Below, piece by piece: positions 1 to 64,000 of a stretch of DNA of 64,000 nucleotides. The notes under the pieces were generated by a model, which saw only the letters and a list, made by a program, of their open reading frames with translations, was not told where the DNA came from and made no database searches. Source of the DNA: Vibrio sp. JC009 (lineage in GTDB: Bacteria > Pseudomonadota > Gammaproteobacteria > Enterobacterales > Vibrionaceae); contig NZ_CP092107.1 of NCBI RefSeq assembly GCF_029016485.1, forward strand, positions 806,001 to 870,000, read 5' to 3'. Within the stretch, counting starts at the first letter, position 1. Every line of letters begins with the position of its first letter. A program made the position numbers and the translations under genes.

Positions 1-1867
1 TAACATCCGTCAGCCTTACAGTCACTTCATTCAGTGTAGAAGCCGTTTCTGCTGTCTGCGCTGACTCACTGGTTACCGCAATAGAAGAGTCATTGATAGC
101 AGTAATATTGTTATTCAGCTCGCGGGTAACAATATTTTGCTCCTCAGCGGCGCTGGCTATCTGAGCGTTCATTTTAAAGGTGTCCTGAATCGACTCATTC
201 ACCTCGCCTATGGACATACCAACCTTATCTGAAACCTCAACAGCGCGGCTGATGATGTCGGCACTTCCTTCAATTGCGCTGGTCAAGTCATCACTCCGGT
301 CCTGAATCGTCTTGATCATGGTGTTGATCTCTTCAGACGATTCCTGAGTTTTCTGTGCCAGATTTCTTACTTCATCGGCAACCACTGCAAAGCCACGGCC
401 ATGCTCTCCTGCCCTTGCTGCTTCAATCGCGGCATTCAGTGCCAGCAGGTTAGTCTGCTCTGAGATACCGACAATAACATCCAGAATGGTACTGATTTTG
501 CCACTGTCATCCTTCAGCGCATCGATCTTAGACTTAATGCTTTCATTTTCTGTTTCAACCGAGCGGATTGAATCGATAGCCTGTTCTACCAGTGTAAATG
601 ACTGCTGAGACACTTCAGTAGCACTCTGAGTAACCGCCTGAGTCTCTGCCGCGCTCTGAGCAATTTCATTAACGCTGGCCTGCATCTGCTCCATAGAAGT
701 AACCAGAGTAGTCAGCTCCTGCTGCTGATTCTGCATATTCAGAGCATTTTGCTGTGATGCACCAACAACGATGTCAGACGCATTTTCCAGCTCACTGGCT
801 GAGCTGTTTAGCTGATGAACCGTTTCACGCAGTGACTCCTGCATCCCTGAAAATGAACGGGCCAGTGTGCCGATTTCATCGTTCTTATAACGGCTCAGGT
901 CGATATGGTTGTTCAGATTACCCGAGGCAATGCTCTGAGCCACGGTTGTCATTTTCTCCAGAGGAATACCCAGCGCTCTTTTCATAAAGAAAGCGGCAAA
1001 TAACAGAGCTAATGTAATTACTACAGCAGCGGCAACAATTGAGGTAATAGCAGCGCTCATAGCCGCTTCACGGATATAGCTTTCAGATACCTGAACGCCA
1101 ACGTATAAATTCGCCTCTTCTGAGAAAGTCACATATCTGTAGAAACCATCAATCAGAACCATTTTATTCAGGCTGGAGCGGAAGTCTGACTCAGTGGTTC
1201 CGGTAATCTCAAAGACGTTCTTACCTACATTCTCCTTAACAGAGCTGCCAATAATAAAGCCATCTCTGCGGAAAGCCGATGTCAGGTATGCGCTGTCCTG
1301 AACAGAACTGATAACCAGCTCTGAAAGATCGTTCATCTCCTTATTGACGTTCAGCATACCGATAATCTGGCCATTGCGTTTAATAGGCTCTGCCCACGCA
1401 ATAACCATATTGCCGTTAATAGATTTATACGGTGTAGTGATACAGAACTCACCGGTATTCATTACGCATTGGTACCACTCTCGCTTTGTGATATCCAGCT
1501 TGGTCATTGGTATCAGTTCGCCGGTGATATTAGCAACCCCTTTTCCAACCAGACCGGCATAGGATACGACTGAATGAGTACTGGCGTTCAGAGCGGTGAA
1601 GAACTCGCCCTGTTCAGCATAGCTTGAGTTCTCATCATAAATTTTTGCTGCAAAGTTCAGAGAGGACTTTACTGATCGGCTATAGGCGTCAACCGAAGAA
1701 GATATCTCTCTGTTACTGTCTACCAGTCTCGCCAGACTGTTCTCTTCAGATATCTCATTGATCTTTATAAAGCTCAAAGTTGCAACAATGCCACCAACCA
1801 AGAGAGCACTTACTGTTAAAAGTAGGAATAATTTCGTTCGTAAAGAAATAGAACGTTGATCTGTCAT
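1..1867 (-). CDS. Methyl-accepting chemotaxis protein (C-terminal end cut by window edge)
   Basis: Transmembrane chemoreceptor that senses a ligand in the periplasm and signals to CheA/CheW. The reading frame starts at the ATG complementary to 1865-1867 ([20 protein letters not shown]), giving an N-terminal membrane helix. A long periplasmic region resembling a double-Cache sensor follows, then a second membrane helix ([18 protein letters not shown]), a HAMP segment and the cytoplasmic signalling hairpin. The hairpin tip is diagnostic: [20 protein letters not shown], followed by [18 protein letters not shown]. The frame is open to base 1 and ends there at ...[11 protein letters not shown], so probably only a short tail is missing. 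The ligand cannot be told from sequence. No che gene is adjacent, as is usual for scattered Vibrio receptors. Confidence 0.95.
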
Positions 1868-2270
1868 ATATTTTACCTGTCCAGCGGATAATTTATGGCT
1901 TTAGAGCTTTATTGACAGACTTCCCAGTTAAACATGTGAAGCGTGCCACAAAGTGTGCATTAATACACCAACTCAGGTCACTTTAGCAACTTTTTTGTAA
2001 GTTTTCATGTCAAAAAATAGACTTTATTGAAAAGCGCAAAAGAAAATATTTGCCAGATTCGTTATCTGACAAGGCTTCCTGACTTAGAGAACAGAGCTCA
2101 GAGAAACCTATGCCACGCAGGGATAAATCTATCTTCCCAAATGACGATTTATATCCATTTATGTAAAGAAACGTAAAGCTAATTAAAGCAACGTAAATCG
2201 GCTTTGTTTCGTCATGTTTCGCTTTTATCATGCTCGCAAATAATTCATCCCATTTTATGAGAAACCCCTT
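1868..2270. other. Intergenic region between divergent receptor and reductase genes
   Basis: About 400 bases without a convincing gene. A 73-codon minus-strand frame at 2010-2231 has no recognisable domain and no good ribosome binding site, and I do not call it. The stretch must hold the promoters of the receptor (minus) and of the ferric-reductase-like gene (plus). I see no clear Fur box. Confidence 0.5.
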
Positions 2271-3477
2271 ATGTTGAGATTTACCGCCATACTTACTCTT
2301 CTCTGGTTACCCAGCCTGCTTATGGGCTGGGATAACCTGGATAACTTTTTCGGCTGGCGTCATCAGTTAATCATGTACACAGGCCTGCTTGGTCTGGGCT
2401 ATATGGGCCTGGCAGTGCTGCTTGCTGCCCGTTTTAGCTGGGTGGAAGAGAAAGTAAGGGGGCTGGATAAGGGCTATAAACTGCACAAAGATCTGGGCAT
2501 TGGCGCTACGGTTTCTCTGTTTCTCCACTGGGCGATTATCAAAGGCGGACAGGCGCTGGTAGAAAGCGGCGTTATCGCAAGACCAAACCGCGGCCCACGC
2601 CCGGAAATTTAAGTTTACTCACAAGCTTGGCGGTCTTCTGATGCTTGCCGGTGTATTCCACACAGCGTTCCTGCTGGACTGGAATATCGGAACTATTCCA
2701 ATGAACCTGGCGATTGCGGCGATTTCAATTGTTGGTGTCTGGTGTTCATGGCTGTCGCTGTCAGGCAGTATCGGCAAGAAAAACAAGGTTGACGGGCAGG
2801 TAGAAAAGGTTAAAGCCTTCTCAGTACAGCCGGGGCAGAATATGACGGTGCGTTTCTCAATAAAGCTGGATTCTGATATCCGCTACAAAGAAGGCCAGTT
2901 TGCTTACCTGAACTTCCATGACAAAGAAGCGCCTCACCCGTTCTCTGTGCTTAACTTTGATGCTGAGAACAAGCTAATTGAGTTTGGTGTTAAAGATCTG
3001 GGCGACTATACCCACAAGCTGGTTAACAGCCTGAAAGCAGGCCAGAAGGTAACGGTAGAAGGCGGTTACGGTACATTCCAGATCCCTGAAGTAGAAAAGC
3101 AGGCCTGGGTTGGTGCCGGCATTGGTATTGTGCCTTTCGTTTCCCGTCTGTACTGGCTGAAGAAAAAAGCAAACATGCAGCACCTGAAGTTTGAAAAAGT
3201 GCACCTGTTCTACTGCGTTAACTCGAAGAAAGAAGCGTTCTTCAGTAAAGAGATTGCCGGGCTGCTACAGAACCTGGACTTTATTGAGCTGCATATCCTT
3301 GATGCAGAAAGCGGCCAGCTTCTGGATAGCGACCAGATTCTCGACAAGATGCAGACCAAAGATTTTGATATCAGCTTCTGCGGACCGGAAGCATTCGGAA
3401 AATCACTGCAAGCCGGCCTTGCTGCTGCCGGTGTACCGGAAGAAAGGTTCCACAAAGAACTGTTTAAGATGCGTTAG
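2271..3477 (+). pseudogene. Ferric-reductase-like transmembrane flavoprotein, broken by internal deletion
   Basis: Two reading frames belong to one protein. The first (2271-2612, 113 codons) has membrane helices such as LIMYTGLLGLGYMGLAVLL and a haem-ligand-type His (LFLHWAIIKGG), as in ferric-reductase-like domains, and stops after NRGPRPEI. The second resumes one base out of frame at 2611 (KFTHKLGGLLMLAGVFHTAF) and continues through a ferredoxin-reductase module: FAD-binding HPFSVLNFD, nucleotide-binding GAGIGIVPFVSRL and terminal FCGPEAFGKSL, ending at 3477. Intact relatives, as I remember them, carry roughly 40 more residues between the halves, so bases were lost at about 2607-2614 with a frameshift. 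The second half could initiate at ATG 2641 but would lack its membrane domain. Expected role when intact: NAD(P)H-dependent reduction of iron or another acceptor at the inner membrane. Confidence 0.85.
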
Positions 3478-3511
3478 TTATCAGAACAAAATCAGGTTTG
3501 TTCCCACTTTT

Positions 3512-3533
3512 GCGCCCAATCAAGGGCGCTTTT
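3512..3533 (+). terminator. Rho-independent terminator after the reductase gene
   Basis: A perfect 6-bp stem (GCGCCC 3512-3517, GGGCGC 3524-3529) with a 6-base loop is followed directly by TTTT. It lies 35 bases past the reductase stop codon. The adaptor remnant begins immediately after it, so the 5' part of the next gene and its promoter appear to have been removed just downstream of this hairpin. Confidence 0.75.
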
Positions 3534-4397
3534 AGCGAAACCGGGCATATTTCCAAAACCGAAAGAGATAAAGCCACCAGAGAGCTGTTAAGCAGCCAGC
3601 AGCAGCTTCAGTCGCAAAAGAACAGTCTGGCAATAAATAAAGCAGAGCAGCAGGTTCTGCAGACCGAACTGGCTCTGGCCAAAAGAGACCTTGAACTTAC
3701 CCTGATTAAAGCGCCATTTGATATCCGTATTACCGATGCTCTTGTTGGCTTAGCAGAGTACGTCAACAAAGGCGAGTTGATGCTAAAAGCGGACGGCATT
3801 GATGCGGTGGAAGTCAGCGCGCAGTTCCCGCTTGGTAAGATGCGGCCTCTGAGAGCAGATAGCCGGCTCAGCTCAATGGACAATAATGTTCACAATAATC
3901 TGGAAGCCGTGGTTGAGCTTCAGGCCGGAGACAAAAACGTCTCCTGGGAAGGTCAGGTAAACCGATCCGGCGGACAGGTAGATGCGCAAACCCAGAGCCA
4001 GAGCATAGTGGTGCAGATCGCTGACCCTTACCAGCAGGCCGTTCCGGGTAAAAAGCCACCGCTGATCCGCGATACCTTTGTTAAGGTGACTCTGAAAGCT
4101 CCGGTAATGAAAAAGCAGATGCTGCTGCCGGTCACCGCAATTCACAATGACAGGGTTTATACCGTCAAAGACGGAAAGCTGGTCATCAAACCGGTAAAAA
4201 TTGACTTTGTTCAGGGCCAGGTTGCAGTTGTCAAATCTGGTTTGGAGAAAGACGATATTGTTGTACTGAGTAAGCTGTCTCCGGCGGTTGAAGGTATGTC
4301 CCTTAAGCCTCAGCCGGATAAAAAGATAAACCAATGGCTGGACAAGGAAACGGGGTTTAAAGCCGGGAAACCGAAAAATAGCGAGGACAAGTCATGA
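3534..4397 (+). pseudogene. RND efflux periplasmic adaptor (HlyD/AcrA family), 5' end missing
   Basis: The frame from about 3534 to 4397 encodes the C-terminal two thirds of a membrane-fusion adaptor. It has the second arm of the coiled coil (SKTERDKATRELL through LALAKRDLELTLI), the second lipoyl half (KAPFDIRITDALVGLAEYVN) and a beta-barrel with membrane-proximal domain ending in a charged tail. The signal peptide or lipobox, first lipoyl half and first coiled-coil arm are absent. The upstream codons back to ATG 3498 read through the preceding terminator and do not resemble the family, so no proper start remains. The stop codon overlaps the start of the pump gene (ATGA at 4394-4397), typical of an RND operon. 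Confidence 0.85.
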
Positions 4398-6549
4398 TCG
4401 CTTTTTTTGCCCGCCATGCAACCGGCGCCAACGTATTAATGATTGCCATTCTGCTGCTGGGAGCCTTCGCCCTGCCAAAGCTGCAGAAAGATACTTTTCC
4501 AATCACGCCAACCAAGGATATTGAGGTTCGGATAAGCTACCCCGGCGCTTCACCATGCACCTGTTAGGCTACACCCTGAATATGATGACTATGGTCGGCC
4601 TTATTGTCGCCATTGGCCTGCTGATGGATGATTCCCTGATCATTGCTGAAAATATCGCCGCCAAACGGCAACAGGGAATGCCACCCTTTGAGGCTGCCAT
4701 TGCCGGAACCAAACAGGTACTTCCCGGCGTGCTCGCCTCATTTGCCACCACGCTTATGGTGCTTGGTCCGTTGATGTTCCTGACCGGGAAAATGGGTGAA
4801 GTGTTGCGCTATATTCCGATTATCCTGCTGATCACTTTGTTGGTCAGCCTGATAGAGGCCTTTCTGATCCTTCCTTCGCATCTGGCGCACAGCCATCCTG
4901 AGTCCGGCTCCAACCCGCTGCGGGATAAATTTATCGCAGGTTTTGAAGGTGTGAGAGATAAATTCTTTGTGCCGCTGACCAGTAAAGCGATCAATGCGCC
5001 CTACTTAACCCTTGGCACATTGCTTATGGTTGTGATGATCTCTACCGCCTCTTTCTCTGCCGGCCTGCTTAAGTTTAAGGCGATGCCATCGCTGGAAAGT
5101 GATGTGCTTCAGGCACGTATCCTTCTGCCACAGGGAAGCCTGCTGACTCAGACAGAAACTGTGGTTGAAAAAGTCTCCGCAGCCCTGGATAAGCTGAATC
5201 AGGAATACGCCGAGAAGTATCCGGAATCGGAACCCTTGGTGAAAAGCAAAACCATTATGTTCAACACCAACGTAGACGCCAATGAATCCGGTCCTCATAT
5301 GGCAACCATCAGTGCCGACCTGTTGCCTGCTCAGTTCCGCCAGCAGAGCATCAAGTCTCTGATTCAGAGCTGGAAAAAGAATACCGGGCCAACTGCTGAT
5401 GTGGTCTCACTTAAGTTTACCGACAAAGAGCGCGGCCTTGCGGGTAACGGCATTGATATCCGGGTGCAGGGCGATTCTCTGGAGCAGTTAAACAAGGTCA
5501 GCCGTTCACTGATTAAGTGGCTGAAAGGGTTTGACGGGGTATTTAATCTCTCCAGCGATCTGCGCTATGGCAGAACGGAAATCCATGTGAATCTGAAAGA
5601 TGAAGCCGGAGTCATGGGCGTTAACGCTTCCCAGCTTGCCCAGACGCTTCGCAGTGCAGTTAAAGGCAGTACAGACCTTACTGTTTTCCAGAGCGGTGAA
5701 ACCGTAGATATTACCGTCCGCCTGGATGAGTTTACCCATCAGGCAAGCCTTCAGGAGCTGAAAGATCTGATGGTCACTGCATCCAACGGCACTCTGGTTC
5801 CCCTTTCCGGCATAGCCACCTTTGAGGAAAAGCAGACCTTCTCACGGATTAACCGCATTAACGGTGTAAGCACGGTTACTGTGCAGGGCAATATCAATAC
5901 CCGTACCGCCAACGCCCGTGAAATTATGCAGCAGTTCCACAAGGAATTTGTTCCGGCTTCAGAGAAGAAATTCCCGGATGTAAGATTTGTTTCTCAGGGT
6001 CAGGACAAAGAGAGCTCAGATACCGGTTCATCACTTATGACCTTCTTTGCCATGGGAGTGGTGGGAATCTATCTTATTCTGACCTTCCTGTTCCGCAGTT
6101 ACACTCATCCAATAGCCGTACTGTTAGCCATTCCCATGGGCTGGATAGGCGTTATCTGGGGGCATCTGGGAATGGGACTTGATCTTACCATTCCAAGTCT
6201 GGTCGGTTTTGCCACCCTTGCCGGTATCGTAGTAAACGATAATATCCTGCTGGTGAGTTTTATCGAAGAGAAGCTGGAAAAAGGTATCAGTCTGGTCGAC
6301 GCCTGCCGGGAAGCTGTGCATGACAGATTCAGGGCGATTTTTATCACATCCCTGACTACCTTTGCCGGTCTGCTTCCGCTGCTGACAGAGACCAGTACTC
6401 AGGCACAGTTTCTGATCCCGCTCATCGCCAGTATCGCGTTCGGGCTGATATCAGCAACCCTGCTGGCCTCAATTGTTGTACCTTGCGTGCTTCTGATCCT
6501 GGATGATTTCAGGCTAAGTAAGTTTTCAACTGATTTATCGCCTTTGTGA
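4394..6549 (+). pseudogene. RND-family efflux pump permease, large internal deletion with frameshift
   Basis: The gene starts correctly at ATG 4394 (MIAFFARHATGANVLMIAIL, first membrane helix; FPITPTKDIEVRISYPGAS follows) but after 53 codons jumps out of frame to a stop at 4565-4567. Family sequence resumes from about 4555: HLLGYTLNMMTMVGLIVAIG is the helix-5 region, IGLLMDDSLIIAENI the helix-4 region carrying the paired Asp residues of proton relay. It continues intact to 6549 through the second porter domain and the C-terminal helix bundle. RND pumps are about 1,030 residues; 717 remain, so some 310 codons covering most of the first periplasmic porter domain are gone. The junction reads TCACCATGCACC, compatible with a short shared CACC/ACC at both ends. 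The product cannot be functional. Confidence 0.9.
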
Positions 6550-6590
6550 TATTATATCGAACTTTGTATTTTTTGGATTCGGTTTTAATT

Positions 6591-7706
6591 ATGTTTCGTC
6601 TTGTTGCAGCACTGACTTTCTGTGCTGCTTTTTCCTCTCATGCACTCGATCTCTCTCCGGTAACCCGGGATCTGAATGGTTATTTCTCACAACAACTAAA
6701 GAAAGATAAGGTGCCTGGCGGGGCCTTGGTTGTGGTACAGGGTGATAAGGTACAACTGCTGAGTCTGTATGGTGTCAGAAAACAGGGTGAGCGCAGCAAG
6801 GTTGATGAAAACACCGTATTCCGGCTTGCCTCGGTTTCCAAGACATTTGCCAGTGAACTGGCGGCGATTATGGTTAAGGAGCATAAATTAAACTGGGATG
6901 ATCCCATTTCTAATTATTTGCCGGAATTTCGCTACAAAAACCTTGAGGCTTCAAACCAGCTTCAGGTGCAGCATCTTCTGAGCCATACCACAGGGATGGT
7001 ACACAACGTCTACGACAACCTGCTGGATGCCCACCAGCCTCTTAGTAAGATCTACCCTATGTTCGAAAGGCTGGAGCCCCTGTGTATGCCCGGCAACTGC
7101 TACGGTTACACCAACCTGATGTTCGGACTGATTGACCCGATCCTTAAGCAGTCGGCAAACAAAAACTACAGCGAACTGATGCAGCAAAAGGTGTTTGACC
7201 CGCTGGAGATGACAGATGCCTCACTGGGGATGCAAAGCTACCTTCACAGCGATAACCGCGCCGCTCCCCACGTTCGCGGTAAGACACGCTGGTATGCCAG
7301 AAAAGTGGAACTGGACTACTACCGCGTGCTGCCCGCAGCAGGTGTAAACGCCAGCATCAGCGATATGGGCCAGTGGCTGAAGGCTCAGTTGGGCGGATAT
7401 CCGGCGGTGATCTCCCCCGATGTACTGGAAACAGTTTCCACACCACGCATCGAAACCAAGCGGGATATGCGCCGCAAGTACTGGCGCAAAAAACTAAAAA
7501 GAGCAGACTACGGACTGGGCTGGCGCATCTTCAACTATGGTGGCGAAGAGCTGATCTATCACAGCGGCTGGGTGACCGGCTTCTCCGCCGAACTGGCCTA
7601 CTCAAAAAAACACAATATCGGCATTGGTCTGCTGATCAATGGCGAATCTTCCGTGGGCAGCCGGATTGTGACTCACTTCTGGGATGAAGTGCTTAAGCAG
7701 CTATAA
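6591..7706 (+). CDS. Serine hydrolase of the beta-lactamase / DD-peptidase fold
   Basis: Secreted or periplasmic serine hydrolase of the class-C beta-lactamase-related family (AmpC/EstB/AmpH type). The likely start is ATG 6591 (MFRLVAALTFCAAFSSHA, a clean signal peptide) rather than the in-frame ATG at 6546, which overlaps the pump gene and has no signal. The catalytic motifs are present: SxxK as S81-V-S-K84, the Tyr motif Y173-T-N and the third motif H324-S-G. The chain is 371 residues, normal for the family. Substrates in this family include muropeptides, esters and D-amino-acid peptides; the sequence does not decide among them, and resistance should not be inferred. It follows the pump remnant by about 40 bases but is not obviously part of that operon. 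Confidence 0.85.
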   Translation: MFRLVAALTFCAAFSSHALDLSPVTRDLNGYFSQQLKKDKVPGGALVVVQGDKVQLLSLYGVRKQGERSKVDENTVFRLASVSKTFASELAAIMVKEHKLNWDDPISNYLPEFRYKNLEASNQLQVQHLLSHTTGMVHNVYDNLLDAHQPLSKIYPMFERLEPLCMPGNCYGYTNLMFGLIDPILKQSANKNYSELMQQKVFDPLEMTDASLGMQSYLHSDNRAAPHVRGKTRWYARKVELDYYRVLPAAGVNASISDMGQWLKAQLGGYPAVISPDVLETVSTPRIETKRDMRRKYWRKKLKRADYGLGWRIFNYGGEELIYHSGWVTGFSAELAYSKKHNIGIGLLINGESSVGSRIVTHFWDEVLKQL

Positions 7707-7861
7707 TACCAATGCTAAACCAGTTCTAAACCTTCACTGATGAAATTATTGTTAACCTGTTTCCGGCGGAAGTAAGTGGAGCCAAAAACACTGACTATAT
7801 GGAATATTCAACCATAATAGATCAAACAAAAGAAACTTATGTATTTAAGGGCAGGAGCGCG

Positions 7862-8323
7862 ATGCTAAAAACTATCTTTCGGGTGTGTGTGGCACTGTTT
7901 ATCTCATTTTTGCTGACCGTTGTCTGTGTTGCATTTGTGCCAACATTCTTTACCTCTACACTTACGACCACATTTGATCTCTTGCCTGCGCATAAGTTTT
8001 TAGATCACAGCATCCAGACAAAAGAAGAGCTGTTTAAAGACCTTCAGCTAACAGAGGTCACCAATACGGATGAGTCAGACTTTTTGCAACTGCGTAAAGA
8101 TCTCCCTGATAACCGGGATAAAAGCGTGTTTTTTGCAAGGATGTTTGTTATGCATGACTATCCCCAAAAATGTCAGTACACCCTTGTTGGCATGCACAGA
8201 ACGCTTGATTTAGCCTGGCAGGTTACAGGTTTACGCTGTGGAGGAAGACAGAGTTGTCAGGAAGCTTTAGAGCATCAGGTTTGCAAGGAGCACGAAGGAC
8301 CGAAACATGAACGCCATCATTAA
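7862..8323 (+). CDS. Membrane-anchored protein of unknown function
   Basis: A 153-residue product from ATG 7862, chosen because AGGAG lies at a suitable distance upstream; an in-frame ATG at 7799 lacks this. One N-terminal hydrophobic segment (VCVALFISFLLTVVCVAFVP) suggests an anchor or uncleaved signal, with a soluble periplasmic domain behind it. Five cysteines in the C-terminal third (KCQYTLVG, RCGG, SCQEA, VCKE) would allow disulphides. I do not recognise a family. The 3' end overlaps the next gene by 17 bases, so the two are translationally coupled and may work together. Confidence 0.7.
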   Translation: MLKTIFRVCVALFISFLLTVVCVAFVPTFFTSTLTTTFDLLPAHKFLDHSIQTKEELFKDLQLTEVTNTDESDFLQLRKDLPDNRDKSVFFARMFVMHDYPQKCQYTLVGMHRTLDLAWQVTGLRCGGRQSCQEALEHQVCKEHEGPKHERHH

Positions 8324-8864
8324 ACTTGTTGTATGGGGTGCCGTTGTCGTTTTAGCCATCCTCGGGGTTCAGTGGCTTAATAACAACTACACTCTGGCTG
8401 AAATGCGGGAAGTTATCACTGACAATCAGTGGTATGTATTATCCGGTTACGCAGCTCTGATCTCAGTCCGAGGGGTTCTGTTTATCCCGACTATGCCTTT
8501 TATCCTGTTAATGGCGAGTGTTGTCGAGTCCTGGCTGCTATTTAGTGTAACGCTGACTGCGTCCTGCTGTTCTGCTTACCTGGTCTGCCTTGCGGTGGAT
8601 TACCTTGATATCACCAAAAAACTGAACGCTATGCCGGGAAAATCCATTCAGAGAGCTCAGAACTGGGTCAACTCTATGGGAGTGGCAGCCGTCGCCGGCT
8701 GGGCCTTTTTCCCACTGGTATTTACGGAGATTATTGTCTACCTCGCCCGCATCTCAGGGCTAACCAGAAAGCAGGTCATCGTCGCAGTCGCGCTTGGTGA
8801 AGGCCTGCTGATTGGCTTACTTACTTCTTTGACTGAGTGGGTTAGTGGTCTGGTTCAGTACTAA
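8307..8864 (+). CDS. TVP38/TMEM64-like (SNARE-associated, DedA-related) membrane protein
   Basis: Integral membrane protein of 185 residues with about five hydrophobic segments. The central RGVLFIPTMPFILLMASVVE followed by a Gly/Ala-poor helix and the late WAFFPLVFTEIIVYLARISG fit the VTT domain shared by TVP38/TMEM64 and DedA proteins. Relatives take part in lipid scrambling or undecaprenyl-phosphate transport. The exact role here is unknown. The start overlaps the preceding anchored protein by 17 bases. A GlpR gene follows after 112 bases with its own promoter. Confidence 0.75.
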   Translation: MNAIIKLVVWGAVVVLAILGVQWLNNNYTLAEMREVITDNQWYVLSGYAALISVRGVLFIPTMPFILLMASVVESWLLFSVTLTASCCSAYLVCLAVDYLDITKKLNAMPGKSIQRAQNWVNSMGVAAVAGWAFFPLVFTEIIVYLARISGLTRKQVIVAVALGEGLLIGLLTSLTEWVSGLVQY

Positions 8865-8976
8865 TAAGTATCTTTTTTATTTCATAATCACACATTGTTG
8901 TTATTTCACTTATTAGAAAATTGCAAAATCTGGTATAAACTACCCCTTTCGGAGAAGTCGGATCACGGAGCGGATT

Positions 8977-9738
8977 GTGAAAGCAATTAAACGCCATCAG
9001 GAAATTGTTAAGCTGGTAAAAACTCAGGGCTATGTCAGTACCGAAGATTTAGCGGAAATCTTTGATGTCAGCCCCCAGACCATCAGAAGGGATCTGAACG
9101 ATCTGGCTGATATGGACCAGATAAAAAGAAACCACGGCGGCGCTACTATTGTTACCAGTTCCGAGAACTCTTCTTATCAGACCCGGAAAATATCTTACCA
9201 GCAGGAAAAACAGAAAATTGCTTTTAAGCTGGCCGAACACATTCCTGACGGTGCGACCCTGTTTATCGATATTGGCACCACGCCAGAAGCGGTCGCTAAA
9301 GCTTTACTGGAAAATCACAAAAACCTTCGTGTTGTCACCAACAATATCAATGTTGCCTCTATGCTGATGTCCAAGTCTGACTTTAAAGTCATTCTGGCCG
9401 GTGGTGAAGTGCGGGGCTATGACGGGGGTGTCACAGGCGAAGCCACCATGGACTTTATTTCCCAGTTCCGTCTCGACTTTGGCATCTTAGGTATCAGCGG
9501 CATCGACTTCGACGGCTCTCTGCTTGACTTTGATTACCACGAAGTAAGGGTAAAACGCGCTATTTTAGAGAACAGCCGCTGTGTATTTCTGGGGGTAGAC
9601 CACACCAAGTTTGGCCGCAATGCCATGGTTAAGCTGGGCGGCCTAGAAGAGGTGGATCTGGTGGTAACCGACCTGCGCCCGCCGGAAGAGATCTGCGAAG
9701 TTCTCAGTGCAAATGACGTTCAGCTAGAGATCATCTAA
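8977..9738 (+). CDS. glpR: DeoR-family repressor of glycerol-3-phosphate metabolism
   Basis: Transcriptional repressor of 253 residues. An N-terminal DeoR helix-turn-helix (residues about 5-60) includes YVSTEDLAEIFDVSPQTIRR and the NHGGAT hinge. The C-terminal sugar-phosphate-sensing domain has DIGTTPEAVA, VTNNINVA, the GGEVR loop and LDFDYHEVRVKRAI. These match GlpR of Vibrio and E. coli closely. The start is GTG 8977, with GGAG at 8967-8970. In many Vibrio genomes glpR lies with glpF/K/D; none is present here, so it acts in trans on targets elsewhere. It converges on the ABC exporter with only two bases between the stop codons. Confidence 0.85.
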   Translation: MKAIKRHQEIVKLVKTQGYVSTEDLAEIFDVSPQTIRRDLNDLADMDQIKRNHGGATIVTSSENSSYQTRKISYQQEKQKIAFKLAEHIPDGATLFIDIGTTPEAVAKALLENHKNLRVVTNNINVASMLMSKSDFKVILAGGEVRGYDGGVTGEATMDFISQFRLDFGILGISGIDFDGSLLDFDYHEVRVKRAILENSRCVFLGVDHTKFGRNAMVKLGGLEEVDLVVTDLRPPEEICEVLSANDVQLEII

Positions 9739-9740
9739 CA

Positions 9741-11546
9741 TTACTGGAAGTTCTTAAACTGCAATTCCACTAACCGGCGATACAGCTCGCAGCTCTCCAG
9801 CAATGAGTTGTGGTCACCCAGATCAACCAGGCTGCCTTCTTCCAGTACCGCTATTTTGTCAGCATGCTGAATTGTGGAAAGCCGGTGAGCGATAATCAGT
9901 GTCGTCCGGTTATGCATCAGGCTTTCAAGCGCCTGCTGAACCTTGTATTCACTTTCACTGTCCAGAGCACTGGTTGCTTCATCTAACAGCAGAATATGCG
10001 GATCTTTTAAAATCGCCCTGGCAATGGCGATTCTCTGGCGCTGGCCTCCGGACAGCCTGACACCCCGCTCACCAAGAAAACTGTAATAGCCATCCGGCAG
10101 GTCGATGATAAACTCATGCGCATTGGCCTTTTTAGCCGCTTCAATCACCTCTTCATCGGTGGCTTCCGGTCTGCCATAGCGGATATTGTGCATCACATCC
10201 GAGCTGAACAGTGCCGGTTGCTGAGGAACCAGCGCCATCATCTGCCGCAGATCTTTCGGGTCAGTCCGTTTGATATCAACGCCACCTAACCGGATCACGC
10301 CGGACTGAGGGTCATAAAAACGCTGTATCAGTTCAAATACCGTGGTTTTTCCTGCACCAGACGGACCAACCAGAGCCAGAACTTTGCCTTTTTCCGCCTT
10401 TAATGTGAGCTTCTCGGTCGCAGACTGGTCAGGCCGTGACGGATAACTGAAAGTCACCTGATCAAACAAAACCTCGGCTTCCAGCTCAGATGCAGAAACC
10501 ACATCGTCCACCGGGGGCTGGATATTGCTACGGACCTGCAGCACTTCAACCAGTCGCTCTGTTGCGCCCGCCGCTCTTTGCAGCTCCCCAAGCACTTCCG
10601 AAACCGTTGCCATGGAGGATGCCACCAGGATGGAATAAAAAACAAAAGCCCCTAAGTCGCCACCGCTCATCCTGCCTGAAATCACATCGCTGCCACCAAC
10701 CCAGAGCATGCCGGTTATGGCCCCAAAGACAATCACAATAACACCGGCAATCAAAAGCGCTCTTTGCTGAACCCTCTGCCTTCCGATAAGAAAGGCTCTT
10801 TCTACCTCATTAAAAAACAGCTCGCTCTCTTCCTCTTCCCTGCTATAACTCTGAACCGTTTTAATATTTTCAATCGCCTCACCGGCATAACTGCCCACAT
10901 CAGACATGGAGTCCTGACTCTTGCGCGATAGCGCTCTTACCTTGCGTCCGTAGTAAAGAATCGGAGCCAGGATTAATGGAACAGCAAGCAGAACGACAAA
11001 GGTCAGTTTTATATTGGTGGCAAAAAGCATCATCACTGCGCCAATTAGCAATAAAGTACTGCGCATTGCCATTGAAAATGAGGAACCAATGATGGTCTGA
11101 AGCAGAGTGGTGTCTGTGGTGATCCGGGACATAATGTCGCCACTGCCACAGGTTTCAAAATAGCCCGGAGGCAGAGTGATCACATGATTAAAAACCGCCA
11201 TACGGATATCGGCACTGACCCGTTCCCCCAGCCAGGAAACAAGATAGAAACGGGCGTAGGTCCCGACACCAATCATGCTGGTAACAATCATGATAAACAT
11301 GATGGCCATTTGCAGTTGCTCAGAGGAGTGCTGGGCAAAACCAGAGTCGATCATCATCCGAAGTGCCTGCCCCACAGAAAGGGTCAGTGCGGCGGTAAAA
11401 ACCAGGGCAAACAGCGCAGCTATGGTGCGCATTCGGTAAGGCCGGATAAACTGACGCAGCTCCAGCAGTATGGCTAAACGCTTGCTTTTGTCAGGTGTAT
11501 TCTTACCCTGTAGTTCATCGGCAACTGCCGCTCTGCTCCCCTGCAT
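9741..11546 (-). CDS. ABC exporter half-transporter (MsbA/LmrA type)
   Basis: A fused transmembrane and ATPase protein of 601 residues that would work as a dimer in the inner membrane. The N-terminal half carries six hydrophobic helices (for example TIAALFALVFTAALTLSVGQ) and the coupling region SYSREEEESELFFNEVE. The ATPase half has Walker A GPSGAGKTT at 394-402, Q-loop ALVPQQPALFSS, signature LSGGQRQRIAIARA, Walker B ILLLDEATSALDSESE and H-loop IIAHRLSTI, so it looks catalytically complete. The substrate may be lipid, peptide or drug; the sequence does not tell. A single gene, convergent with glpR. Confidence 0.9.
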   Translation of the reverse strand: MQGSRAAVADELQGKNTPDKSKRLAILLELRQFIRPYRMRTIAALFALVFTAALTLSVGQALRMMIDSGFAQHSSEQLQMAIMFIMIVTSMIGVGTYARFYLVSWLGERVSADIRMAVFNHVITLPPGYFETCGSGDIMSRITTDTTLLQTIIGSSFSMAMRSTLLLIGAVMMLFATNIKLTFVVLLAVPLILAPILYYGRKVRALSRKSQDSMSDVGSYAGEAIENIKTVQSYSREEEESELFFNEVERAFLIGRQRVQQRALLIAGVIVIVFGAITGMLWVGGSDVISGRMSGGDLGAFVFYSILVASSMATVSEVLGELQRAAGATERLVEVLQVRSNIQPPVDDVVSASELEAEVLFDQVTFSYPSRPDQSATEKLTLKAEKGKVLALVGPSGAGKTTVFELIQRFYDPQSGVIRLGGVDIKRTDPKDLRQMMALVPQQPALFSSDVMHNIRYGRPEATDEEVIEAAKKANAHEFIIDLPDGYYSFLGERGVRLSGGQRQRIAIARAILKDPHILLLDEATSALDSESEYKVQQALESLMHNRTTLIIAHRLSTIQHADKIAVLEEGSLVDLGDHNSLLESCELYRRLVELQFKNFQ

Positions 11547-11628
11547 CCAACCCTCATCTGCAAATAACTGAGACCTTAATCAAAGTTTAATAGATACCGC
11601 AGAGAAGGTTGGAAATTTTATAAAAATG

Positions 11629-12549
11629 TTAAATAGAGCGAATCCGAAAAGAGGCTTTTTTCAGAAATTTTGCTGCAAAACTATTCATCAGGCTGGCGAC
11701 AATAATCAGAGCAATCCCTGTGATCTGGTAGTTAGAAAAACTTTCATCAAAGAAAGTCAGCTGCCAGACCACAGTAAAAATCAGGTTGGTGTAGATTAGC
11801 GGTGCGACCTGAGAATTACTCTCTGCCAACTGATATGCTTTGGAGCGGAAAATCTGGTTGGACACCACAGCAACCGAAAAGATAAGCATTGAACCCCAGA
11901 TCCATAAATGTTCATCCGGACTTAGCAGCAGACTCTGATCTTCCGGGCTGGTTCCGGTGACAAAAATTAAAGGCACAAGGCATGCCGAGGCAATAATAAA
12001 TGTCCATCCATTCAGAGACATCAGCGCCATATCTCCCTTACTCGCCCTGAACAGGCTCACCTGAGAACCGGCATTAAACAGACCTGCCGCCAGACCCAGC
12101 AAGAGCTCTGGCTTAAGCTGAATGCCCGAAACATCTCCGGCCAGCATTATCACGCCAACAAAGGTGGCAACCAGGCCAAACTTGGTTTCTGTCTTGATCT
12201 GTACCTTAAAAAACAGCTTCTCCAGAACAGGGATAAACAGTGGCCCGGTAGCAAATAACACTACGCCCTCAACCAGTGACAGCACTTCCAGTGACTTCAG
12301 AAAACAGAGCTGGCAACCAACGATACACAGGGCTCTCATCACTATCGGTTTAATTATTGACCGCGCCGGCAGAAACTGTCTGAATGCAACGGCTCCGGTT
12401 AACAGAATAAGTGCTGGGATCAGCAGACGCAGCAACGCCAGCAGCTCGGTACTCATGGTTCCGGACAGTGACTTTGAAAACAGACCTGTTAAAGAAAGGC
12501 TAAAGGTGGAGGCAAGCATATATAGCGTGGCATAAAGGTTCGCTGGCAT
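11629..12549 (-). CDS. EamA/DMT-family transporter
   Basis: Inner-membrane transporter of 306 residues with ten predicted helices in two EamA repeats, starting with MLASTFSLSLTGLFSKSLSG and ending with LIYTNLIFTVVWQLTFFDES and SNYQITGIALIIVASLMNSF. Family members export amino acids, purines or other metabolites. The substrate is not predictable. The upstream region holds a perfect inverted repeat (12633-12649) that could be an operator. Confidence 0.85.
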   Translation of the reverse strand: MPANLYATLYMLASTFSLSLTGLFSKSLSGTMSTELLALLRLLIPALILLTGAVAFRQFLPARSIIKPIVMRALCIVGCQLCFLKSLEVLSLVEGVVLFATGPLFIPVLEKLFFKVQIKTETKFGLVATFVGVIMLAGDVSGIQLKPELLLGLAAGLFNAGSQVSLFRASKGDMALMSLNGWTFIIASACLVPLIFVTGTSPEDQSLLLSPDEHLWIWGSMLIFSVAVVSNQIFRSKAYQLAESNSQVAPLIYTNLIFTVVWQLTFFDESFSNYQITGIALIIVASLMNSFAAKFLKKASFRIRSI

Positions 12550-12632
12550 TTTCTTCTCTTAGAATTCATCAGATACAGGGCTATTTTAGTGAATCAGAGA
12601 AAAAGAAAAATCGATTTAAATTAACCAAAAAT

Positions 12633-12649
12633 GTAAGTAAAACTTACAA
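12633..12649. promoter_or_regulatory. Perfect inverted repeat in the eamA promoter region
   Basis: TGTAAGT and ACTTACA flank a 3-base AAA spacer. It lies about 85 bases upstream of the EamA start and about 120 bases before the small Cys-rich gene. The shape is that of a dimeric repressor operator (for example TetR or MarR type), but the regulator is unknown. Confidence 0.45.
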
Positions 12650-12771
12650 ATGCAGAATCTGCCTTGTTTATTATTTTAAAAGCTGCCGACGTTTATTCCC
12701 GAACTGGCTGTTGACCCCTGCAGTCATGCATCGCACAATGTGCGGCCGGAATAAGAGTTAGGAAACCTGTA

Positions 12772-12933
12772 ATGAGAAAATGCTGTGGCAACTGCCGTCA
12801 ATTTGAAAGAAATTCTGGCAAACCTGTTGATATATGCGGTGCCTGGGGAAACCCGACCAAAGCAGACAGAGCCGCCTGCGAATTCTGGATTATGGTAGAG
12901 AAGAAAAACAAAAGAGACAGCTCTGACGCATAA
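12772..12933 (+). CDS. Small cysteine-rich protein, possible metal-binding knuckle
   Basis: A 53-residue product starting at ATG 12772 with a plausible ribosome site (TTAGGAAACC) just upstream. It begins MRKCCGNCRQFER, continues VDICGAWGNPTKADRAACEF and ends in a basic tail. The five cysteines (CC-x2-C, a single Cys in ICGAW, and AACEFW) are spaced as in a small zinc or iron-sulphur binding knuckle. It lacks membrane segments. Codon use and the start signal suggest a real gene; I cannot name the family. Confidence 0.6.
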   Translation: MRKCCGNCRQFERNSGKPVDICGAWGNPTKADRAACEFWIMVEKKNKRDSSDA

Positions 12934-12947
12934 TCAGCAAAAGCCGG

Positions 12948-13802
12948 TTATTTCCTAAACGGTCGAAACGTGTCTTCTATCTGGCGATAAAGCGTATAAA
13001 CCCAGGGCTTGGCGTCTTCGTGCAGTTCAAGCGGGCGAACCCTTGGGTCTTCCGGTGCAATCACCACCTCAATATTGGAAAGGCCGGTATCGTACGCAAG
13101 AATAAACAGTTCTTCGATATTTTTGTCCCCCATTGCAAGACAGCCCACGGAAGAAGATTTGCCATGGATAAAGATGTTGCCTCCGGGATCAGCTCTCCGT
13201 TCCGCCAGCGCCCATTTCCGGTCAAACTCATTGGGGTAATTCAGCTCCAGCGATAAATGGAACTTACTGCCCGGATTAAGCCCTACAATTTGATAAATCC
13301 CCTCGGGAACCTGTTTATCGCCCTCGGTCAGTTTAGGGCCGGGGCCACCACTGGCTCCCCAGATAAAATAGCGCTTAATAAATCTGGGCTGATTCTGTTT
13401 ATCAAAAGCCCAGGCCTCAAGGATATGCTGTCCTTTAATGGCCAGAAGAGTCAGTTTTTCAGGTGGGTAAGCAACGGATGCACTTTCAAACAGGGGAATA
13501 AGCTCTCCGCGGGCAACTGGTGAAAAGACTTCTACCGCTTCACCCAGCGTTCGTTTCTGTTCTGTCTCCTTCGCTTGTGTCATAGATTCACCATCCTCAG
13601 AAAAGCCATAAGCCGGGAGTATCAGACAACAAAACAAGAAACACGATAAAACTGACTTCAAAGCTTTCCCCGGACTAATTACTGGTACTGGTATTATATC
13701 TACGGACTTATTCCTGACAATAACGGAGCATGAGTTCCATGAGAACATAGCAGTGCATGCAACGCCTGAAACGGCAGCTCTGTATGACTTGGGATATTCC
13801 AT
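12948..13802 (-). CDS. L,D-transpeptidase-like (YkuD/ErfK) protein
   Basis: Periplasmic protein with a YkuD catalytic domain, the fold that makes L,D cross-links in peptidoglycan or attaches Braun lipoprotein. The hallmark is HGKSSSVGCLAMG, with His213 and the nucleophile Cys221 (numbered from 13802). A preceding GNIFIHG strand and the WGASGGPGPKLTEGDKQVPE loop also fit. A signal peptide (SVLSCFLFCCLILPAYG) starts about 50 residues in, so the true start is probably a non-ATG codon near 13660, not the ATG at 13802. Relatives such as YafK have this organisation. Single gene, facing the small Cys-rich gene. Confidence 0.8.
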   Translation of the reverse strand: MEYPKSYRAAVSGVACTAMFSWNSCSVIVRNKSVDIIPVPVISPGKALKSVLSCFLFCCLILPAYGFSEDGESMTQAKETEQKRTLGEAVEVFSPVARGELIPLFESASVAYPPEKLTLLAIKGQHILEAWAFDKQNQPRFIKRYFIWGASGGPGPKLTEGDKQVPEGIYQIVGLNPGSKFHLSLELNYPNEFDRKWALAERRADPGGNIFIHGKSSSVGCLAMGDKNIEELFILAYDTGLSNIEVVIAPEDPRVRPLELHEDAKPWVYTLYRQIEDTFRPFRK

Positions 13803-14288
13803 AACAAAACAAACAACATAAATACAATAACCACAGGCGAAGTGCAGAAACTACCAATCTTTTTACAATAGGATCGGATAATCAGCACCCGGTGATCAGA
13901 ACTAGAACTCATTCCACGCTACCTTCTCATTCGCCAGTGAGCCACAAAGAAAATAGTAACTCATTATTATTCAATATGTTATTTTATATAACCAGAAATT
14001 ATGGTCTTTATAGAATCACAAAGGCGGCACTATGATGTAATGCTTGTTTCTAGTAAAGTCTTAAAGCTGCACTTTCAACACTTTCTTACAATTTGGTGAA
14101 CAACTGAAATCTGTCTGTAACAATTTTCAGGTTTGTTGATCCAGTTAAAAAGGTGGCAGGATAAACTTTGTAAAGAATACGTTAATTAAGGCATGATAAA
14201 TAACTAAAATCTTGAGATTAGTAACGTCAGTAGGCGGCAAATTGGTCTACGCTATGTATTGGTTAATAACGAATAAGAACAAAGAGAC
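13803..14288. other. Intergenic region upstream of the first histidine kinase
   Basis: Nearly 500 AT-rich bases without a supported gene. A minus-strand frame at 13700-13912 overlaps the transpeptidase start and looks spurious. The last 100 bases must contain the promoter of the histidine kinase operon. I see no clear RNA gene or known operator. Confidence 0.4.
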
Positions 14289-15851
14289 ATGACCGTATTT
14301 TTGAAGTCAATTTCAGTTAAACTGAGGATAGCATTTATCGTTATGCTTTCGATCCTCTGCCTGCTGGTTTTTCTCCTTTTTGACTACCTGCAATTTAGCA
14401 AGGTCAGTACACTATTGGATAATATGTACGACCACCCTGTTACCGTTTCCAAAGCGGTGAACCAGATTGAGCTGAATATCGTCCTGATCCACAGAGAAAT
14501 GAAAGACATCGCTCTGGGCAAAGATCTTAAAACCGCTGAAAGCGTGGTTGAAGAACTCCACGATGACACCTTAAAAAGATTCGATATTCTGCACGACCGT
14601 TTCCTTGGCGACCTGGATGAGATACAAAAACTCGAACAGTTATTTATCGACTGGGCTCCTATCCGACAAAAGGTCTTTAACTACCGCTCCCTGAACCGGC
14701 CAGATCTGGCGTACAACATCACCATCTCCGAAGGTGCCAATCACATTCAACGGCTAACGGCGGTGGTGAGCAGCATTAAGCACTTCGCCGAAAACAAACT
14801 GGATAACTTTTACAAAGATACAAAATACGCAGCCTTTAAGAACCTTTCGCTGGTGCTGATTCTCACCGCCCTGGCTATCATCATGTTTCTGATTGCCAGC
14901 TATTTTGTTGCACAGAGCATCAACTCTCAATTGGAAAAGCTCTCTTCATTTTCAAAGCAGGTTTCTGAAGGTGACCTTTCCGCTGAGATAGAGATAACCG
15001 GCAATAACGAAATTGATGATCTCAGTAAAGATGTGGTCATTATGCGTGATAGCCTGAAACAGCAGATTTTTAAAACCCAGACCTCAAATAAACAGCTGCT
15101 TGAATCAGAAAAACTGGCTGCATTGGGCGGCCTGGTTGCCGGTGTTGCTCATGAAGTGAATACGCCACTGGGAATTTCGATTACCGCCACTTCTGTCATT
15201 AAGGATATCCGGGACGACCTTCTGGAGGCATTTAAGTCGCAGACTCTGACCAGCGCCCAATTTGAAGATCTGATGGAACGGCTTACCATAAGCTCCGATA
15301 TGCTGGATGAGAACCTTAACCGGGGTACCCGCCTTATCCATGATTTTAAACTGACCGCAGTGGATCAGATCACCGACAGCAAATGTTCCTTTAACCTGAA
15401 GGAGATCCTCAAGGCACTGCTTTCCAGTCTGTACCCAGAAACCCGGAAAGTACCGGTTGTCCCGGTATTGATGGGCAATGATGAGGTGATGATGATCAGT
15501 CATCCGGGGGCAATTACTCAAATTGTCTCCAACCTTGTGGTGAACAGTGCAAGACACGCGTTTTTTGACCAGTCTGAGCCGGACATTAATATTTCCTTCA
15601 GAGAGTCCGGAAACAATATCATTCTGGAATACAGAGATAACGGATGTGGAATTGACAGCTCTCTGCATGAAAAGGTATTTGAACCATTTTTCTCCACCAA
15701 CCGGGCTAACGGTCTGGGCCTTAATCTGGTGGATACCCTGATTCATGAACGGCTTAAAGGTAATATGAGCTTTACATCCAGCCGCGGGCAGGGCGTGCAT
15801 TTTGTATTTACCATTCCGCAGGAGCTGGAAAATGAAAACGGTCTGGTCTGA
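14289..15851 (+). CDS. Sensor histidine kinase with HAMP domain
   Basis: Membrane sensor kinase of 520 residues. Helix 1 (IVMLSILCLLVFLLFDYL) and helix 2 (LSLVLILTALAIIMFLIASY) enclose an all-helical periplasmic domain of about 150 residues. A HAMP segment follows, then a dimerisation/phosphoacceptor helix with EKLAALGGLVAGVAHEVNTP, phosphoacceptor His288. The ATPase domain has an N box (QIVSNLVVNSARHAF), G1 (YRDNGCGID) and G2 (NGLGLNLV). The DHp sequence is nearly identical to that of the next gene, so the pair arose by duplication and share phosphotransfer specificity. The next gene starts 20 bases after the stop; they form an operon. No receiver is encoded in this protein. Confidence 0.9.
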   Translation: MTVFLKSISVKLRIAFIVMLSILCLLVFLLFDYLQFSKVSTLLDNMYDHPVTVSKAVNQIELNIVLIHREMKDIALGKDLKTAESVVEELHDDTLKRFDILHDRFLGDLDEIQKLEQLFIDWAPIRQKVFNYRSLNRPDLAYNITISEGANHIQRLTAVVSSIKHFAENKLDNFYKDTKYAAFKNLSLVLILTALAIIMFLIASYFVAQSINSQLEKLSSFSKQVSEGDLSAEIEITGNNEIDDLSKDVVIMRDSLKQQIFKTQTSNKQLLESEKLAALGGLVAGVAHEVNTPLGISITATSVIKDIRDDLLEAFKSQTLTSAQFEDLMERLTISSDMLDENLNRGTRLIHDFKLTAVDQITDSKCSFNLKEILKALLSSLYPETRKVPVVPVLMGNDEVMMISHPGAITQIVSNLVVNSARHAFFDQSEPDINISFRESGNNIILEYRDNGCGIDSSLHEKVFEPFFSTNRANGLGLNLVDTLIHERLKGNMSFTSSRGQGVHFVFTIPQELENENGLV

Positions 15852-15871
15852 AGAGCAAATAAAGGATTGAT

Positions 15872-17815
15872 ATGAAGAGAGTTAAGCTGGAAGACAGTAT
15901 CAAAAGCCCTATCTTCAGTGGAATTGGTAAACGCATCATTCTTATCATGGTGCTTATCAGTAGTACCGTAACCTTATCGGCCACACTGCTTCAGCTCTCC
16001 TGGGACTATACCCGGGAGTTTAACGCAGTGGAGGCAAGGCATCAGGAAATCCAGATGGTGCACGTGCCTTTGCTTGCGGCTTCCCTGTGGGAGTTCGACC
16101 TCAAACTGGTACAACAGCGTCTGGAAGGACTGGTGAACCTGCCAAGAATCAATTATCTGGAAATCCGCTCCGCGCACGATAATTTTACCGCAGGTAAAGC
16201 AATCCCGGTAAACAGGGTAATTAACGGCTACCCGGTGGTCTACCGGAAAACACCCAGCTCAAAGGCAGAATACCTTGGCACGCTTTACGTTCACTCTGAT
16301 GCTCAGGAGATTTATGATTACCTGATTGAACAGTTTGTGGCCACCCTGATAATCAACGGTATTAAAACCATGATTGTCTGTCTGGTTATCCTCTTTGTGA
16401 TTAATGAAAGTATTAACAAACGAATATTCCTGATTGCGCGTTACCTGAGAAACTATAATCCCCGCCATCCAAGAAAACCTCTGGTTCTGCGCCACAGAAA
16501 AATCCTGATGTCTAAGCAGGATGAAGTGAAGTGGCTGGGAGATGAAACCAACCGGATCACCAACCGTCTGACCACTCTGTATAAAAACATCAAGTACGAA
16601 CAGGAACGCTTTACCGACTTTGCTAACGTTTCTTCGGACTGGTTGTGGGAAACCAACTCGGACGGCAGCCTGATTTACGTTTCTACTGAGATGGAAAAAC
16701 ACCTCAGTATTGATCCGGCCAATTATCCGAATATCACTGAGCTGGAGATATTTGAGTCGGCAAATAACTTTCTTGGATACATCAATGACAAAATGTCATT
16801 TGAATTCTGTCAGGAAAAAGTGGAGATCAATGGCGTCACTCACTACCTGCTGCTTCAGGCTATCGCCAATTATCATGAAGGCGAATTCCTTGGTTTCAGG
16901 GGAACGGCCATCGATATTACCGTGCTGCAAAAAGCCCTTATTGACCTTGAAGAGCTGAATGAGAACCTGGAGAAGAAGGTAGAAGAGCGTACCCATGATC
17001 TGAAAGCCAGTATGGAAAACCTGGAAAGAACTCAGGAAAAACTGGTGGAATCAGAAAAACTGGCGGCATTAGGTGGACTGGTTTCCGGTGTTGCCCATGA
17101 AGTAAACACGCCGCTTGGTATATCCGTAACCGCAGCCTCCATTATTCAGGAGATTGTAACCGAGCTGAACAAAGCCTTCGAAGCTCAGACTCTGACCAGT
17201 ACCCAATTCTCCGCTCTGATGAGCAGAATGAACGATACTAACGCCATGCTGGAAGATAACCTGAACCGCGCAGCTAAACTTATCCGTGACTTTAAACAGA
17301 CCGCGGTTGATCAGGTGTCCGAAAGCCGCAGCCAGTTTGCGATTCAGAAAGTGCTTGAATCGCTGCTTGCCAGTCTGCACTCCAGAACGAAAAAAGTGCC
17401 GGTTGAACCGGAAATTATCGGAGACGATAAACTGCTGATGAACAGCCTGCCGGGCGTTCTGACTCAGGTGGTATCCAACCTGATACTGAACAGTGTTAAC
17501 CATGCCTTTAAAGATGCGGAAAAACCGGAAATAACACTGAACTTTACCGAAGACGGAGACAACGTCGTGTTTGAATACCGCGACAACGGCTGCGGCGTAG
17601 ACGAAGCGCTGCACCAGAAAATATTTGAGCCATTCTATACCACCACACGAGGCCGTGGCGGCTCTGGTCTGGGGCTGAACCTGGTATTTAACCTTGTACG
17701 CCAGAAGCTTAAGGGCAGCCTTGAATTTGACTCAAAACCGGGGGAAGGTGTGAAGTTTGTGTTTAAGCTACCAAAAGAACTGCCACTGTCGCTGGAAGAG
17801 TTTACTGAAGAGTAG
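15872..17815 (+). CDS. Sensor histidine kinase with PAS domain
   Basis: Membrane sensor kinase of 647 residues, second gene of the operon. Helix 1 ([20 protein letters not shown]) and helix 2 (INGIKTMIVCLVILFVI) bracket a periplasmic domain of about 130 residues. A cytoplasmic PAS domain (FANVSSDWLWETNSDGSLIY through FLGFRGTAIDIT) leads to a coiled coil and the DHp helix with phosphoacceptor His409 (SGVAHEVNTPLGISVTAASI). The ATPase motifs are QVVSNLILNSVNHAF, EYRDNGCGVD and GRGGSGLGLNL. DHp and ATPase regions match the first kinase closely, whereas the sensor halves differ, so two signals probably feed one response regulator, plausibly the HD-GYP protein encoded convergently downstream. Confidence 0.9.
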   Translation: MKRVKLEDSIKSPIFSGIGKRIILIMVLISSTVTLSATLLQLSWDYTREFNAVEARHQEIQMVHVPLLAASLWEFDLKLVQQRLEGLVNLPRINYLEIRSAHDNFTAGKAIPVNRVINGYPVVYRKTPSSKAEYLGTLYVHSDAQEIYDYLIEQFVATLIINGIKTMIVCLVILFVINESINKRIFLIARYLRNYNPRHPRKPLVLRHRKILMSKQDEVKWLGDETNRITNRLTTLYKNIKYEQERFTDFANVSSDWLWETNSDGSLIYVSTEMEKHLSIDPANYPNITELEIFESANNFLGYINDKMSFEFCQEKVEINGVTHYLLLQAIANYHEGEFLGFRGTAIDITVLQKALIDLEELNENLEKKVEERTHDLKASMENLERTQEKLVESEKLAALGGLVSGVAHEVNTPLGISVTAASIIQEIVTELNKAFEAQTLTSTQFSALMSRMNDTNAMLEDNLNRAAKLIRDFKQTAVDQVSESRSQFAIQKVLESLLASLHSRTKKVPVEPEIIGDDKLLMNSLPGVLTQVVSNLILNSVNHAFKDAEKPEITLNFTEDGDNVVFEYRDNGCGVDEALHQKIFEPFYTTTRGRGGSGLGLNLVFNLVRQKLKGSLEFDSKPGEGVKFVFKLPKELPLSLEEFTEE

Positions 17816-17835
17816 TTACTTCTCCCACCATGCCA

Positions 17836-17867
17836 CTCGTTCCCACGCTCCAGCGTGGGAATGCATA
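17836..17867 (+). repeat. Palindromic 32-bp repeat, left copy
   Basis: The unit is CTCG followed by a 22-base perfect hairpin, TTCCCACGCT-CC-AGCGTGGGAA (17840-17861), and ATGCATA. An exact inverted copy lies at 18026-18057. The spacing, palindromic core and placement in an intergenic space between convergent genes are those of REP/REPIN-type elements. It also could fold as a bidirectional terminator, but it has no T tract. Confidence 0.8.
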
Positions 17868-18025
17868 CCTCGGCTTAAGGCGTAATGCATAACGCACAAC
17901 AGCCAATAATCCAAATCAGAACACCGCAAGAAATAACCCATTGAATTAGAAGAGTAAAATAGATTAACGTGAAGAAAGGGGAAATATTCTGATCGTTATA
18001 TGGTGTGTGATCTCTTTGGCTCTGA

Positions 18026-18057
18026 TATGCATTCCCACGCTGGAGCGTGGGAACGAG
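18026..18057 (-). repeat. Palindromic 32-bp repeat, right (inverted) copy
   Basis: Exact reverse complement of 17836-17867, all 32 bases. The two copies are separated by 158 bases with no gene. A more diverged relative of the same palindrome is at about 46503-46528. No transposase of the REP-associated (RAYT) type is in the window. Confidence 0.8.
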
Positions 18058-18106
18058 GGATCACTTTAGAGCGTGAAGGTAAGGAAAGCAGGGGGGAGTA
18101 AAGATA

Positions 18107-19654
18107 TCAATCCGGGAACATATTACGGATTTCAATAAACTCATCCCAGCGGCCCACCATCAATTCAACCAGTTGAGGGTCGAAGTGGATACCGCTTTGG
18201 GCGATAATCTCCGCTTTAATATCTTCGTCCGCCCAGGCTTCCTTGTAGCTTCTCTTTGAACCCAGGGCATCAAACACATCAGCAATGGCTGTTATTCTGC
18301 CCACGATAGGGATATCTTCGCCACTCAGGCCACCCGGATAACCGGTGCCGTTCCATTTTTCATGGTGATAGGCCGCAATATCTTTGGCAACCGTAATAAG
18401 ACGGCGCTTAGACTTGCTCAGGATCTCCACGCCATAATCGACGTGTTTTTTCATGATCTCCCACTCTTCTGCATCCAGTTTACCCGGCTTATGAAGAATG
18501 CTGTCAGGAATCGCCACTTTACCAATATCGTGTAGCGGAGAGGCGTGTTTGATCAAAAGCGTCTGCTCTTCATTCAGACCGTAAAGGTTAGCCAGCTTCT
18601 CGGAGATCATAGAAACCCGCTGTACGTGAGCACCCGTTTCCTTACTACGCGCTTCTACGGCGTTGGCCAGGTTATAAACCAGCTCTTTCGACGTATCCTG
18701 CAGGTCCACCAGCAAATTCAGATTTTCAAAGGTCAGCGCAATATTATGCATGTAAATTTTAAGCAGCTGACGGTCCAGATCCTGCAGCTCGTCATTAAGA
18801 TTGACATAAAGAATGCTCATCACTTTTCTGTCATCAGCCGAATAGAACACATAAGCGTCTTCGTACTGTGTTGACTCGCCTTTATCCAGACACTCACGAC
18901 AGCGCTTCGCTACCGTCTCAGGCAAAAGGTCAAAGGAGCAAACGGGATAAAAGTTAACATACTCGCCCGTTGCAGCCAGTGTCAGAGCTCTTGAGTCTTC
19001 ACTGTCCGGGCATGGCTGAACGATGCAGTAAAATGCCGAAGCATCCAGATCCAGAAGCGAGGTCAGCTGATTAAGAACGGACGAAGCGTAGGTTTTCAGA
19101 GTATTCGTATTCTGAACATTTGCAGACGCTTCGATAACCTTACTCAGGCCTTCTTTCTGCTCTTCGATAATACACAGGTCTCTGTATGCCCTTAGCATTG
19201 AATAGAGCAGCGTACGCAGTTTCTGGGTGGTTAGCTCGGTCTTTTCTTTGTAATCATCGATTTCATACTCCTGAATAACGATATCTTCAGGAGCCTGCCC
19301 CGCCTGACCGGTTCTCAGAACCAGGCGAGTCATACTGTTTTTCAGGTCTTTGCGGATATAGCGGATAAGATCCAGGCCGGCATGCTCTGTTTCCATAACA
19401 ACATCGACAAGAGCCACCGCAATATCATTATGATTACTCAGGATACCTCTCGCCTCAGCACCGGAGTATGCTGATAACAGTTCCAGTTTCCTTCCCTGAA
19501 ATTCAAACCCGCTTAAGGCCAGCTTAGTGATCTGATGCATCTGAACATCATCATCTATAAGCAATACCTTCCACGGTACAAGGGAGGTTCTACCCAGATC
19601 CTTATTAACTTGCTCGTTATTGTCCTGTTGCCGTTGGTCTGCAAACAACTCCAT
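18107..19654 (-). CDS. Response regulator with DUF3369 and HD-GYP domains (c-di-GMP phosphodiesterase type)
   Basis: A 515-residue cytoplasmic regulator. The receiver domain (about 28-150) has the acidic pair in VLLIDDDVQ and phosphoacceptor Asp84 (ALVDVVM). The DUF3369 sensor-like middle has a GAF-like part around DLDASAFYCIV. The HD-GYP domain carries HDIGKVAIPDSILHKPGKL and YHHEKWNGTGYPGG, so the metal and GYP residues are intact and it should hydrolyse cyclic di-GMP. It faces the two-kinase operon and has no kinase of its own, making those kinases the natural partners. Expected output: lowering c-di-GMP in response to two membrane signals. Confidence 0.9.
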   Translation of the reverse strand: MELFADQRQQDNNEQVNKDLGRTSLVPWKVLLIDDDVQMHQITKLALSGFEFQGRKLELLSAYSGAEARGILSNHNDIAVALVDVVMETEHAGLDLIRYIRKDLKNSMTRLVLRTGQAGQAPEDIVIQEYEIDDYKEKTELTTQKLRTLLYSMLRAYRDLCIIEEQKEGLSKVIEASANVQNTNTLKTYASSVLNQLTSLLDLDASAFYCIVQPCPDSEDSRALTLAATGEYVNFYPVCSFDLLPETVAKRCRECLDKGESTQYEDAYVFYSADDRKVMSILYVNLNDELQDLDRQLLKIYMHNIALTFENLNLLVDLQDTSKELVYNLANAVEARSKETGAHVQRVSMISEKLANLYGLNEEQTLLIKHASPLHDIGKVAIPDSILHKPGKLDAEEWEIMKKHVDYGVEILSKSKRRLITVAKDIAAYHHEKWNGTGYPGGLSGEDIPIVGRITAIADVFDALGSKRSYKEAWADEDIKAEIIAQSGIHFDPQLVELMVGRWDEFIEIRNMFPD

Positions 19655-19938
19655 TTCGATCTCACTCCGAAGCTAAAAAAGCTTAATTTTTTCTGTAACA
19701 CAACACTTAATAGTAACGCTTTTTTGTTACAAAATATCAAGCAAATTCTGACTGCTTATTCCGTATTGAGTTAGAAGTGAGACATCGGCATCAATCGGTA
19801 TTACAACCTTTATGCAACAAGTATCTCAGAAACCTCTGACTCTTACTCCTCACAGCAAAAAGATAATTCACTCATTAGTATAGTTTATATATCTGTTACT
19901 AGCCTCATGATGCCTGTTAAGAGAACAGAAATTAACCG

Positions 19939-20244
19939 TTATATCTCAGACTGGGTATAATCAAAAACAACAATATCCTGAATGATTTTCCTGAAGTGCA
20001 CTTTAAGCGCATCGTGCTCCGGGTGAACAAGGTAACTCTGCCTGGTTTCCTCGTCACTGAAGGTCATCAGAATCGCCAGATCATAGGATTTATTCTTCCC
20101 TTCAGAGCTGTCATTCATGCCCCACTCTACTCCCTCAATTCCTTTAATCTTAGCCGGAATATTCATAAATGCATTGCGCGCTGCATCCATCTCTTCCTGA
20201 GTGGCTTGTTTCCGGGTTTCCACTAACATGATGTGGCGTATCAT
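19939..20244 (-). CDS. Dabb-family (stress-responsive alpha/beta barrel) protein
   Basis: A 101-residue dimeric ferredoxin-like-barrel protein. The start is the ATG at 20244 (MIRHIMLVETRKQATQEEMD), preceded by AAGGAG at a good distance; a longer frame into the upstream gene is not needed. Typical Dabb features are the initial RHIMLV strand, the central VEWGMNDSSEGKN, and the YLVHPEHDALK motif near the end. Family members are small enzymes or chaperones of varied, mostly unknown substrate. It is the last gene of a minus-strand operon behind the HPr-EI-EIIA fusion and the UPF0303 gene, ten bases after the latter, so a role in the same sugar pathway is plausible but unproven. Confidence 0.8.
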   Translation of the reverse strand: MIRHIMLVETRKQATQEEMDAARNAFMNIPAKIKGIEGVEWGMNDSSEGKNKSYDLAILMTFSDEETRQSYLVHPEHDALKVHFRKIIQDIVVFDYTQSEI

Positions 20245-20254
20245 TCTCTGCTCC

Positions 20255-20728
20255 TTAAATTTTTTCTTCCTCTGACAAAAAGCCTTCCAGAACATCAACA
20301 ATCAATTGATGGTCTTCTACCTGAGGTAAGCCCGATACCGTAATTGTACCGATAATCCCAACATTACGGACAGCCAGAGGGAAGCTTCCACCAAAAGGTG
20401 CGTACTCTTTCGCATCCACCAGAGAGCCCTGCTCGATGGAGACACCTTTGTTTTTGTAATAGTTGCCAATATACCATGAGCTGTTCTGGTAACGCTCAAC
20501 CACGTTTTTCTTTCTTCTTATCCACTCCGCATTATCAATGCGGGTACCCGGCATGGCATAACTGAACAGGCAAAGGCCGTTCATGGTAATATCAATGGCA
20601 ACCCCAGCCACTTTCTGCTCGGCCGCTTCCTTCAATGCACAGCCCAGCTCCCACGCACGCTCATGGGAAAAATGGGTAAACTGCAGGCGCTTTTCCTGCT
20701 CTAAAATCTGATTCAACAGCTCTTTCAT
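20255..20728 (-). CDS. UPF0303 / DUF336-type (haem-degrading-domain-like) protein
   Basis: A 157-residue soluble protein of the UPF0303 family, which belongs to the GlcG/HbpS-like DUF336 fold. Recognisable parts are the FTHFSHERAWELGCALKEAA region, AGVAIDITMNGLCLFSYAMP, the NAEWIRRKKNVVER helix and YAPFGGSFPLAVRNVGIIGT. The function of this family is unsettled; related proteins bind haem, cobalamin or small aldehydes. It lies between the PTS fusion gene (82 bases upstream) and the Dabb gene (10 bases downstream) on the same strand, so it is probably co-transcribed with a fermentative sugar system. Confidence 0.8.
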   Translation of the reverse strand: MKELLNQILEQEKRLQFTHFSHERAWELGCALKEAAEQKVAGVAIDITMNGLCLFSYAMPGTRIDNAEWIRRKKNVVERYQNSSWYIGNYYKNKGVSIEQGSLVDAKEYAPFGGSFPLAVRNVGIIGTITVSGLPQVEDHQLIVDVLEGFLSEEEKI

Positions 20729-20810
20729 TATCTTTGTCCTTTTACGAAAAAAGGCAGCACCAGGTTACCGGTACTGCCAAGGCTCCGAGGAGAGTATTTT
20801 CCGCGGAAAA

Positions 20811-23315
20811 TTACAGTTCCAGCTCGGCTTTCAGCATAGTTTCGATCTCTTCTGTTGAGCCTGCGCTCATCAGATTCTGGCGGAACTCTTCGTGCATAAT
20901 GCGACGGGCAAGTTTCGAGAAAATCTTCATATGTTGATCACCGGCAGAGTGTTTATTCAGCGTCAGCATAATAACGAACTGAGCTTCCTCATCTCCCCAC
21001 TGAATCGGTTTCGCTAAACGAGACACACTGATGGTCGATTGCTCAATGTGCTCACTCTTGGTATGAGGAATTGCGAAACCAAAACCAAGTCCCGTAGAGA
21101 ATACGTCTTCACGGGCCCATAAATCGTCGGCTAGTTTAGCCGGGTAGCGGCAACGGCCAGCCAGGAACAGATTGTCAGACAGAGTCTTGATAACCTCTTC
21201 TTTGCTGCGCAGGTCGTTATCCAGAGTAATACACTCCTGAGAGATAAGCGGTGCATCAGACTGATCCATACGGAACTGTGCCAACAGGTGCTCAACTTCC
21301 AGAGAGGTTCTGCAGTCCATCGCCTTGTTCAGAAGCTGACGGCACTCACGGCTGTCCAGCTTAGCGATACGCTCTTTAGTTGCAGGAATGCTTGGCGCAC
21401 TCATACTGATCTCATCCAGACCCAGACCAACCAACAGCGGCAGTACTGAGCCTTTCGCGCCCAGTTCACCACACAGGCCAATCCACTTACCGTGACGGTG
21501 CACTTCACGCACAACGTGGTCAAGCGTTCTCAGGAATGCAGGGTTCAGGCTGTTGTAGTGCTTGGTCACTTTCGCGTTATCACGGTCAACCGCCATCAGG
21601 TACTGAGTCAGGTCGTTACTGCCGATACTGAAGAAGTCGATCTCTTCACAGCACTGGTCAACGATAAATGCCACTGACGGTACTTCCATCATGATGCCCA
21701 GAGGGATTTTCTCATCAAACGGAATATGCTCTGCGCGAAGCTCTTTACGCACTTCAGAAAGCACATCTTTCACCCAAAGGATCTCTTCCAGTGAAGAAAT
21801 CATAGGAATCATAATCTTCAGAGAGCCGTGAGCTGATGCACGAAGGATGCTGCGCAGCTGAGTCTTGAACATATCGAAGAATTCTTCGTAGATACGCACC
21901 GCACGGTAACCCAGGAACGGGTTGTTTTCTGCAGGAATGTTCAGGTAATCCACCGGCTTATCACCACCGATATCGATAGTACGGATAATGATGGATTTGC
22001 CGTCTGCTGCATCCAGAGCCTGACAGAAGATATTGTAAAGCTCATCTTCATCAGGCGCAGAAGTACGGTCCATATACAGCATTTCTGTACGGAACAGACC
22101 GATTGCTTCTGCGCCGTTGCCGAATGCTGCTTTTGCTTCAACCGAGTGCGCGATGTTTGCTGCCACTTCAATCACTCTGCCGTCAGCCGTTACACCGGCT
22201 TCATCACGGAACTTGCTCTGACGGGATTCAATCACATCAGCAACACGCTGCTCCTGCTCATAGTAACGGCGAAGTGGTTCACTGATTTCTGTTGCTACCA
22301 CGCCCAGGTTGCCATCCACCAGAACTTCCAGGTCAAGGCATGCTGTCAGTTTGCTCTCATCAACACCAACCAGAGTCGGAATGGCAAATGAACGGGCCAG
22401 GATAACAGTGTGCGAAGTGCTGCCGCCGTGAGTCAGAATAAGGCCTTTCAGCAGGTTCTTGTCCAGTTCAAGGAACTGGCTTGGCGTCAGGTCATCAGCA
22501 ATACAGATAGTCGGCTGCGTCAGTGTAAGCTGGTTTGAGAATTTCTCTTCACCGTAGATAGCCTGAAGAAGCTGGAAACAGACATCACGGATATCCAGCT
22601 CACGCTCACGCATATAAGCAGAAGCAGACTTTTGTAGCTGCTCACCAAAGTGTTTCGCTGTCGCAATCACGGCATCCGCAGCGCTACGGCCTTCAACCAG
22701 GTTGCTCTCCAAAGTCTGCTTAAATTCGGCATCTTTTACAATAGAGAAGTGAGCGTTCACTACTTCTGCTTCCGTATGACTTGCTGTTTTCAGTTGCAGA
22801 CCAAAGCCCTTAACAAGCAGCTCAAGACCTTTTGCCAGAGACTCCTGCTCCACAGACAACTCACGCTTTTCAGGCAGGTCAGTCAGAGTATCAAAGTTGA
22901 TAGCACCAACGCGCATCAGGCTACCCATACCAAAGCCACCACTTACCGCGTTGCCTCTTACTACCGGAGCTTCCAGGTTAGTAAAGTTACGTGGAAGAGC
23001 AATAAACTCGCCTTCTTCTGTTTCTGCTGTTTCCAGCGGAGAGTCACAGTGAGGGAACTCATTAGTCATAAAGCTTGAGATCTTCTCAAACGCTTTTTCT
23101 TCGTCTTCACCGTCAATAGTGATCAGACATTGGTCACCTAATAAGGTGTCTGTCCCGATAAGAGAAAGCACACTTTTGGCGTTGGCAGAAATGCCGGTAC
23201 GTTCGTTCTGCCATTTGATCTCTGCATCAAATTCATTACACAGAGCTTCTACATGGCTTGCCGGGCGAGCGTGAACACCATTAGGAAGCTCGCATGAGAA
23301 AGAGAAAGTTTTCAT
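20811..23315 (-). CDS. PTS multiphosphoryl transfer protein HPr-EI-EIIA(Fru) (FryA/FrwA-like)
   Basis: An 834-residue cytoplasmic fusion that carries phosphate from phosphoenolpyruvate to a fructose-family EIIB. The HPr domain (1-90) has phosphoacceptor His15 in NGVHARPAS. The enzyme I domain (about 110-680) has swivelling His302 (GGSTSHTVILAR), PEP-binding RTIDIGGDKP and the catalytic loop GLCGELGAKG. The EIIA(Fru) domain (about 690-834) has His751 in FGFAIPHTKSEH. Domain order and length match E. coli FryA (831 residues) and FrwA/PtsA (833). It is transcribed divergently from the EIIC-EIIB-pfl operon, leaving a 509-base shared control region with two CRP-like sites. It provides a dedicated phosphoryl chain independent of the general PTS. 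Confidence 0.92.
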   Translation of the reverse strand: MKTFSFSCELPNGVHARPASHVEALCNEFDAEIKWQNERTGISANAKSVLSLIGTDTLLGDQCLITIDGEDEEKAFEKISSFMTNEFPHCDSPLETAETEEGEFIALPRNFTNLEAPVVRGNAVSGGFGMGSLMRVGAINFDTLTDLPEKRELSVEQESLAKGLELLVKGFGLQLKTASHTEAEVVNAHFSIVKDAEFKQTLESNLVEGRSAADAVIATAKHFGEQLQKSASAYMRERELDIRDVCFQLLQAIYGEEKFSNQLTLTQPTICIADDLTPSQFLELDKNLLKGLILTHGGSTSHTVILARSFAIPTLVGVDESKLTACLDLEVLVDGNLGVVATEISEPLRRYYEQEQRVADVIESRQSKFRDEAGVTADGRVIEVAANIAHSVEAKAAFGNGAEAIGLFRTEMLYMDRTSAPDEDELYNIFCQALDAADGKSIIIRTIDIGGDKPVDYLNIPAENNPFLGYRAVRIYEEFFDMFKTQLRSILRASAHGSLKIMIPMISSLEEILWVKDVLSEVRKELRAEHIPFDEKIPLGIMMEVPSVAFIVDQCCEEIDFFSIGSNDLTQYLMAVDRDNAKVTKHYNSLNPAFLRTLDHVVREVHRHGKWIGLCGELGAKGSVLPLLVGLGLDEISMSAPSIPATKERIAKLDSRECRQLLNKAMDCRTSLEVEHLLAQFRMDQSDAPLISQECITLDNDLRSKEEVIKTLSDNLFLAGRCRYPAKLADDLWAREDVFSTGLGFGFAIPHTKSEHIEQSTISVSRLAKPIQWGDEEAQFVIMLTLNKHSAGDQHMKIFSKLARRIMHEEFRQNLMSAGSTEEIETMLKAELEL

Positions 23316-23464
23316 ATTAATCGGACCTCAGAACTATTTATTCTGTTTATGCCCGGAACATTTTCCGGAGCAGATTTGCTTTTTTACACAATAGATCTTT
23401 GTCTTCCGGGCCACTATGGGACAAACCTTCGTTTTACTGGACATTTGTTAGATTCAACCTTTGG

Positions 23465-23480
23465 TGTGACAGACATCAAA
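23465..23480. promoter_or_regulatory. CRP-like site between the divergent PTS operons (1)
   Basis: TGTGA-CAGACA-TCAAA fits the CRP consensus TGTGA-N6-TCACA in nine of ten core positions. It lies about 150 bases from the HPr-EI-EIIA start. Catabolite control is expected for a PTS sugar locus. Confidence 0.5.
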
Positions 23481-23607
23481 AATCCTATTACTTTTGTGAG
23501 CAATCTCTAATTTAATTCTTAGCAAGAACTCTAAATACGAACATATAACCATGCATATCAATCACTTAAATTACACAAGCTTATAAATAACGATTGACCC
23601 ATATTTT

Positions 23608-23623
23608 TGTGTGGTAGATCACC
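23608..23623. promoter_or_regulatory. CRP-like site between the divergent PTS operons (2)
   Basis: TGTGT-GGTAGA-TCACC keeps eight of ten core positions and also has the TAGA centre of the optimal palindrome. It lies about 200 bases upstream of the EIIC start. The rest of the 23316-23824 region is AT-rich, carries no gene, and must hold promoters in both directions. Confidence 0.5.
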
Positions 23624-23824
23624 TTCTCTTTACGATCTTACAAATATCCAGTAAATAGACGTTTTGTCCTCTAACTACATAGCACATTTACTCACTATAT
23701 TATGAGCACAGCCCGGATAACTGTTTTGGTGATAAGGGCAAAAATTACAAACGCTGCGCAGCGAGTAAACGTGAAAAGATAATTTTATAATTCATTTAAA
23801 CTTCGTGCTCTAAGGAATAAGGTT

Positions 23825-24895
23825 ATGAACGACATCATTTCCATACTTAAAAACACAAGATCGCACCTGATGACAGGTGTATCTCACATGATTCCATTTG
23901 TTGTTGCAGGTGGTATCTTGCTCGCAGCTTCCGTAATGCTTTACGGTGAAGGTGCCGTTCCTGAAGAAGGAACCTGGTTACACGATCTCTTCTTTATCGG
24001 TGTAGCAGGCTTCCAACTGATGGTTCCAATCCTGGCTGCTTATATCGGTTACTCTATCGCTGACCGCTCAGCACTTGCTCCATCTGCAATCGCAGCATTT
24101 ATCGGCGCGAACATGTACAACACTGGCTTCTTCGGCGCAATCTTCGCCGGTCTGCTGGGTGGTATCGTTGTTCACTACCTTAAGAAGATTAAAGTACCTG
24201 CATTTGCACGTTCCATCATGCCAATTTTCGTGATTCCTATCATTGGTACGTTCATTACTGCTGGTGCAATCGTATGGGGTATTGGTGAGCCAATCGGCGC
24301 AGGTACAGCTGCACTGACTGAGTTCCTGAAAGGCATGCAAGACTCAAGCATCGTGGTACTGGCTACTATCATGGGTCTGATGATCGCATTCGATATGGGT
24401 GGTCCGGTAAACAAGGTTGCATACGCTTTCGTAATCCTTTGTGTGGGTGAAGGCATCTACAACGTAGCAGGTATCTCAGCAGTAGCAGTAGCAACGCCTT
24501 CTGTTGGTATGGGTCTGGCTACATTCCTTAATAAGAAACTATACGGCGCAGACGAGCAAGAAGCAGGTCGTGCATCTATCCTGATGGGTACTATGGGTAT
24601 CACTGAAGGTGCAATCCCATTCGCAGCAGCGGATCCACTACGTGTACTACCTTCTATCATGATTGGTACAGCGTGTGGCGCAGTAACAGCAGCACTACTT
24701 GGTGTTAAATGTTTCGCAGCCTGGGGTGGTCTGATTGTACTGCCTGTTGTTGAAGGCCGCTTCAGCTTCATCATCGCTCTGGCTGTTGGTTCTGTAGTAA
24801 CAGCACTTCTGGTTAACTTTCTTAAAGCTCGTCGCAAAGTAGAAGAGCCAAAAGAAGAAAAAGACGATATCGATTTAGACATCAGCATCGGTTAA
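23825..24895 (+). CDS. frwC: PTS fructose-family EIIC permease (FrwC-like)
   Basis: Inner-membrane PTS channel of 356 residues that imports and helps phosphorylate a hexose-like substrate. It opens with the amphipathic helix typical of EIIC(Fru) (ILKNTRSHLMTGVSHMIPFV) followed by about nine hydrophobic segments. The GEPIGAGT loop and the substrate-site motif ITEGAIPFAAADPLRVLPS are clear. Length and sequence are closest to stand-alone EIIC proteins such as FrwC and FryC. It heads the plus-strand operon and needs the EIIB at 24996 and EIIA from the divergent fusion. By synteny the substrate may be an anhydrohexitol, not fructose. Confidence 0.88.
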   Translation: MNDIISILKNTRSHLMTGVSHMIPFVVAGGILLAASVMLYGEGAVPEEGTWLHDLFFIGVAGFQLMVPILAAYIGYSIADRSALAPSAIAAFIGANMYNTGFFGAIFAGLLGGIVVHYLKKIKVPAFARSIMPIFVIPIIGTFITAGAIVWGIGEPIGAGTAALTEFLKGMQDSSIVVLATIMGLMIAFDMGGPVNKVAYAFVILCVGEGIYNVAGISAVAVATPSVGMGLATFLNKKLYGADEQEAGRASILMGTMGITEGAIPFAAADPLRVLPSIMIGTACGAVTAALLGVKCFAAWGGLIVLPVVEGRFSFIIALAVGSVVTALLVNFLKARRKVEEPKEEKDDIDLDISIG

Positions 24896-24995
24896 TCAAA
24901 CAAATCATTATTAAAACACAAACAAACGGGTTATCAGCCACTCCGGCACAGGCTGGTAACCCACCTTATTAGAAATATCTTTGGAGAGTATTATC

Positions 24996-25313
24996 ATGAC
25001 AAATCTAGTAGCAGTAACAGCATGTCCATCAGGCGTAGCACACACTTACATGGCAGCAGAAGCAATCGAAGCAGCAGCAAAGGCAAAAGGCTGGAACTGC
25101 GATGTTGAGACTCAGGGCTCAATCGGCATCGAAAACGAACTGTCTGCAAACGTAATCGCAGCAGCTGACGTTGTTATCCTGACAAAAGACATCGACATCA
25201 AAAACCAGGAGCGCTTTGAAGGCAAAACGGTTATCCGTATCGGCGTAAGCGACGCAGTTAAGCGTGCTGCTGTTGTAATGGATAAGATTGAAGCGCATCT
25301 GGCGTCTGCTTAA
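24996..25313 (+). CDS. frwB: PTS fructose-family EIIB (FrwB-like)
   Basis: A 105-residue cytoplasmic phosphocarrier. The start ATG 24996 gives MTNLVAVTACPSGVAHTYMA, in which the Cys of TACPSGVAHT is the phosphorylation site; the in-frame ATG at 24981 adds an unlikely MESII. A following VETQGSIGIENEL segment is standard in EIIB(Fru). It is 100 bases after EIIC and passes phosphate from the EIIA domain to the sugar in EIIC. A second EIIB lies at 30343. Confidence 0.9.
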   Translation: MTNLVAVTACPSGVAHTYMAAEAIEAAAKAKGWNCDVETQGSIGIENELSANVIAAADVVILTKDIDIKNQERFEGKTVIRIGVSDAVKRAAVVMDKIEAHLASA

Positions 25314-25322
25314 TCCTTTGTT

Positions 25323-25353
25323 CTCCCCCTTTTCAAGGGGGAGCTAGAGGGGG
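25323..25353 (+). repeat. GC-rich hairpin repeat, copy A
   Basis: CTCCCCCTT (25323-25331) and AAGGGGGAG (25335-25343) form a perfect 9-bp hairpin, followed by CTAGAGGGGGT. An inverted relative is at 25408-25440 and a third copy at 51332-51365. It lies ten bases after the EIIB stop, between EIIB and the glycyl radical enzyme gene, where it may limit read-through or stabilise the upstream mRNA. Confidence 0.7.
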
Positions 25354-25407
25354 TAAATCCACCGAAGTAAATCAGTTTTGCATATCTAATTTAAACTACG
25401 GAATTAA

Positions 25408-25440
25408 CCCCTCCCAACCTCCCCTTCAAAAGGGGAGGAG
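25408..25440 (-). repeat. GC-rich hairpin repeat, copy B (inverted)
   Basis: ACCCCTCCCAA leads to CCTCCCCTT (25418-25426) and AAGGGGAGG (25430-25438). Read on the minus strand it parallels copy A, with the hairpin first and the GGGAGGGGT tail second. Copies A and B bracket about 55 bases of AT-rich DNA. Confidence 0.7.
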
Positions 25441-25487
25441 TTAAAATAGCTCAACAACCAATTAGTAACACTCACACGGAGCTTGCC

Positions 25488-27788
25488 ATGAGCACTGCCA
25501 GAATTGAAAAACTAAAATCAGCACTGTTTGCAGCCAAAAGAGAAATATCACTAGAACGCGCGCTGCTTTACACAGAAAGTCACAAACAGACTGAAGGCGA
25601 ACACACGCTAATCCGCCGCGCTAAGGCAACCGCCCATATTTTAGATAAGGTAGCAATCTCCATTCGTGATGACGAATTAGTCGCCGGTAACCGCACCATC
25701 AAACCTCGTGCGGGTATCGTATCCCCTGAGATGGACCCATACTGGATTGACAAAGAGCTGGATATTTTTGAATCCCGCCCACAGGATAAGTTCTACATCT
25801 CAGAAGAAGACAAAAAAGTTTACCGCGAACAGCTGCTGGCATACTGGTCAGAGCGTTCCATGAAAGACTTTATCAATAGCCAGATCCCGGCAGACATCAA
25901 AGAAGCGGTGGCGCAGAAAGTCTTCAGTGTAAACCAGACTGACAAAGGTCAGGGCCACATCATTATCGACTTTGACCGCCTGCTGGACAACGGCCTTGGT
26001 AAACTGACTGATGAGCTGGAAACCCTTAGCCAGTCACAACCAGACAACGAATTTTATCAGTCTGTACTGATCCTGCTTCAGGCTTCAATCCGCCATATCC
26101 GCCGCTATGAAGCGCTGGCAACGGAGATGGCTGCGGCGTGCGATAATGAAACACGTAAAGCTGAACTGGAAAAAATCGCTGCAATATCCAGCAAGATCGC
26201 CACCGAAAAACCAGAAGACTTTATCGAAGCCTGTCAGCTGTTCTGGTACATAAACATCGTTCTTCAGTACGAATCAAACGCAAGCTCGCTGTCACTGGGC
26301 CGCTTTGACCAGTACATGATGCCTTTCTACAACAAATCCATTGAGAAAGGTGAAGATCCGGCATTCCTGAAAGAGTACTTGGAGAGTCTTTGGATCAAAA
26401 CCAACGATATCGTTCTGCTGCGCTCTTCAGGCAGTGCTAAATTCTTCGCAGGCTTCCCGACCGGTTACACCATTTTGCTGGGTGGTCTGACAGAAACAGG
26501 CCAGAGCGCTGTGAACAAGCTGTCTACGCTTTGCCTTGACGCTTACCAGAGCGTACAACTGCCTCAGCCAAACCTGGGCGTTCGCGTAAACGAGTTTATG
26601 GAACGCGAGTTTATGAACAAGACAGCGGAAACTATTCGTCTTGGTACCGGTATCCCGCAAATCTTCAACGACGAGGTTGTGGTTCCAGCCTTCCTGAACC
26701 GTGGCGTTTCTCTGGAAGATGCGCGTGATTACTCGGTTGTAGGCTGTGTTGAACTGTCTATCCCGGGCAAAACCTACGGCCTGCACGATATTGCCATGTT
26801 TAACCTGCTTAAGGTGATGGAACTGGCACTGAAACGCAATAAAGATGCAGAGGGCGTGACTTTTGACGGCCTGATGGAAGAGATCCGCGACGATATCCGC
26901 CACTATGTGAAGCTGATGGTCGATGGTTCAAATATCTGCGATATCGGCCACCGCGACTGGGCTCCGGTTCCGCTGCTGTCGTCCTTTATCAACGACTGTA
27001 TCGATAACGGCAAAGACATAACATACGGCGGCGGCCGCTACAACTTCTCTGGTGTTCAGGGCATTGGTATCGCCAACCTGTCTGATTCACTACATGCACT
27101 AAAGCGTTACGTGTTCGAAGAGAAACGCAGCTCCTTTGCTGAGTTTATCGACGTGATGGACAACAACTTTGAAGTGGAAGGTGGCGATAAGATCCGTGCC
27201 CGCCTGATCAACAAATACGAAAAATACGGCAACGACATCGACGAAGTGGATGCCCTTGGCTCCGAACTGCTTCGCCTGTTCTGTAAAGAAGTAGAAACCT
27301 ACGATAACCCGCGTGGCGGCAAGTTTACCCCGGGCTCCTACACCGTATCTGCTCACGTACCGTTAGGTGCGGTTGTAGGTGCCACCCCTGACGGTCGCCT
27401 TTCAGGCGAACAACTGGCTGATGGTGGTCTGTCACCAATGCTGGGTAAAGACCATCAGGGTCCGACAGCGGTACTGAAATCTGTCTCTAAACTGGATAAC
27501 TACCTGCTTTCCAACGGCAGCCTGCTGAACGTGAAGTTCACTCCGGCAACGCTGGAAGGGCCACAGGGCCTTGCCAAACTGGGCGACTTCCTGCGCGCCT
27601 TTATGAAGCTGAAGCTTCAGCATGTACAGTTCAACGTACTGAACGCAGATACGCTGCGTAAGGCACAGGAAAAACCTGAAGATTACGCCGGCCTGGTGGT
27701 TCGCGTTGCAGGATACAGTGCCTTCTTTGTAGAGCTGTCTAAGGAAATTCAGGACGACATCATTCGAAGAACTGCCCATGAACTGTAA
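25488..27788 (+). CDS. pflD: PflD/YbiW-type glycyl radical enzyme
   Basis: A 766-residue oxygen-sensitive radical enzyme. The thiyl-radical Cys420 sits in SVVGCVELS with the adjacent Glu of the C-x-E motif, and the glycyl radical Gly742 is in RVAGYSAFF near the C-terminus. Length and sequence fit the E. coli PflD group (765 residues), not pyruvate formate-lyase, which has adjacent catalytic cysteines. E. coli PflD and YbiW have been reported to open the ring of 1,5-anhydromannitol or 1,5-anhydroglucitol 6-phosphate to 1-deoxyfructose 6-phosphate. Gene context (dedicated PTS upstream, Fsa aldolase downstream) supports that reaction here. Which epimer is used cannot be told. The stop codon overlaps the start of the activase gene by 11 bases. 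Confidence 0.9.
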   Translation: MSTARIEKLKSALFAAKREISLERALLYTESHKQTEGEHTLIRRAKATAHILDKVAISIRDDELVAGNRTIKPRAGIVSPEMDPYWIDKELDIFESRPQDKFYISEEDKKVYREQLLAYWSERSMKDFINSQIPADIKEAVAQKVFSVNQTDKGQGHIIIDFDRLLDNGLGKLTDELETLSQSQPDNEFYQSVLILLQASIRHIRRYEALATEMAAACDNETRKAELEKIAAISSKIATEKPEDFIEACQLFWYINIVLQYESNASSLSLGRFDQYMMPFYNKSIEKGEDPAFLKEYLESLWIKTNDIVLLRSSGSAKFFAGFPTGYTILLGGLTETGQSAVNKLSTLCLDAYQSVQLPQPNLGVRVNEFMEREFMNKTAETIRLGTGIPQIFNDEVVVPAFLNRGVSLEDARDYSVVGCVELSIPGKTYGLHDIAMFNLLKVMELALKRNKDAEGVTFDGLMEEIRDDIRHYVKLMVDGSNICDIGHRDWAPVPLLSSFINDCIDNGKDITYGGGRYNFSGVQGIGIANLSDSLHALKRYVFEEKRSSFAEFIDVMDNNFEVEGGDKIRARLINKYEKYGNDIDEVDALGSELLRLFCKEVETYDNPRGGKFTPGSYTVSAHVPLGAVVGATPDGRLSGEQLADGGLSPMLGKDHQGPTAVLKSVSKLDNYLLSNGSLLNVKFTPATLEGPQGLAKLGDFLRAFMKLKLQHVQFNVLNADTLRKAQEKPEDYAGLVVRVAGYSAFFVELSKEIQDDIIRRTAHEL

Positions 27789-28665
27789 TAACACAGAAAA
27801 CCGGATTGATGTTGTGGAGCTGGATGAGGCTGGCAGTGCCTCATCTACCGGGCATGTTTTTAACATCCAGCGCTACTCGCTAAACGATGGTGAAGGGATC
27901 AGAACGGTAGTCTTTTTCAAAGGCTGCCCGCTGAAATGCCCGTGGTGCGCCAACCCGGAGTCACGTTCGCACAAACCACAGAAAGTTCGCCGCGAAGCAA
28001 AATGCATTCACTGTGAAGTGTGCGATATGGATGTGGATGAATGTCCAACCGGCGCGGTAGAGATCCTGGGTCACGATATGACTCTGGATGAGGTAATGAA
28101 AGAGATCGCAAAAGACGATGTCTTCTTCAGAACCTCGGGCGGTGGCATCACCCTTTCCGGTGGTGAAGTGCTGTCCCAGGCTCCGTTTGCTATCCAGTTG
28201 CTGGAAAAGCTGAAAGAGCTGGGTTATCAGACCGCAATAGAGACATCCGGTCAGGGCAGCAATACCCAGCTTCTGAAAATTGGTCAGCTGTGCGATGAAG
28301 TGCTGTTCGATTTCAAAATTATGGATGCGGGGCTGGCTAAAGAGGTCACCGGCATCAACCTGGAGAAGGTACTGGAAGGTTTTACGCTGCTGGTTGAAAA
28401 CGGCGTAAATGTTATCCCGAGACTACCGCTTATTCCGGGTTACACGCTGAATATGGAAAACGTGTACAAGGTGATGAACTTTATCAAGCCATTCGGGCTG
28501 AAAGAGGTTCATATCCTGCCTTTCCATCAGTACGGCGCAAACAAATACGAAACTCTCGGTATGGAATACGAATTTAAAGACGTTACGGTTCCAACTAAAG
28601 ATGAAGTTGCTTCTGTGAAAAACCATATTGAAGCACAAGGCTATAAAGTCATCATTGGAGGTTAA
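27778..28665 (+). CDS. pflC: Glycyl radical enzyme activase (PflC-like radical SAM protein)
   Basis: A 295-residue radical SAM enzyme that installs the glycyl radical on the upstream enzyme using S-adenosylmethionine. The cluster motif is CPLKCPWC (residues about 51-58), with NPES after it as in other activases. An insert with additional ferredoxin-like cysteines (CIHCEVC, ECPTGA) could bind an auxiliary iron-sulphur cluster. Further family motifs are GGGITLSGGEVLSQ and FDFKIMD. The start ATG 27778 overlaps the pflD stop, so translation is coupled. The first 25 residues are longer and less conserved than usual. Confidence 0.9.
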   Translation: MNCNNTENRIDVVELDEAGSASSTGHVFNIQRYSLNDGEGIRTVVFFKGCPLKCPWCANPESRSHKPQKVRREAKCIHCEVCDMDVDECPTGAVEILGHDMTLDEVMKEIAKDDVFFRTSGGGITLSGGEVLSQAPFAIQLLEKLKELGYQTAIETSGQGSNTQLLKIGQLCDEVLFDFKIMDAGLAKEVTGINLEKVLEGFTLLVENGVNVIPRLPLIPGYTLNMENVYKVMNFIKPFGLKEVHILPFHQYGANKYETLGMEYEFKDVTVPTKDEVASVKNHIEAQGYKVIIGG

Positions 28666-28667
28666 TG

Positions 28668-29528
28668 ATGAAAGAAAGAATACTGATCACGGGTGCAAAT
28701 GGCTTTTTCGGAACCCGTTTTATCAACAAATATCAGGACAAGTTTGACATCACGGCAACCGATGTTGAGCAGCTTGATATTACCGACGCCGCTCAGGTTG
28801 ATGCTATGTTCGCAGAAGTTAAGCCGAACTATGTTATTCACGCAGCCGCTATCGCAGTAACGGATTTCTGTAATAAACATCCTGATATTGCCCATAAGGT
28901 GAACGTTCAGGGTGCCATCAATGTTGCAAAAGCGTGTAAGACTGTTGGCGCTAAGCTGGTGTTTATCAGCACAGAGCAGATCTTTAACGGCAACGAAGAG
29001 CCGGGGCCATACACCGAAGCGCACACGCCAAACCCTGACACTATTTATGGTCAGAACAAACTTGAAGCCGAAGGCGAGCTGAAGAGCATTCTTGATGAAA
29101 TGTGGATTCTTCGCTTTACCTGGATGTTTGGTCTGCCTGAACGCAACACCAGCATCAACCCGAACGTTCTGTGGAATACACTTCAGGCTCTGTTTAGCGG
29201 CGAGAAAATGAAAGAGCGCCGTAATGAGTTCCGTGGCCTGACTTATATCCATGAGCTGATCGACCAGTTTGAAAAGATATTCACCATTCCATATGGCACG
29301 TATCACACAGGTGCACACAACCCGGCAAGCCGTTACGAAATTGCTCAGCATATTCTGACCGAAATGGGGCTGGGCTCGCGTTGGGGCGAAGTACTTGAAG
29401 CCAATGATGCACCGAAAACCCGTGATGTTCGCTTAGATACATCAAAACTGGCGGCGCAGGGCGTTGTATTTACCGAAAGTAAGCAGGCTATTTCTAATTG
29501 CCTGAAAGAATTCGGCTTTAAGAAATAA
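28668..29528 (+). CDS. RmlD-like SDR-family oxidoreductase in the pfl operon
   Basis: An NAD(P)-dependent short-chain dehydrogenase/reductase of 286 residues, in the extended SDR group near RmlD/RfbD (dTDP-4-dehydrorhamnose reductase). The Rossmann motif GANGFFG is at residues 9-15 and the catalytic pair is Y127-x3-K131 in IYGQNKLEAE, with a Thr (STEQIF) before it. The start chosen is ATG 28668, six bases after GGAGG; an ATG three bases earlier overlaps the pflC stop. No rhamnose genes are nearby. Its place between pflC and fsa suggests a step of the same pathway: either reduction of the hydroxyacetone left by Fsa, as GldA does in E. coli, or interconversion of the sugar before cleavage. Both are inference. 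Confidence 0.82.
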   Translation: MKERILITGANGFFGTRFINKYQDKFDITATDVEQLDITDAAQVDAMFAEVKPNYVIHAAAIAVTDFCNKHPDIAHKVNVQGAINVAKACKTVGAKLVFISTEQIFNGNEEPGPYTEAHTPNPDTIYGQNKLEAEGELKSILDEMWILRFTWMFGLPERNTSINPNVLWNTLQALFSGEKMKERRNEFRGLTYIHELIDQFEKIFTIPYGTYHTGAHNPASRYEIAQHILTEMGLGSRWGEVLEANDAPKTRDVRLDTSKLAAQGVVFTESKQAISNCLKEFGFKK

Positions 29529-29554
29529 TTTACAGATTTAGTGGAGACTCCCTC

Positions 29555-30235
29555 ATGATTTACTTTTTAGATACAGCTAACCTTGACGCAATCCGCAAAG
29601 CCGTTGACCTATACCCGCTGGATGGCGTAACAACCAACCCGTCTATCGTGGCTAAAGAGAACAAGCCGCTTAAAGAGATAATGCTAAGCATTCGCGAGAT
29701 CATCGGTAAAGAGCGCCTTCTGCATGTTCAGGTGATGGGCAAGACAGCAGAGATCATGCTTCAGGAAGCAGAAGCGATGCGTGCAATTGACCCTGACCTG
29801 TATATCAAGGTTCCGGTAACCCCACAGGGCATCAAGGCGATGAAGCTGATGTCTGAGAAAAATATCCCGATTACCGCAACGGCAATCCTGACTCCTCAGC
29901 AGGCGCTGATGGCAGCAAAAGCAGGTGCTGAGTACCTGGCACCTTACGTAAACCGTCTGGATAACATCTGCGGCGATGGCGTTCAGGTAGTGGCTGAAAT
30001 TGCTCACCTTCTGGAAGTACATAATCTGGAGAATGCAAAAGTGCTGGCAGCATCATTTAAGAATGTTCAGCAGGTTCATGAAGTGGCAAGAGCCGGCAGC
30101 AAGTCTGTGACTATTGCACCGGACGTATTCGATCTTCTGCTTAACCACCCGCTGACAGACTCTGGCGTTGCAGGCTTTGTTGCAGACTGGGAATCTGTTT
30201 ACGGTGAAGGCACAAACGTGCTGGATGTGCTGTAA
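29555..30235 (+). CDS. fsa: Fructose-6-phosphate aldolase-type transaldolase (FsaA/FsaB/MipB)
   Basis: A 226-residue class I aldolase of the small transaldolase family. The Schiff-base lysine is Lys85 in LYIKVPVTPQG, the same position as in E. coli FsaA. DGVTTNPSIVA, LAPYVNRLDN and VLAASFKNVQQ are also family motifs. Fsa enzymes split fructose 6-phosphate poorly and use dihydroxyacetone or hydroxyacetone well. In E. coli they have been assigned the cleavage of 1-deoxyfructose 6-phosphate to glyceraldehyde 3-phosphate and hydroxyacetone, downstream of PflD/YbiW. It follows the SDR by 26 bases and is followed by a strong terminator. Confidence 0.92.
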   Translation: MIYFLDTANLDAIRKAVDLYPLDGVTTNPSIVAKENKPLKEIMLSIREIIGKERLLHVQVMGKTAEIMLQEAEAMRAIDPDLYIKVPVTPQGIKAMKLMSEKNIPITATAILTPQQALMAAKAGAEYLAPYVNRLDNICGDGVQVVAEIAHLLEVHNLENAKVLAASFKNVQQVHEVARAGSKSVTIAPDVFDLLLNHPLTDSGVAGFVADWESVYGEGTNVLDVL

Positions 30236-30291
30236 TCCACAAAATTGCTGAATTAAACGGTTAATTTAAAAGCAAATAAAACAACATACGC

Positions 30292-30330
30292 AAAAATAGA
30301 GATATACTTTAGGGGTATATCTCTATTTTT
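30292..30330. terminator. Long bidirectional terminator between fsa and the second EIIB
   Basis: A 16-bp perfect stem (AAAAATAGAGATATAC at 30292-30307, its complement at 30315-30330) with a 7-base loop ends in a T tract on either strand. It sits 56 bases past the fsa stop and only 12 bases before the ATG of the next EIIB gene, so that gene is either expressed by partial read-through or from its own promoter overlapping the hairpin. Confidence 0.85.
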
Positions 30331-30342
30331 TATGGGAAAAGA

Positions 30343-30678
30343 ATGAAAATCGTCGCAGTTACAGCATGCATCAGCGGAGTAGCACACACTTACATGGCTG
30401 CCGAGCTGATTGAAAAATTCTGCCAGAAAAAAGGCATCAATATTGTTGTTGAAACCCAGGGTGCATTAGGGCTGGAAAACGAGCTTTCTCAGCAGAAAAT
30501 CGATGAAGCGGATGTTGCGATTATTGTTGCAGATATCACCATAGAAAAATCAGAGCGTTTTGACAGCACCCGCCAGATAAAAAGTTATATTTCCGATTTT
30601 CTCAGACAACCGGAAGCTGTATTTGATGCACTGGACAAAGCATATAACTCACCACCGAATACGATTATTGAAGTTTAG
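30343..30678 (+). CDS. frwD: PTS fructose-family EIIB, second copy (FrwD-like)
   Basis: A 111-residue EIIB beginning MKIVAVTACISGVAHTYMAA, with phosphorylated Cys in TACISGVAHT, and LGLENELSQQKIDEADVAII behind it. It is clearly diverged from the EIIB at 24996, like E. coli FrwD against FrwB, which likewise sits at the far end of the frw-pfl gene run. GGGAAAAG before the ATG serves as ribosome site. It may serve the same EIIC or have a regulatory function. Confidence 0.85.
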   Translation: MKIVAVTACISGVAHTYMAAELIEKFCQKKGINIVVETQGALGLENELSQQKIDEADVAIIVADITIEKSERFDSTRQIKSYISDFLRQPEAVFDALDKAYNSPPNTIIEV

Positions 30679-30721
30679 TCGCTCTTCTTTGTTTTTCTTT
30701 ATCCCATCCCTGTGTGGTTAG

Positions 30722-31483
30722 CTAACCGACTAACCCTAATACCTGATATGTGTCACTACCGTAGTGATCGAAAAGCATGAGAGGAAAACCACTGATTACA
30801 GCCACTTGGTCATGTGGTCGATGTTTCTCCATTTGCTTCTCAAACAGCTCTACCATACAAATTGGCGATGTTGGTAGATCCAAAACATCAGTGAGCAAGC
30901 AGTTTGCTCTTGATAAGTGCTGTTTGGCAATGCTACCCCAGGAATCTTGAGTGTATAAACCCCAGTTGAGAAACCGCTTGTCCATTTCTGGTGCTGCATT
31001 TACCCACTTCTTGTAGTTAGTAAGATCTGTCGTCTTGTGAGTAAGGTATTCAACTTCGTTACCTTTTTGGTGGCGAATAGCCTCTACCATTGGGTAGCTT
31101 ACACACAACAGACCTTTATCTTGAGCATTATTAAATAGTTCAACCATTTGACGGATTTTGTCATCGTCAGCATTAGAGCAGTGACAGTCGTAGTCGAAGA
31201 ACAGATATATTTCACTTATCTTTTCTGGATCTTCTATTTTCATAACCGCTAGGTCATCATCTGTTGGGTTTACCTTATTTTCTAGCTGTTCGTAAATGAA
31301 TTCGTACGTATCAAAATATTCATCTTTTGTTATCTCACTGAACAACTTATAGACATTCATGCCGTAAGTAGTTTGAACTACGAGCTTGTTGTCTCTATCG
31401 AGTATTGTTTTCCTTAAATTCCGTGCAATGTTAGGCTCTGCTCCTGCTCCTTCAAAAACAAATAAGACATTGCTACTCATCAA
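30722..31483 (-). CDS. RloB/TOPRIM-like protein paired with an ATPase (putative defence effector)
   Basis: A 253-residue protein I recognise only at motif level. The N-terminus has LFVFEGAGAEPNI, a strand ending in Glu followed by EPN, as in RloB and other TOPRIM-type nucleases. The acidic D-x-D strand is IYLFFDYDCH. SYPMVEAIRH matches the third conserved region of RloB (xNPxxEx). It is encoded directly after the ATPase on the same strand, overlapping it by 11 bases. Such ATPase plus TOPRIM/RloB pairs (AbiL, RloAB, PARIS-like) are anti-phage systems. Function inferred, not shown. The two genes look more AT-rich than their neighbours. Confidence 0.6.
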   Translation of the reverse strand: MMSSNVLFVFEGAGAEPNIARNLRKTILDRDNKLVVQTTYGMNVYKLFSEITKDEYFDTYEFIYEQLENKVNPTDDDLAVMKIEDPEKISEIYLFFDYDCHCSNADDDKIRQMVELFNNAQDKGLLCVSYPMVEAIRHQKGNEVEYLTHKTTDLTNYKKWVNAAPEMDKRFLNWGLYTQDSWGSIAKQHLSRANCLLTDVLDLPTSPICMVELFEKQMEKHRPHDQVAVISGFPLMLFDHYGSDTYQVLGLVG

Positions 31484-32591
31484 ATGCTCCTGCGCGGTAC
31501 ATTTTCTCTAGGTTGTGTGCTTTGCGTAGCTCCCTATCGGTTAGTTTGTATAGAGGCTTCAAAGAATTCTGATCTAGGATGTAATAGCAATCAGGGCGGA
31601 GCACATGGTTAGAGAGCAGAGTGCTGTTATGAGTAGTGATGATCGACTGGCACGATGTTTTAGACACTAGTTTCACTATGCGTTTAGAAAGGGCAAAGTG
31701 ATAGTAGGCGTCGAACTCATCAATGTAAGCGAAGGTGATTTCTTCATTCAGCATTTTAAGATACCAGTAGTAGAAATTGCCAAGCGATACAGTACCAGTA
31801 GAAGCAATCTGTGAAAACTCGATGCTTTTGTTACCAAAATCGAATTCGATTTGCTCCTTACCTGCATCACCAGTCTGAATTAGCTTACACTCAACACCTG
31901 ATTCATTGAGGAAGGCTTCAAAATCTTCTAGTTTATCTTGCTCAATAATGCGCTGTGAAATTCGTTTTGTTTCTAGAGGTTTACCGTGAAACTCTGTTGT
32001 TTTGGTTAGCGTACGGAAAAATACCATCCCTTCGACAAATTTGATGAACTGGAAAAAAGCCGCAGATTCTTTATTTGGTTCGAGCAGCGCATTTGATTCA
32101 AGGAATTTAATGGGTGATATTTTACGACCTGTGAAATCATTCTTTAGGTGCTCTGCACCAACAAGGTTATAGGAAGCAAGCGCAGATTTTCTACGGTCAA
32201 TACTAACGACTTTGTTTTCTTCAATATAGAGCTCTTCGAATACGGTTTCAGCACAGTTTTCTTTACCGTAGTGGTAGACAACTTCTACACCATCGAACTC
32301 AAACCTGTATGTAAACTCTGCGAGTGAATCTTCATCCATGCTAGCGTTTAAGTAATTAAGGTGCAGTGACGGAATGATGTTAGGGCTATCTAGTAGGTGA
32401 CACGTCAGGTCAAGAACCGCCAATCCAAGGTTCGATTTACCCACACCGTTACCACCGTACATTACAGCGCTGCTTACAACACCATTTTCTACAGCGTGTG
32501 AGTTAAATTCATATGATTTATCAGTGCGTAGGTTTATCTCAAACTCTTCGCCGAAGTTACGGAAACCTCTAACCTTTAGACTACATAGCAT
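31473..32591 (-). CDS. AAA ATPase of the OLD/RloA/AbiLi type
   Basis: A 372-residue ATPase with an SMC/ABC-like head. It begins MLCSLKVRGFRNFGEEFEIN, the usual opening strand of OLD-type ATPases. Walker A is GGNGVGKSN, the signature-like segment is STGTVSLGNFYYWYLK, Walker B is FAYIDEFDAYYH, and the final switch is IITTHNSTLLSN. It lacks its own TOPRIM domain; the nuclease-like part is the separate downstream gene. The pair occupies the space between the last PTS gene and the AraC regulator, which are neighbours in E. coli (frwD, yijO), so it looks like an insertion. No integrase or repeats mark its ends. Confidence 0.75.
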   Translation of the reverse strand: MLCSLKVRGFRNFGEEFEINLRTDKSYEFNSHAVENGVVSSAVMYGGNGVGKSNLGLAVLDLTCHLLDSPNIIPSLHLNYLNASMDEDSLAEFTYRFEFDGVEVVYHYGKENCAETVFEELYIEENKVVSIDRRKSALASYNLVGAEHLKNDFTGRKISPIKFLESNALLEPNKESAAFFQFIKFVEGMVFFRTLTKTTEFHGKPLETKRISQRIIEQDKLEDFEAFLNESGVECKLIQTGDAGKEQIEFDFGNKSIEFSQIASTGTVSLGNFYYWYLKMLNEEITFAYIDEFDAYYHFALSKRIVKLVSKTSCQSIITTHNSTLLSNHVLRPDCYYILDQNSLKPLYKLTDRELRKAHNLEKMYRAGAFDE

Positions 32592-32750
32592 CTTTCTGTG
32601 CTCAATATTCAGTTTGTTAACATAGAAATATCACATTATAGTTCAACTGCCGTAAAAAAAATACGGCCGTGTTGTTTGGCTCGCAGCAGTGTTAAGAGAT
32701 CTTAAGATAAAGATAATACTAAAACTGATTGCAGAGAAGGCACCTGATAA

Positions 32751-33614
32751 CTAGCTATGGCTCCTATACTGAGTCCTGTATTCCGAAGGTGATCTCGCAG
32801 TCTGATTGCGGAATACGCGACAGAAGTAATTACTGTCACTGAACCCGCAGCGGTGCGCCACCTCTTTTACCTTCATATCGTATTCTTTAAGCAGATATTT
32901 TGCCCTCTCAAGCCTGATATGGTTCAGATGTTCGTTAAACTTGATCTTCCCTTCTTTCTGAAAGAGCTGAGAAAGATAATTCGGAGAGACATAAAAGTGC
33001 TCAGCCACAGATTCTCTGGTCAGCGGCTCGTGATAGTTCTGCTCAATATAGTCGCGCACGGCTTCAAACAGCGCCTTGCTCCGGGAAGGAGTTTCAGGCG
33101 GGTTAAGCATTAAATCGTTAATATGGCTGAGCAGTGAAGCGATCAACAACTTGGCGGTATGCTGATCGCCAGCGTGCCAGCGAAGCTCTTCCAGTGACTG
33201 CAGAATAAAAGTACCGGTTCTTGGTCCCCTTCGCTGAATATTGTCTTTTAGCAGGGTTTCAAAGGATTCACCATTCCACCTGAGAAGACTGATACCAAAA
33301 CTCTGCTTACCCACCAGCACATTTAGCATGGTTACCGGCTTATCCCAATGCGGTTTATTCCAGCAATCGGCCGGAACATACAGAGCATCGCCACCTTTCA
33401 GTTCATGCTGTGCTTCCTGCCCGATATCGGTGCCCACTTCCATCACAGATTCACCCTCTACCACAATTTCAAGGCGCGGAAAGTGCACCTGATAAGCCAG
33501 TTCGGGAGGCTCAGGGAGGTTACTGGCAAAATAAACCCTGCCCAGATTTGCAGGAGAATTTGAGTAATCAAAAAGCAGTTTTTCCAGGAAACTTTCCGGG
33601 GTACCTGTATTCAT
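32751..33614 (-). CDS. AraC-family regulator (YijO-like by position)
   Basis: A 287-residue transcription factor: an N-terminal cupin-like sensing domain (about 30-160, including FPRLEIVVEGESVMEVG and GGDALYVPADCW) and a C-terminal double helix-turn-helix (ESVAEHFYVSPNYLSQLFQK, then VKEVAHRCGFSDSNYFCRVF). E. coli has the AraC-type gene yijO beside frwD, and this gene holds the same relative place once the ATPase pair is ignored. It is also divergent from the GH13 gene at 33815, so either the PTS/pfl locus or the glycosidase could be its target. Confidence 0.85.
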   Translation of the reverse strand: MNTGTPESFLEKLLFDYSNSPANLGRVYFASNLPEPPELAYQVHFPRLEIVVEGESVMEVGTDIGQEAQHELKGGDALYVPADCWNKPHWDKPVTMLNVLVGKQSFGISLLRWNGESFETLLKDNIQRRGPRTGTFILQSLEELRWHAGDQHTAKLLIASLLSHINDLMLNPPETPSRSKALFEAVRDYIEQNYHEPLTRESVAEHFYVSPNYLSQLFQKEGKIKFNEHLNHIRLERAKYLLKEYDMKVKEVAHRCGFSDSNYFCRVFRNQTARSPSEYRTQYRSHS

Positions 33615-33814
33615 CGGATATAAACATAAATCTGTGAAATTATAAGGTGAATTTTACCCTTTTATTGACCTGATTACCTGTTTACAGGCAAAGAACGTGA
33701 CATATAAATCCGGATGGCTTAGCCTTCGGCAATAAAAATATTTTCTTACCATACAACTCAATAATCCATCACCAAAGGCCAGCCCTCCCCGGCGGCCGGG
33801 TTTAAGGAAAACAG

Positions 33815-35578
33815 ATGAAAAAGAAAGTTGTATATCAGGTATTTACCCGTTTGTTTGGCAATACCAACACCAGCAATATTCCCTGGGGAAACGCTGAAAC
33901 CAATGGTACCGGCAAATTCAGTGCCTTTACCGATAAAGCGCTGTCAGCCATCAAAGAGCTGGGGGTGACCCATATCTGGTACACCGGAGTTCCTCACCAC
34001 GCACTGATTAATGACTACCGGGAAATCGGCATCAGCAATGACCACCCTGCGGTGGTAAAAGGCCGGGCCGGTTCACCTTATGCGGTTAAAGATTACTATT
34101 CGGTCAATCCTGATCTTGCCGATGATCCGGCCAACAGGCAGGAAGAATTTTCTGCGCTGATTAAGCGTTCCCATGCCAATGGTCTTAAAGTCATTATCGA
34201 CATAGTTCCCAACCATGTCGCCAGATGCTATGAGGGACTGAACAATCCGGAAGGCGTCCGTGACTTTGGGGCCGGTGATGACACAAGCCTTGAATATGCC
34301 CGGGATAATAATTTTTATTATGTTCCTCAGCAAAAATTTGAACTGCCGGAAATTCCCGAACCGTTTCAGAGCATAATCAAAGAGGTTAACGCGCCTGACT
34401 ATCACGAATTTCCGGCTAAATGGACAGGCAACGGGGCTCGTGAGGCAAAGCCGGATTTTAATGACTGGTACGAGACCGCCAAAGTTAACTACGGCATCCG
34501 CCCGGATGGCAGCAAGGATTTTCCTGAGCTTCCCGCCGGATATAAAAACAAAGACTATGAAGCGCATTTCTGCTTCTGGCAGGGAAAAGATCTGCCCGAT
34601 TCCTGGTTTAAATTCCGCGATATTGCGCTTTACTGGTTGGATCAGGGCGTAGACGGCTTCCGTTTCGATATGGCAGAAATGGTTCCGATAGAGTTCTGGA
34701 GCTTTATGAACGCCTCTATCAAGATGAAAAATCCCGATGCCTTTTTGCTGGCAGAGGTCTACCAGCCGCATCTTTATCGGGACTATATTCAACTGGGTAA
34801 AATGGATTATCTGTATGACAAGGTTGACCTTTACGATCAGCTTAAGCTGATTATGCAGGGCAAAGCATCAACGGCAGCCATCGCCGACATTCAACAACAG
34901 ATGGCGGATATTGAACATCATATGCTCCATTTTCTGGAAAATCATGACGAGCAACGTATCGCCTCGCCTGAATTTGCAGGCAATCCGGAGCTGGCCCGGC
35001 CAGCAATGCTGCTCAGTGCCACGCTAAGCAGTTCACCAACCATGGTATATTTTGGTCAGGAAGTGGGCGAAGCCGGTGCAGAAAACGCCGGATTTGGCCA
35101 GCCTTCCCGTACCTCTATTTTTGATTATGTCGGCGTACCGGCCCATCAGCGTTGGATGAATAAGGGAAAGTTTGACGGCGGACAGCTGTCTGAGCAGGAA
35201 AAGTCACTGCGAAGCTTCTACCGGTCTGTACTGAATTTCTCTCTGAGTAACGACTCCCTGACCGGTGATTACCTTGACCTTTACACTGTAAACCGGGAAA
35301 ACATGGCTGCCGGACAGCAGCACTGTTTTCTCTTTGCCAGGAAGTCAGCCGGGCAGCTCAGCATTATTGCCGTGAACTTCCATCAGTCGGAATCCTTTAC
35401 CTTCCCGGTCACAATACCGTACAAAAAAACAGGCTTAGCCGATGGCAGCTATAAACTGGAAGAAGCCATCGACAAGGCAGGGGAAATCACTCTGGATATA
35501 ACAGATGGCACTGGACAGATCCGTGGTGGAATCAGCCTTGCACCGCTGGCGGCATTCGCCTTTACTCTGAGTCTGTAA
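33815..35578 (+). CDS. Cytoplasmic GH13 alpha-amylase-family protein
   Basis: A 587-residue glycoside hydrolase of the alpha-amylase superfamily acting on alpha-glucosidic bonds. The barrel motifs are VIIDIVPNHVAR (region I), DGFRFDMAEMVP with nucleophile Asp (II), FLLAEVYQ with acid/base Glu (III) and FLENHDEQRIAS with the third Asp (IV). A C-terminal beta domain ends the chain. It begins MKKKVVYQVFTRLFGNTNTS, with no signal peptide, so it works on imported or stored oligosaccharides. Subfamily and exact substrate are not decided by sequence. Divergent from the AraC regulator. Confidence 0.88.
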   Translation: MKKKVVYQVFTRLFGNTNTSNIPWGNAETNGTGKFSAFTDKALSAIKELGVTHIWYTGVPHHALINDYREIGISNDHPAVVKGRAGSPYAVKDYYSVNPDLADDPANRQEEFSALIKRSHANGLKVIIDIVPNHVARCYEGLNNPEGVRDFGAGDDTSLEYARDNNFYYVPQQKFELPEIPEPFQSIIKEVNAPDYHEFPAKWTGNGAREAKPDFNDWYETAKVNYGIRPDGSKDFPELPAGYKNKDYEAHFCFWQGKDLPDSWFKFRDIALYWLDQGVDGFRFDMAEMVPIEFWSFMNASIKMKNPDAFLLAEVYQPHLYRDYIQLGKMDYLYDKVDLYDQLKLIMQGKASTAAIADIQQQMADIEHHMLHFLENHDEQRIASPEFAGNPELARPAMLLSATLSSSPTMVYFGQEVGEAGAENAGFGQPSRTSIFDYVGVPAHQRWMNKGKFDGGQLSEQEKSLRSFYRSVLNFSLSNDSLTGDYLDLYTVNRENMAAGQQHCFLFARKSAGQLSIIAVNFHQSESFTFPVTIPYKKTGLADGSYKLEEAIDKAGEITLDITDGTGQIRGGISLAPLAAFAFTLSL

Positions 35579-35591
35579 AAAGCCGCTGACG

Positions 35592-35637
35592 GGGGAAAAA
35601 AGGCTTATCCCGGTGCCAGTATTTACCCGGATAAGCC
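35592..35637 (-). terminator. Rho-independent terminator for a minus-strand transcript
   Basis: GGCTTATCC (35602-35610) pairs with GGATAAGCC (35629-35637); on the minus strand the stem is followed by TTTTTT then CCCCC. It lies just past the stop codon of the small frame at 35644-35751, so a minus-strand gene must once have ended, or still ends, here. Confidence 0.75.
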
Positions 35638-35643
35638 GTCAGA

Positions 35644-35751
35644 CTATGACTGAATCCGCTCTCTGGTTTTTAGCGGAACAAACTGAGCAATGACAACAAG
35701 GCCCCATACGATCAGATATGCACCAAAAATGATAATCAGGCACTGTGGCAT
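35644..35751 (-). CDS. Small membrane protein or tail of a lost transporter gene
   Basis: A 35-residue minus-strand frame, MPQCLIIIFGAYLIVWGLVV followed by a basic end (PLKTRERIQS). It has one membrane helix with the cytoplasmic positive tail expected of the last helix of a transporter. The frame stays open for about 20 codons further upstream but without ATG. A good terminator follows at once. It could be a genuine one-helix protein or the 3' remnant of a larger permease. It lies downstream of the TauE gene. Confidence 0.35.
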   Translation of the reverse strand: MPQCLIIIFGAYLIVWGLVVIAQFVPLKTRERIQS

Positions 35752-35844
35752 CCATAAATTCAGCGCATCACAGGTAGCGAAAATGGATGTCTGATAATGG
35801 ACGTGTCCTGTTTATATTTAAATCAAATAAGATGAACGGTAGGG

Positions 35845-36591
35845 TTAAAGTGAAAAAGCCAAACGCGACGCAAGTAACAGAATAATAAATCCAAGAAACT
35901 TTTTCACTGTTGCCGGCTGCATTTTCTGATGCATAACAATCGTTCCCAGATATCCGCCAATCCATGCAGCTACCCCGGCAAAGATTAACAGGTTCCATGG
36001 AACAGAGCCCATTGCCGCATAGGCAAAAAATGCTGAAAGCGATGAAAACGGAACGGAGAAAGCCGTTATTGTCGCCACTTTTTTCGGATTAAACCCCTGA
36101 ACTATCATCAGTGGCGAGATCACACCGCCGCCTCCGACACCAAGCAATCCGGAAAGGAACCCGGCTAATACCCCGGTTAAAAGAGGACCAACAACGGGCC
36201 TGTCTTCTCTGTATTGATCTGCGTATTTCGAGCTTTTGAAAAACAGCATCATGGTTCCGGAGAAAAAAAGAAAGGTGATAAATACCACCAACAAATATCG
36301 TGTTGGTATTAAATGTCCCACCCAGGCACCTATAGGGGCAAGGATGATAGATGCGGCGATAATTGGCAGGCCTAACTTAAAATCAAGCCGTTTATTCCTG
36401 ATATTTGAATAGGTTGCCCCTATCATGCTTACCCCGTTGACAAAAAGACCAACAGATCGCGCATGGGCAAAAGGCAAACCAATCCATGTAAGTGCCGGAA
36501 CGATAACCAGCGCCGACCCCACTCCTCCGAGAGCAAAAATAAAACTCAGGACGAAAGAAAGAATGACAACCAATAATATCGTCGTATCCAT
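35845..36591 (-). CDS. TauE/SafE-family permease
   Basis: A 248-residue inner-membrane protein of the TauE/SafE (sulfite/organosulfur exporter) family, with about eight helices. The first repeat has ALGGVGSALVIVPALTWIGL and the second GLLGVGGGGVISPLMIVQGF, the Gly-rich signature of the family. Members move sulfite, sulfoacetate or unrelated anions. No sulfur-metabolism gene is nearby to narrow this. A near-palindrome, TGGCCATAT...ATATGACCA, about 50 bases upstream (36638-36659) could be an operator. Confidence 0.85.
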   Translation of the reverse strand: MDTTILLVVILSFVLSFIFALGGVGSALVIVPALTWIGLPFAHARSVGLFVNGVSMIGATYSNIRNKRLDFKLGLPIIAASIILAPIGAWVGHLIPTRYLLVVFITFLFFSGTMMLFFKSSKYADQYREDRPVVGPLLTGVLAGFLSGLLGVGGGGVISPLMIVQGFNPKKVATITAFSVPFSSLSAFFAYAAMGSVPWNLLIFAGVAAWIGGYLGTIVMHQKMQPATVKKFLGFIILLLASRLAFSL

Positions 36592-36753
36592 TTTTACCTA
36601 CCTCTTCTTATCATTCCGTTACCTGTAACGCTTATCTGGCCATATCGTTATATGACCAAATGAAAAAGTAAATATAACTACCTAATCTAAAAATAAAATA
36701 TGTTATTTCAGAAATGAAATACTGCGGCGTATTCATTATCCCGATTAAGGGCA

Positions 36754-36780
36754 AAAGCCGGGCTCAGAGAGGCCGGCTTT
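36754..36780 (-). terminator. Terminator after the isomaltase-type gene
   Basis: AAAGCCGG (36754-36761) pairs with CCGGCTTT (36773-36780). On the minus strand it lies about 20 bases after the GH13 stop codon and ends in TTTT. Confidence 0.65.
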
Positions 36781-36801
36781 ATATTTTTCATTCCATTTTC
36801 C

Positions 36802-38439
36802 TTACGCATTAATCTGAATCACAAAAGACTCATATGGCTTCAGGTTTATTTCCTGCTCAATCTGCTCCCTGGGCTCATAGTTGGCAATCAGACAGCTCCC
36901 CTCAATACCGGCAATCTCCGCCGGAGCTGATACTGTCAGCGTCTCCTGACTGAAGTTATTGATCACTACAATGCTCTCTTCCGGATTGCGACGTATATAA
37001 GCAAACACCTTATCGTGCTCCTCCAGTAAAGGAACAAAGTCACCGTAAACGATGGCGCTGTGCGCCTTGCGCAATGCGATCAGCTTCTGGTAGTGATAGA
37101 AGATGGAATCAGGGTCATCCAATGCCGCTGCCACGTTGATTTCCGGATAGTTCGGGTTTACCTCAATCCACGGCTGTCCCTGAGTAAAGCCGCCATGCAT
37201 GGTGTTATCCCAATGCATTGGCGTTCTGGCGTTATCCCGGCTGTTTTCATGCAGGGCATGCATCATGGCTTCATGGGAAACCCCTGACTCAGTGCGCTCC
37301 TTGTAGAAATTCAGGGTTTCAATATCGCGGTACTGGTCCAGTCGCTCAAAAGGCACATTGGTCATGCCTATCTCTTCGCCCTGATAGATATATGGCGTTC
37401 CCTTAAGGAAGTGCAATGCCGTTGCCAGCATCTTGGCAGATTCAACCCGGAACACCTTGTCATTACCGTATTTGGACACCACACGAGGCAGGTCATGGTT
37501 GTTCCAGAACAGAGAGTTCCAGCCCTCACCAGCCAGCTCCAGTTGCCACTTGGTCAGTACACGCTTGAACTCTCTCAGGTCTAAATCAACCGGCGTCCAT
37601 TTGTCATTATTGCCCCAGGTCAGGGTAATGTGCTCAAACTGAAACACCATAGAAAGCTCTTCTCTGGACGGATTACTGTACAACTTAGCGATTTCCGGAT
37701 TTGCCCCCCAGGTCTCCCCCACGGTCAGCAGATCCTTGCCACCAAATGTCGCCTTGTTCATCTGCTGCAGCAACGGGTGCAGGCGTTCGCCATTGCCCGT
37801 GATTCCTTTATCAATCTCTTTACCAATCAGGTCAATAACATCCAGCCGGAAGCCGCCAATGCCCTGATCAATCCACCAATTCATCATCTTATGCACTTCT
37901 TCCTGCACCTTAGGATTTTCCCAGTTCAGATCCGGCTGTTTTTTTGAAAACAGATGAAAATAGTACTGGCCCGTGGTTTCATCCCACTCCCAGGCCGGAC
38001 CGCCAAAGATAGACTGCATATCGTCCGGCGCACTGTCATCAGGCTTTGCATCCCGCCAGATATAGTAATTACGGTACGGATTGTCCTTAGATTTTTTCGC
38101 TTCAATAAACCACGGATGCTCATCGGAAGAGTGGTTTACCACAAGGTCCATCACAATCTGAATATCACGCTGCTTCGCTTCTTTCAGCAGGCTTTGCATA
38201 TCTTCCAGTGAGCCGAACTCTTCGGCAATATCCTGATAATCCGAGATATCATAACCATTATCATCCATCGGGGAACGGTAAACAGGAGAAAGCCAGATAA
38301 CGTTAACCCCCAGTTTTTTCAGGTAGTCCAGTTTGCTGATAATGCCCGGCAAATCACCGATACCGTCGTTGTTTGAGTCACAAAAACTGCGCGGATAAAT
38401 CTGATAAACTACGGCGTCATGCCACCACTGTTTTTCCAT
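36802..38439 (-). CDS. GH13 oligo-1,6-glucosidase / alpha-glucosidase
   Basis: A 545-residue cytoplasmic glycosidase. The start is taken as ATG at 38439 (MEKQWWHDAVVYQIYPRSFC), the standard family opening, with TGAGG upstream; an in-frame ATG at 38472 adds 11 unlikely residues. Motifs: DLVVNHSSDEHPWF (region I), GFRLDVIDLI with nucleophile Asp (II), TVGETWG with Glu (III), FWNNHDLPRVVS (IV), and QPDLNWENPKV. Val directly after the nucleophile (LDV) is the residue reported to favour alpha-1,6 over alpha-1,4 bonds in this subfamily, so isomaltose, panose or dextrin branch fragments are likely substrates. Trehalose-6-phosphate hydrolase is a less likely alternative, as no treB is adjacent. Divergent from a LysR gene. 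Confidence 0.88.
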   Translation of the reverse strand: MEKQWWHDAVVYQIYPRSFCDSNNDGIGDLPGIISKLDYLKKLGVNVIWLSPVYRSPMDDNGYDISDYQDIAEEFGSLEDMQSLLKEAKQRDIQIVMDLVVNHSSDEHPWFIEAKKSKDNPYRNYYIWRDAKPDDSAPDDMQSIFGGPAWEWDETTGQYYFHLFSKKQPDLNWENPKVQEEVHKMMNWWIDQGIGGFRLDVIDLIGKEIDKGITGNGERLHPLLQQMNKATFGGKDLLTVGETWGANPEIAKLYSNPSREELSMVFQFEHITLTWGNNDKWTPVDLDLREFKRVLTKWQLELAGEGWNSLFWNNHDLPRVVSKYGNDKVFRVESAKMLATALHFLKGTPYIYQGEEIGMTNVPFERLDQYRDIETLNFYKERTESGVSHEAMMHALHENSRDNARTPMHWDNTMHGGFTQGQPWIEVNPNYPEINVAAALDDPDSIFYHYQKLIALRKAHSAIVYGDFVPLLEEHDKVFAYIRRNPEESIVVINNFSQETLTVSAPAEIAGIEGSCLIANYEPREQIEQEINLKPYESFVIQINA

Positions 38440-38574
38440 GGTAAACCTCAAAATCTGAATAAAATCTATCATGAAATATAGCTACCCTTTTTGTAAAAAA
38501 GAAATAGAATAAATCCTCCCGGCTATAAACAAAATCTATAGCAAAGCCTCAGCAGCTACTATTAAGGAAAACAA

Positions 38575-39489
38575 ATGGATAAAAATTACCGGTATTTTTT
38601 AATGGTTGCCCGGTACGGTAGTTTTAAAGGTGCAGCAGACGCGCTTTACATCAGTCAGCCTTCTCTTACCGTGGCAATGAAAAAGCTGGAAACTGATATG
38701 GGGGTCACACTATTTAACCGCCACTCTAAAGGGGTTGATCTCACTGAATACGGAATGCTGCTGAAAAAGCATGTTATCGATCTGCAGGAAAAGCACTTTC
38801 ACCTGATGCATCAGTTTACCGATATGCAGCAAAGACAGTTCGGCAAGATAAAGCTTGGTACGGGAGAGGCCTGGTGGGAACTGTTTGTCAAAAATACAGT
38901 GACTGAATATCAGAAGCTTCAGCCCACCAGCTCATTCCATCTGGAGTTCGGTAATAATCTATCCCTGGTTCACCATTTGATTCAGGGCGATGTGGATATT
39001 GTTATCGGACATGAAGTCATGGGTTTGTCAGATGATGCCAGAGTGGTGTATACCCCGCTGTTTCAGGAACAGGAGGCGGTTTATGCCCGCAAAGGACACC
39101 CTCTTTGCAGTGACAAAGAACCGGAGACAAAACTGCACGACTTTCCGCTGATCCGGGTAACCCCTAACCATGATCGCCATCAGTCTGTACTGGCTCCGGA
39201 GCATTCCAGACAGGAGAGGATGTATGAGCATTCAAGGATGGAAAACCGTATCTGCTACGATATCGATTCCCTGTCAGCAAGCATCGATATGGTGAATATG
39301 ACTCATGCCGTGATGCCCTACACCAGTATGATGAAGGAGTGGCTGGAAGCCAAAGATATAGAGACGGTTTATATCAACAAAGAGCAGATCGGCAATGTCG
39401 GCATCTATACCAAATACGGTATCCGCAACCAGAAAGTAACCCAGTTTATTCAGTTGCTTCAGGATGAGATCGCGGGATACTCAGTCTGA
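38575..39489 (+). CDS. LysR-family transcriptional regulator
   Basis: A 304-residue regulator with the LysR winged helix-turn-helix at the N-terminus (YFLMVARYGSFKGAADALYI, SQPSLTVAMKKLE, LFNRHSKGVDLTEYG) and a periplasmic-binding-protein-like effector domain from about residue 90. It is divergent from the isomaltase-type gene with 135 bases between, the classic layout for a LysR regulator and its target. The inducer is unknown. Confidence 0.88.
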   Translation: MDKNYRYFLMVARYGSFKGAADALYISQPSLTVAMKKLETDMGVTLFNRHSKGVDLTEYGMLLKKHVIDLQEKHFHLMHQFTDMQQRQFGKIKLGTGEAWWELFVKNTVTEYQKLQPTSSFHLEFGNNLSLVHHLIQGDVDIVIGHEVMGLSDDARVVYTPLFQEQEAVYARKGHPLCSDKEPETKLHDFPLIRVTPNHDRHQSVLAPEHSRQERMYEHSRMENRICYDIDSLSASIDMVNMTHAVMPYTSMMKEWLEAKDIETVYINKEQIGNVGIYTKYGIRNQKVTQFIQLLQDEIAGYSV

Positions 39490-39495
39490 TCACTG

Positions 39496-40341
39496 TTAAA
39501 TCAGCTGCTCAAAGGCATCCAGAACAAACTCGCTTTTCATGATCCTGCCGTGGCCCTGACCGTCGGTAGCTACCAGGGTGACATAATCGCTTTCACTTGC
39601 GGCTTGCTCTGAAACAGAGAACTTAGTGAACTTATCTGCCCTGTCATGAACGATATAAGTTGGCGTCTTTCTATTCATCAGGTGTTTGTACGGATCGATA
39701 ATATGCACAGGGTAACGGTACTGCTCCTCTAATTCACTGACTACCGCTCTGAACAGTTTCATGGAATAGCCTGAACGGGCAACGCTGCCAAACAGGTTAT
39801 CAAGGTAATCAAGCACAGGAGCGATAAGCAGAAGCGGACATTCAGCGATTTTGGCATGCCGGCACTCAAGCGCAGCGGCTGTGCCCATGCTATGGCCTAC
39901 AAGGCCAGCAACATCATCAACGCTGTCCAGGACCATTTCCAGACAATTGACGAAGCCCGGAATATGACCATAGGCACCACCACTCTGGCCGTGTCCCGGC
40001 TGATCATATGCGTATGCTGTAAAGCCCTGAGAGGCGATATGCGCCATCAGCGGATAGTACTGACTCGCTGTACCCGACCAGCCATGGGTTAAGACCCAAA
40101 CCGGGCCGCTGCCCAGCGAATAGGTTTTTATCATGCCCTCACTGGTTTCTATCTCGCCTTTAATCAGCCCCTGTGGCTCATCATTAATGGGCTTAGATCT
40201 GACCGGGGTCAGCAGCAGATTTCTGGCCGTTTTTTTCGCGTGATCCGGAGCAATAGTATGATGAAGGCGGGTTGAAATATTCACCAGCCCTCGTTTGAAA
40301 CTGAATTTTCCCGACGTATTAAAGTAGATCTTTTCACTCAT
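39496..40341 (-). CDS. Alpha/beta-hydrolase fold protein
   Basis: A 281-residue soluble hydrolase. The nucleophile elbow is GLVGHSMGTAAAL, preceded by the oxyanion region WVLTHGWSGTASQYYPLM. The acid is probably the Asp in IVHDRADKFT and the catalytic His that in DGQGHGRIM. It lacks a signal peptide. Likely an esterase or lipase-like enzyme of unknown substrate. It is convergent with the LysR gene, six bases between stop codons. Confidence 0.82.
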   Translation of the reverse strand: MSEKIYFNTSGKFSFKRGLVNISTRLHHTIAPDHAKKTARNLLLTPVRSKPINDEPQGLIKGEIETSEGMIKTYSLGSGPVWVLTHGWSGTASQYYPLMAHIASQGFTAYAYDQPGHGQSGGAYGHIPGFVNCLEMVLDSVDDVAGLVGHSMGTAAALECRHAKIAECPLLLIAPVLDYLDNLFGSVARSGYSMKLFRAVVSELEEQYRYPVHIIDPYKHLMNRKTPTYIVHDRADKFTKFSVSEQAASESDYVTLVATDGQGHGRIMKSEFVLDAFEQLI

Positions 40342-40488
40342 AACCTGAGTCTGTCCTTATATTATCAGACGAGCACTATATACCTAAAGGAGACGAAATA
40401 ATATCAGCTTCTATTCCCAGTTAGCTCATCCTGTGTAACAATGCTGAGACGGAATTTTTGTCATACAAATAAAAGAAGTAACTAAAAT

Positions 40489-41445
40489 ATGGATAGTTTT
40501 GTTACACAGTTTGCCTTTTCAGCGTCAATCACCGGCCCCATATGCCTTATGCTTCTGCTTGGTGTATTTTTGAAACGTATCAGGCTTATCAACGATGATT
40601 TTATTGAAGTGGCATCAAAGCTGGTATTTCAGGTTACCCTGCCTGCGCTTCTGTTTCTTAGTATTGTCCGCTCCGATCATGACTTTTCCGGAGCGCTCCC
40701 CTTTATTGCCTTTGGCCTTGTTGCAAACTTACTCTTCTTTATCTTCACAACGCTGAGCACAGCCCGGGCGTTTCCCGGTTATGCAGACAAAGGCGTTCTG
40801 GTTCAGGGAGGCTTTAGAGCCAACACCGCCATCATAGGGCTTGCTTATATTGCCAATGCTTATGGCAATGGCGGGGTGGCGCTGGCCGCGGTTTACGTTG
40901 CTCCAATGACCATTCTGTACAACATACTTGCGGTAATTGCACTGACGCCAAAAGGGAACAACTCCGGCGCTCAGGTGGTAAAAATCATTGTGAAAGGGCT
41001 GACAAAAAACCCGCTTATTATCGCCATCATGCTTGGCCTTCTGTTCTATGCCTTTAGCATTCCTGTCCCTGAAATGGTTCTTAATGCCGGTCAGTATTTT
41101 GCCAATATGACACTTCCGCTTGCCCTGCTCTGCACAGGAGGCTCGCTTGATATCAAATCTTTACAGAAAGAGAAAAAGCCGACCTGGTTTGCCACTGGCT
41201 ATAAACTGCTGTTAGCCCCCCTGCTTATCACTCTGACTGCGCTTCTGTGTGGGTTTGAGGGGATCAGTCTGGGAATTATCTTCTTTATGAGTGCCGCACC
41301 GACTGCTGCCGCAAGTTATGTGATGGTCCGGGCGATTGGAGGTAACCCGGTTCTGGCAGCCAATATTATCGCGCTGACAACGGTACTGTCGGTATTTTCC
41401 TGTACTCTGGGCATCTTTATTTTATCCAGTTTCTCGTTAATGTAA
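40489..41445 (+). CDS. AEC-family (auxin efflux carrier) transporter
   Basis: A 318-residue membrane protein with about ten helices of the AEC family, often annotated as a malonate or other organic-acid permease. Signature regions are the N-terminal LLLGVFLKRIRLINDDFIEV, VQGGFRANTAIIGLAYIANA and the late SAAPTAAASYVMVRAIGGNP. Substrate unknown. It is divergent from the hydrolase gene and is followed by a strong hairpin. Confidence 0.85.
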   Translation: MDSFVTQFAFSASITGPICLMLLLGVFLKRIRLINDDFIEVASKLVFQVTLPALLFLSIVRSDHDFSGALPFIAFGLVANLLFFIFTTLSTARAFPGYADKGVLVQGGFRANTAIIGLAYIANAYGNGGVALAAVYVAPMTILYNILAVIALTPKGNNSGAQVVKIIVKGLTKNPLIIAIMLGLLFYAFSIPVPEMVLNAGQYFANMTLPLALLCTGGSLDIKSLQKEKKPTWFATGYKLLLAPLLITLTALLCGFEGISLGIIFFMSAAPTAAASYVMVRAIGGNPVLAANIIALTTVLSVFSCTLGIFILSSFSLM

Positions 41446-41506
41446 TAATTTGCTGGTTTGAGCCCAACTGGTCCGATAAGAACAAAAGCAATGCACCATT
41501 TGCGAT

Positions 41507-41538
41507 CACCAATGCGGTGCAGACGCACCGCATTGGTG
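41507..41538 (+). terminator. Strong hairpin after the AEC gene
   Basis: CACCAATGCGGTGC (41507-41520) and its exact complement (41525-41538) form a 14-bp stem with an AGAC loop, followed by CTTTATGATAATTT. The T tract is weak, but the position 60 bases past the AEC stop suits a terminator. Confidence 0.65.
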
Positions 41539-41644
41539 CTTTATGATAATTTACAAAAATATAAGTTATTGCATTCATAAAGGTTTATCTTTTACGAATA
41601 TTGGCCTGCTTTTTGCTTATGGTTAGCTTTGATATATGTAACCT

Positions 41645-41668
41645 CGCATTTACGGCCCGTCAAATGCG
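41645..41668 (+). promoter_or_regulatory. Leader stem-loop before the BMP-type ABC operon
   Basis: CGCATTT (41645-41651) and AAATGCG (41662-41668) pair around a 10-base loop, 30 bases upstream of the ATPase ATG. It could be an operator or an mRNA leader structure. It does not match the conserved core of a purine riboswitch, which would be the expected element for a nucleoside importer. Confidence 0.35.
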
Positions 41669-41698
41669 AAAAAGCAAACAAACAGGATTCTATCCACA

Positions 41699-43231
41699 AT
41701 GATTCCCCACCCATTATTAGAGCTATGGAATGTTAGTAAATTTTTTCCGGGCGTAATAGCAAACGATTGCGTCAATCTTAAGCTCTATCAAGGCGAAATA
41801 TTAGCTCTGCTTGGTGAAAACGGCGCAGGCAAGTCAACCCTTGTAAAAATGATTTATGGTGTTAATCAGCCAGACAAAGGCTCCATTCTCTGGAATGACC
41901 ATGAGATTGATATTCTGTCTCCAAATCAGGCCCGGGCTATGGGCATTGGAATGGTATTTCAACATTTTTCAGTATTTGAAACTTTAACCGTTAAAGAAAA
42001 TATTGAGCTGGGCCTGGATAAGGAATTTGTGGATCAACTGGATGATTTAAGCCAGAAAATCCGGGAAATCAGCGAGAAATATGCTCTGCATGTAGAGCCA
42101 GAGCGTTATGTACATAGCCTAAGTATCGGTGAGCGTCAGAGGGTTGAAATACTGCGCTGTCTGATCCAGGACGTTAAGCTACTGATCCTGGATGAACCGA
42201 CATCCGTTCTGACTCCTCAGGAAGTCTCAGGTCTGTTTAAGGTACTCAAGAAACTGTCTGAAGAAGGATGCAGCATTCTTTTTATCAGCCATAAACTAAA
42301 GGAAGTGACTGAACTGTGCGACAGAGCGGTCATCCTGCGCGGCGGTAAAGTGAGCGGTGAGTGTATTCCTGCGAAGGAGACGCCTGATTCCATCGCCCGA
42401 ATGATGGTAGGCAGCGAAGCCGAACTTTCGGAAAGTTACCCTAAAGCATCAAATGACGAAGTCGTTTTCGAAGCAAACTCTCTCACTCTTGCTCCGACTC
42501 ACCCCTTTGGCTGTGGTCTTACTGATGCAAGCCTGAAACTAAGAGCGGGTGAAATTCTGGGCGTGGCCGGCGTCGCCGGCAACGGACAGGAGGACTTACT
42601 GGAAGCACTCAGCGGCGAAGATTTCAGGGCTCCAGCAGACAGCATTCTCTTTAACGGGCAGGCTGTTGGTAACCTGAATGCCGGCAAGAGAAGAAAGATG
42701 GGTATGGCTTATGTTCCGGCTGACCGACTGGGTCAGGGAGCTGTGCCTGAAATGAGTCTTCAGGAAAATACTCTGCTGACCAATTCCTCAAGCCTGGTGA
42801 AAAACGGCTTTATCCTTACACGCAAGCTGAACTCTCTGGCTAAAAAAATCATCGCCGACAACAAGGTGAAATGCCGTGACGAAGAATCTCAGGCAAAGAG
42901 CCTTTCCGGGGGCAACCTGCAAAAGTTCATTATTGGCCGTGAGGTTGAGCAAACTCCGGAAGTGCTAATCTGTGCCCACCCGACCTGGGGGGTAGACATT
43001 GGAGCAGCCAGTGCCATTCACCGACAGTTGATAGCCCTGCGGGATCAGGGCACCGCTATCCTTGTTGTATCTGAAGATATCGATGAGTTATTCGTAATAT
43101 GTGACCGGATGATGGCCCTTTATGAAGGACACCTCTCTCCGATCGTCAAAACGGATCAGACAAATATAGAAGAGATAGGCAAATGGATAGCAGGCGGATT
43201 TATTGAGCATAAGGAGGCAGACAATGCTTAA
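41699..43231 (+). CDS. ABC importer ATPase, BMP/nucleoside type (double ATPase)
   Basis: A 510-residue protein with two ABC cassettes. The first is complete: Walker A GENGAGKST, signature SIGERQRVEI, Walker B LLILDEPTSVL. The second has the pattern typical of RbsA-type proteins: SLSGGNLQKF, with a Walker B that lacks the acidic pair (VLICAHPTWGVDIG), so only the first site should hydrolyse ATP. It energises the two permeases downstream. Relatives are NupO/YufO and RfuB, which import purine nucleosides or riboflavin with a BMP-family binding protein. The stop overlaps the next gene by eight bases. Confidence 0.9.
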   Translation: MIPHPLLELWNVSKFFPGVIANDCVNLKLYQGEILALLGENGAGKSTLVKMIYGVNQPDKGSILWNDHEIDILSPNQARAMGIGMVFQHFSVFETLTVKENIELGLDKEFVDQLDDLSQKIREISEKYALHVEPERYVHSLSIGERQRVEILRCLIQDVKLLILDEPTSVLTPQEVSGLFKVLKKLSEEGCSILFISHKLKEVTELCDRAVILRGGKVSGECIPAKETPDSIARMMVGSEAELSESYPKASNDEVVFEANSLTLAPTHPFGCGLTDASLKLRAGEILGVAGVAGNGQEDLLEALSGEDFRAPADSILFNGQAVGNLNAGKRRKMGMAYVPADRLGQGAVPEMSLQENTLLTNSSSLVKNGFILTRKLNSLAKKIIADNKVKCRDEESQAKSLSGGNLQKFIIGREVEQTPEVLICAHPTWGVDIGAASAIHRQLIALRDQGTAILVVSEDIDELFVICDRMMALYEGHLSPIVKTDQTNIEEIGKWIAGGFIEHKEADNA

Positions 43232-44336
43232 TGTTCAGCCACGAATTGAGAGTTCAAAAACAATGGCATGGGTATCGCCTCTTATCGCGATATGTTTCAC
43301 CATGCTGGTATCCAGCGCAATGTTTATGGCGCTTGACGTTAGCCCGAAAAAAGCATTTGAGGTATTTATCCTCATGCCCTTCGCCGACAGTTATAATATT
43401 GGCGAGTTGATGGTAAAGGCAACACCACTGTTATTATGTGCCACGGGATTAGCGCTCTGTTTTAAGGCGAATATCTGGAATATCGGCGCGGAAGGTCAGT
43501 TGCTTATCGGTGCTGTCGCTGCAAGTGCCGTTGCAGTTCAGGCCGGTGAAGAGAGTGGCTCAGTCATGCTGCTGGCGGCTCTGGCTACCGGCGTCATTTC
43601 AGGCATGTTGTGGGCGGCAATACCGACTTTCTTAGAGCGTTATTTCCACACCAATATCATACTGACAACCATCATGCTCAACTATATCGGCTTATATACT
43701 CTGCTTTGGGCTGTCCACGGTCCCTTAGCCGATCCTCAGGGCTTTGGCTTTCCCGAATCAGCTATGTTTGCTGACAGCGTCTTGTTACCTCTGATTCAGG
43801 AAGAAGGCAGAGCCTCGGTAAGCATCATCATCGCCATTGTGATTGCTTTGGTTTCAGGCGTCCTTTTATACAAAACTCTTCCGGGCTTCAAAATCCGGGT
43901 CTATGGTGAAGATCACTCCGCATCGAGATATGCAGGCTTTAGCAGCAACAAGGTTGTCTGGGGCGTGATGCTGTTTGCGGGCGCCCTGGCGGGATTCGCC
44001 GGTGCTTCTGAAGTTACCGGTCCGATAGGTCAGTTAATCCCTTCTGTATCACCAGGGTATGGATACGCGGCAATTATCGTGGCCTACCTGGGAAGACTAA
44101 ATCCGTTTGGAATTATTCTCTCTGCGCTGTTTATGGGTGCTCTCTACATGGGCAGCGATCTGGCACAGATTGAACTGGGACTGCCTACCGCTGTTACCGG
44201 TCTGTTTCAGGGGACATTACTGTTCTTCCTGCTGGCATGCGACTTCCTAATCTTTTACCGGGTAACTATTTACTGGCCAAAGCCAAAGTCCAATTCAGGC
44301 AAAAGAGTTAAAACAAACCAACAGGGGCAAGCATAA
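43224..44336 (+). CDS. ABC importer permease 1, BMP/nucleoside type
   Basis: A 370-residue permease from ATG 43224, seven bases after AAGGAGG; a further upstream ATG at 43203 lies inside the ATPase gene and is not needed. About eight to ten helices, with the family segments WNIGAEGQLLIGAVAASAVA, TTIMLNYIGLY and EVTGPIGQLIPSVSPGYGYA. It resembles NupP/YufP. The stop and the next ATG share one base (ATAATGG at 44333-44339). Confidence 0.9.
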   Translation: MLNVQPRIESSKTMAWVSPLIAICFTMLVSSAMFMALDVSPKKAFEVFILMPFADSYNIGELMVKATPLLLCATGLALCFKANIWNIGAEGQLLIGAVAASAVAVQAGEESGSVMLLAALATGVISGMLWAAIPTFLERYFHTNIILTTIMLNYIGLYTLLWAVHGPLADPQGFGFPESAMFADSVLLPLIQEEGRASVSIIIAIVIALVSGVLLYKTLPGFKIRVYGEDHSASRYAGFSSNKVVWGVMLFAGALAGFAGASEVTGPIGQLIPSVSPGYGYAAIIVAYLGRLNPFGIILSALFMGALYMGSDLAQIELGLPTAVTGLFQGTLLFFLLACDFLIFYRVTIYWPKPKSNSGKRVKTNQQGQA

Positions 44337-45265
44337 TGGATATCGTACTATTACAACAGATTCTGGTTGCTGCACTGAAAACCGGCACACCTTTATTGTT
44401 GATTGCTCTTGGTGAACTGATCAACGAAAAATCCGGTGTACTCAATCTCGGTCAGGAAGGCATGATGCTCATGGGTGCAATGGCCGGCTTTGCCGGAGCA
44501 TTCTTCACAGGAAGTCTGGTACTGGGCGTTATTGTTGCGATTCTGGCCGGTATGGTTATGGCTCTGCTTTTTGGCGTCCTTTCCCTGTCTCTGAATACCA
44601 ATCAGGTAGCAACCGGTCTGGCTCTTACCATTTTCGGCACCGGACTCAGCTCATTTCTGGGTGGCGGGTTAGTCGGTTCAACTGTCGATGGTTTTGCTCC
44701 GATTGCCATTCCTTTGCTTAGTGATATTCCTTTTATCGGTCCGCTGTTATTTAACCACGATATTCTGGTTTATCTGAGCTTTGTTATCGCCGGTATTGCA
44801 TGGCTGGTCATGCACAGAACACGCGCCGGTCTGGTGATCAGAGCGGTGGGGGAAAATCCGTATTCCGCTAACGCACTGGGTATTAAAGTGATTAAGGTGC
44901 GCTATCTTGCGACTCTGTTTGGTGGAGCTATGGCCGGACTGGCTGGCGCATATATGTCCCTGGCCTATACCCCGATGTGGATGGAAAACATGACCGCAGG
45001 CCGCGGCTGGATTGCGCTTGCACTGGTGGTTTTTGCCTCATGGAGAATTGGCTACCTGATGCTGGGCGCTTACCTTTTTGGTATTGCATCCATTCTGCAC
45101 CTGGTTATGCAGGGATTCGGTTTCGATATCTCGCCTAACCTTCTGGCAATGACCCCTTATCTGGCAACCATCGCGGTTATGGTCATTATCAGCTCAGACT
45201 CTTTAAAGCAAAAACTGGCGACGCCTATGAGTCTGTCGAAACCCTTTGACCCTAAGATTCATTAA
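44336..45265 (+). CDS. ABC importer permease 2, BMP/nucleoside type
   Basis: A 309-residue permease that would pair with permease 1. It contains GELINEKSGVLNLGQEGMML, NQVATGLALTIFGTGLSSFL and RAVGENPYSANALGIKVIKV, the last being a coupling loop to the ATPase, and resembles NupQ/YufQ. A small hairpin (GGCTG 45276-45280, CAGCC 45292-45296) follows before the binding-protein gene and may set the different dosage of that product. Confidence 0.9.
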   Translation: MDIVLLQQILVAALKTGTPLLLIALGELINEKSGVLNLGQEGMMLMGAMAGFAGAFFTGSLVLGVIVAILAGMVMALLFGVLSLSLNTNQVATGLALTIFGTGLSSFLGGGLVGSTVDGFAPIAIPLLSDIPFIGPLLFNHDILVYLSFVIAGIAWLVMHRTRAGLVIRAVGENPYSANALGIKVIKVRYLATLFGGAMAGLAGAYMSLAYTPMWMENMTAGRGWIALALVVFASWRIGYLMLGAYLFGIASILHLVMQGFGFDISPNLLAMTPYLATIAVMVIISSDSLKQKLATPMSLSKPFDPKIH

Positions 45266-45384
45266 TTTTTTTACCGGCTGGTTTTTAATTTCAGCCTATT
45301 ACACAGATGCTATGGAAAAGCAGTGGTTCGTTTTTCCGCTAGTGATTTTAATTAGTTTTAACATTTTGAATACTGGAGTATTTC

Positions 45385-46461
45385 ATGAAACTTAATAAAT
45401 GGATGACCGCAGCGGCTTTGTCTCTGTCGACACTGTTCTCTGCAGCCACTTTAGCTGATGATCCTATGAAAGTAGGTTTTGTCTATGTTGGACCTGTAGG
45501 TGACCACGGCTGGAGCTATGAGCACGATCAGGGCCGTCTTGAGATGGAAAAGCACTTTGGCGGTAAAGTAGAAACGACTTTTGTAGAAAACGTACCGGAA
45601 GGCGCTGATGCCGAGCGTGTTATTACTCAACTGGCAAAATCCGGTCACGAAGTTATTTTCACAACCTCTTTTGGCTTTATGAACCCAACACTAAAAGCCG
45701 CTAAGCGTTTCCCTAAAGTAAAGTTTGAGCATGCTACCGGCTACAAGCGTTCGCGAAATGTAGGTACTTACGCACTACGTACTTATGAAGGACGTTACGT
45801 ATCAGGTGTTGCAGCGGGTATGGCAACGAAAACCAATACTCTTGGCTATATCGCTTCTTTCCCGATCCCGGAAGTAATTCGCGACATCAACGCGGTATAC
45901 CTTGGTGCTAAGAGTGTAAACCCTGACGTTAAAATCAAAATTGTATGGGTTAACACCTGGTACGATCCAGGCAAAGAAGCAGATGCTGCAAACGCGCTAA
46001 TGGATCAGGGCGTAGACATTATGCTTCAGCATACAGACAGCCCGGCTCCGCTGATGGCAGCTCAGAAGCGTGGCATTATGGGTATCGGTCAGGCTTCAGA
46101 TATGAGCCACTTTGCACCAGAGTCTCACATGTTCTCTGTACGTGACACATGGGCACCACACTATATCCACAGTGTTCAGGACGTAATGGACGGAACCTGG
46201 AAATCAGAAGACTACTGGGGCGGTTTCAAAGAAGAAATCCTGCAGATTGCTTCTGTAAACCCGAACCTGCCGGAAGAGATCAAAACAGCTATCGCAGAAA
46301 CTCAGGCTAAGATCAAATCTGGCGAATTCCATCCTTTCACCGGTCCTCTGAAAGACAACAGTGGCAAGGATAAAGTGCCTGCTGGTCAGGTGATGTCTGA
46401 CAAAGAGCTGGTAGGTATGAACTGGTACGTAGAAGGTATCGAAGCAACTATCCCTAACTAA
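45385..46461 (+). CDS. BMP-family substrate-binding protein of the ABC importer
   Basis: A 358-residue periplasmic binding protein with a cleavable signal (MTAAALSLSTLFSAATLADD) and the Bmp/Med domain: VGFVYVGPVGDHGWSYEHDQ, FTTSFGFMNPTLKAA, NTWYDPGKEADAANALMDQG and LQHTDSPAPLMAAQKRGI. BMP-family proteins bind purine nucleosides, autoinducer-like or thiamine-like ligands. Nucleosides are the best guess from the permease type. It is placed last in the operon, 119 bases after permease 2, with a leader that could carry its own promoter. Confidence 0.9.
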   Translation: MKLNKWMTAAALSLSTLFSAATLADDPMKVGFVYVGPVGDHGWSYEHDQGRLEMEKHFGGKVETTFVENVPEGADAERVITQLAKSGHEVIFTTSFGFMNPTLKAAKRFPKVKFEHATGYKRSRNVGTYALRTYEGRYVSGVAAGMATKTNTLGYIASFPIPEVIRDINAVYLGAKSVNPDVKIKIVWVNTWYDPGKEADAANALMDQGVDIMLQHTDSPAPLMAAQKRGIMGIGQASDMSHFAPESHMFSVRDTWAPHYIHSVQDVMDGTWKSEDYWGGFKEEILQIASVNPNLPEEIKTAIAETQAKIKSGEFHPFTGPLKDNSGKDKVPAGQVMSDKELVGMNWYVEGIEATIPN

Positions 46462-46471
46462 GCTAGTTAGT

Positions 46472-46499
46472 TGCTCACACTGAAGTCTTGGTGTGAGCA
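46472..46499 (+). terminator. Hairpin after the BMP binding-protein gene
   Basis: TGCTCACAC (46472-46480) and GTGTGAGCA (46491-46499) form a 9-bp perfect stem, ten bases past the stop codon. The T tract after it is poor (TTAGC). Confidence 0.6.
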
Positions 46500-46502
46500 T
46501 TA

Positions 46503-46528
46503 GCTCCCATGCTCTGCGTGGAAACGAA
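46503..46528. repeat. Diverged copy of the palindromic repeat
   Basis: CTCCCATGCTCTGCGTGG followed by AAACGA is an altered version of the palindromic unit at 17836 and 18026 (orientation of the latter). The stem now has several mismatches, so it is an older copy. Confidence 0.45.
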
Positions 46529-46530
46529 GA

Positions 46531-46565
46531 AAAAACAAAAGGCCGGTACTTACGCACCAGCCTTT
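46531..46565 (-). terminator. Terminator after glgB
   Basis: AAAGGC-C-GGT (from 46538) pairs with ACC-A-GCCTTT (to 46565). On the minus strand the stem follows the glgB stop by about 20 bases and ends in TTTTGTTTTTT. Confidence 0.65.
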
Positions 46566-46586
46566 ATTATTATGTGTAAAACAGTA

Positions 46587-48776
46587 TTACTTTTTCAGCT
46601 TATAGAACACAGTCGACAACGGCGGAATTCTCAGTGCCAGTGACTGTTCAAGGCCTTCACTTTCGATGTTTTCTGTTTTCGCAGTCTGAATCACTTCATA
46701 ACCGCTACCGTGATACTTCTTATCATCAGTATTCATAACCAGCTCGTACTTGCCCTTATTCGGAACCCCTACACGGAACTCTTCATGAGGAACCGGTGTA
46801 AAGTTAGACAGAACAAGAATACGCTCACCTGACTCACTGAGACGCTCGTGTACAAGAATACTCGCATCATCAGCATCTGACAGACGCCATTCAAAACCTG
46901 CCGGATCACAATCCTGATCGTGCAGAGCTGCTTCATCGCGGTACAGGAAGTTAAGATCACGAACCAGAGACTGTACGCCCTGATGACGCTCATACTCAAG
47001 CAGGAACCACTGAAGCTGCTCGTTGTGGTTCCACTCAGCTGTCTGACCAAACTCTGTGCCCATGAAGTTCAGCTTCTTACCAGGCTGACCGTACATGTAA
47101 CCCATGTAAGCTCTCAGGTTAGCGGTCTGCTGCCATTCATCACCCGGCATCTTGTCATGGATAGACTTCTTACCGTATACCACTTCATCGTGAGACAGAG
47201 ACAATACATAGTTTTCACTGTGCGCATAGAGCAGCGGGAAAGTAATGGTATTGTGGTGATACTTACGGTGAACAGGATCTTCCTGAATATAAGAAAGACT
47301 GTCGTGCATCCAGCCCATATTCCACTTAAAGCCGAAGCCCAGACCACCCATAAAGGTTGGTGTAGATACGCCAGGGAATGCCGTAGACTCTTCTGCGATA
47401 GTCATTGCGTTCGGGAAGTGCTTGTACACTTCTTCGTTCATCCACTTGAACATCGCGATAGCTTCGTAGTTTTCACGGCCACCGTCCACGTTAGGGATCC
47501 ACTGGTCATGGCTACGGGAGTAGTCAAGGTAAAGCATAGACGCTACCGCATCCACACGGATACCATCGATGTGGAACTGCTGGAACCAGTAAAGTGCGTT
47601 CGATACCAGGAAGCGGCGAACCTCTTCTTTGTGCACGTTGTAAATAAACGAGTTCCAGTCCTGGTGCCAGCCGCGGCGTGGATCAGGATCGTGATACAGA
47701 GGCGTACCATCAAAGTTAGCCAGACCATGGCTGTCCGCCGGGAAGTGTGCCGGAACCCAGTCCAGAACAACACCGATTTTCGCTTCGTGACACTTATCGA
47801 TAAAGTACTTGAAGTCATCCGGTGTACCAAAGCGGCTGGTCGGTGCAAACATACCTACAGGCTGGTAACCCCAGGAACCATAGAACGGATACTCAGAAAC
47901 AGGCATCAGCTCAACGTGGGTGTAACCCATATCGACCAGATAAGGAACCAGCTCTTCTGCCAGTTCACGGTAAGTCAGGAACTCGCCATCTTCATTTCTC
48001 TTCCACGAACCTGTGTGCAGCTCGTAGAAAGAGAGAGCCTCTTTTCTCTTCTGAGTTACTTCACGGCTTTGCCACTCTTTGTCATTCCATTCATAACGGT
48101 CGTGGTTGTAAGTAACAGAAGCGAATGATGGATACTGCTCTGCGTGGAATCCCCATGGGTCAGCCTTGTGCGGCAAACCTTCACCATGTGGTCCTTTAAT
48201 TTCGTATTTGTATGACTCGCCTTCTTCCATACCTGGCATAAAGATACCCCAGATACCGTAGTCAAGACGCTGCATTGGTGTGCGTCGGCCATCCCACTGG
48301 TTGAAGTCACCAATCAGGCTCATTGCCGATGCATGTGGTGCATAGACAAGGAAGCGAACACCGGAAATTTGCTTACCGTCGCGTTCAAGCGTAACAAACT
48401 GAGCACCCATGTTATGGAACATGTTGATTGGTGCATGCAGCGCTTCATACTCAGCATATAAGCCATGGTACTGATAAGGGTCATCAATGATTTGCTCGAC
48501 ACCCGCCCAGTCAATCGCCAGTTTATAGTGGGTAAAACGTAAATCACGGCTGTCTTTTAGCTCAAAGCCGCCGTCATAACATTTTTCCAACTCTACCCTT
48601 GGCTCTCCTTCAATAACCAATTCAACCCGGTTTGCACCTGGCATCCATACTCTAAGAGAAACCCCGTCATCATCCTGTACATGATAAGGTCCTAAAAAGG
48701 AGAATGGTTCCGTTAAAGCAGCCTGAGCCAATTGATTATAAGCCGTGGTCCCTTTCGAGATTTGTGATCTATTCAA
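46587..48776 (-). CDS. glgB: 1,4-alpha-glucan branching enzyme
   Basis: A 729-residue GH13 transferase that makes alpha-1,6 branches in glycogen. An N-terminal carbohydrate-binding part (about 20-230) precedes the barrel: [33 protein letters not shown] with nucleophile Asp, [12 protein letters not shown] with Glu, LSLSHDEVV with the third Asp, and a C-terminal beta domain. Length is normal for bacterial GlgB. glgA, glgC and glgX are not in the window. It is the last gene of the block malP-malQ-glgB on the minus strand, separated from malQ by its own space and a terminator, so it probably has a separate promoter. Confidence 0.95.
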
Positions 48777-48880
48777 CTGCCGTCTCCCGTTATTATTTCG
48801 TAGTCGATTGTTTAAGGGCTTTTTAATAATTCTTCGCTATTGTGCAATATTTGTAACAAAATAACAAAGTGTAAATCTAT

Positions 48881-48902
48881 AAAAAAGCCCGCTAATGCGG
48901 GC
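48881..48902 (-). terminator. Terminator after malQ
   Basis: GCCCGC (48887-48892) and GCGGGC (48897-48902) form a stem with a TAAT loop; on the minus strand it is followed by TTTTTT. It lies about 100 bases past the malQ stop. Confidence 0.8.
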
Positions 48903-48999
48903 ATTTAGCGAAGTTCCATTCTACAGAACAACGTAATTTTTAAGAGTGATGAAAACTAAAGTTTTTACAGTAACTTTCACTTTTATCACTCATTTCTCA

Positions 49000-51180
49000 T
49001 TATTTTTCACTTGCTTGAGCACGAGTTTCAGTCAAGCGTCTTGAAATCCGGTTTACCTCTTCTTTTGAGAAGATCTCATCAAGGCTCATCGACAGCTTAC
49101 GGCGCCAGTTTGGATACTCATCAACCGTACCCGGAATGTTAACGGGCTTGTCCATTTCCAGCCAGTCTTCCAGCTGCACACTCAGCAGTGCTGAAGAGCC
49201 GGCAGCCAGGTGAAGTTGCAGTGCTTCACTCAGATAAGAGTCCATCGGAACCAGTTTTGCGTCACGACCGACACCTTCAGGAAGGAATCCGTGCCATGCC
49301 ACACTGTTTAAGATTTCCTGCTTGCTCGCCAGGCGGGCATCAAACAGTCCCTTCAGCTGCTCTTCATCCGGATACAGACCAAGCTCTTTACCCACTTTCA
49401 GGTCATCACAGTGCCAGAAGCCGCGAAGCGTCGGCATATCGTGAGTACACAGAGCCGACATAGACTGCTCTTTGTAGTGCTTAGGTGAGTAGAAACCGCC
49501 GTCCTGCGCAGTTTCAAAGAAGAACACCTTATAAGAGTGCACACCGGCATCCGCCAGGATATCGGCAATCTCATCCGGAACCGTACCCAGATCTTCACCA
49601 ATAACTGAGCACTGGTGACGGTGAGACTCAAGCGCCAGAATCGCCAGCATATCTTCTACCGGGTAGTAGATGTATGCGCCATCTGTCGCCCCTTTACCTT
49701 CCGGAATCCACCACAGACGCAGCAGACCCAGTACGTGGTCAATTCGCAGCGCACCACAGTGCTTCATATTGGCGCGAAGCAGTTTGATGTAAGCATCATA
49801 GCCTGTTGCTTCCAGAGCCTGCGGGTTCAGCGGAGGAAGGCCCCAGTTCTGACCGAGAGGACCAAGCACATCCGGTGGAGCACCGATGCTGGCATCCAGA
49901 ACAAGGCTGCCGTCGTCAGCCCAGGTTTCAGAGCCTGAAGATGCCACACCAACCGCAAGGTCACGGTACAGACCGACAGACATGCCTTTCTCTTCTGCAA
50001 GAGTCTGAGCTTCGTTAATCTGACCGTCAGCAATCCACTGCAGATACAGATACAGCTGAACCGCTTCCTGCTCTTCCTGAATAAACTTCTTCACCGCCGC
50101 ACTGTCGTAGCTGCGGTATTTTTCAGGGAATGCCTGCCAGCCCCATACAGATGAGTCTTCCGCGTGCAGATGAGTGTGCAGTGCATCAAATACTGCCTGA
50201 TGCATCAGGCTTTCACCGCCCTCTTCCACAAAATCAAGGAAAGCAATAGCGCGCTCGGTTTTCTTGTCCAGATGACGGGCTTTAAATTCTTTAAACAGCA
50301 GCGGCAGTACACTCATTTTCAGAGAAGCCACTTCTGTGTAATTTACCCAGTGCTCTTCACGCACTTTCTTCAGACGCTGCTGGAACTCAGAGCTGCCAAC
50401 TTTCTGCTGCGCTTCTGCGCTCAGTGCAAACTCTGGAACAGAGCTGACATCGATGTACATGATATTCAGCCAGCGACGCGAAGACGGGCTGTACGGGCTT
50501 GCGCCTTCAGGGTTTGCCGGGAATAGCGAGTGAATCGGGTTAAGACCAACGAAATCACCGCCACGCGATGCAATTTCAGCAATCAGCTGTTTCAGATCGC
50601 CAAAATCACCGATACCCCAGTTGTGTGGCGTACGCAGTGTATATAGCTGTACGCTTGGGCCCCAGAGCTTCTTATCCTGCTCAAGGCTGTCCTGCTTGTA
50701 GCAAGACTGAGGCGTAACAATCAGTGTCATTTCGTAAGGCGTTTTACGGCGCTTACGTGTAAGAAGCAGCTTGTGGTAACCCCATGGAAGCATAGGCAGC
50801 TGGAACACCAGCGGACCACCTTCTGCACGCTCGTCTCTTACGATCTGAGACTGCAGGTAGCCTTCAAGCGTTTCACCCTGCTCGGTAACCAGACGCCAGC
50901 TGAACTCACTTTCGCGGGCACTTACACCAAGGTTCAGCTCAATCTCTACCGGCTGGTCGCCGTCTCTTACCACCTGTACCGGTGCCAGAACGTCTTTTTT
51001 ATGCTTCTTTTCAGCAGACTTCAGCAGATTTTCATCGCTGGACACGTCATAGCCAAGGGACTTCAAAAGGCTGCGGATGGTTTCCTCTTCCACAGAAGCA
51101 GGTTCTCCCCACGCACTGACATAGCTGTCTGAAATTCTAGCCATTTCAGCGACTTGTTTTAATACTGATTGTTGTTTCAT
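49000..51180 (-). CDS. malQ: 4-alpha-glucanotransferase (amylomaltase)
   Basis: A 726-residue GH77 enzyme that rearranges maltodextrins, releasing glucose and building longer chains for MalP. The start taken is ATG 51180 (MKQQSVLKQVAEMARISDSY) with GGAGAA just upstream; an in-frame ATG at 51213 lacks this. The long N-terminal domain is typical of proteobacterial MalQ. Barrel motifs: ALRIDHVLGLLRLWWIPEG with nucleophile Asp, VIGEDLGTVP with Glu, LCTHDMPTLRGFW with Asp, and HNWGIGDFGDLKQLI. Downstream of malP; a GC-rich repeat lies between the two genes. Confidence 0.95.
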   Translation of the reverse strand: MKQQSVLKQVAEMARISDSYVSAWGEPASVEEETIRSLLKSLGYDVSSDENLLKSAEKKHKKDVLAPVQVVRDGDQPVEIELNLGVSARESEFSWRLVTEQGETLEGYLQSQIVRDERAEGGPLVFQLPMLPWGYHKLLLTRKRRKTPYEMTLIVTPQSCYKQDSLEQDKKLWGPSVQLYTLRTPHNWGIGDFGDLKQLIAEIASRGGDFVGLNPIHSLFPANPEGASPYSPSSRRWLNIMYIDVSSVPEFALSAEAQQKVGSSEFQQRLKKVREEHWVNYTEVASLKMSVLPLLFKEFKARHLDKKTERAIAFLDFVEEGGESLMHQAVFDALHTHLHAEDSSVWGWQAFPEKYRSYDSAAVKKFIQEEQEAVQLYLYLQWIADGQINEAQTLAEEKGMSVGLYRDLAVGVASSGSETWADDGSLVLDASIGAPPDVLGPLGQNWGLPPLNPQALEATGYDAYIKLLRANMKHCGALRIDHVLGLLRLWWIPEGKGATDGAYIYYPVEDMLAILALESHRHQCSVIGEDLGTVPDEIADILADAGVHSYKVFFFETAQDGGFYSPKHYKEQSMSALCTHDMPTLRGFWHCDDLKVGKELGLYPDEEQLKGLFDARLASKQEILNSVAWHGFLPEGVGRDAKLVPMDSYLSEALQLHLAAGSSALLSVQLEDWLEMDKPVNIPGTVDEYPNWRRKLSMSLDEIFSKEEVNRISRRLTETRAQASEK

Positions 51181-51331
51181 CGCGTTCTCCGAAGGCATAC
51201 TGCGCCTTCTCATTTAATTCTTAAGTAGGGAATACCAAATCCAGTAAACATCTCTGTTTGCTTAGGGAAAGTCTGTTTGCTCTGGATAACCGTCAAAAAA
51301 GGCTATTGGATTGGGTATCAACCTGAAATCG

Positions 51332-51365
51332 CCTCCCCTTGTTAAAGGGGAGGCCGGGAGGAGGT
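51332..51365 (+). repeat. GC-rich hairpin repeat, copy C
   Basis: CCTCCCCTT (51332-51340) and AAGGGGAGG (51345-51353) form the hairpin seen at 25323 and 25418, followed by CCGGGAGGAGGT. It is between malP and malQ, where it could stabilise the upstream malP message. Confidence 0.7.
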
Positions 51366-51398
51366 CATACGAAGTTTTAACCTCCTCTGACTTTAGGA

Positions 51399-53852
51399 TT
51401 AACGGCTAACCGCTTCCAGTTTCCAGATGTTGTTCACGTAGTCGCGAATCGAACGGTCTGAACTGAACTTACCAACCAATGCTGTGTTAAGAATTGCTTT
51501 CTTAGCCCATCCAGCCTGATCACGGTACTGTGCATCCATCGCTTCATGCGCTTCAACATAAGAAGCAAAGTCAGCAAGACACAGGTACGGGTCACCGCCG
51601 TCAAGAAGCGCGTCGTAGATAGAACGCAGTCTTCCTGGCTCACCCGGAGTAAATGTATCGCCAAGCAGAAGCTCAAGTGAAGATTTCAGCAGTGCGTTAG
51701 TGTTGTAGTAGTCAAACGGGTTGTAACCACGGCCACGAACCTGCTCAACGCCTTCAACATCCAGACCGAAGATGTAGATGTTTTCATCACCCACTTCTTC
51801 ACGGATTTCAACGTTCGCGCCATCCATAGTACCGATAGTCAGAGCACCGTTCAGAGCCATCTTCATGTTACCAGTACCGGATGCTTCTTTACCTGCAGTA
51901 GAAATCTGCTCAGATACGTCAGCAGCAGGAATGATGATCTCAGCCATGCTTACACGGTAGTCAGGAATGAACACAACTTTAAGCTTGTCGTTCACACGGT
52001 TGTCGTTGTTGATAGTCTCTGCAACCTTGTTGATTGCGAAGATGATCTCTTTCGCCAGGTGGTAACCCGGTGCCGCTTTCGCTGCGAAGAATACAACGCG
52101 TGGCGCCATGTCGAATGTACGGTCATTAAGCAGACGGTAGTACAGAGACAGGATGTGCAGCAGATTCAGGTGCTGACGCTTGTATTCGTGCAGACGTTTG
52201 ATCTGAACATCGAAGATAGCATTAGTATCCAGGTCGATATCCATGTTCTCTTTAACCCAGTCAGCAAGACGCTCTTTGTTCGCTTTCTTAACTGCCATAA
52301 AGTCAGCCTGGAATGCTTTGTCATCTGCAAATTCAGCGATCTTAGTCAGTTGATCCAGATCCGCAGGCCACTGATCACCGATCTTATCTGTGATTAGCTG
52401 AGAAAGACCAGGGTTACAGAACTTCAGCCAGCGACGTGGCGTCACACCGTTTGTTACGTTAGTCAGACGGCCAGGGTATAGCTCGTTGAACTCAGGGAAC
52501 AGGTCACGCTTAACCAGCTCAGAGTGAAGCGCTGCTACACCGTTTACTGCGTATGCACCAACTACACAAAGGTTAGCCATGCGAACCATACGGTGGAAGC
52601 CGTCCTGGATGATAGAAAGTTTCTGCTGTTTCGCTACATCACCAGGCCACTTCTGACGAACTTCCTGCATAAACAGGTGGTTGATATGGTAAATGATTTC
52701 CATATGACGAGGCAGCAGACGCTGAATCAGTGCTTCAGGCCAGGTTTCCAGAGCTTCCGGAAGTAGTGTGTGGTTTGTGTAAGCAAAAGTCTTAGTACAG
52801 ATTGCCCACGCCTCATCCCATGACATATCACGCTCATCGATAAGGATGCGCATCAGTTCAGGAATAGCGATAGTCGGGTGAGTATCGTTTAGCTGAATAG
52901 TTTCGTACTTAGGCAGATCTTCCAGTTTGTGACCGGCAACTTCCATACGACGAAGGATATCGCGGATAGATGCTGCACTGTGGAAGTACTGCTGCATCAG
53001 ACGCAGTGTCTTGCCTTTTTCGTGGTTGTCGTTCGGGTAAAGTACTTTGGTGATGTTACCTGCATCGATTAGTGAGTGCTGAGCTTCAAAGTAGTCACCG
53101 TTGTTAAAGCTTTCCAGAGAGAAAGGCGCAATTGCCTGACATTCCCAAAGGCGCAGCGGGTAAACCGTGTCACTTTCATAACCAACGATTGGCAGATCCC
53201 AAGGCATACCTTTAACGAACATACCAGGAACCCAGCGGCGCTTCTCTTTGCCGTTCTCAACGTATGGTTCTACGTGGCCGTAGAAGCCGATTTCCTGAGC
53301 GTATTCAGGACGAGCTACTTCCCAAGGGTAGCCTTCAACACCACGCCATGCATCCGGCGCTTCTTTCTGGTGACAGTCTTCGAAAGACTGCTTGAACAGA
53401 CCGTATTCGTAGTGAAGACCATAACCTACTGTCGGGAATTCCTGTGCTGCACAAGAATCCATAAAACATGCTGCCAGACGGCCAAGACCACCGTTACCCA
53501 GAGAAGGGTCGCGCTCTTCTTCAAGAAGATCAGTCAGGCTGTGGCCCATTTCTTTCATCGCGTCATCGATCTGACCGTACAGACCCATGCTGATCAGGTT
53601 GTTACCTGTCAGGCGACCAATTAGAAATTCCAGTGAAAGGTAGTTAACACTTTTTGCGTTTTGGATGCGCTTATCGTTTTCAGTTTCCAGTAGATCAAGT
53701 GTAGTCAGTTCAGCCAGTGCACGACCCATTGCCAGATACCAGTCACGAGGAGTGGCGGTCTCTTCGGTTTTTGCATATGTCGCGTTCAGGTGCTTTTTAA
53801 CGTCAGCCTTGAAAGTAGCTTTATCAAACTTTTTTTGTTGAGTAGGTTTCAT
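51399..53852 (-). CDS. malP: Maltodextrin/glycogen phosphorylase
   Basis: An 817-residue PLP-dependent enzyme (GT35) that releases glucose 1-phosphate from the non-reducing end of maltodextrins or glycogen. The cofactor lysine is in EASGTGNMKMALNGALTIGT, with DGANVEI behind it. Other motifs are SLEFLIGRLTGNNLISMGLY, LGNGGLGRLAACFMDS and TNVTNGVTPRRWL. Length fits MalP/GlgP. It is divergent from malT and the first gene of the malPQ transcription unit, with two CRP-like sites and a possible MalT box in the space between. Confidence 0.95.
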   Translation of the reverse strand: MKPTQQKKFDKATFKADVKKHLNATYAKTEETATPRDWYLAMGRALAELTTLDLLETENDKRIQNAKSVNYLSLEFLIGRLTGNNLISMGLYGQIDDAMKEMGHSLTDLLEEERDPSLGNGGLGRLAACFMDSCAAQEFPTVGYGLHYEYGLFKQSFEDCHQKEAPDAWRGVEGYPWEVARPEYAQEIGFYGHVEPYVENGKEKRRWVPGMFVKGMPWDLPIVGYESDTVYPLRLWECQAIAPFSLESFNNGDYFEAQHSLIDAGNITKVLYPNDNHEKGKTLRLMQQYFHSAASIRDILRRMEVAGHKLEDLPKYETIQLNDTHPTIAIPELMRILIDERDMSWDEAWAICTKTFAYTNHTLLPEALETWPEALIQRLLPRHMEIIYHINHLFMQEVRQKWPGDVAKQQKLSIIQDGFHRMVRMANLCVVGAYAVNGVAALHSELVKRDLFPEFNELYPGRLTNVTNGVTPRRWLKFCNPGLSQLITDKIGDQWPADLDQLTKIAEFADDKAFQADFMAVKKANKERLADWVKENMDIDLDTNAIFDVQIKRLHEYKRQHLNLLHILSLYYRLLNDRTFDMAPRVVFFAAKAAPGYHLAKEIIFAINKVAETINNDNRVNDKLKVVFIPDYRVSMAEIIIPAADVSEQISTAGKEASGTGNMKMALNGALTIGTMDGANVEIREEVGDENIYIFGLDVEGVEQVRGRGYNPFDYYNTNALLKSSLELLLGDTFTPGEPGRLRSIYDALLDGGDPYLCLADFASYVEAHEAMDAQYRDQAGWAKKAILNTALVGKFSSDRSIRDYVNNIWKLEAVSR

Positions 53853-53917
53853 AACGAAATCTCATTTTTCGATTCAATTTAACTGTGGCGTATCCTGCAT
53901 TTATATAAAAAACAGAA

Positions 53918-53927
53918 CATCCTCCTA
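53918..53927 (-). promoter_or_regulatory. Possible MalT box upstream of malP
   Basis: On the minus strand TAGGAGGATG matches the core GGA(T/G)GA of the MalT box GGGGAKGAGG. A TATA-rich stretch that could be the -10 (53899-53907) lies 12-14 bases downstream, closer than is usual for MalT promoters, so this is tentative. Confidence 0.35.
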
Positions 53928-53985
53928 ACCAATGGATGTTACGGGAGTAGTATTGAGGGCGTAGATACTCCTCTCCGTCTCAGCC

Positions 53986-54001
53986 TTTGATGCACATCAC
54001 A
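53986..54001. promoter_or_regulatory. CRP-like site between malP and malT (1)
   Basis: TTTGA-TGCACA-TCACA keeps nine of ten CRP core positions. It lies about 130 bases upstream of the malP start. Confidence 0.55.
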
Positions 54002-54028
54002 CAAAACGGGTCTCACCTCCCTGATATG

Positions 54029-54044
54029 AGTGACACGCGTCACA
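54029..54044. promoter_or_regulatory. CRP-like site between malP and malT (2)
   Basis: AGTGA-CACGCG-TCACA keeps nine of ten CRP core positions and is a good palindrome. With the first site, 43 bases away, it would give catabolite control over malPQ and malT. The rest of 53853-54414 shows no gene; a short frame at 53987-54190 is not supported. Confidence 0.55.
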
Positions 54045-54414
54045 TCAAACTATTAGTACTACCAGTACAGAAACTAAAGCCAGAAAAAGTAATAAAATCC
54101 GCCTTACCCCAAAAATGTTGTACTGGTCACACTGTTAGTTTTCCGCGTTTACACTATCCATTTTTAAACTTGCCAAAATGGGGGGGCTAAGTAGTTGTCA
54201 GTAAACAATCTCTTTGTTACTGCCCTATTACTATGTACAGGCATGCGTTCGATATACACCTAAAACCTGCGCATTATTTGACCGCACTCACAAAACAGGG
54301 GCGTAGAGGGTCAGAAATGTGCCGAAGATCATGCAATTGCCTCAGTTGCAGTGGTCAGAGTTACTCAAATTAACGTAGGATTGCCGCACGCAATAAAATA
54401 TAAGAAAGATTAAT

Positions 54415-57123
54415 ATGTGGATCCCTTCCAAACTGACCAGGCCTGGCAGATTACATAACGCAATTTTAAGACCCAGAGTTCTGGATCTATTGCAACAGGC
54501 ACCATTTTACAAACTGGTACTGTTCCGCTCGCCTGCCGGCTATGGCAAAACCACCATGGCGGCCCAGTGGCTGGCAGATAAACCCGCTGTAGGTTGGTAC
54601 AGCATTGACGATAGTGATAACGACACCTTCAGGTTTATCAATTACTTTGTTCAGGCAATCAATAAAGCCACTGATGGCTGTTGTCCTAACTCACAGACAC
54701 TGGCAGAAAGACGTCAGTTTTCTTCACTACCGTCACTGTTTGGTGAGCTGTTTGCTGAACTGGCTCACTATCAGGGCGTGTTCTATGTGGTGCTGGATGA
54801 CTACCACCTGATCAAAGAAGACGAGATCCACGAAGGCATGCGTTTTTTCCTGAAACATATGCCGGACAATATGACCTTAGTGGTAACCAGCCGCGCCACG
54901 CCGCCGCTGGGAACAGCCAACCTTCGCGTACGCGATCTGATGATCGAAATCGGCAACGAGCTGCTGGCATTTGATACTGAAGAAACCACCCGATTCTTTA
55001 ACCAGCGCGTATCTGAAGGCATCGACGATACTACGGCGCAAAACCTGAGAACTTATGTGGAGGGCTGGCCTTCAGCACTTCAGTTGATTGCGCTTCAGGC
55101 CCAGCACCATAGAAAGACTCTGGCCCAGTCTGCCGAGTCGGTTTCACAGTTTAACCACGCTCATTTGTGGGATTATCTGGTGGAAGAAGTGTTTGACATT
55201 CTGGACACTGAAACCCGCCATTTTCTGATGCAGTGCTCGATACTGGACACCTTTAACGACAGTCTGGTGAGCTCATTAACAAAGCGCGAAGATGCGCTGT
55301 CGATGATTGAATCGCTGAACAAATACGGCCTGTTTATCTACCCTCTGGAAGGCGAACAGAACTGGTACCGCTTCCACCACCTGTTTGCTGAGTTCCTGGC
55401 TCATGAACGGCAGTCACGGATCCCGCAGGAAGAGAACAGCCTTCATCAGGCCGCAGCTGAAGCCTGGCTGGATCTGAAGATTCCGCATCAGGCTCTGCGT
55501 CACGCGCAAAAAGCCGGCAACGAAGAGCTGATTGCCCGGATCATTACAGAGCATGGCTGGAAAATGTTTAACCATGGCGAACTGCAAACCATGGAAAGTG
55601 CCATTAACCAGCTTTCCAAGGACCAGCTTTACAGCAAGATGAAGCTTCCGCTGCTAAGAGCCTGGCTGGCACAGAGTCAGCACAGATACACAGATGTTAA
55701 TGACATGCTGGCAGAGGCGGAAAGAGAGACAGAAAAGCGTAATGTTGCACTCAATACCGCCGACAAAGGCCAGATTAATGCGCTAAGAGCGCAGGTTGCC
55801 ATTAACAATAATGATCCGGATACGGCGCTTGAACTGGCAGAGCTGGCGTTAACTCAGCTCAGCCCCACGGATTACCGGAGTAAGATTGTGGCGACCTCCA
55901 TCGTGGGTGAAGTCAACCACGTAATGGGACAACTGGACCGGGCGCTGCCTTTAATGCAGCAGACAGAAAAACTGGCAAGGCAATACCAGTTATTCCATCA
56001 GGCATTATGGGCACTGCTGCAACAGAGTGAAATCCTGCTTGCACAGGGCTTTGTACAGGCAGCTTATGAGTTACAGGATACCGCCTTTAAGCTGATTGAA
56101 GAGCAGAAGCTGCACCAGCTTCCGCTGCATGAGTTCCTGCTGAGAAACCGTGCCCAGATCCTCTGGTGCTGGAACCGTCTGGATGAAGCCGAAGAGTGTG
56201 CCTACAAAGGCATTGACGTTCTGGGCAATATCGATCAGAGCAAGCACCTTCACTCATACTCTATGCTGGCGCGCATCGCAATCGGCCGTGGTGAGCTGGA
56301 TAAAGCCACCCGCTTTATTGAGCAGATCCAGCATCTGATGCAGCAATCAAGCTACCACGTTGACTGGACAGCGAATGCTTCACTTTCCCTGCTGCTTTAC
56401 TGGCAGACAAGGGGGGAGACCGAAGCGGTGGAGCACTGGCTGGAAACCGCCATCCGTCCGGCAGAGGCCAGTAACCACTTCCTGCAGCTACAGTGGAGAA
56501 ACATCGCCCGAGCTCAGATCATCACCAATCAGTCAGAGAGAGCGAAAGAAACACTGAGCTTTATTCAGAGCGAAGCGGAAAAATACCATCTGGTTACCGA
56601 TATCAACCGGAATCTGATTGTTGAAGCAACGCTGGCTGTAAAAGAAGACGACGAGCTGCTTGCGACCGAAAAACTTCAGCATGCGCTGAGCATGACCAAC
56701 CAGACAGGCATGATTGGTAACTTCCTGGTGGACGGTGCCTCCATTGAGCCTCTTCTGAAAAAGCTGACCGGCAAAACCTCGCTGGGCGATCTGGAGAAAC
56801 ACCGTGCCCAGCAACTGGTCAAGGATATCTCAAGCAAACAGAGAAGCCGCTCGGTGCATTTTGATGAAGAGTTTATCGACAAACTGGTGAATCACCCGGA
56901 TATTCCTGAGCTGGTACGAACCAGTCCGCTGACTCAGCGAGAATGGCAGGTGCTGGGGCTTATCTACTCAGGATTCAGTAACGAGCAGATAGCACAGGAG
57001 CTGGATGTTGCCGGGACCACCATCAAAACCCATATCCGGAATCTGTATCAGAAACTCAACATAGCAAACCGTAAAGAAGCTATTGAGACGGCAGAAAACC
57101 TGCTCAGGCTGATGGGATATTAA
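54415..57123 (+). CDS. malT: Maltose-regulon activator MalT
   Basis: A 902-residue STAND-class transcription activator, switched on by maltotriose and ATP. The NTPase has Walker [10 protein letters not shown] at 39-47 and Walker [12 protein letters not shown]. The middle is a long helical-repeat sensor. The C-terminal LuxR-type DNA-binding domain holds [20 protein letters not shown] and [20 protein letters not shown]. Length matches E. coli MalT (901). It is divergent from malP, which it should activate. Confidence 0.95.
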
Positions 57124-57145
57124 CGCTAAGGACTCGGGGGACACT

Positions 57146-57829
57146 ATGGAACTGAACGTATGGGAACCCGGTCGAATCTGGTACGCCGATATGCTCTGTC
57201 GGCGTTTCGGTCTGACTCATATTCACCGCATGGTACTATTCAGGATTAGTGAAGACTCACTTATCGTACACTCCCCCATAGAGCTGACAACGTCACTGCA
57301 AAAAGCGCTGTCGAAGATAGGGAAAGTCAGGGCAGTGATCGTTCCCTCCCCGGCTTACCATCAACACCTCTCAGAATGGTGGCTTGCTTATCCGCAGGCC
57401 CTTTTTTATGCCACTCCAACCACAATCCAGAAACGAACCGATCTCAATTTTGACGGCGCTCTTTCCGGAAACACCCCGCAGCTCTGGAAAGGAGAGCTTT
57501 ATCAGACGGCAATACTGGGACTGACTACCCCAAGGAAAATGGTATTCTGCGACCCTGTCAGCCGGACTCTGGTGCTCACTGATAATCTGCTGGCGGTGCA
57601 GCCTTCGTTACCAATGGGGCAAAAGCTGGCAACCTGGGTACATGGCATCCATACCGAACTGAAAATGCCCTATTCAGATAAAAGACATGTAAGCCATATG
57701 CCGCTGCTTCGTGCTTCAGTACAGGAAATCATGACCTGGCCATTTGACAGAATCCTGACCAATAACGGCCTGGAGTACCGGCAGGATGCGAAGAGCACAT
57801 TCTATCAGGCGTTCTGGTGGGCGTTCTAG
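57146..57829 (+). CDS. DUF4336 protein, metallo-beta-lactamase-like
   Basis: A 227-residue soluble protein of the DUF4336 family, thought to be a degenerate metallo-beta-lactamase-fold protein. It starts MELNVWEPGRIWYADMLCRR, and the hydrolase-like elements are VIVPSPAYHQHLSEWWLAYP and MVFCDPVSRTLVLTDNLLAV. The classic HxHxDH zinc motif is absent; only PSPAYHQH resembles it. The gene begins 22 bases after malT and so is likely co-transcribed with it. The function is unknown. Confidence 0.7.
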   Translation: MELNVWEPGRIWYADMLCRRFGLTHIHRMVLFRISEDSLIVHSPIELTTSLQKALSKIGKVRAVIVPSPAYHQHLSEWWLAYPQALFYATPTTIQKRTDLNFDGALSGNTPQLWKGELYQTAILGLTTPRKMVFCDPVSRTLVLTDNLLAVQPSLPMGQKLATWVHGIHTELKMPYSDKRHVSHMPLLRASVQEIMTWPFDRILTNNGLEYRQDAKSTFYQAFWWAF

Positions 57830-57971
57830 ATCTCACCTTACAATGAAAGAATTAGAGCATTTGCTCGGTTTTCCCGCATAAAGTCACAGTTCTTAATTAT
57901 TTACAACATACTCATTAAACTGGAACTAGACTAGAGATAGAATAAAAAGACAGGTTGGTTGGCAGACAGAT

Positions 57972-58082
57972 AAAAAAAGAGCCAACCGCAAATTCCTGCG
58001 ATTGGCTTATAGATAGTGTGAACAATTAATATTCACTAACAACGTCAGTTGGCTAGGTGACCCTCGGCTTTAAGAAGGGTCA
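57972..58082 (-). ncRNA. qrr: Qrr quorum-regulatory small RNA
   Basis: A 111-base RNA on the minus strand. It begins TGACCC and folds a first stem (AGGGTCACC with GGTGACCCT, DNA hairpin 58056-58084). The conserved target-pairing region follows, GGGTCACCTAGCCAACTGAC then GTTGTTAGTGAA, the signature of Vibrio Qrr RNAs that base-pair with luxR/hapR and other messages with Hfq. It ends in a terminator: AGCCAATCGC pairs with GCGGTTGGCT (one G-T pair), then a run of seven T (57972-57978). Promoter and activator sites are upstream. Which Qrr number it is cannot be decided without comparison; no luxO gene is adjacent. Confidence 0.93.
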
Positions 58083-58092
58083 CCAAATATAA

Positions 58093-58108
58093 TGCAGATA
58101 GCGTGCCA
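58093..58108 (-). promoter_or_regulatory. Sigma-54 promoter of qrr
   Basis: On the minus strand TGGCAC-GCTAT-CTGCA fits the -24/-12 consensus TGGCAC-N5-TTGCA except for one base. GG (58107-58106) and GC (58095-58094) are ten bases apart as required. The -12 element places the start of transcription at 58082, exactly the first base of the conserved Qrr 5' end. Confidence 0.9.
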
Positions 58109-58183
58109 ACTTTTAAGGGCGATAAAACAGCTAATGTTAGTAAAATTTGAGCCACTTTTTAAACCAAATTCGCATTATACAAA

Positions 58184-58196
58184 TCGCAAAATGCAA
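58184..58196. promoter_or_regulatory. LuxO-like activator site upstream of qrr
   Basis: TCGCAAAATGCAA differs in one base from the LuxO site TTGCAWWWTGCAA and is about 108 bases upstream of the qrr start, a usual distance for a sigma-54 activator. A second, partial site (TTGCAAAATTGAT, 58223-58235) lies further up. Phospho-LuxO would act here at low cell density. Confidence 0.75.
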
Positions 58197-58380
58197 ACAC
58201 TCGCAAAATACCAATATTTTAATTGCAAAATTGATATTTCTGTCTATAAATAAAACCCTTTATAAATACTCTTATTTTTGCGTTATGCAGAAAGATCTCA
58301 TCTTTTTTTCGCGGTATTAATAGGATTTAAATCCTGGTTTTGTATAATCCGCCTTTCAAATCATCAAATTGCATGGACCA

Positions 58381-59295
58381 ATGAACTACCTATCGACATT
58401 CCTGAAGGGCATAGCCATGGGAGCGGCAGATGTTGTCCCTGGCGTATCCGGCGGTACAATCGCCTTTATCACCGGTATTTACGACACTCTGCTTGAAAGC
58501 ATCAGAAGAGTTAACCCTAAGCTTTTGGTTATCTGGAAAAAAGAGGGCTTTAAAGCCGCATTTAGCTATATCAACGGCTTTTTTCTTATCAGCCTGTTTA
58601 GCGGCGTTATTCTGAGTATTCTTACTCTGGCTAAGCTCATCTCCTGGCTACTGGTGACTCATCCAATTCCGCTTTGGTCGTTTTTCTTTGGTCTGATCCT
58701 GGTTTCAGTCTGGCATATCGTCCGCCAGGTTGAGCACAAGGATATGATACGCGGAGTATTCACACTGCTGGGGATCGCCTTTGCCTACTTTATTACCGTG
58801 CTCAAACCGCTGGAGATGGATCCCACCAGTATCAATGTTCTGATTGCCGGTGGCATCGCTATTTGTGCCATGATCCTTCCGGGTATATCCGGCAGCTTTA
58901 TTCTGCTTCTCCTTGGCATGTACGCACCGATCCTTGGCGCGGCTAAATCCATGCAAGTGGATATTCTGATGCTTTTTGCCGGCGGATGTGTTCTGGGATT
59001 GCTGAGTTTCTCCCATCTTCTGTCCTGGCTGTTAAAGCGTTTCCGGGATTCAACACTTATGTTCCTGACCGGGCTGATGATAGGCACACTGCCAAAAATC
59101 TGGCCATGGAAGCAAACCATTAGCTGGAGAACCAACTCCCACGGTGAACAGGTGCCTCTTTTGCAGGAAAACCTGTTTCCGGCTGAGTTTGAATCCGTGA
59201 CCTCCCAGCCCTCCCAGTTACTGCTGGCCGTTTCCATGATGCTGGTTGCGATCATCCTGGTTCTTAGCCTGGAAAAATTCGCTGACAAAGAATAA
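58381..59295 (+). CDS. popT: DUF368 undecaprenyl-phosphate translocase (PopT-like)
   Basis: A 304-residue inner-membrane protein with the two DUF368 signature repeats, GAADVVPGVSGGTIAFITGI and MILPGISGSFILLLLGMYAP, and about eight helices. V. cholerae VCA0040 of this family (PopT) was shown to translocate undecaprenyl phosphate, recycling the lipid carrier for cell-wall synthesis. The start is taken at ATG 58381 (MNYLSTFLKGIAMGA); ATG 58369 adds four residues and is equally possible. Divergent from qrr. Confidence 0.88.
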   Translation: MNYLSTFLKGIAMGAADVVPGVSGGTIAFITGIYDTLLESIRRVNPKLLVIWKKEGFKAAFSYINGFFLISLFSGVILSILTLAKLISWLLVTHPIPLWSFFFGLILVSVWHIVRQVEHKDMIRGVFTLLGIAFAYFITVLKPLEMDPTSINVLIAGGIAICAMILPGISGSFILLLLGMYAPILGAAKSMQVDILMLFAGGCVLGLLSFSHLLSWLLKRFRDSTLMFLTGLMIGTLPKIWPWKQTISWRTNSHGEQVPLLQENLFPAEFESVTSQPSQLLLAVSMMLVAIILVLSLEKFADKE

Positions 59296-59378
59296 TACTT
59301 TGACCATCAGAGCGTTATCACGTTAAAAGTTTGCTAATATGTTAATATTGCAACTTATTGATAACACTTTGTTGGCTT

Positions 59379-59804
59379 ATGAAATTTGTTAAACCGCTAT
59401 TAGTCTGTCTGGCTCTTATTGCCGGTTTCTACGCTCCCGATCTGGTAAAACAGCTGCGGGGAGCACAGGAAGGCTTTGACCTTTCAGGCTACTGCATGCT
59501 CTCCACCCTACCCTGTACTCAGAATCAGGTAACGATGACGCTTGAGCATGATTTCACACAACCTCTGGTCCCAAGCAAATTAACTATCGTCTGGCCGGAA
59601 CAAACTTCTGAAGATCTGGCTATTAAGCTGGAAGGGCTGGAGATGAATATGGGCATCGCCAGGTACAAAGCTGACCGCTTACCTGACGGCCACTATCAAA
59701 CTACCCTGCTGCTCCCGGTCTGCACTTTTGAAAAAATGACCTGGGTGGGCACAATTTCAGATAACAAAAACAGTGTTTCTGTTGCAATCAGGATGGAAAG
59801 ATGA
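59379..59804 (+). CDS. Anchored protein of unknown function in a copper-delivery operon
   Basis: A 141-residue protein from ATG 59379 (MKFVKPLLVCLALIAGFYAP), a signal or anchor helix; an upstream in-frame ATG at 59358 has no better support. The periplasmic part has YCMLSTLPC, LEGLEMNMGIARYKADR and LLPVCTFEKMTW, with Met/Cys residues that could touch copper, recalling the MNM and final Trp of FixH/YtkA-like proteins. It overlaps the Sco gene by four bases, so it belongs to the same operon. No firm family assignment. Confidence 0.65.
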   Translation: MKFVKPLLVCLALIAGFYAPDLVKQLRGAQEGFDLSGYCMLSTLPCTQNQVTMTLEHDFTQPLVPSKLTIVWPEQTSEDLAIKLEGLEMNMGIARYKADRLPDGHYQTTLLLPVCTFEKMTWVGTISDNKNSVSVAIRMER

Positions 59805-60418
59805 GTAAGAACTGGTCACTAATTATTGTTGTTGCCTTTGTTATGGGCTACAGCGCTAAGCTATATCTGGAAAGCCAAAAGCAGATTGAAGCAGAAAGAG
59901 CTCAGGCTGCTATCGAGGCCATGGTTGCCGATCCGGTTTTCAATGATAAGGATAACCAGCCGGTTCATATTTTTGACCCTGAAGATAAACGGATCCGGAT
60001 TGCCTATTTTGGCTATACGCGCTGTCCGGATGTTTGCCCTACCTCTCTTGCCATGCTTGGTGGCGCATTAAACGAGTTCAGTGATGAGCAGTTGGCAAAC
60101 TTCTGGCCTATGTATATCACCATAGATCCTGAACGGGATGACTCGGCACGAACAACTCAATATGCCCGGTATTTCCATAAATCCATTGACGGATTCTCAG
60201 CACCTATGGCCCTCACCAGAGCATTGGCCGACAAGTATGGCGTTATATTTAAAAAGACAGAACTGCCAGACTCTGCGATTGGTTATGTTGTCGACCACTC
60301 TTCCTATTTTTATTTCTTAGAGCCAGACGGAACCCTGATTACCAGTATTCCTCATACGCTGGAACCCACGCCGATATCCGATCAAATGAGAAAATTACTT
60401 AAAGAGAGGAGCCTATAA
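59801..60418 (+). CDS. SCO1/SenC-family copper chaperone
   Basis: A 205-residue membrane-anchored thioredoxin-fold protein that delivers copper to the CuA centre of cytochrome c oxidase or protects from redox stress. The copper-binding Cys pair is in YTRCPDVCPTSLAML, and the conserved His is in VVDHSSYFYF. An N-terminal helix (IIVVAFVMGYSAKLYL) anchors it to the inner membrane. It overlaps both neighbours or abuts them (PCuAC starts one base after its stop). Confidence 0.92.
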   Translation: MSKNWSLIIVVAFVMGYSAKLYLESQKQIEAERAQAAIEAMVADPVFNDKDNQPVHIFDPEDKRIRIAYFGYTRCPDVCPTSLAMLGGALNEFSDEQLANFWPMYITIDPERDDSARTTQYARYFHKSIDGFSAPMALTRALADKYGVIFKKTELPDSAIGYVVDHSSYFYFLEPDGTLITSIPHTLEPTPISDQMRKLLKERSL

Positions 60419-60865
60419 ATGCAACGCAGCGGACTGATTTTACTTACTCTGTTAACCAGTAGCTTTACTTTCGCAGGCAGCGGTATAGAGATCCATAAAC
60501 CCTATGCCCGGGCAATGCCGCCAAGCGCTCCGGCAAGTGCCGTCTTTATGACTCTAAAAAATAACGCTAGCCAGGATCGGGCAATAATCTCAGCTTCAAC
60601 ACCGGCTGCCGGAAAAGTAGAGCTGCATGATCACATCATGGACGGTGACGTAATGAAGATGCGGCAGATTCCGGAAATAGTGATTCCGGCTAATGGGAAA
60701 ACCGTTTTGAAACCCGGAAGCCTGCATATTATGCTGTTTGAGCTGCAACAGACATTTACTGAAGGCGAAGAAATAGAAGTTACCGTGAATTATAAAAACG
60801 GCCAGAGTCAGACTTTTACCGCTCCGGTAGTAAAAGTGATGAAAGGCATGAAAATGAAGCACTAA
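60419..60865 (+). CDS. PCu(A)C periplasmic copper chaperone
   Basis: A 148-residue protein with signal peptide MQRSGLILLTLLTSSFTFAG and the PCu(A)C (DUF461) cupredoxin-like domain. Copper ligands follow the family pattern H-M-x10-M-x21-H-x-M: ELHDHIMDGDVMKMRQI and, later, LHIMLFEL. A Met/His-rich tail (VMKGMKMKH) may add weak sites. PCu(A)C and Sco work together in metal loading of oxidases, matching the operon. Confidence 0.9.
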   Translation: MQRSGLILLTLLTSSFTFAGSGIEIHKPYARAMPPSAPASAVFMTLKNNASQDRAIISASTPAAGKVELHDHIMDGDVMKMRQIPEIVIPANGKTVLKPGSLHIMLFELQQTFTEGEEIEVTVNYKNGQSQTFTAPVVKVMKGMKMKH

Positions 60866-60954
60866 TTTCCTATTTTCAGCGCTAAATCAATCTAAACAAG
60901 ATGCCGTATGATACACTGCCAGCGTCTATTCTTTGATGTGATTATGCTGTTTGT

Positions 60955-62721
60955 ATGGAAAGTAACAGGCGTTATATTTCTGCGTTGATGCGGGCTTGTC
61001 TCCAGCTAAGTCTTTTGCTTTGCTGGATGGTCAGTATGCCTGTCGCTCAGGCGGACACTCTGCCTCTGTACATCCTCAAAGGCGGCATTATCCCTGCGGA
61101 AAATATAGAGGTGTTACGGGATCCGGATGGAAAACTCACCATAGAGCAGGTTATCTCACCCCGCTATTCAAACCACTTTTCACCCCCGGACCGGGGCCTG
61201 ATAGCAATTAACGGGGAACCAGAAGCGATATGGATTCATATAAAAGTACGCTCAAAAGAAGACAGTCACCAGACTCCCTTCTGGGTACTATCCGTTGAAA
61301 ACCCAATCATAGAGCAGACCCGACTTTACAAGGTTCACAACAATCAGGCAGAGCTTCTGCCCAGGTTAAAGCCTCTGGAATCACCAGATTCCGGTCAATT
61401 CCTGCGAAACGCCAGTTACCGGATAGACCCGACTTCTTCACGGGCAGATTACTATCTGAAGCTCTCCTATTTCGGCCCGACTGTGGCACCGATACATATC
61501 CGTTCGCTGGGAGAGTTTGCTTCAAATACCGTTGTAGACTATGCCCTTTATGGCCTGATTTGTGGCGCGATCCTCAGCATTTCTCTCTACAATTTATTTC
61601 TCTTTTTCTCCACCAGGCGGCGCATCTTCATCTATTACGTCGCCTATATGCTTTCATGTCTGACCTATTCGCTTTTTATCAGCGGATACATCCCCATGCT
61701 ACTGGACGTCAGCCCTAAGTTAAGTCAGTTGCTCGAATGGGTTTCACTGGTCATCCTGATGTACTGTTCGATAAAGTTCACCGCCAGCTTTTTCGGCTTA
61801 ACCCGGGCAAACAGAACGATACACATCCTGTTTAACATCTATAAAAGCGCTCTCATTTTAGTCTTGCTCTTTGCGGCTCTGTCACTGAATGCCTATGCCG
61901 CTATTCTTGTTTATGTTCTGGGCCTGTCCGGGCTGGTCAGCTATTTCATCATCGCCTTTGACCGCTTAAACAAAGGCTTAGAATCCGCCAAATACTTTAT
62001 TCTCGCGCTGTCATTTATGGCGGGCACAGGTACGGTTTACATGCTTTGGCACCTGGGGATGATCGATCTTTACATAAAAAGTGAAATTATCTTCTCGTTC
62101 GGACCTGTGGGCGAATCCATCCTTTTTGCTATCGGTATCGGACACCGTATAAAAGTGCTGGAAGCAACAAACCAACAGCTCAAAGTCAGCGAAGAGCACT
62201 TTAAAAAAGCATCACGCATCGATGGCCTGACCGGTCTGTACAACAAAGGTTATATGCAGGAAATTCTGCTCAGAGAAATGCAGTTTTCATCCCGCTATGA
62301 GCAGGGCCTGTGCTTTGTCATTATGGATATCGACAACTTTAAAACTCACAACGACACCTATGGACACCTGAGCGGAGACGAAGTGCTGAGATGTCTGGCC
62401 CTTTCCATCAGTCACAATATACGAAGTACTGATTACGGCTGTCGTTTTGGAGGAGAGGAATTCTCAATTATCCTGCCCGGCTCCACTCTGGATCAGAGTA
62501 AAGTCATTGCAGAGCGGGTGCGCACCGGTTTTTCACAGTTCGTTGCAGAACACCCTGAACTTGGCGGCATGGAGGACGTCACTGTCAGCCTTGGTGTCTA
62601 TCAGGTACAACCGGACGATAATCTGGAGATCATAGTCTCAAGAGCGGATGAAGCCTTATACAAAGCCAAGCGGAGCGGAAAAAACAGAGTCGTTTTATAT
62701 GAACAAATTTACACACACTGA
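60955..62721 (+). CDS. Diguanylate cyclase with 7TMR-DISM sensor
   Basis: A 588-residue c-di-GMP synthase. A signal peptide (CLQLSLLLCWMVSMPVAQAD) precedes a periplasmic 7TMR-DISMED2-like domain (about 35-190), seven helices follow (about 195-400), then a short coiled coil and the GGDEF domain. The active site is GGEEF at 499-503, and an inhibitory I-site RSTD lies five residues before it, so the enzyme should be active and product-inhibited. The signal is likely a carbohydrate or membrane ligand. It faces no other c-di-GMP gene, but the HD-GYP regulator at 18107 opposes it. Confidence 0.93.
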   Translation: MESNRRYISALMRACLQLSLLLCWMVSMPVAQADTLPLYILKGGIIPAENIEVLRDPDGKLTIEQVISPRYSNHFSPPDRGLIAINGEPEAIWIHIKVRSKEDSHQTPFWVLSVENPIIEQTRLYKVHNNQAELLPRLKPLESPDSGQFLRNASYRIDPTSSRADYYLKLSYFGPTVAPIHIRSLGEFASNTVVDYALYGLICGAILSISLYNLFLFFSTRRRIFIYYVAYMLSCLTYSLFISGYIPMLLDVSPKLSQLLEWVSLVILMYCSIKFTASFFGLTRANRTIHILFNIYKSALILVLLFAALSLNAYAAILVYVLGLSGLVSYFIIAFDRLNKGLESAKYFILALSFMAGTGTVYMLWHLGMIDLYIKSEIIFSFGPVGESILFAIGIGHRIKVLEATNQQLKVSEEHFKKASRIDGLTGLYNKGYMQEILLREMQFSSRYEQGLCFVIMDIDNFKTHNDTYGHLSGDEVLRCLALSISHNIRSTDYGCRFGGEEFSIILPGSTLDQSKVIAERVRTGFSQFVAEHPELGGMEDVTVSLGVYQVQPDDNLEIIVSRADEALYKAKRSGKNRVVLYEQIYTH

Positions 62722-62781
62722 TATTCTGCTATTATCAACTTAGATTTATCGCAACAGAAACCAATCCTATGGAGGAACAAA

Positions 62782-62823
62782 GATGATTGTAAGAAATATC
62801 CACCCGGTAAAGGTTAAGGCATA
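62782..62823 (+). other. 13-codon reading frame with a strong ribosome site
   Basis: ATG 62782 is preceded by TATGGAGGAACAAAG, a very good Shine-Dalgarno, and encodes MIVRNIHPVKVKA before TAA. A perfect palindrome (AGATTA-GT-TAATCT, 62826-62839) follows. It could be a leader peptide, a tiny protein, or the surviving start of a deleted gene. No rsgA-related attenuator is known to me. Confidence 0.3.
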
Positions 62824-62973
62824 AGAGATTAGTTAATCTTCTCACTATTTCTTCAAAGAGACCCGCTCTCACCTTCCTTTTACCCGGTGCTAAAATAACC
62901 GGGGCACAGTAATGACTCATTCGCCCCTTAAGTAAAACGACTACTGGCACAAGTGTGTCCGGGGTTTACAGAA

Positions 62974-64000
62974 ATGAATTCAAACTTAAATTTACACCAG
63001 CTTGGCTGGCAACCTTTTTTTCAGCAACAACTGACTTTAGCGGATTACGAACAGACGGTTATCGCACGTGTCACCGCGCATCACCGCAGCGGTTATGAAC
63101 TGCTTTCAGAGCAGGGAAAAACCATTCTGCCGATACGCAGCAGCCTGCCTGATATGACTGTCGGAGACTGGGTACTTCTCAGTGATGACGGCGAGTTTAT
63201 CCGTATGCTTGACCGGTTATCTCTGTTTAGCCGCAAGGCAGCAGGAAGCAAATTGGCGCAGCAGTTAATTGCCGCCAATATCGATACGGTATTTATTGTC
63301 TGCTCTCTGAATCAGGATTTTAATCTCAGCCGTATCGAGCGTTATCTGGCTGTCGCAAACGAAGTTCAAGTCGAAGCGGTAATCGTTCTGACCAAGGCAG
63401 ACCTTTGTGATGACAGTGACGAAAAGAAAGCTCAGGTAATGAGCCTTGATCCTCTGCTGATGGCAGAAACCGTTAACGGACTGGATCCGGAATCGGTTAA
63501 AGCTTTAGATGCATGGTGTAAAACTGGCAAAACCGTCGCATTTATCGGCTCATCCGGCGTAGGCAAATCCACCCTGATTAATACGCTCACCGGGCATGAA
63601 GAGCAGAAAACTCAGGGGATCAGAGAAGATGATGATAAAGGAAGGCACACAACCACTTCCCGGACAATCCATTTTCTCAGCTCAGGCGGGATCCTGATCG
63701 ACACCCCAGGAATGAGGGAGCTGCAAATCGCAGACTGCGAACACGGCGTGCAGGAAACCTTCAGCGATATCGAAGAGCTTGCATCGCAATGCCGTTTTTC
63801 AGACTGCCAGCATCAGTCCGAACCGGGATGCGCCGTTCAGGCAGCTATCGAAAGTGGAGAAGTGGATATCAGACGGGTAAATAACTACTTCAAACTGCTT
63901 AGGGAACAAGCCAGAAACGGGGCAACTCTTGCAGAACTGCATGAGAAAAACCGTAAATTTGGCAAGTTCGTAAAAACCGTAACCGCAGAGACGCGAATGC
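62974..64000 (+). CDS. rsgA: Ribosome small-subunit-dependent GTPase A (3' end cut by window edge)
   Basis: A circularly permuted GTPase that assists late maturation of the 30S subunit. 342 codons are visible. The OB-fold (about 30-100) is followed by the permuted GTPase: G4 LTKAD, G1/P-loop GSSGVGKST at 192-200, G2-like GRHTTTSR and G3 DTPGMRE. The C-terminal zinc-binding residues are in [16 protein letters not shown]. The frame is open to the last base. Start ATG 62974 gives [16 protein letters not shown], usual for Vibrio and Shewanella type RsgA. The expected stop should be near 64050. Confidence 0.92.

Follow-up and report, generated by a model that had tools for sequence, protein, structure and literature searches.

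A radical route has been described for gut bacteria, and Escherichia coli PflD is reported to be active on anhydromannitol 6-phosphate (AM6P) (PMC12441222). For Sinorhizobium morelense, the same review reports reduction of anhydrofructose to anhydromannitol, followed by hydroxylation at C1 to mannose; the hydroxylase is given as P450-like and the enzyme as not yet identified, a phosphotransferase system is not mentioned in that passage, and an oxidative pathway for 1,5-anhydroglucitol is stated not to have been described so far (PMC12441222). Our literature searches returned no paper on anhydroglycolysis and none that combined anhydrofructose with Vibrio.

In the 64,000-nucleotide stretch of Vibrio sp. 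JC009 DNA analyzed here (the window), the seven genes that the original prediction had placed at 20811 to 30678 were all recovered as open reading frames with the expected domains, using the open reading frame list and Pfam and NCBIfam models. The HPr-EI-EIIA fusion PtsA/FrwA (20811 to 23315, minus strand; Pfam domains) is 66% identical to E. coli PtsA. The remaining genes lie on the plus strand: the EIIC component FrwC (23825 to 24895; 65% identity; NF007787, 570.9 bits, cut-off 426), the EIIB component FrwB (24981 to 25313; 73%; NF007783, 173.4 bits, cut-off 135), whose start is probably an internal ATG, a PflD-type glycyl radical enzyme (25488 to 27788), the radical SAM activase PflC (27778 to 28665; 54%; NF007483, 437.3 bits, cut-off 326), the aldolase Fsa (29555 to 30235) and a second EIIB, FrwD (30343 to 30678; 50%), which at 132.2 bits fell below its equivalog cut-off of 153, whereas FrwC and FrwB exceeded theirs. 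The residues singled out beforehand were all present in the translations: Cys420 and Glu422 in the GCVE motif of PflD, Gly742 in its RVAGY motif, CPLKCPWC in PflC and Lys85 in Fsa. As sequence comparisons, these identities and residues are far beyond chance.

The claim that the locus equals the E. coli set held for these seven genes and was incomplete otherwise. It had overlooked a short-chain dehydrogenase/reductase (SDR) with an RmlD-like fold inside the run, between pflC and fsa (28665 to 29528, plus strand). Two flanking genes had also been missed, an HbpS/GlcG-like protein (PF03928, 107.5 bits; 20255 to 20728, minus strand) and an AraC-family regulator 57% identical to E. coli YijO (32751 to 33614, minus strand). 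The hbpS gene lies on the ptsA side in 19 of 19 other Vibrio loci, several with one intervening gene, and the YijO-like gene adjoins frwD in 18 of 19; in the window, a two-gene candidate defence pair separates this regulator from the locus. PtsA, FrwC, FrwB, PflD, PflC, FrwD and the YijO-type regulator are common to the E. coli locus, where the gene order is almost the same. There, gldA and fsaB sit next to ptsA and the locus lacks an SDR, whereas in the window the genes for the SDR and Fsa are placed between those for PflC and FrwD. By annotation and position, plasmid pTHAF190c_b of Vibrio sp. THAF190c (NZ_CP045340.1) carries hbpS, ptsA, frwC, frwB, pflD, pflC, SDR, fsa, frwD and araC in the identical order; unlike the window, this locus is on a plasmid and adds pfkB, a SIS-domain protein, a Gfo/Idh/MocA oxidoreductase, a PhyH-type dioxygenase and manA. 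Overall, the locus is conserved in marine Vibrio, Photobacterium and Pseudovibrio, with one plasmid-borne case.

The PflD-type enzyme shared 73.7% identity with E. coli PflD but 36% with YbiW, which argues against a YbiW identity. A phmmer search scored 1286 bits for E. coli PflD (8yjo) and 453 for YbiW, and NF007437 scored 1473.1 bits over a cut-off of 1109. In a tree restricted to glycyl radical enzymes of more than 700 residues (43 of the 51 from the fetched loci, plus nine reference or own rows), the window enzyme grouped with E. coli PflD in a 20-row clade (support 100/99), apart from YbiW, which fell with our own row L005 and one Photobacterium row (100/100). Membership in three other glycyl radical classes was rejected: the NCBIfam equivalog cut-offs for choline lyase (506.1 bits against 1050), HypD (524.5 against 1100) and sulfopropanediol dehydratase (580 against 1000) were all missed. 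The original prediction, which had placed these genes in the E. coli frw/pfl/fsa pathway, is borne out in this respect; the enzyme is very probably of the PflD type and the core of the locus orthologous to the published pathway. Its predicted role is that of an AM6P ring-opening lyase, AM6P being the probable substrate; substrate and transporter specificity are carried over from E. coli. For the YbiW type, which is assigned to anhydroglucitol 6-phosphate, the same genome has another gene (C2:1833609, 71% identical to YbiW).

Fsa, a predicted 1-deoxyfructose 6-phosphate aldolase, was 42% identical to FsaA and 40% to FsaB. It scored 218.9 bits with NF009299 (cut-off 214), 227.3 with TIGR00875 (cut-off 245.95) and 234.5 with NF009296 (cut-off 306). 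Besides Lys85, it has Asp6, Asn28, Gln59, Thr109, Tyr131 and Arg134 in common with FsaA, residues with catalytic roles, Lys85, Tyr131 and Gln59 among them. As the original prediction had it, GldA is encoded outside the locus (C2:712280, 61% identity). From orthology to E. coli, we infer that the Frw phosphotransferase chain would import a 1,5-anhydrohexitol as its 6-phosphate, PflC would introduce the glycyl radical into PflD, and PflD would open the ring of AM6P to give 1-deoxyfructose 6-phosphate, which Fsa would split into glyceraldehyde 3-phosphate and hydroxyacetone for reduction by GldA. This route, with the SDR acting upstream of PflD, is the explanation that we consider likely as a whole.

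What is new relative to the E. coli pathway, judged by gene content, is the SDR as a constant part of the locus in Vibrio. An SDR at least 69% identical was found in 20 of 196 Vibrio genomes (a count that ignores kinship); apart from one, these are the same 19 Vibrio genomes that have a close PflD (at least 79% identity), and in all 19 the SDR adjoins pflC. A blastn search, with a reach of roughly 65 to 70% DNA identity, found no SDR in 20,395 E. coli records. The twentieth genome, that of V. hepatarius, has the order ptsA-frwC-frwB-SDR-frwD-araC without pflD, pflC or fsa, and it also keeps PhyH and ManA. In the whole genome we found a single glycyl radical enzyme, of pyruvate formate-lyase (PFL) length, and no Fsa. 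The SDR therefore goes with the transporter rather than with PflD or the Fsa product, although the loss of the radical genes is seen in one genome.

Residues Ser102, Tyr128 and Lys132 of the SDR were invariant in 51 of 51 sequences. The nearest solved relative is RmlD (dTDP-4-dehydrorhamnose reductase; about 30% identity, Foldseek TM-scores of about 0.8 to 0.9), which shares the fold and the catalytic Tyr/Lys. RmlD identity was rejected, the TIGR01214 score being 151.2 bits (159.4 for the V. hepatarius SDR) against a cut-off of 224.05; the SDR family is further set apart by an invariant Glu-Gln pair at positions 104-105 (51 of 51). The RmlD-like fold itself gives no reaction. Among the best 80 of 136 relatives, 44 loci, mostly from Firmicutes and spirochaetes, have an SDR of 44 to 65% identity. 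A glycyl radical enzyme lies within the fetched flanks in 25 of them, and a Gfo/Idh/MocA oxidoreductase was present in 9. With some flanks cut by contig ends, a glycyl radical enzyme was not seen in 19 of the 44, and 13 lacked all four of glycyl radical enzyme, FrwC-like protein, Fsa and HbpS, so that the SDR family serves elsewhere too.

We tentatively propose, from gene context, that the SDR acts on the phosphosugar after import, forming AM6P from a 2-keto or C2-epimeric compound upstream of PflD. It may reduce 1,5-anhydrofructose 6-phosphate to AM6P, or epimerize anhydroglucitol 6-phosphate at C2 via that ketone; the YbiW-type gene in the genome makes an epimerase less necessary. The Gfo/Idh/MocA superfamily, seen beside the SDR in 9 of the 44 loci above, also includes a 1,5-anhydrofructose reductase of known structure, 2glx from S. 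morelense. The clostridial Gfo/Idh/MocA neighbor scored 54.7 bits to 2glx, 14th in its list; the Vibrio neighbor is YvaA-like, with 323.6 bits to 3gdo versus 37.8 to 2glx. The S. morelense reactions, as given in PMC12441222, resemble those proposed here for the SDR and PhyH, here at the phosphate level, but the reductase there is of the Gfo/Idh/MocA type and not an SDR. Glucan lyase, suggested earlier as a source of the sugar, finds no support in this genome and was rejected as a local source. The best GH31 match of the genome falls in the PRK10426 alpha-glucosidase family (996.3 bits, cut-off 553), which is presumably the YihQ sulfoquinovosidase family, and lies near a sulfopropanediol dehydratase gene; two further GH31 matches were weak (32.1 and 27.4 bits).

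Other explanations of the locus have to be weighed. PFL carries a Cys pair at its active site. The database name, formate C-acetyltransferase, is the one point in favor of an ordinary second PFL operon; the single Cys of GCVE at the PflD site, a TIGR01255 score of 124.6 bits (cut-off 994.2) and the two PFLs above that cut-off elsewhere in the genome make this reading extremely improbable. The SDR could also stand in for GldA, reducing hydroxyacetone or lactaldehyde from Fsa in a locus otherwise like that of E. coli, as gldA lies beside fsaB there while here the SDR lies beside fsa with gldA elsewhere. We regard this as unlikely. V. hepatarius keeps the SDR and transporter where that source of hydroxyacetone is missing, and the fold of the SDR is of the sugar-nucleotide reductase type. 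Among the best 80 of 136 relatives, 4 of the 21 close loci have gldA near the SDR, so that the SDR is more than a plain stand-in for GldA. A similarly low probability attaches to the transporter and PflD handling another sugar, such as mannose or another anhydro- or deoxyhexitol, to which the linked ManA and PhyH would belong. Six of the 19 other Vibrio loci have a linked ManA, two of them (G030 and G119) without PhyH, and anhydromannitol as Frw cargo is extrapolated from E. coli; against this stands the close identity to E. coli PflD, with its reported activity on AM6P (PMC12441222).

The locus is likely regulated by the YijO-type AraC protein together with CRP. A CRP-like site with one mismatch lies between ptsA and frwC (23465 to 23480, no strand assigned). 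Such sites, with at most one mismatch, occurred in 22 of the 27 homologous intergenic regions (counting that of the window), where single-base shuffles predict 0.4. FNR-like sites occurred in 4 of 27 (shuffle mean 1.2, maximum 4). The tree for this analysis comprised 27 of 28 loci, L075 having been left out by the length filter. Scans for sigma-70 promoters and terminators gave no more hits than shuffles. Because the conserved motif resembles a CRP site and FNR-like sites show no clear excess over shuffles, the strictly anaerobic use that had been predicted is unsupported.

A PhyH-type Fe/2-oxoglutarate dioxygenase occurred in 15 of the 20 Vibrio genomes with the SDR and in none of the 176 without it, kinship ignored; it was not found in the window's genome or in four other Vibrio genomes with the locus. 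In Enterobacteriaceae, all nine PhyH genomes were among the 45 of 295 with PflD (0 of 250 without), and all nine genes adjoin a YijO-type regulator. An order-wide search, a thin sample, gave 2 of 394. PhyH matched PF05721 (77.1 bits, cut-off 22) and has SptF as its fold match; the iron triad and an Arg (His125, Asp127, His203, Arg214) were present in 54 of 54 sequences. With oxygen, PhyH, so far without an assigned function, would hydroxylate C1 of AM6P to give mannose 6-phosphate, which would enter glycolysis through ManA. A single transporter, joined in Vibrionaceae by the SDR, would supply AM6P to both exits. It is possible, though we hold it only tentatively, that Vibrionaceae and some Enterobacteriaceae have two exits for AM6P switched by oxygen, PflD/Fsa anaerobically and PhyH aerobically, with V. 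hepatarius aerobic-only and the window's Vibrio anaerobic-only. An equally serious possibility is that PhyH is a mere neighbor under the same regulator, unrelated to AM6P. Its absence from five Vibrio genomes with the locus fits this, as does the lack of a named sugar-phosphate activity among the matches listed; the co-occurrence in both families argues against it, also because it holds where PhyH lies away from the locus (in G100, and on a contig other than that of pflD in 6 of 9 enterobacterial genomes). We found no paper joining anhydromannitol with a dioxygenase, and phytanoyl-CoA dioxygenase appeared in none among the matches listed.

For the biology of these bacteria, the constancy of the SDR suggests that an anhydro-ketose or an epimer may be a real nutrient. 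PhyH is a concrete candidate for C1 hydroxylation at the phosphate level and, if the two-exit reading is true, would mean oxygen-dependent use of a 1,5-anhydrohexitol.

Within window positions 20811 to 30678, ptsA lies on the minus strand, divergent from frwC, which is followed in the opposite direction to ptsA by frwB, pflD, pflC, an SDR-type oxidoreductase gene (28665 to 29528), fsa and frwD. The original prediction had listed every one of these genes apart from the SDR gene, which it overlooked, and the residues it named (Cys420-Val-Glu, Gly742, the activase motif CPLKCPWC and Lys85 of Fsa) were confirmed. It had also placed GldA outside the locus; we found the gene at C2:712280 (contig 2, which also carries the window; the 5.2-Mb genome has three contigs), and its product is 61% identical to E. 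coli GldA. An HbpS-like gene (20255 to 20728) accompanies ptsA in all 19 of the other Vibrio loci examined.

We compared the window PflD with solved structures, where it scored 1286 bits to E. coli PflD (8yjo), 1016 to 8id0, 659 to glycerol dehydratase and 453 to YbiW. Its sequence is 73.7% identical to that of E. coli PflD; for YbiW, the figure is 36%. In a 52-row tree, the window enzyme and E. coli PflD shared a clade of 20 rows (support, 100/99), the row closest to the window enzyme being Vibrio hannami (91%), and the remaining enzyme classes were on long branches. Clustering with another glycyl radical class was sought by this tree and by family cut-offs and was not found: PflD misses the cut-off of the pyruvate formate-lyase (PFL), choline lyase, HypD and sulfopropanediol dehydratase families. 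According to the review PMC12441222, which cites Ma et al. 2024 for this, the substrate of E. coli PflD is 1,5-anhydromannitol 6-phosphate and that of YbiW is anhydroglucitol 6-phosphate. The locus as first described is the known E. coli pathway, correctly recognised in a marine genus.

The genome encodes seven PFL-like enzymes, namely, PflD, a YbiW ortholog (71% identical to YbiW), CutC, sulfopropanediol dehydratase, two PFLs and an unnamed protein of 806 amino acids (L007, C1:837318-838868) that no NCBIfam model matched at an E value of 1e-150. Just upstream of the window (L078, C2:788000-807000, positions 2658 to 12867), a PRK10426-family GH31 enzyme, which we take to be YihQ-type, precedes sulfopropanediol dehydratase and a probable activase, a gene set that suggests sulfosugar breakdown.

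The SDR has an RmlD-like predicted fold (AlphaFold2; mean pLDDT, 94.7). Its top PDB match is RmlD of Trichomonas vaginalis, at about 30% identity, and its score of 151.2 against the RmlD model is under the cut-off of 224.05. Among 196 Vibrio genomes, a close PflD (at least 79% identity) occurs in 19 and the SDR (at least 69%) in 20. The SDR is found in each of the 19 PflD genomes, always adjoining pflC (Fisher p, 1.7e-25, which is not a probability for independent trials since the genomes are related). Fragmentation of pflD in the assemblies of G037, G059 and G169 (3 of the 19) and of pflC in G039 (loci L062, L074, L075 and L076) results from decay or assembly error. The SDR matches of G035 and G166 were each reported with one internal stop, that of G166 being at the C-terminal end. 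Using blastn, we detected no SDR match among 20,395 E. coli records.

Gene neighbors were counted at 80 loci from named genomes, the best 80 of 136, with some flanks cut by contig ends. At the 21 loci with an SDR of at least 65% identity, from Vibrio, Photobacterium, Pseudovibrio and Hahella, a glycyl radical enzyme was present in 20 and FrwC in 21. The 44 loci at 44 to 65% identity included a glycyl radical enzyme in 25, FrwC-like proteins in 8, Fsa in 12, HbpS in 12 and a Gfo/Idh/MocA oxidoreductase in 9, and a glycyl radical enzyme was found at 1 of the 15 more distant loci. Given these counts, the tie between the SDR and the glycyl radical enzyme is near-strict in the closest loci, common in the intermediate ones and all but absent further out. 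In Firmicute loci L101 to L120, the SDR is paired with an HbpS-like gene, a DeoR regulator, a HAD phosphatase or a Gfo/Idh/MocA oxidoreductase, and several of these loci have no glycyl radical enzyme in view. Both the substrate and the reaction direction of the SDR are predicted.

Relatives carry, beyond araC, a PhyH-family gene (PF05721). The product has a predicted Fe/2-oxoglutarate-type fold (pLDDT, 94.1; top match, SptF), and His125, Asp127, His203 and Arg214 are invariant in 54 of 54 sequences. PhyH occurs in 15 of the 196 Vibrio genomes, every one among the 20 with the SDR, and lies by the locus in 14; the match in G059 is partial, with a stop. The exception in position is G100 (L182, 9030-11038), where the AraC-type neighbor is only 28% identical to YijO. 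At an E value of 1e-30, PhyH was not found in the window's genome or in the locus-bearing genomes G030, G037, G054 and G119. Mannose-6-phosphate isomerase adjoins 6 of the 19 other Vibrio loci; PhyH is present at 4 of these and absent from the other 2. Moreover, the public annotation of the 518-kb Vibrio plasmid pTHAF190c_b (L210, NZ_CP045340.1, 501482-518670) shows a complete extended cassette including PhyH and manA.

In the family of G409, which its named homologs indicate to be Enterobacteriaceae, PhyH was detected in 9 of 295 genomes, all belonging to the 45 with PflD (E value, 1e-250). FrwC of at least 82% identity is present in all nine (the G684 match spans 299 of 359 residues), as is a YijO-type regulator (53 to 57% to YijO) adjoining PhyH. 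PhyH and pflD are on separate contigs in six; in G692, the order is ptsA-frwC-frwB-pflD-pflC-frwD-PhyH-yijO. No PhyH match was obtained by blastn in E. coli records.

According to our model, one uptake system would feed two exits, with the choice set by oxygen. PhyH, whose predicted substrate is anhydromannitol 6-phosphate, would hydroxylate C1 to give a hemiacetal, which is mannose 6-phosphate, and ManA would convert this to fructose 6-phosphate. We propose this because C1 hydroxylation would yield mannose 6-phosphate for ManA and has a precedent: PMC12441222 describes the same reaction on the free sugar in Sinorhizobium morelense, with the enzyme not identified there. The model is built on gene content, co-occurrence, active-site residues and predicted folds. 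Counting against it, ManA occurs without PhyH in the two Vibrio loci, PhyH is missing from five locus-bearing Vibrio genomes and from 36 of the 45 enterobacterial PflD genomes, and none of the matches listed for PhyH is named as a sugar-phosphate enzyme.

The locus of V. hepatarius E3R11 (G067; L077 and L096) reads hbpS-ptsA-frwC-frwB-SDR-frwD-araC-PhyH-manA and contains no pflD, pflC or fsa. Its only glycyl radical enzyme genome-wide has the length of a PFL, and its only transaldolase/Fsa family member has that of a transaldolase. The radical genes were probably lost, since in a PtsA and FrwC tree V. hepatarius groups with V. zhanjiangensis (G032; 100/99), deep among pflD-bearing loci. In this one genome, the SDR goes with the transporter and not with PflD or Fsa products.

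A CRP-like site (at most one mismatch) is present in 22 of 27 ptsA-frwC intergenic regions, including those of the window and E. coli, against an expectation of 0.4 under single-base shuffling. FNR-like sites occur in 4 of the 27 (shuffles: mean, 1.2; maximum, 4). The AraC protein (32751 to 33614) is 57% identical to YijO, and its gene adjoins frwD in 18 of the 19 other Vibrio loci. In the window, the two are separated by a candidate anti-phage defense pair, PDC-M12A and PDC-M12B (30722 to 32591; 502.6 and 270.3 bits). Together, the constant SDR and the dioxygenase linked to the locus in relatives are what these loci add to the known gene set.
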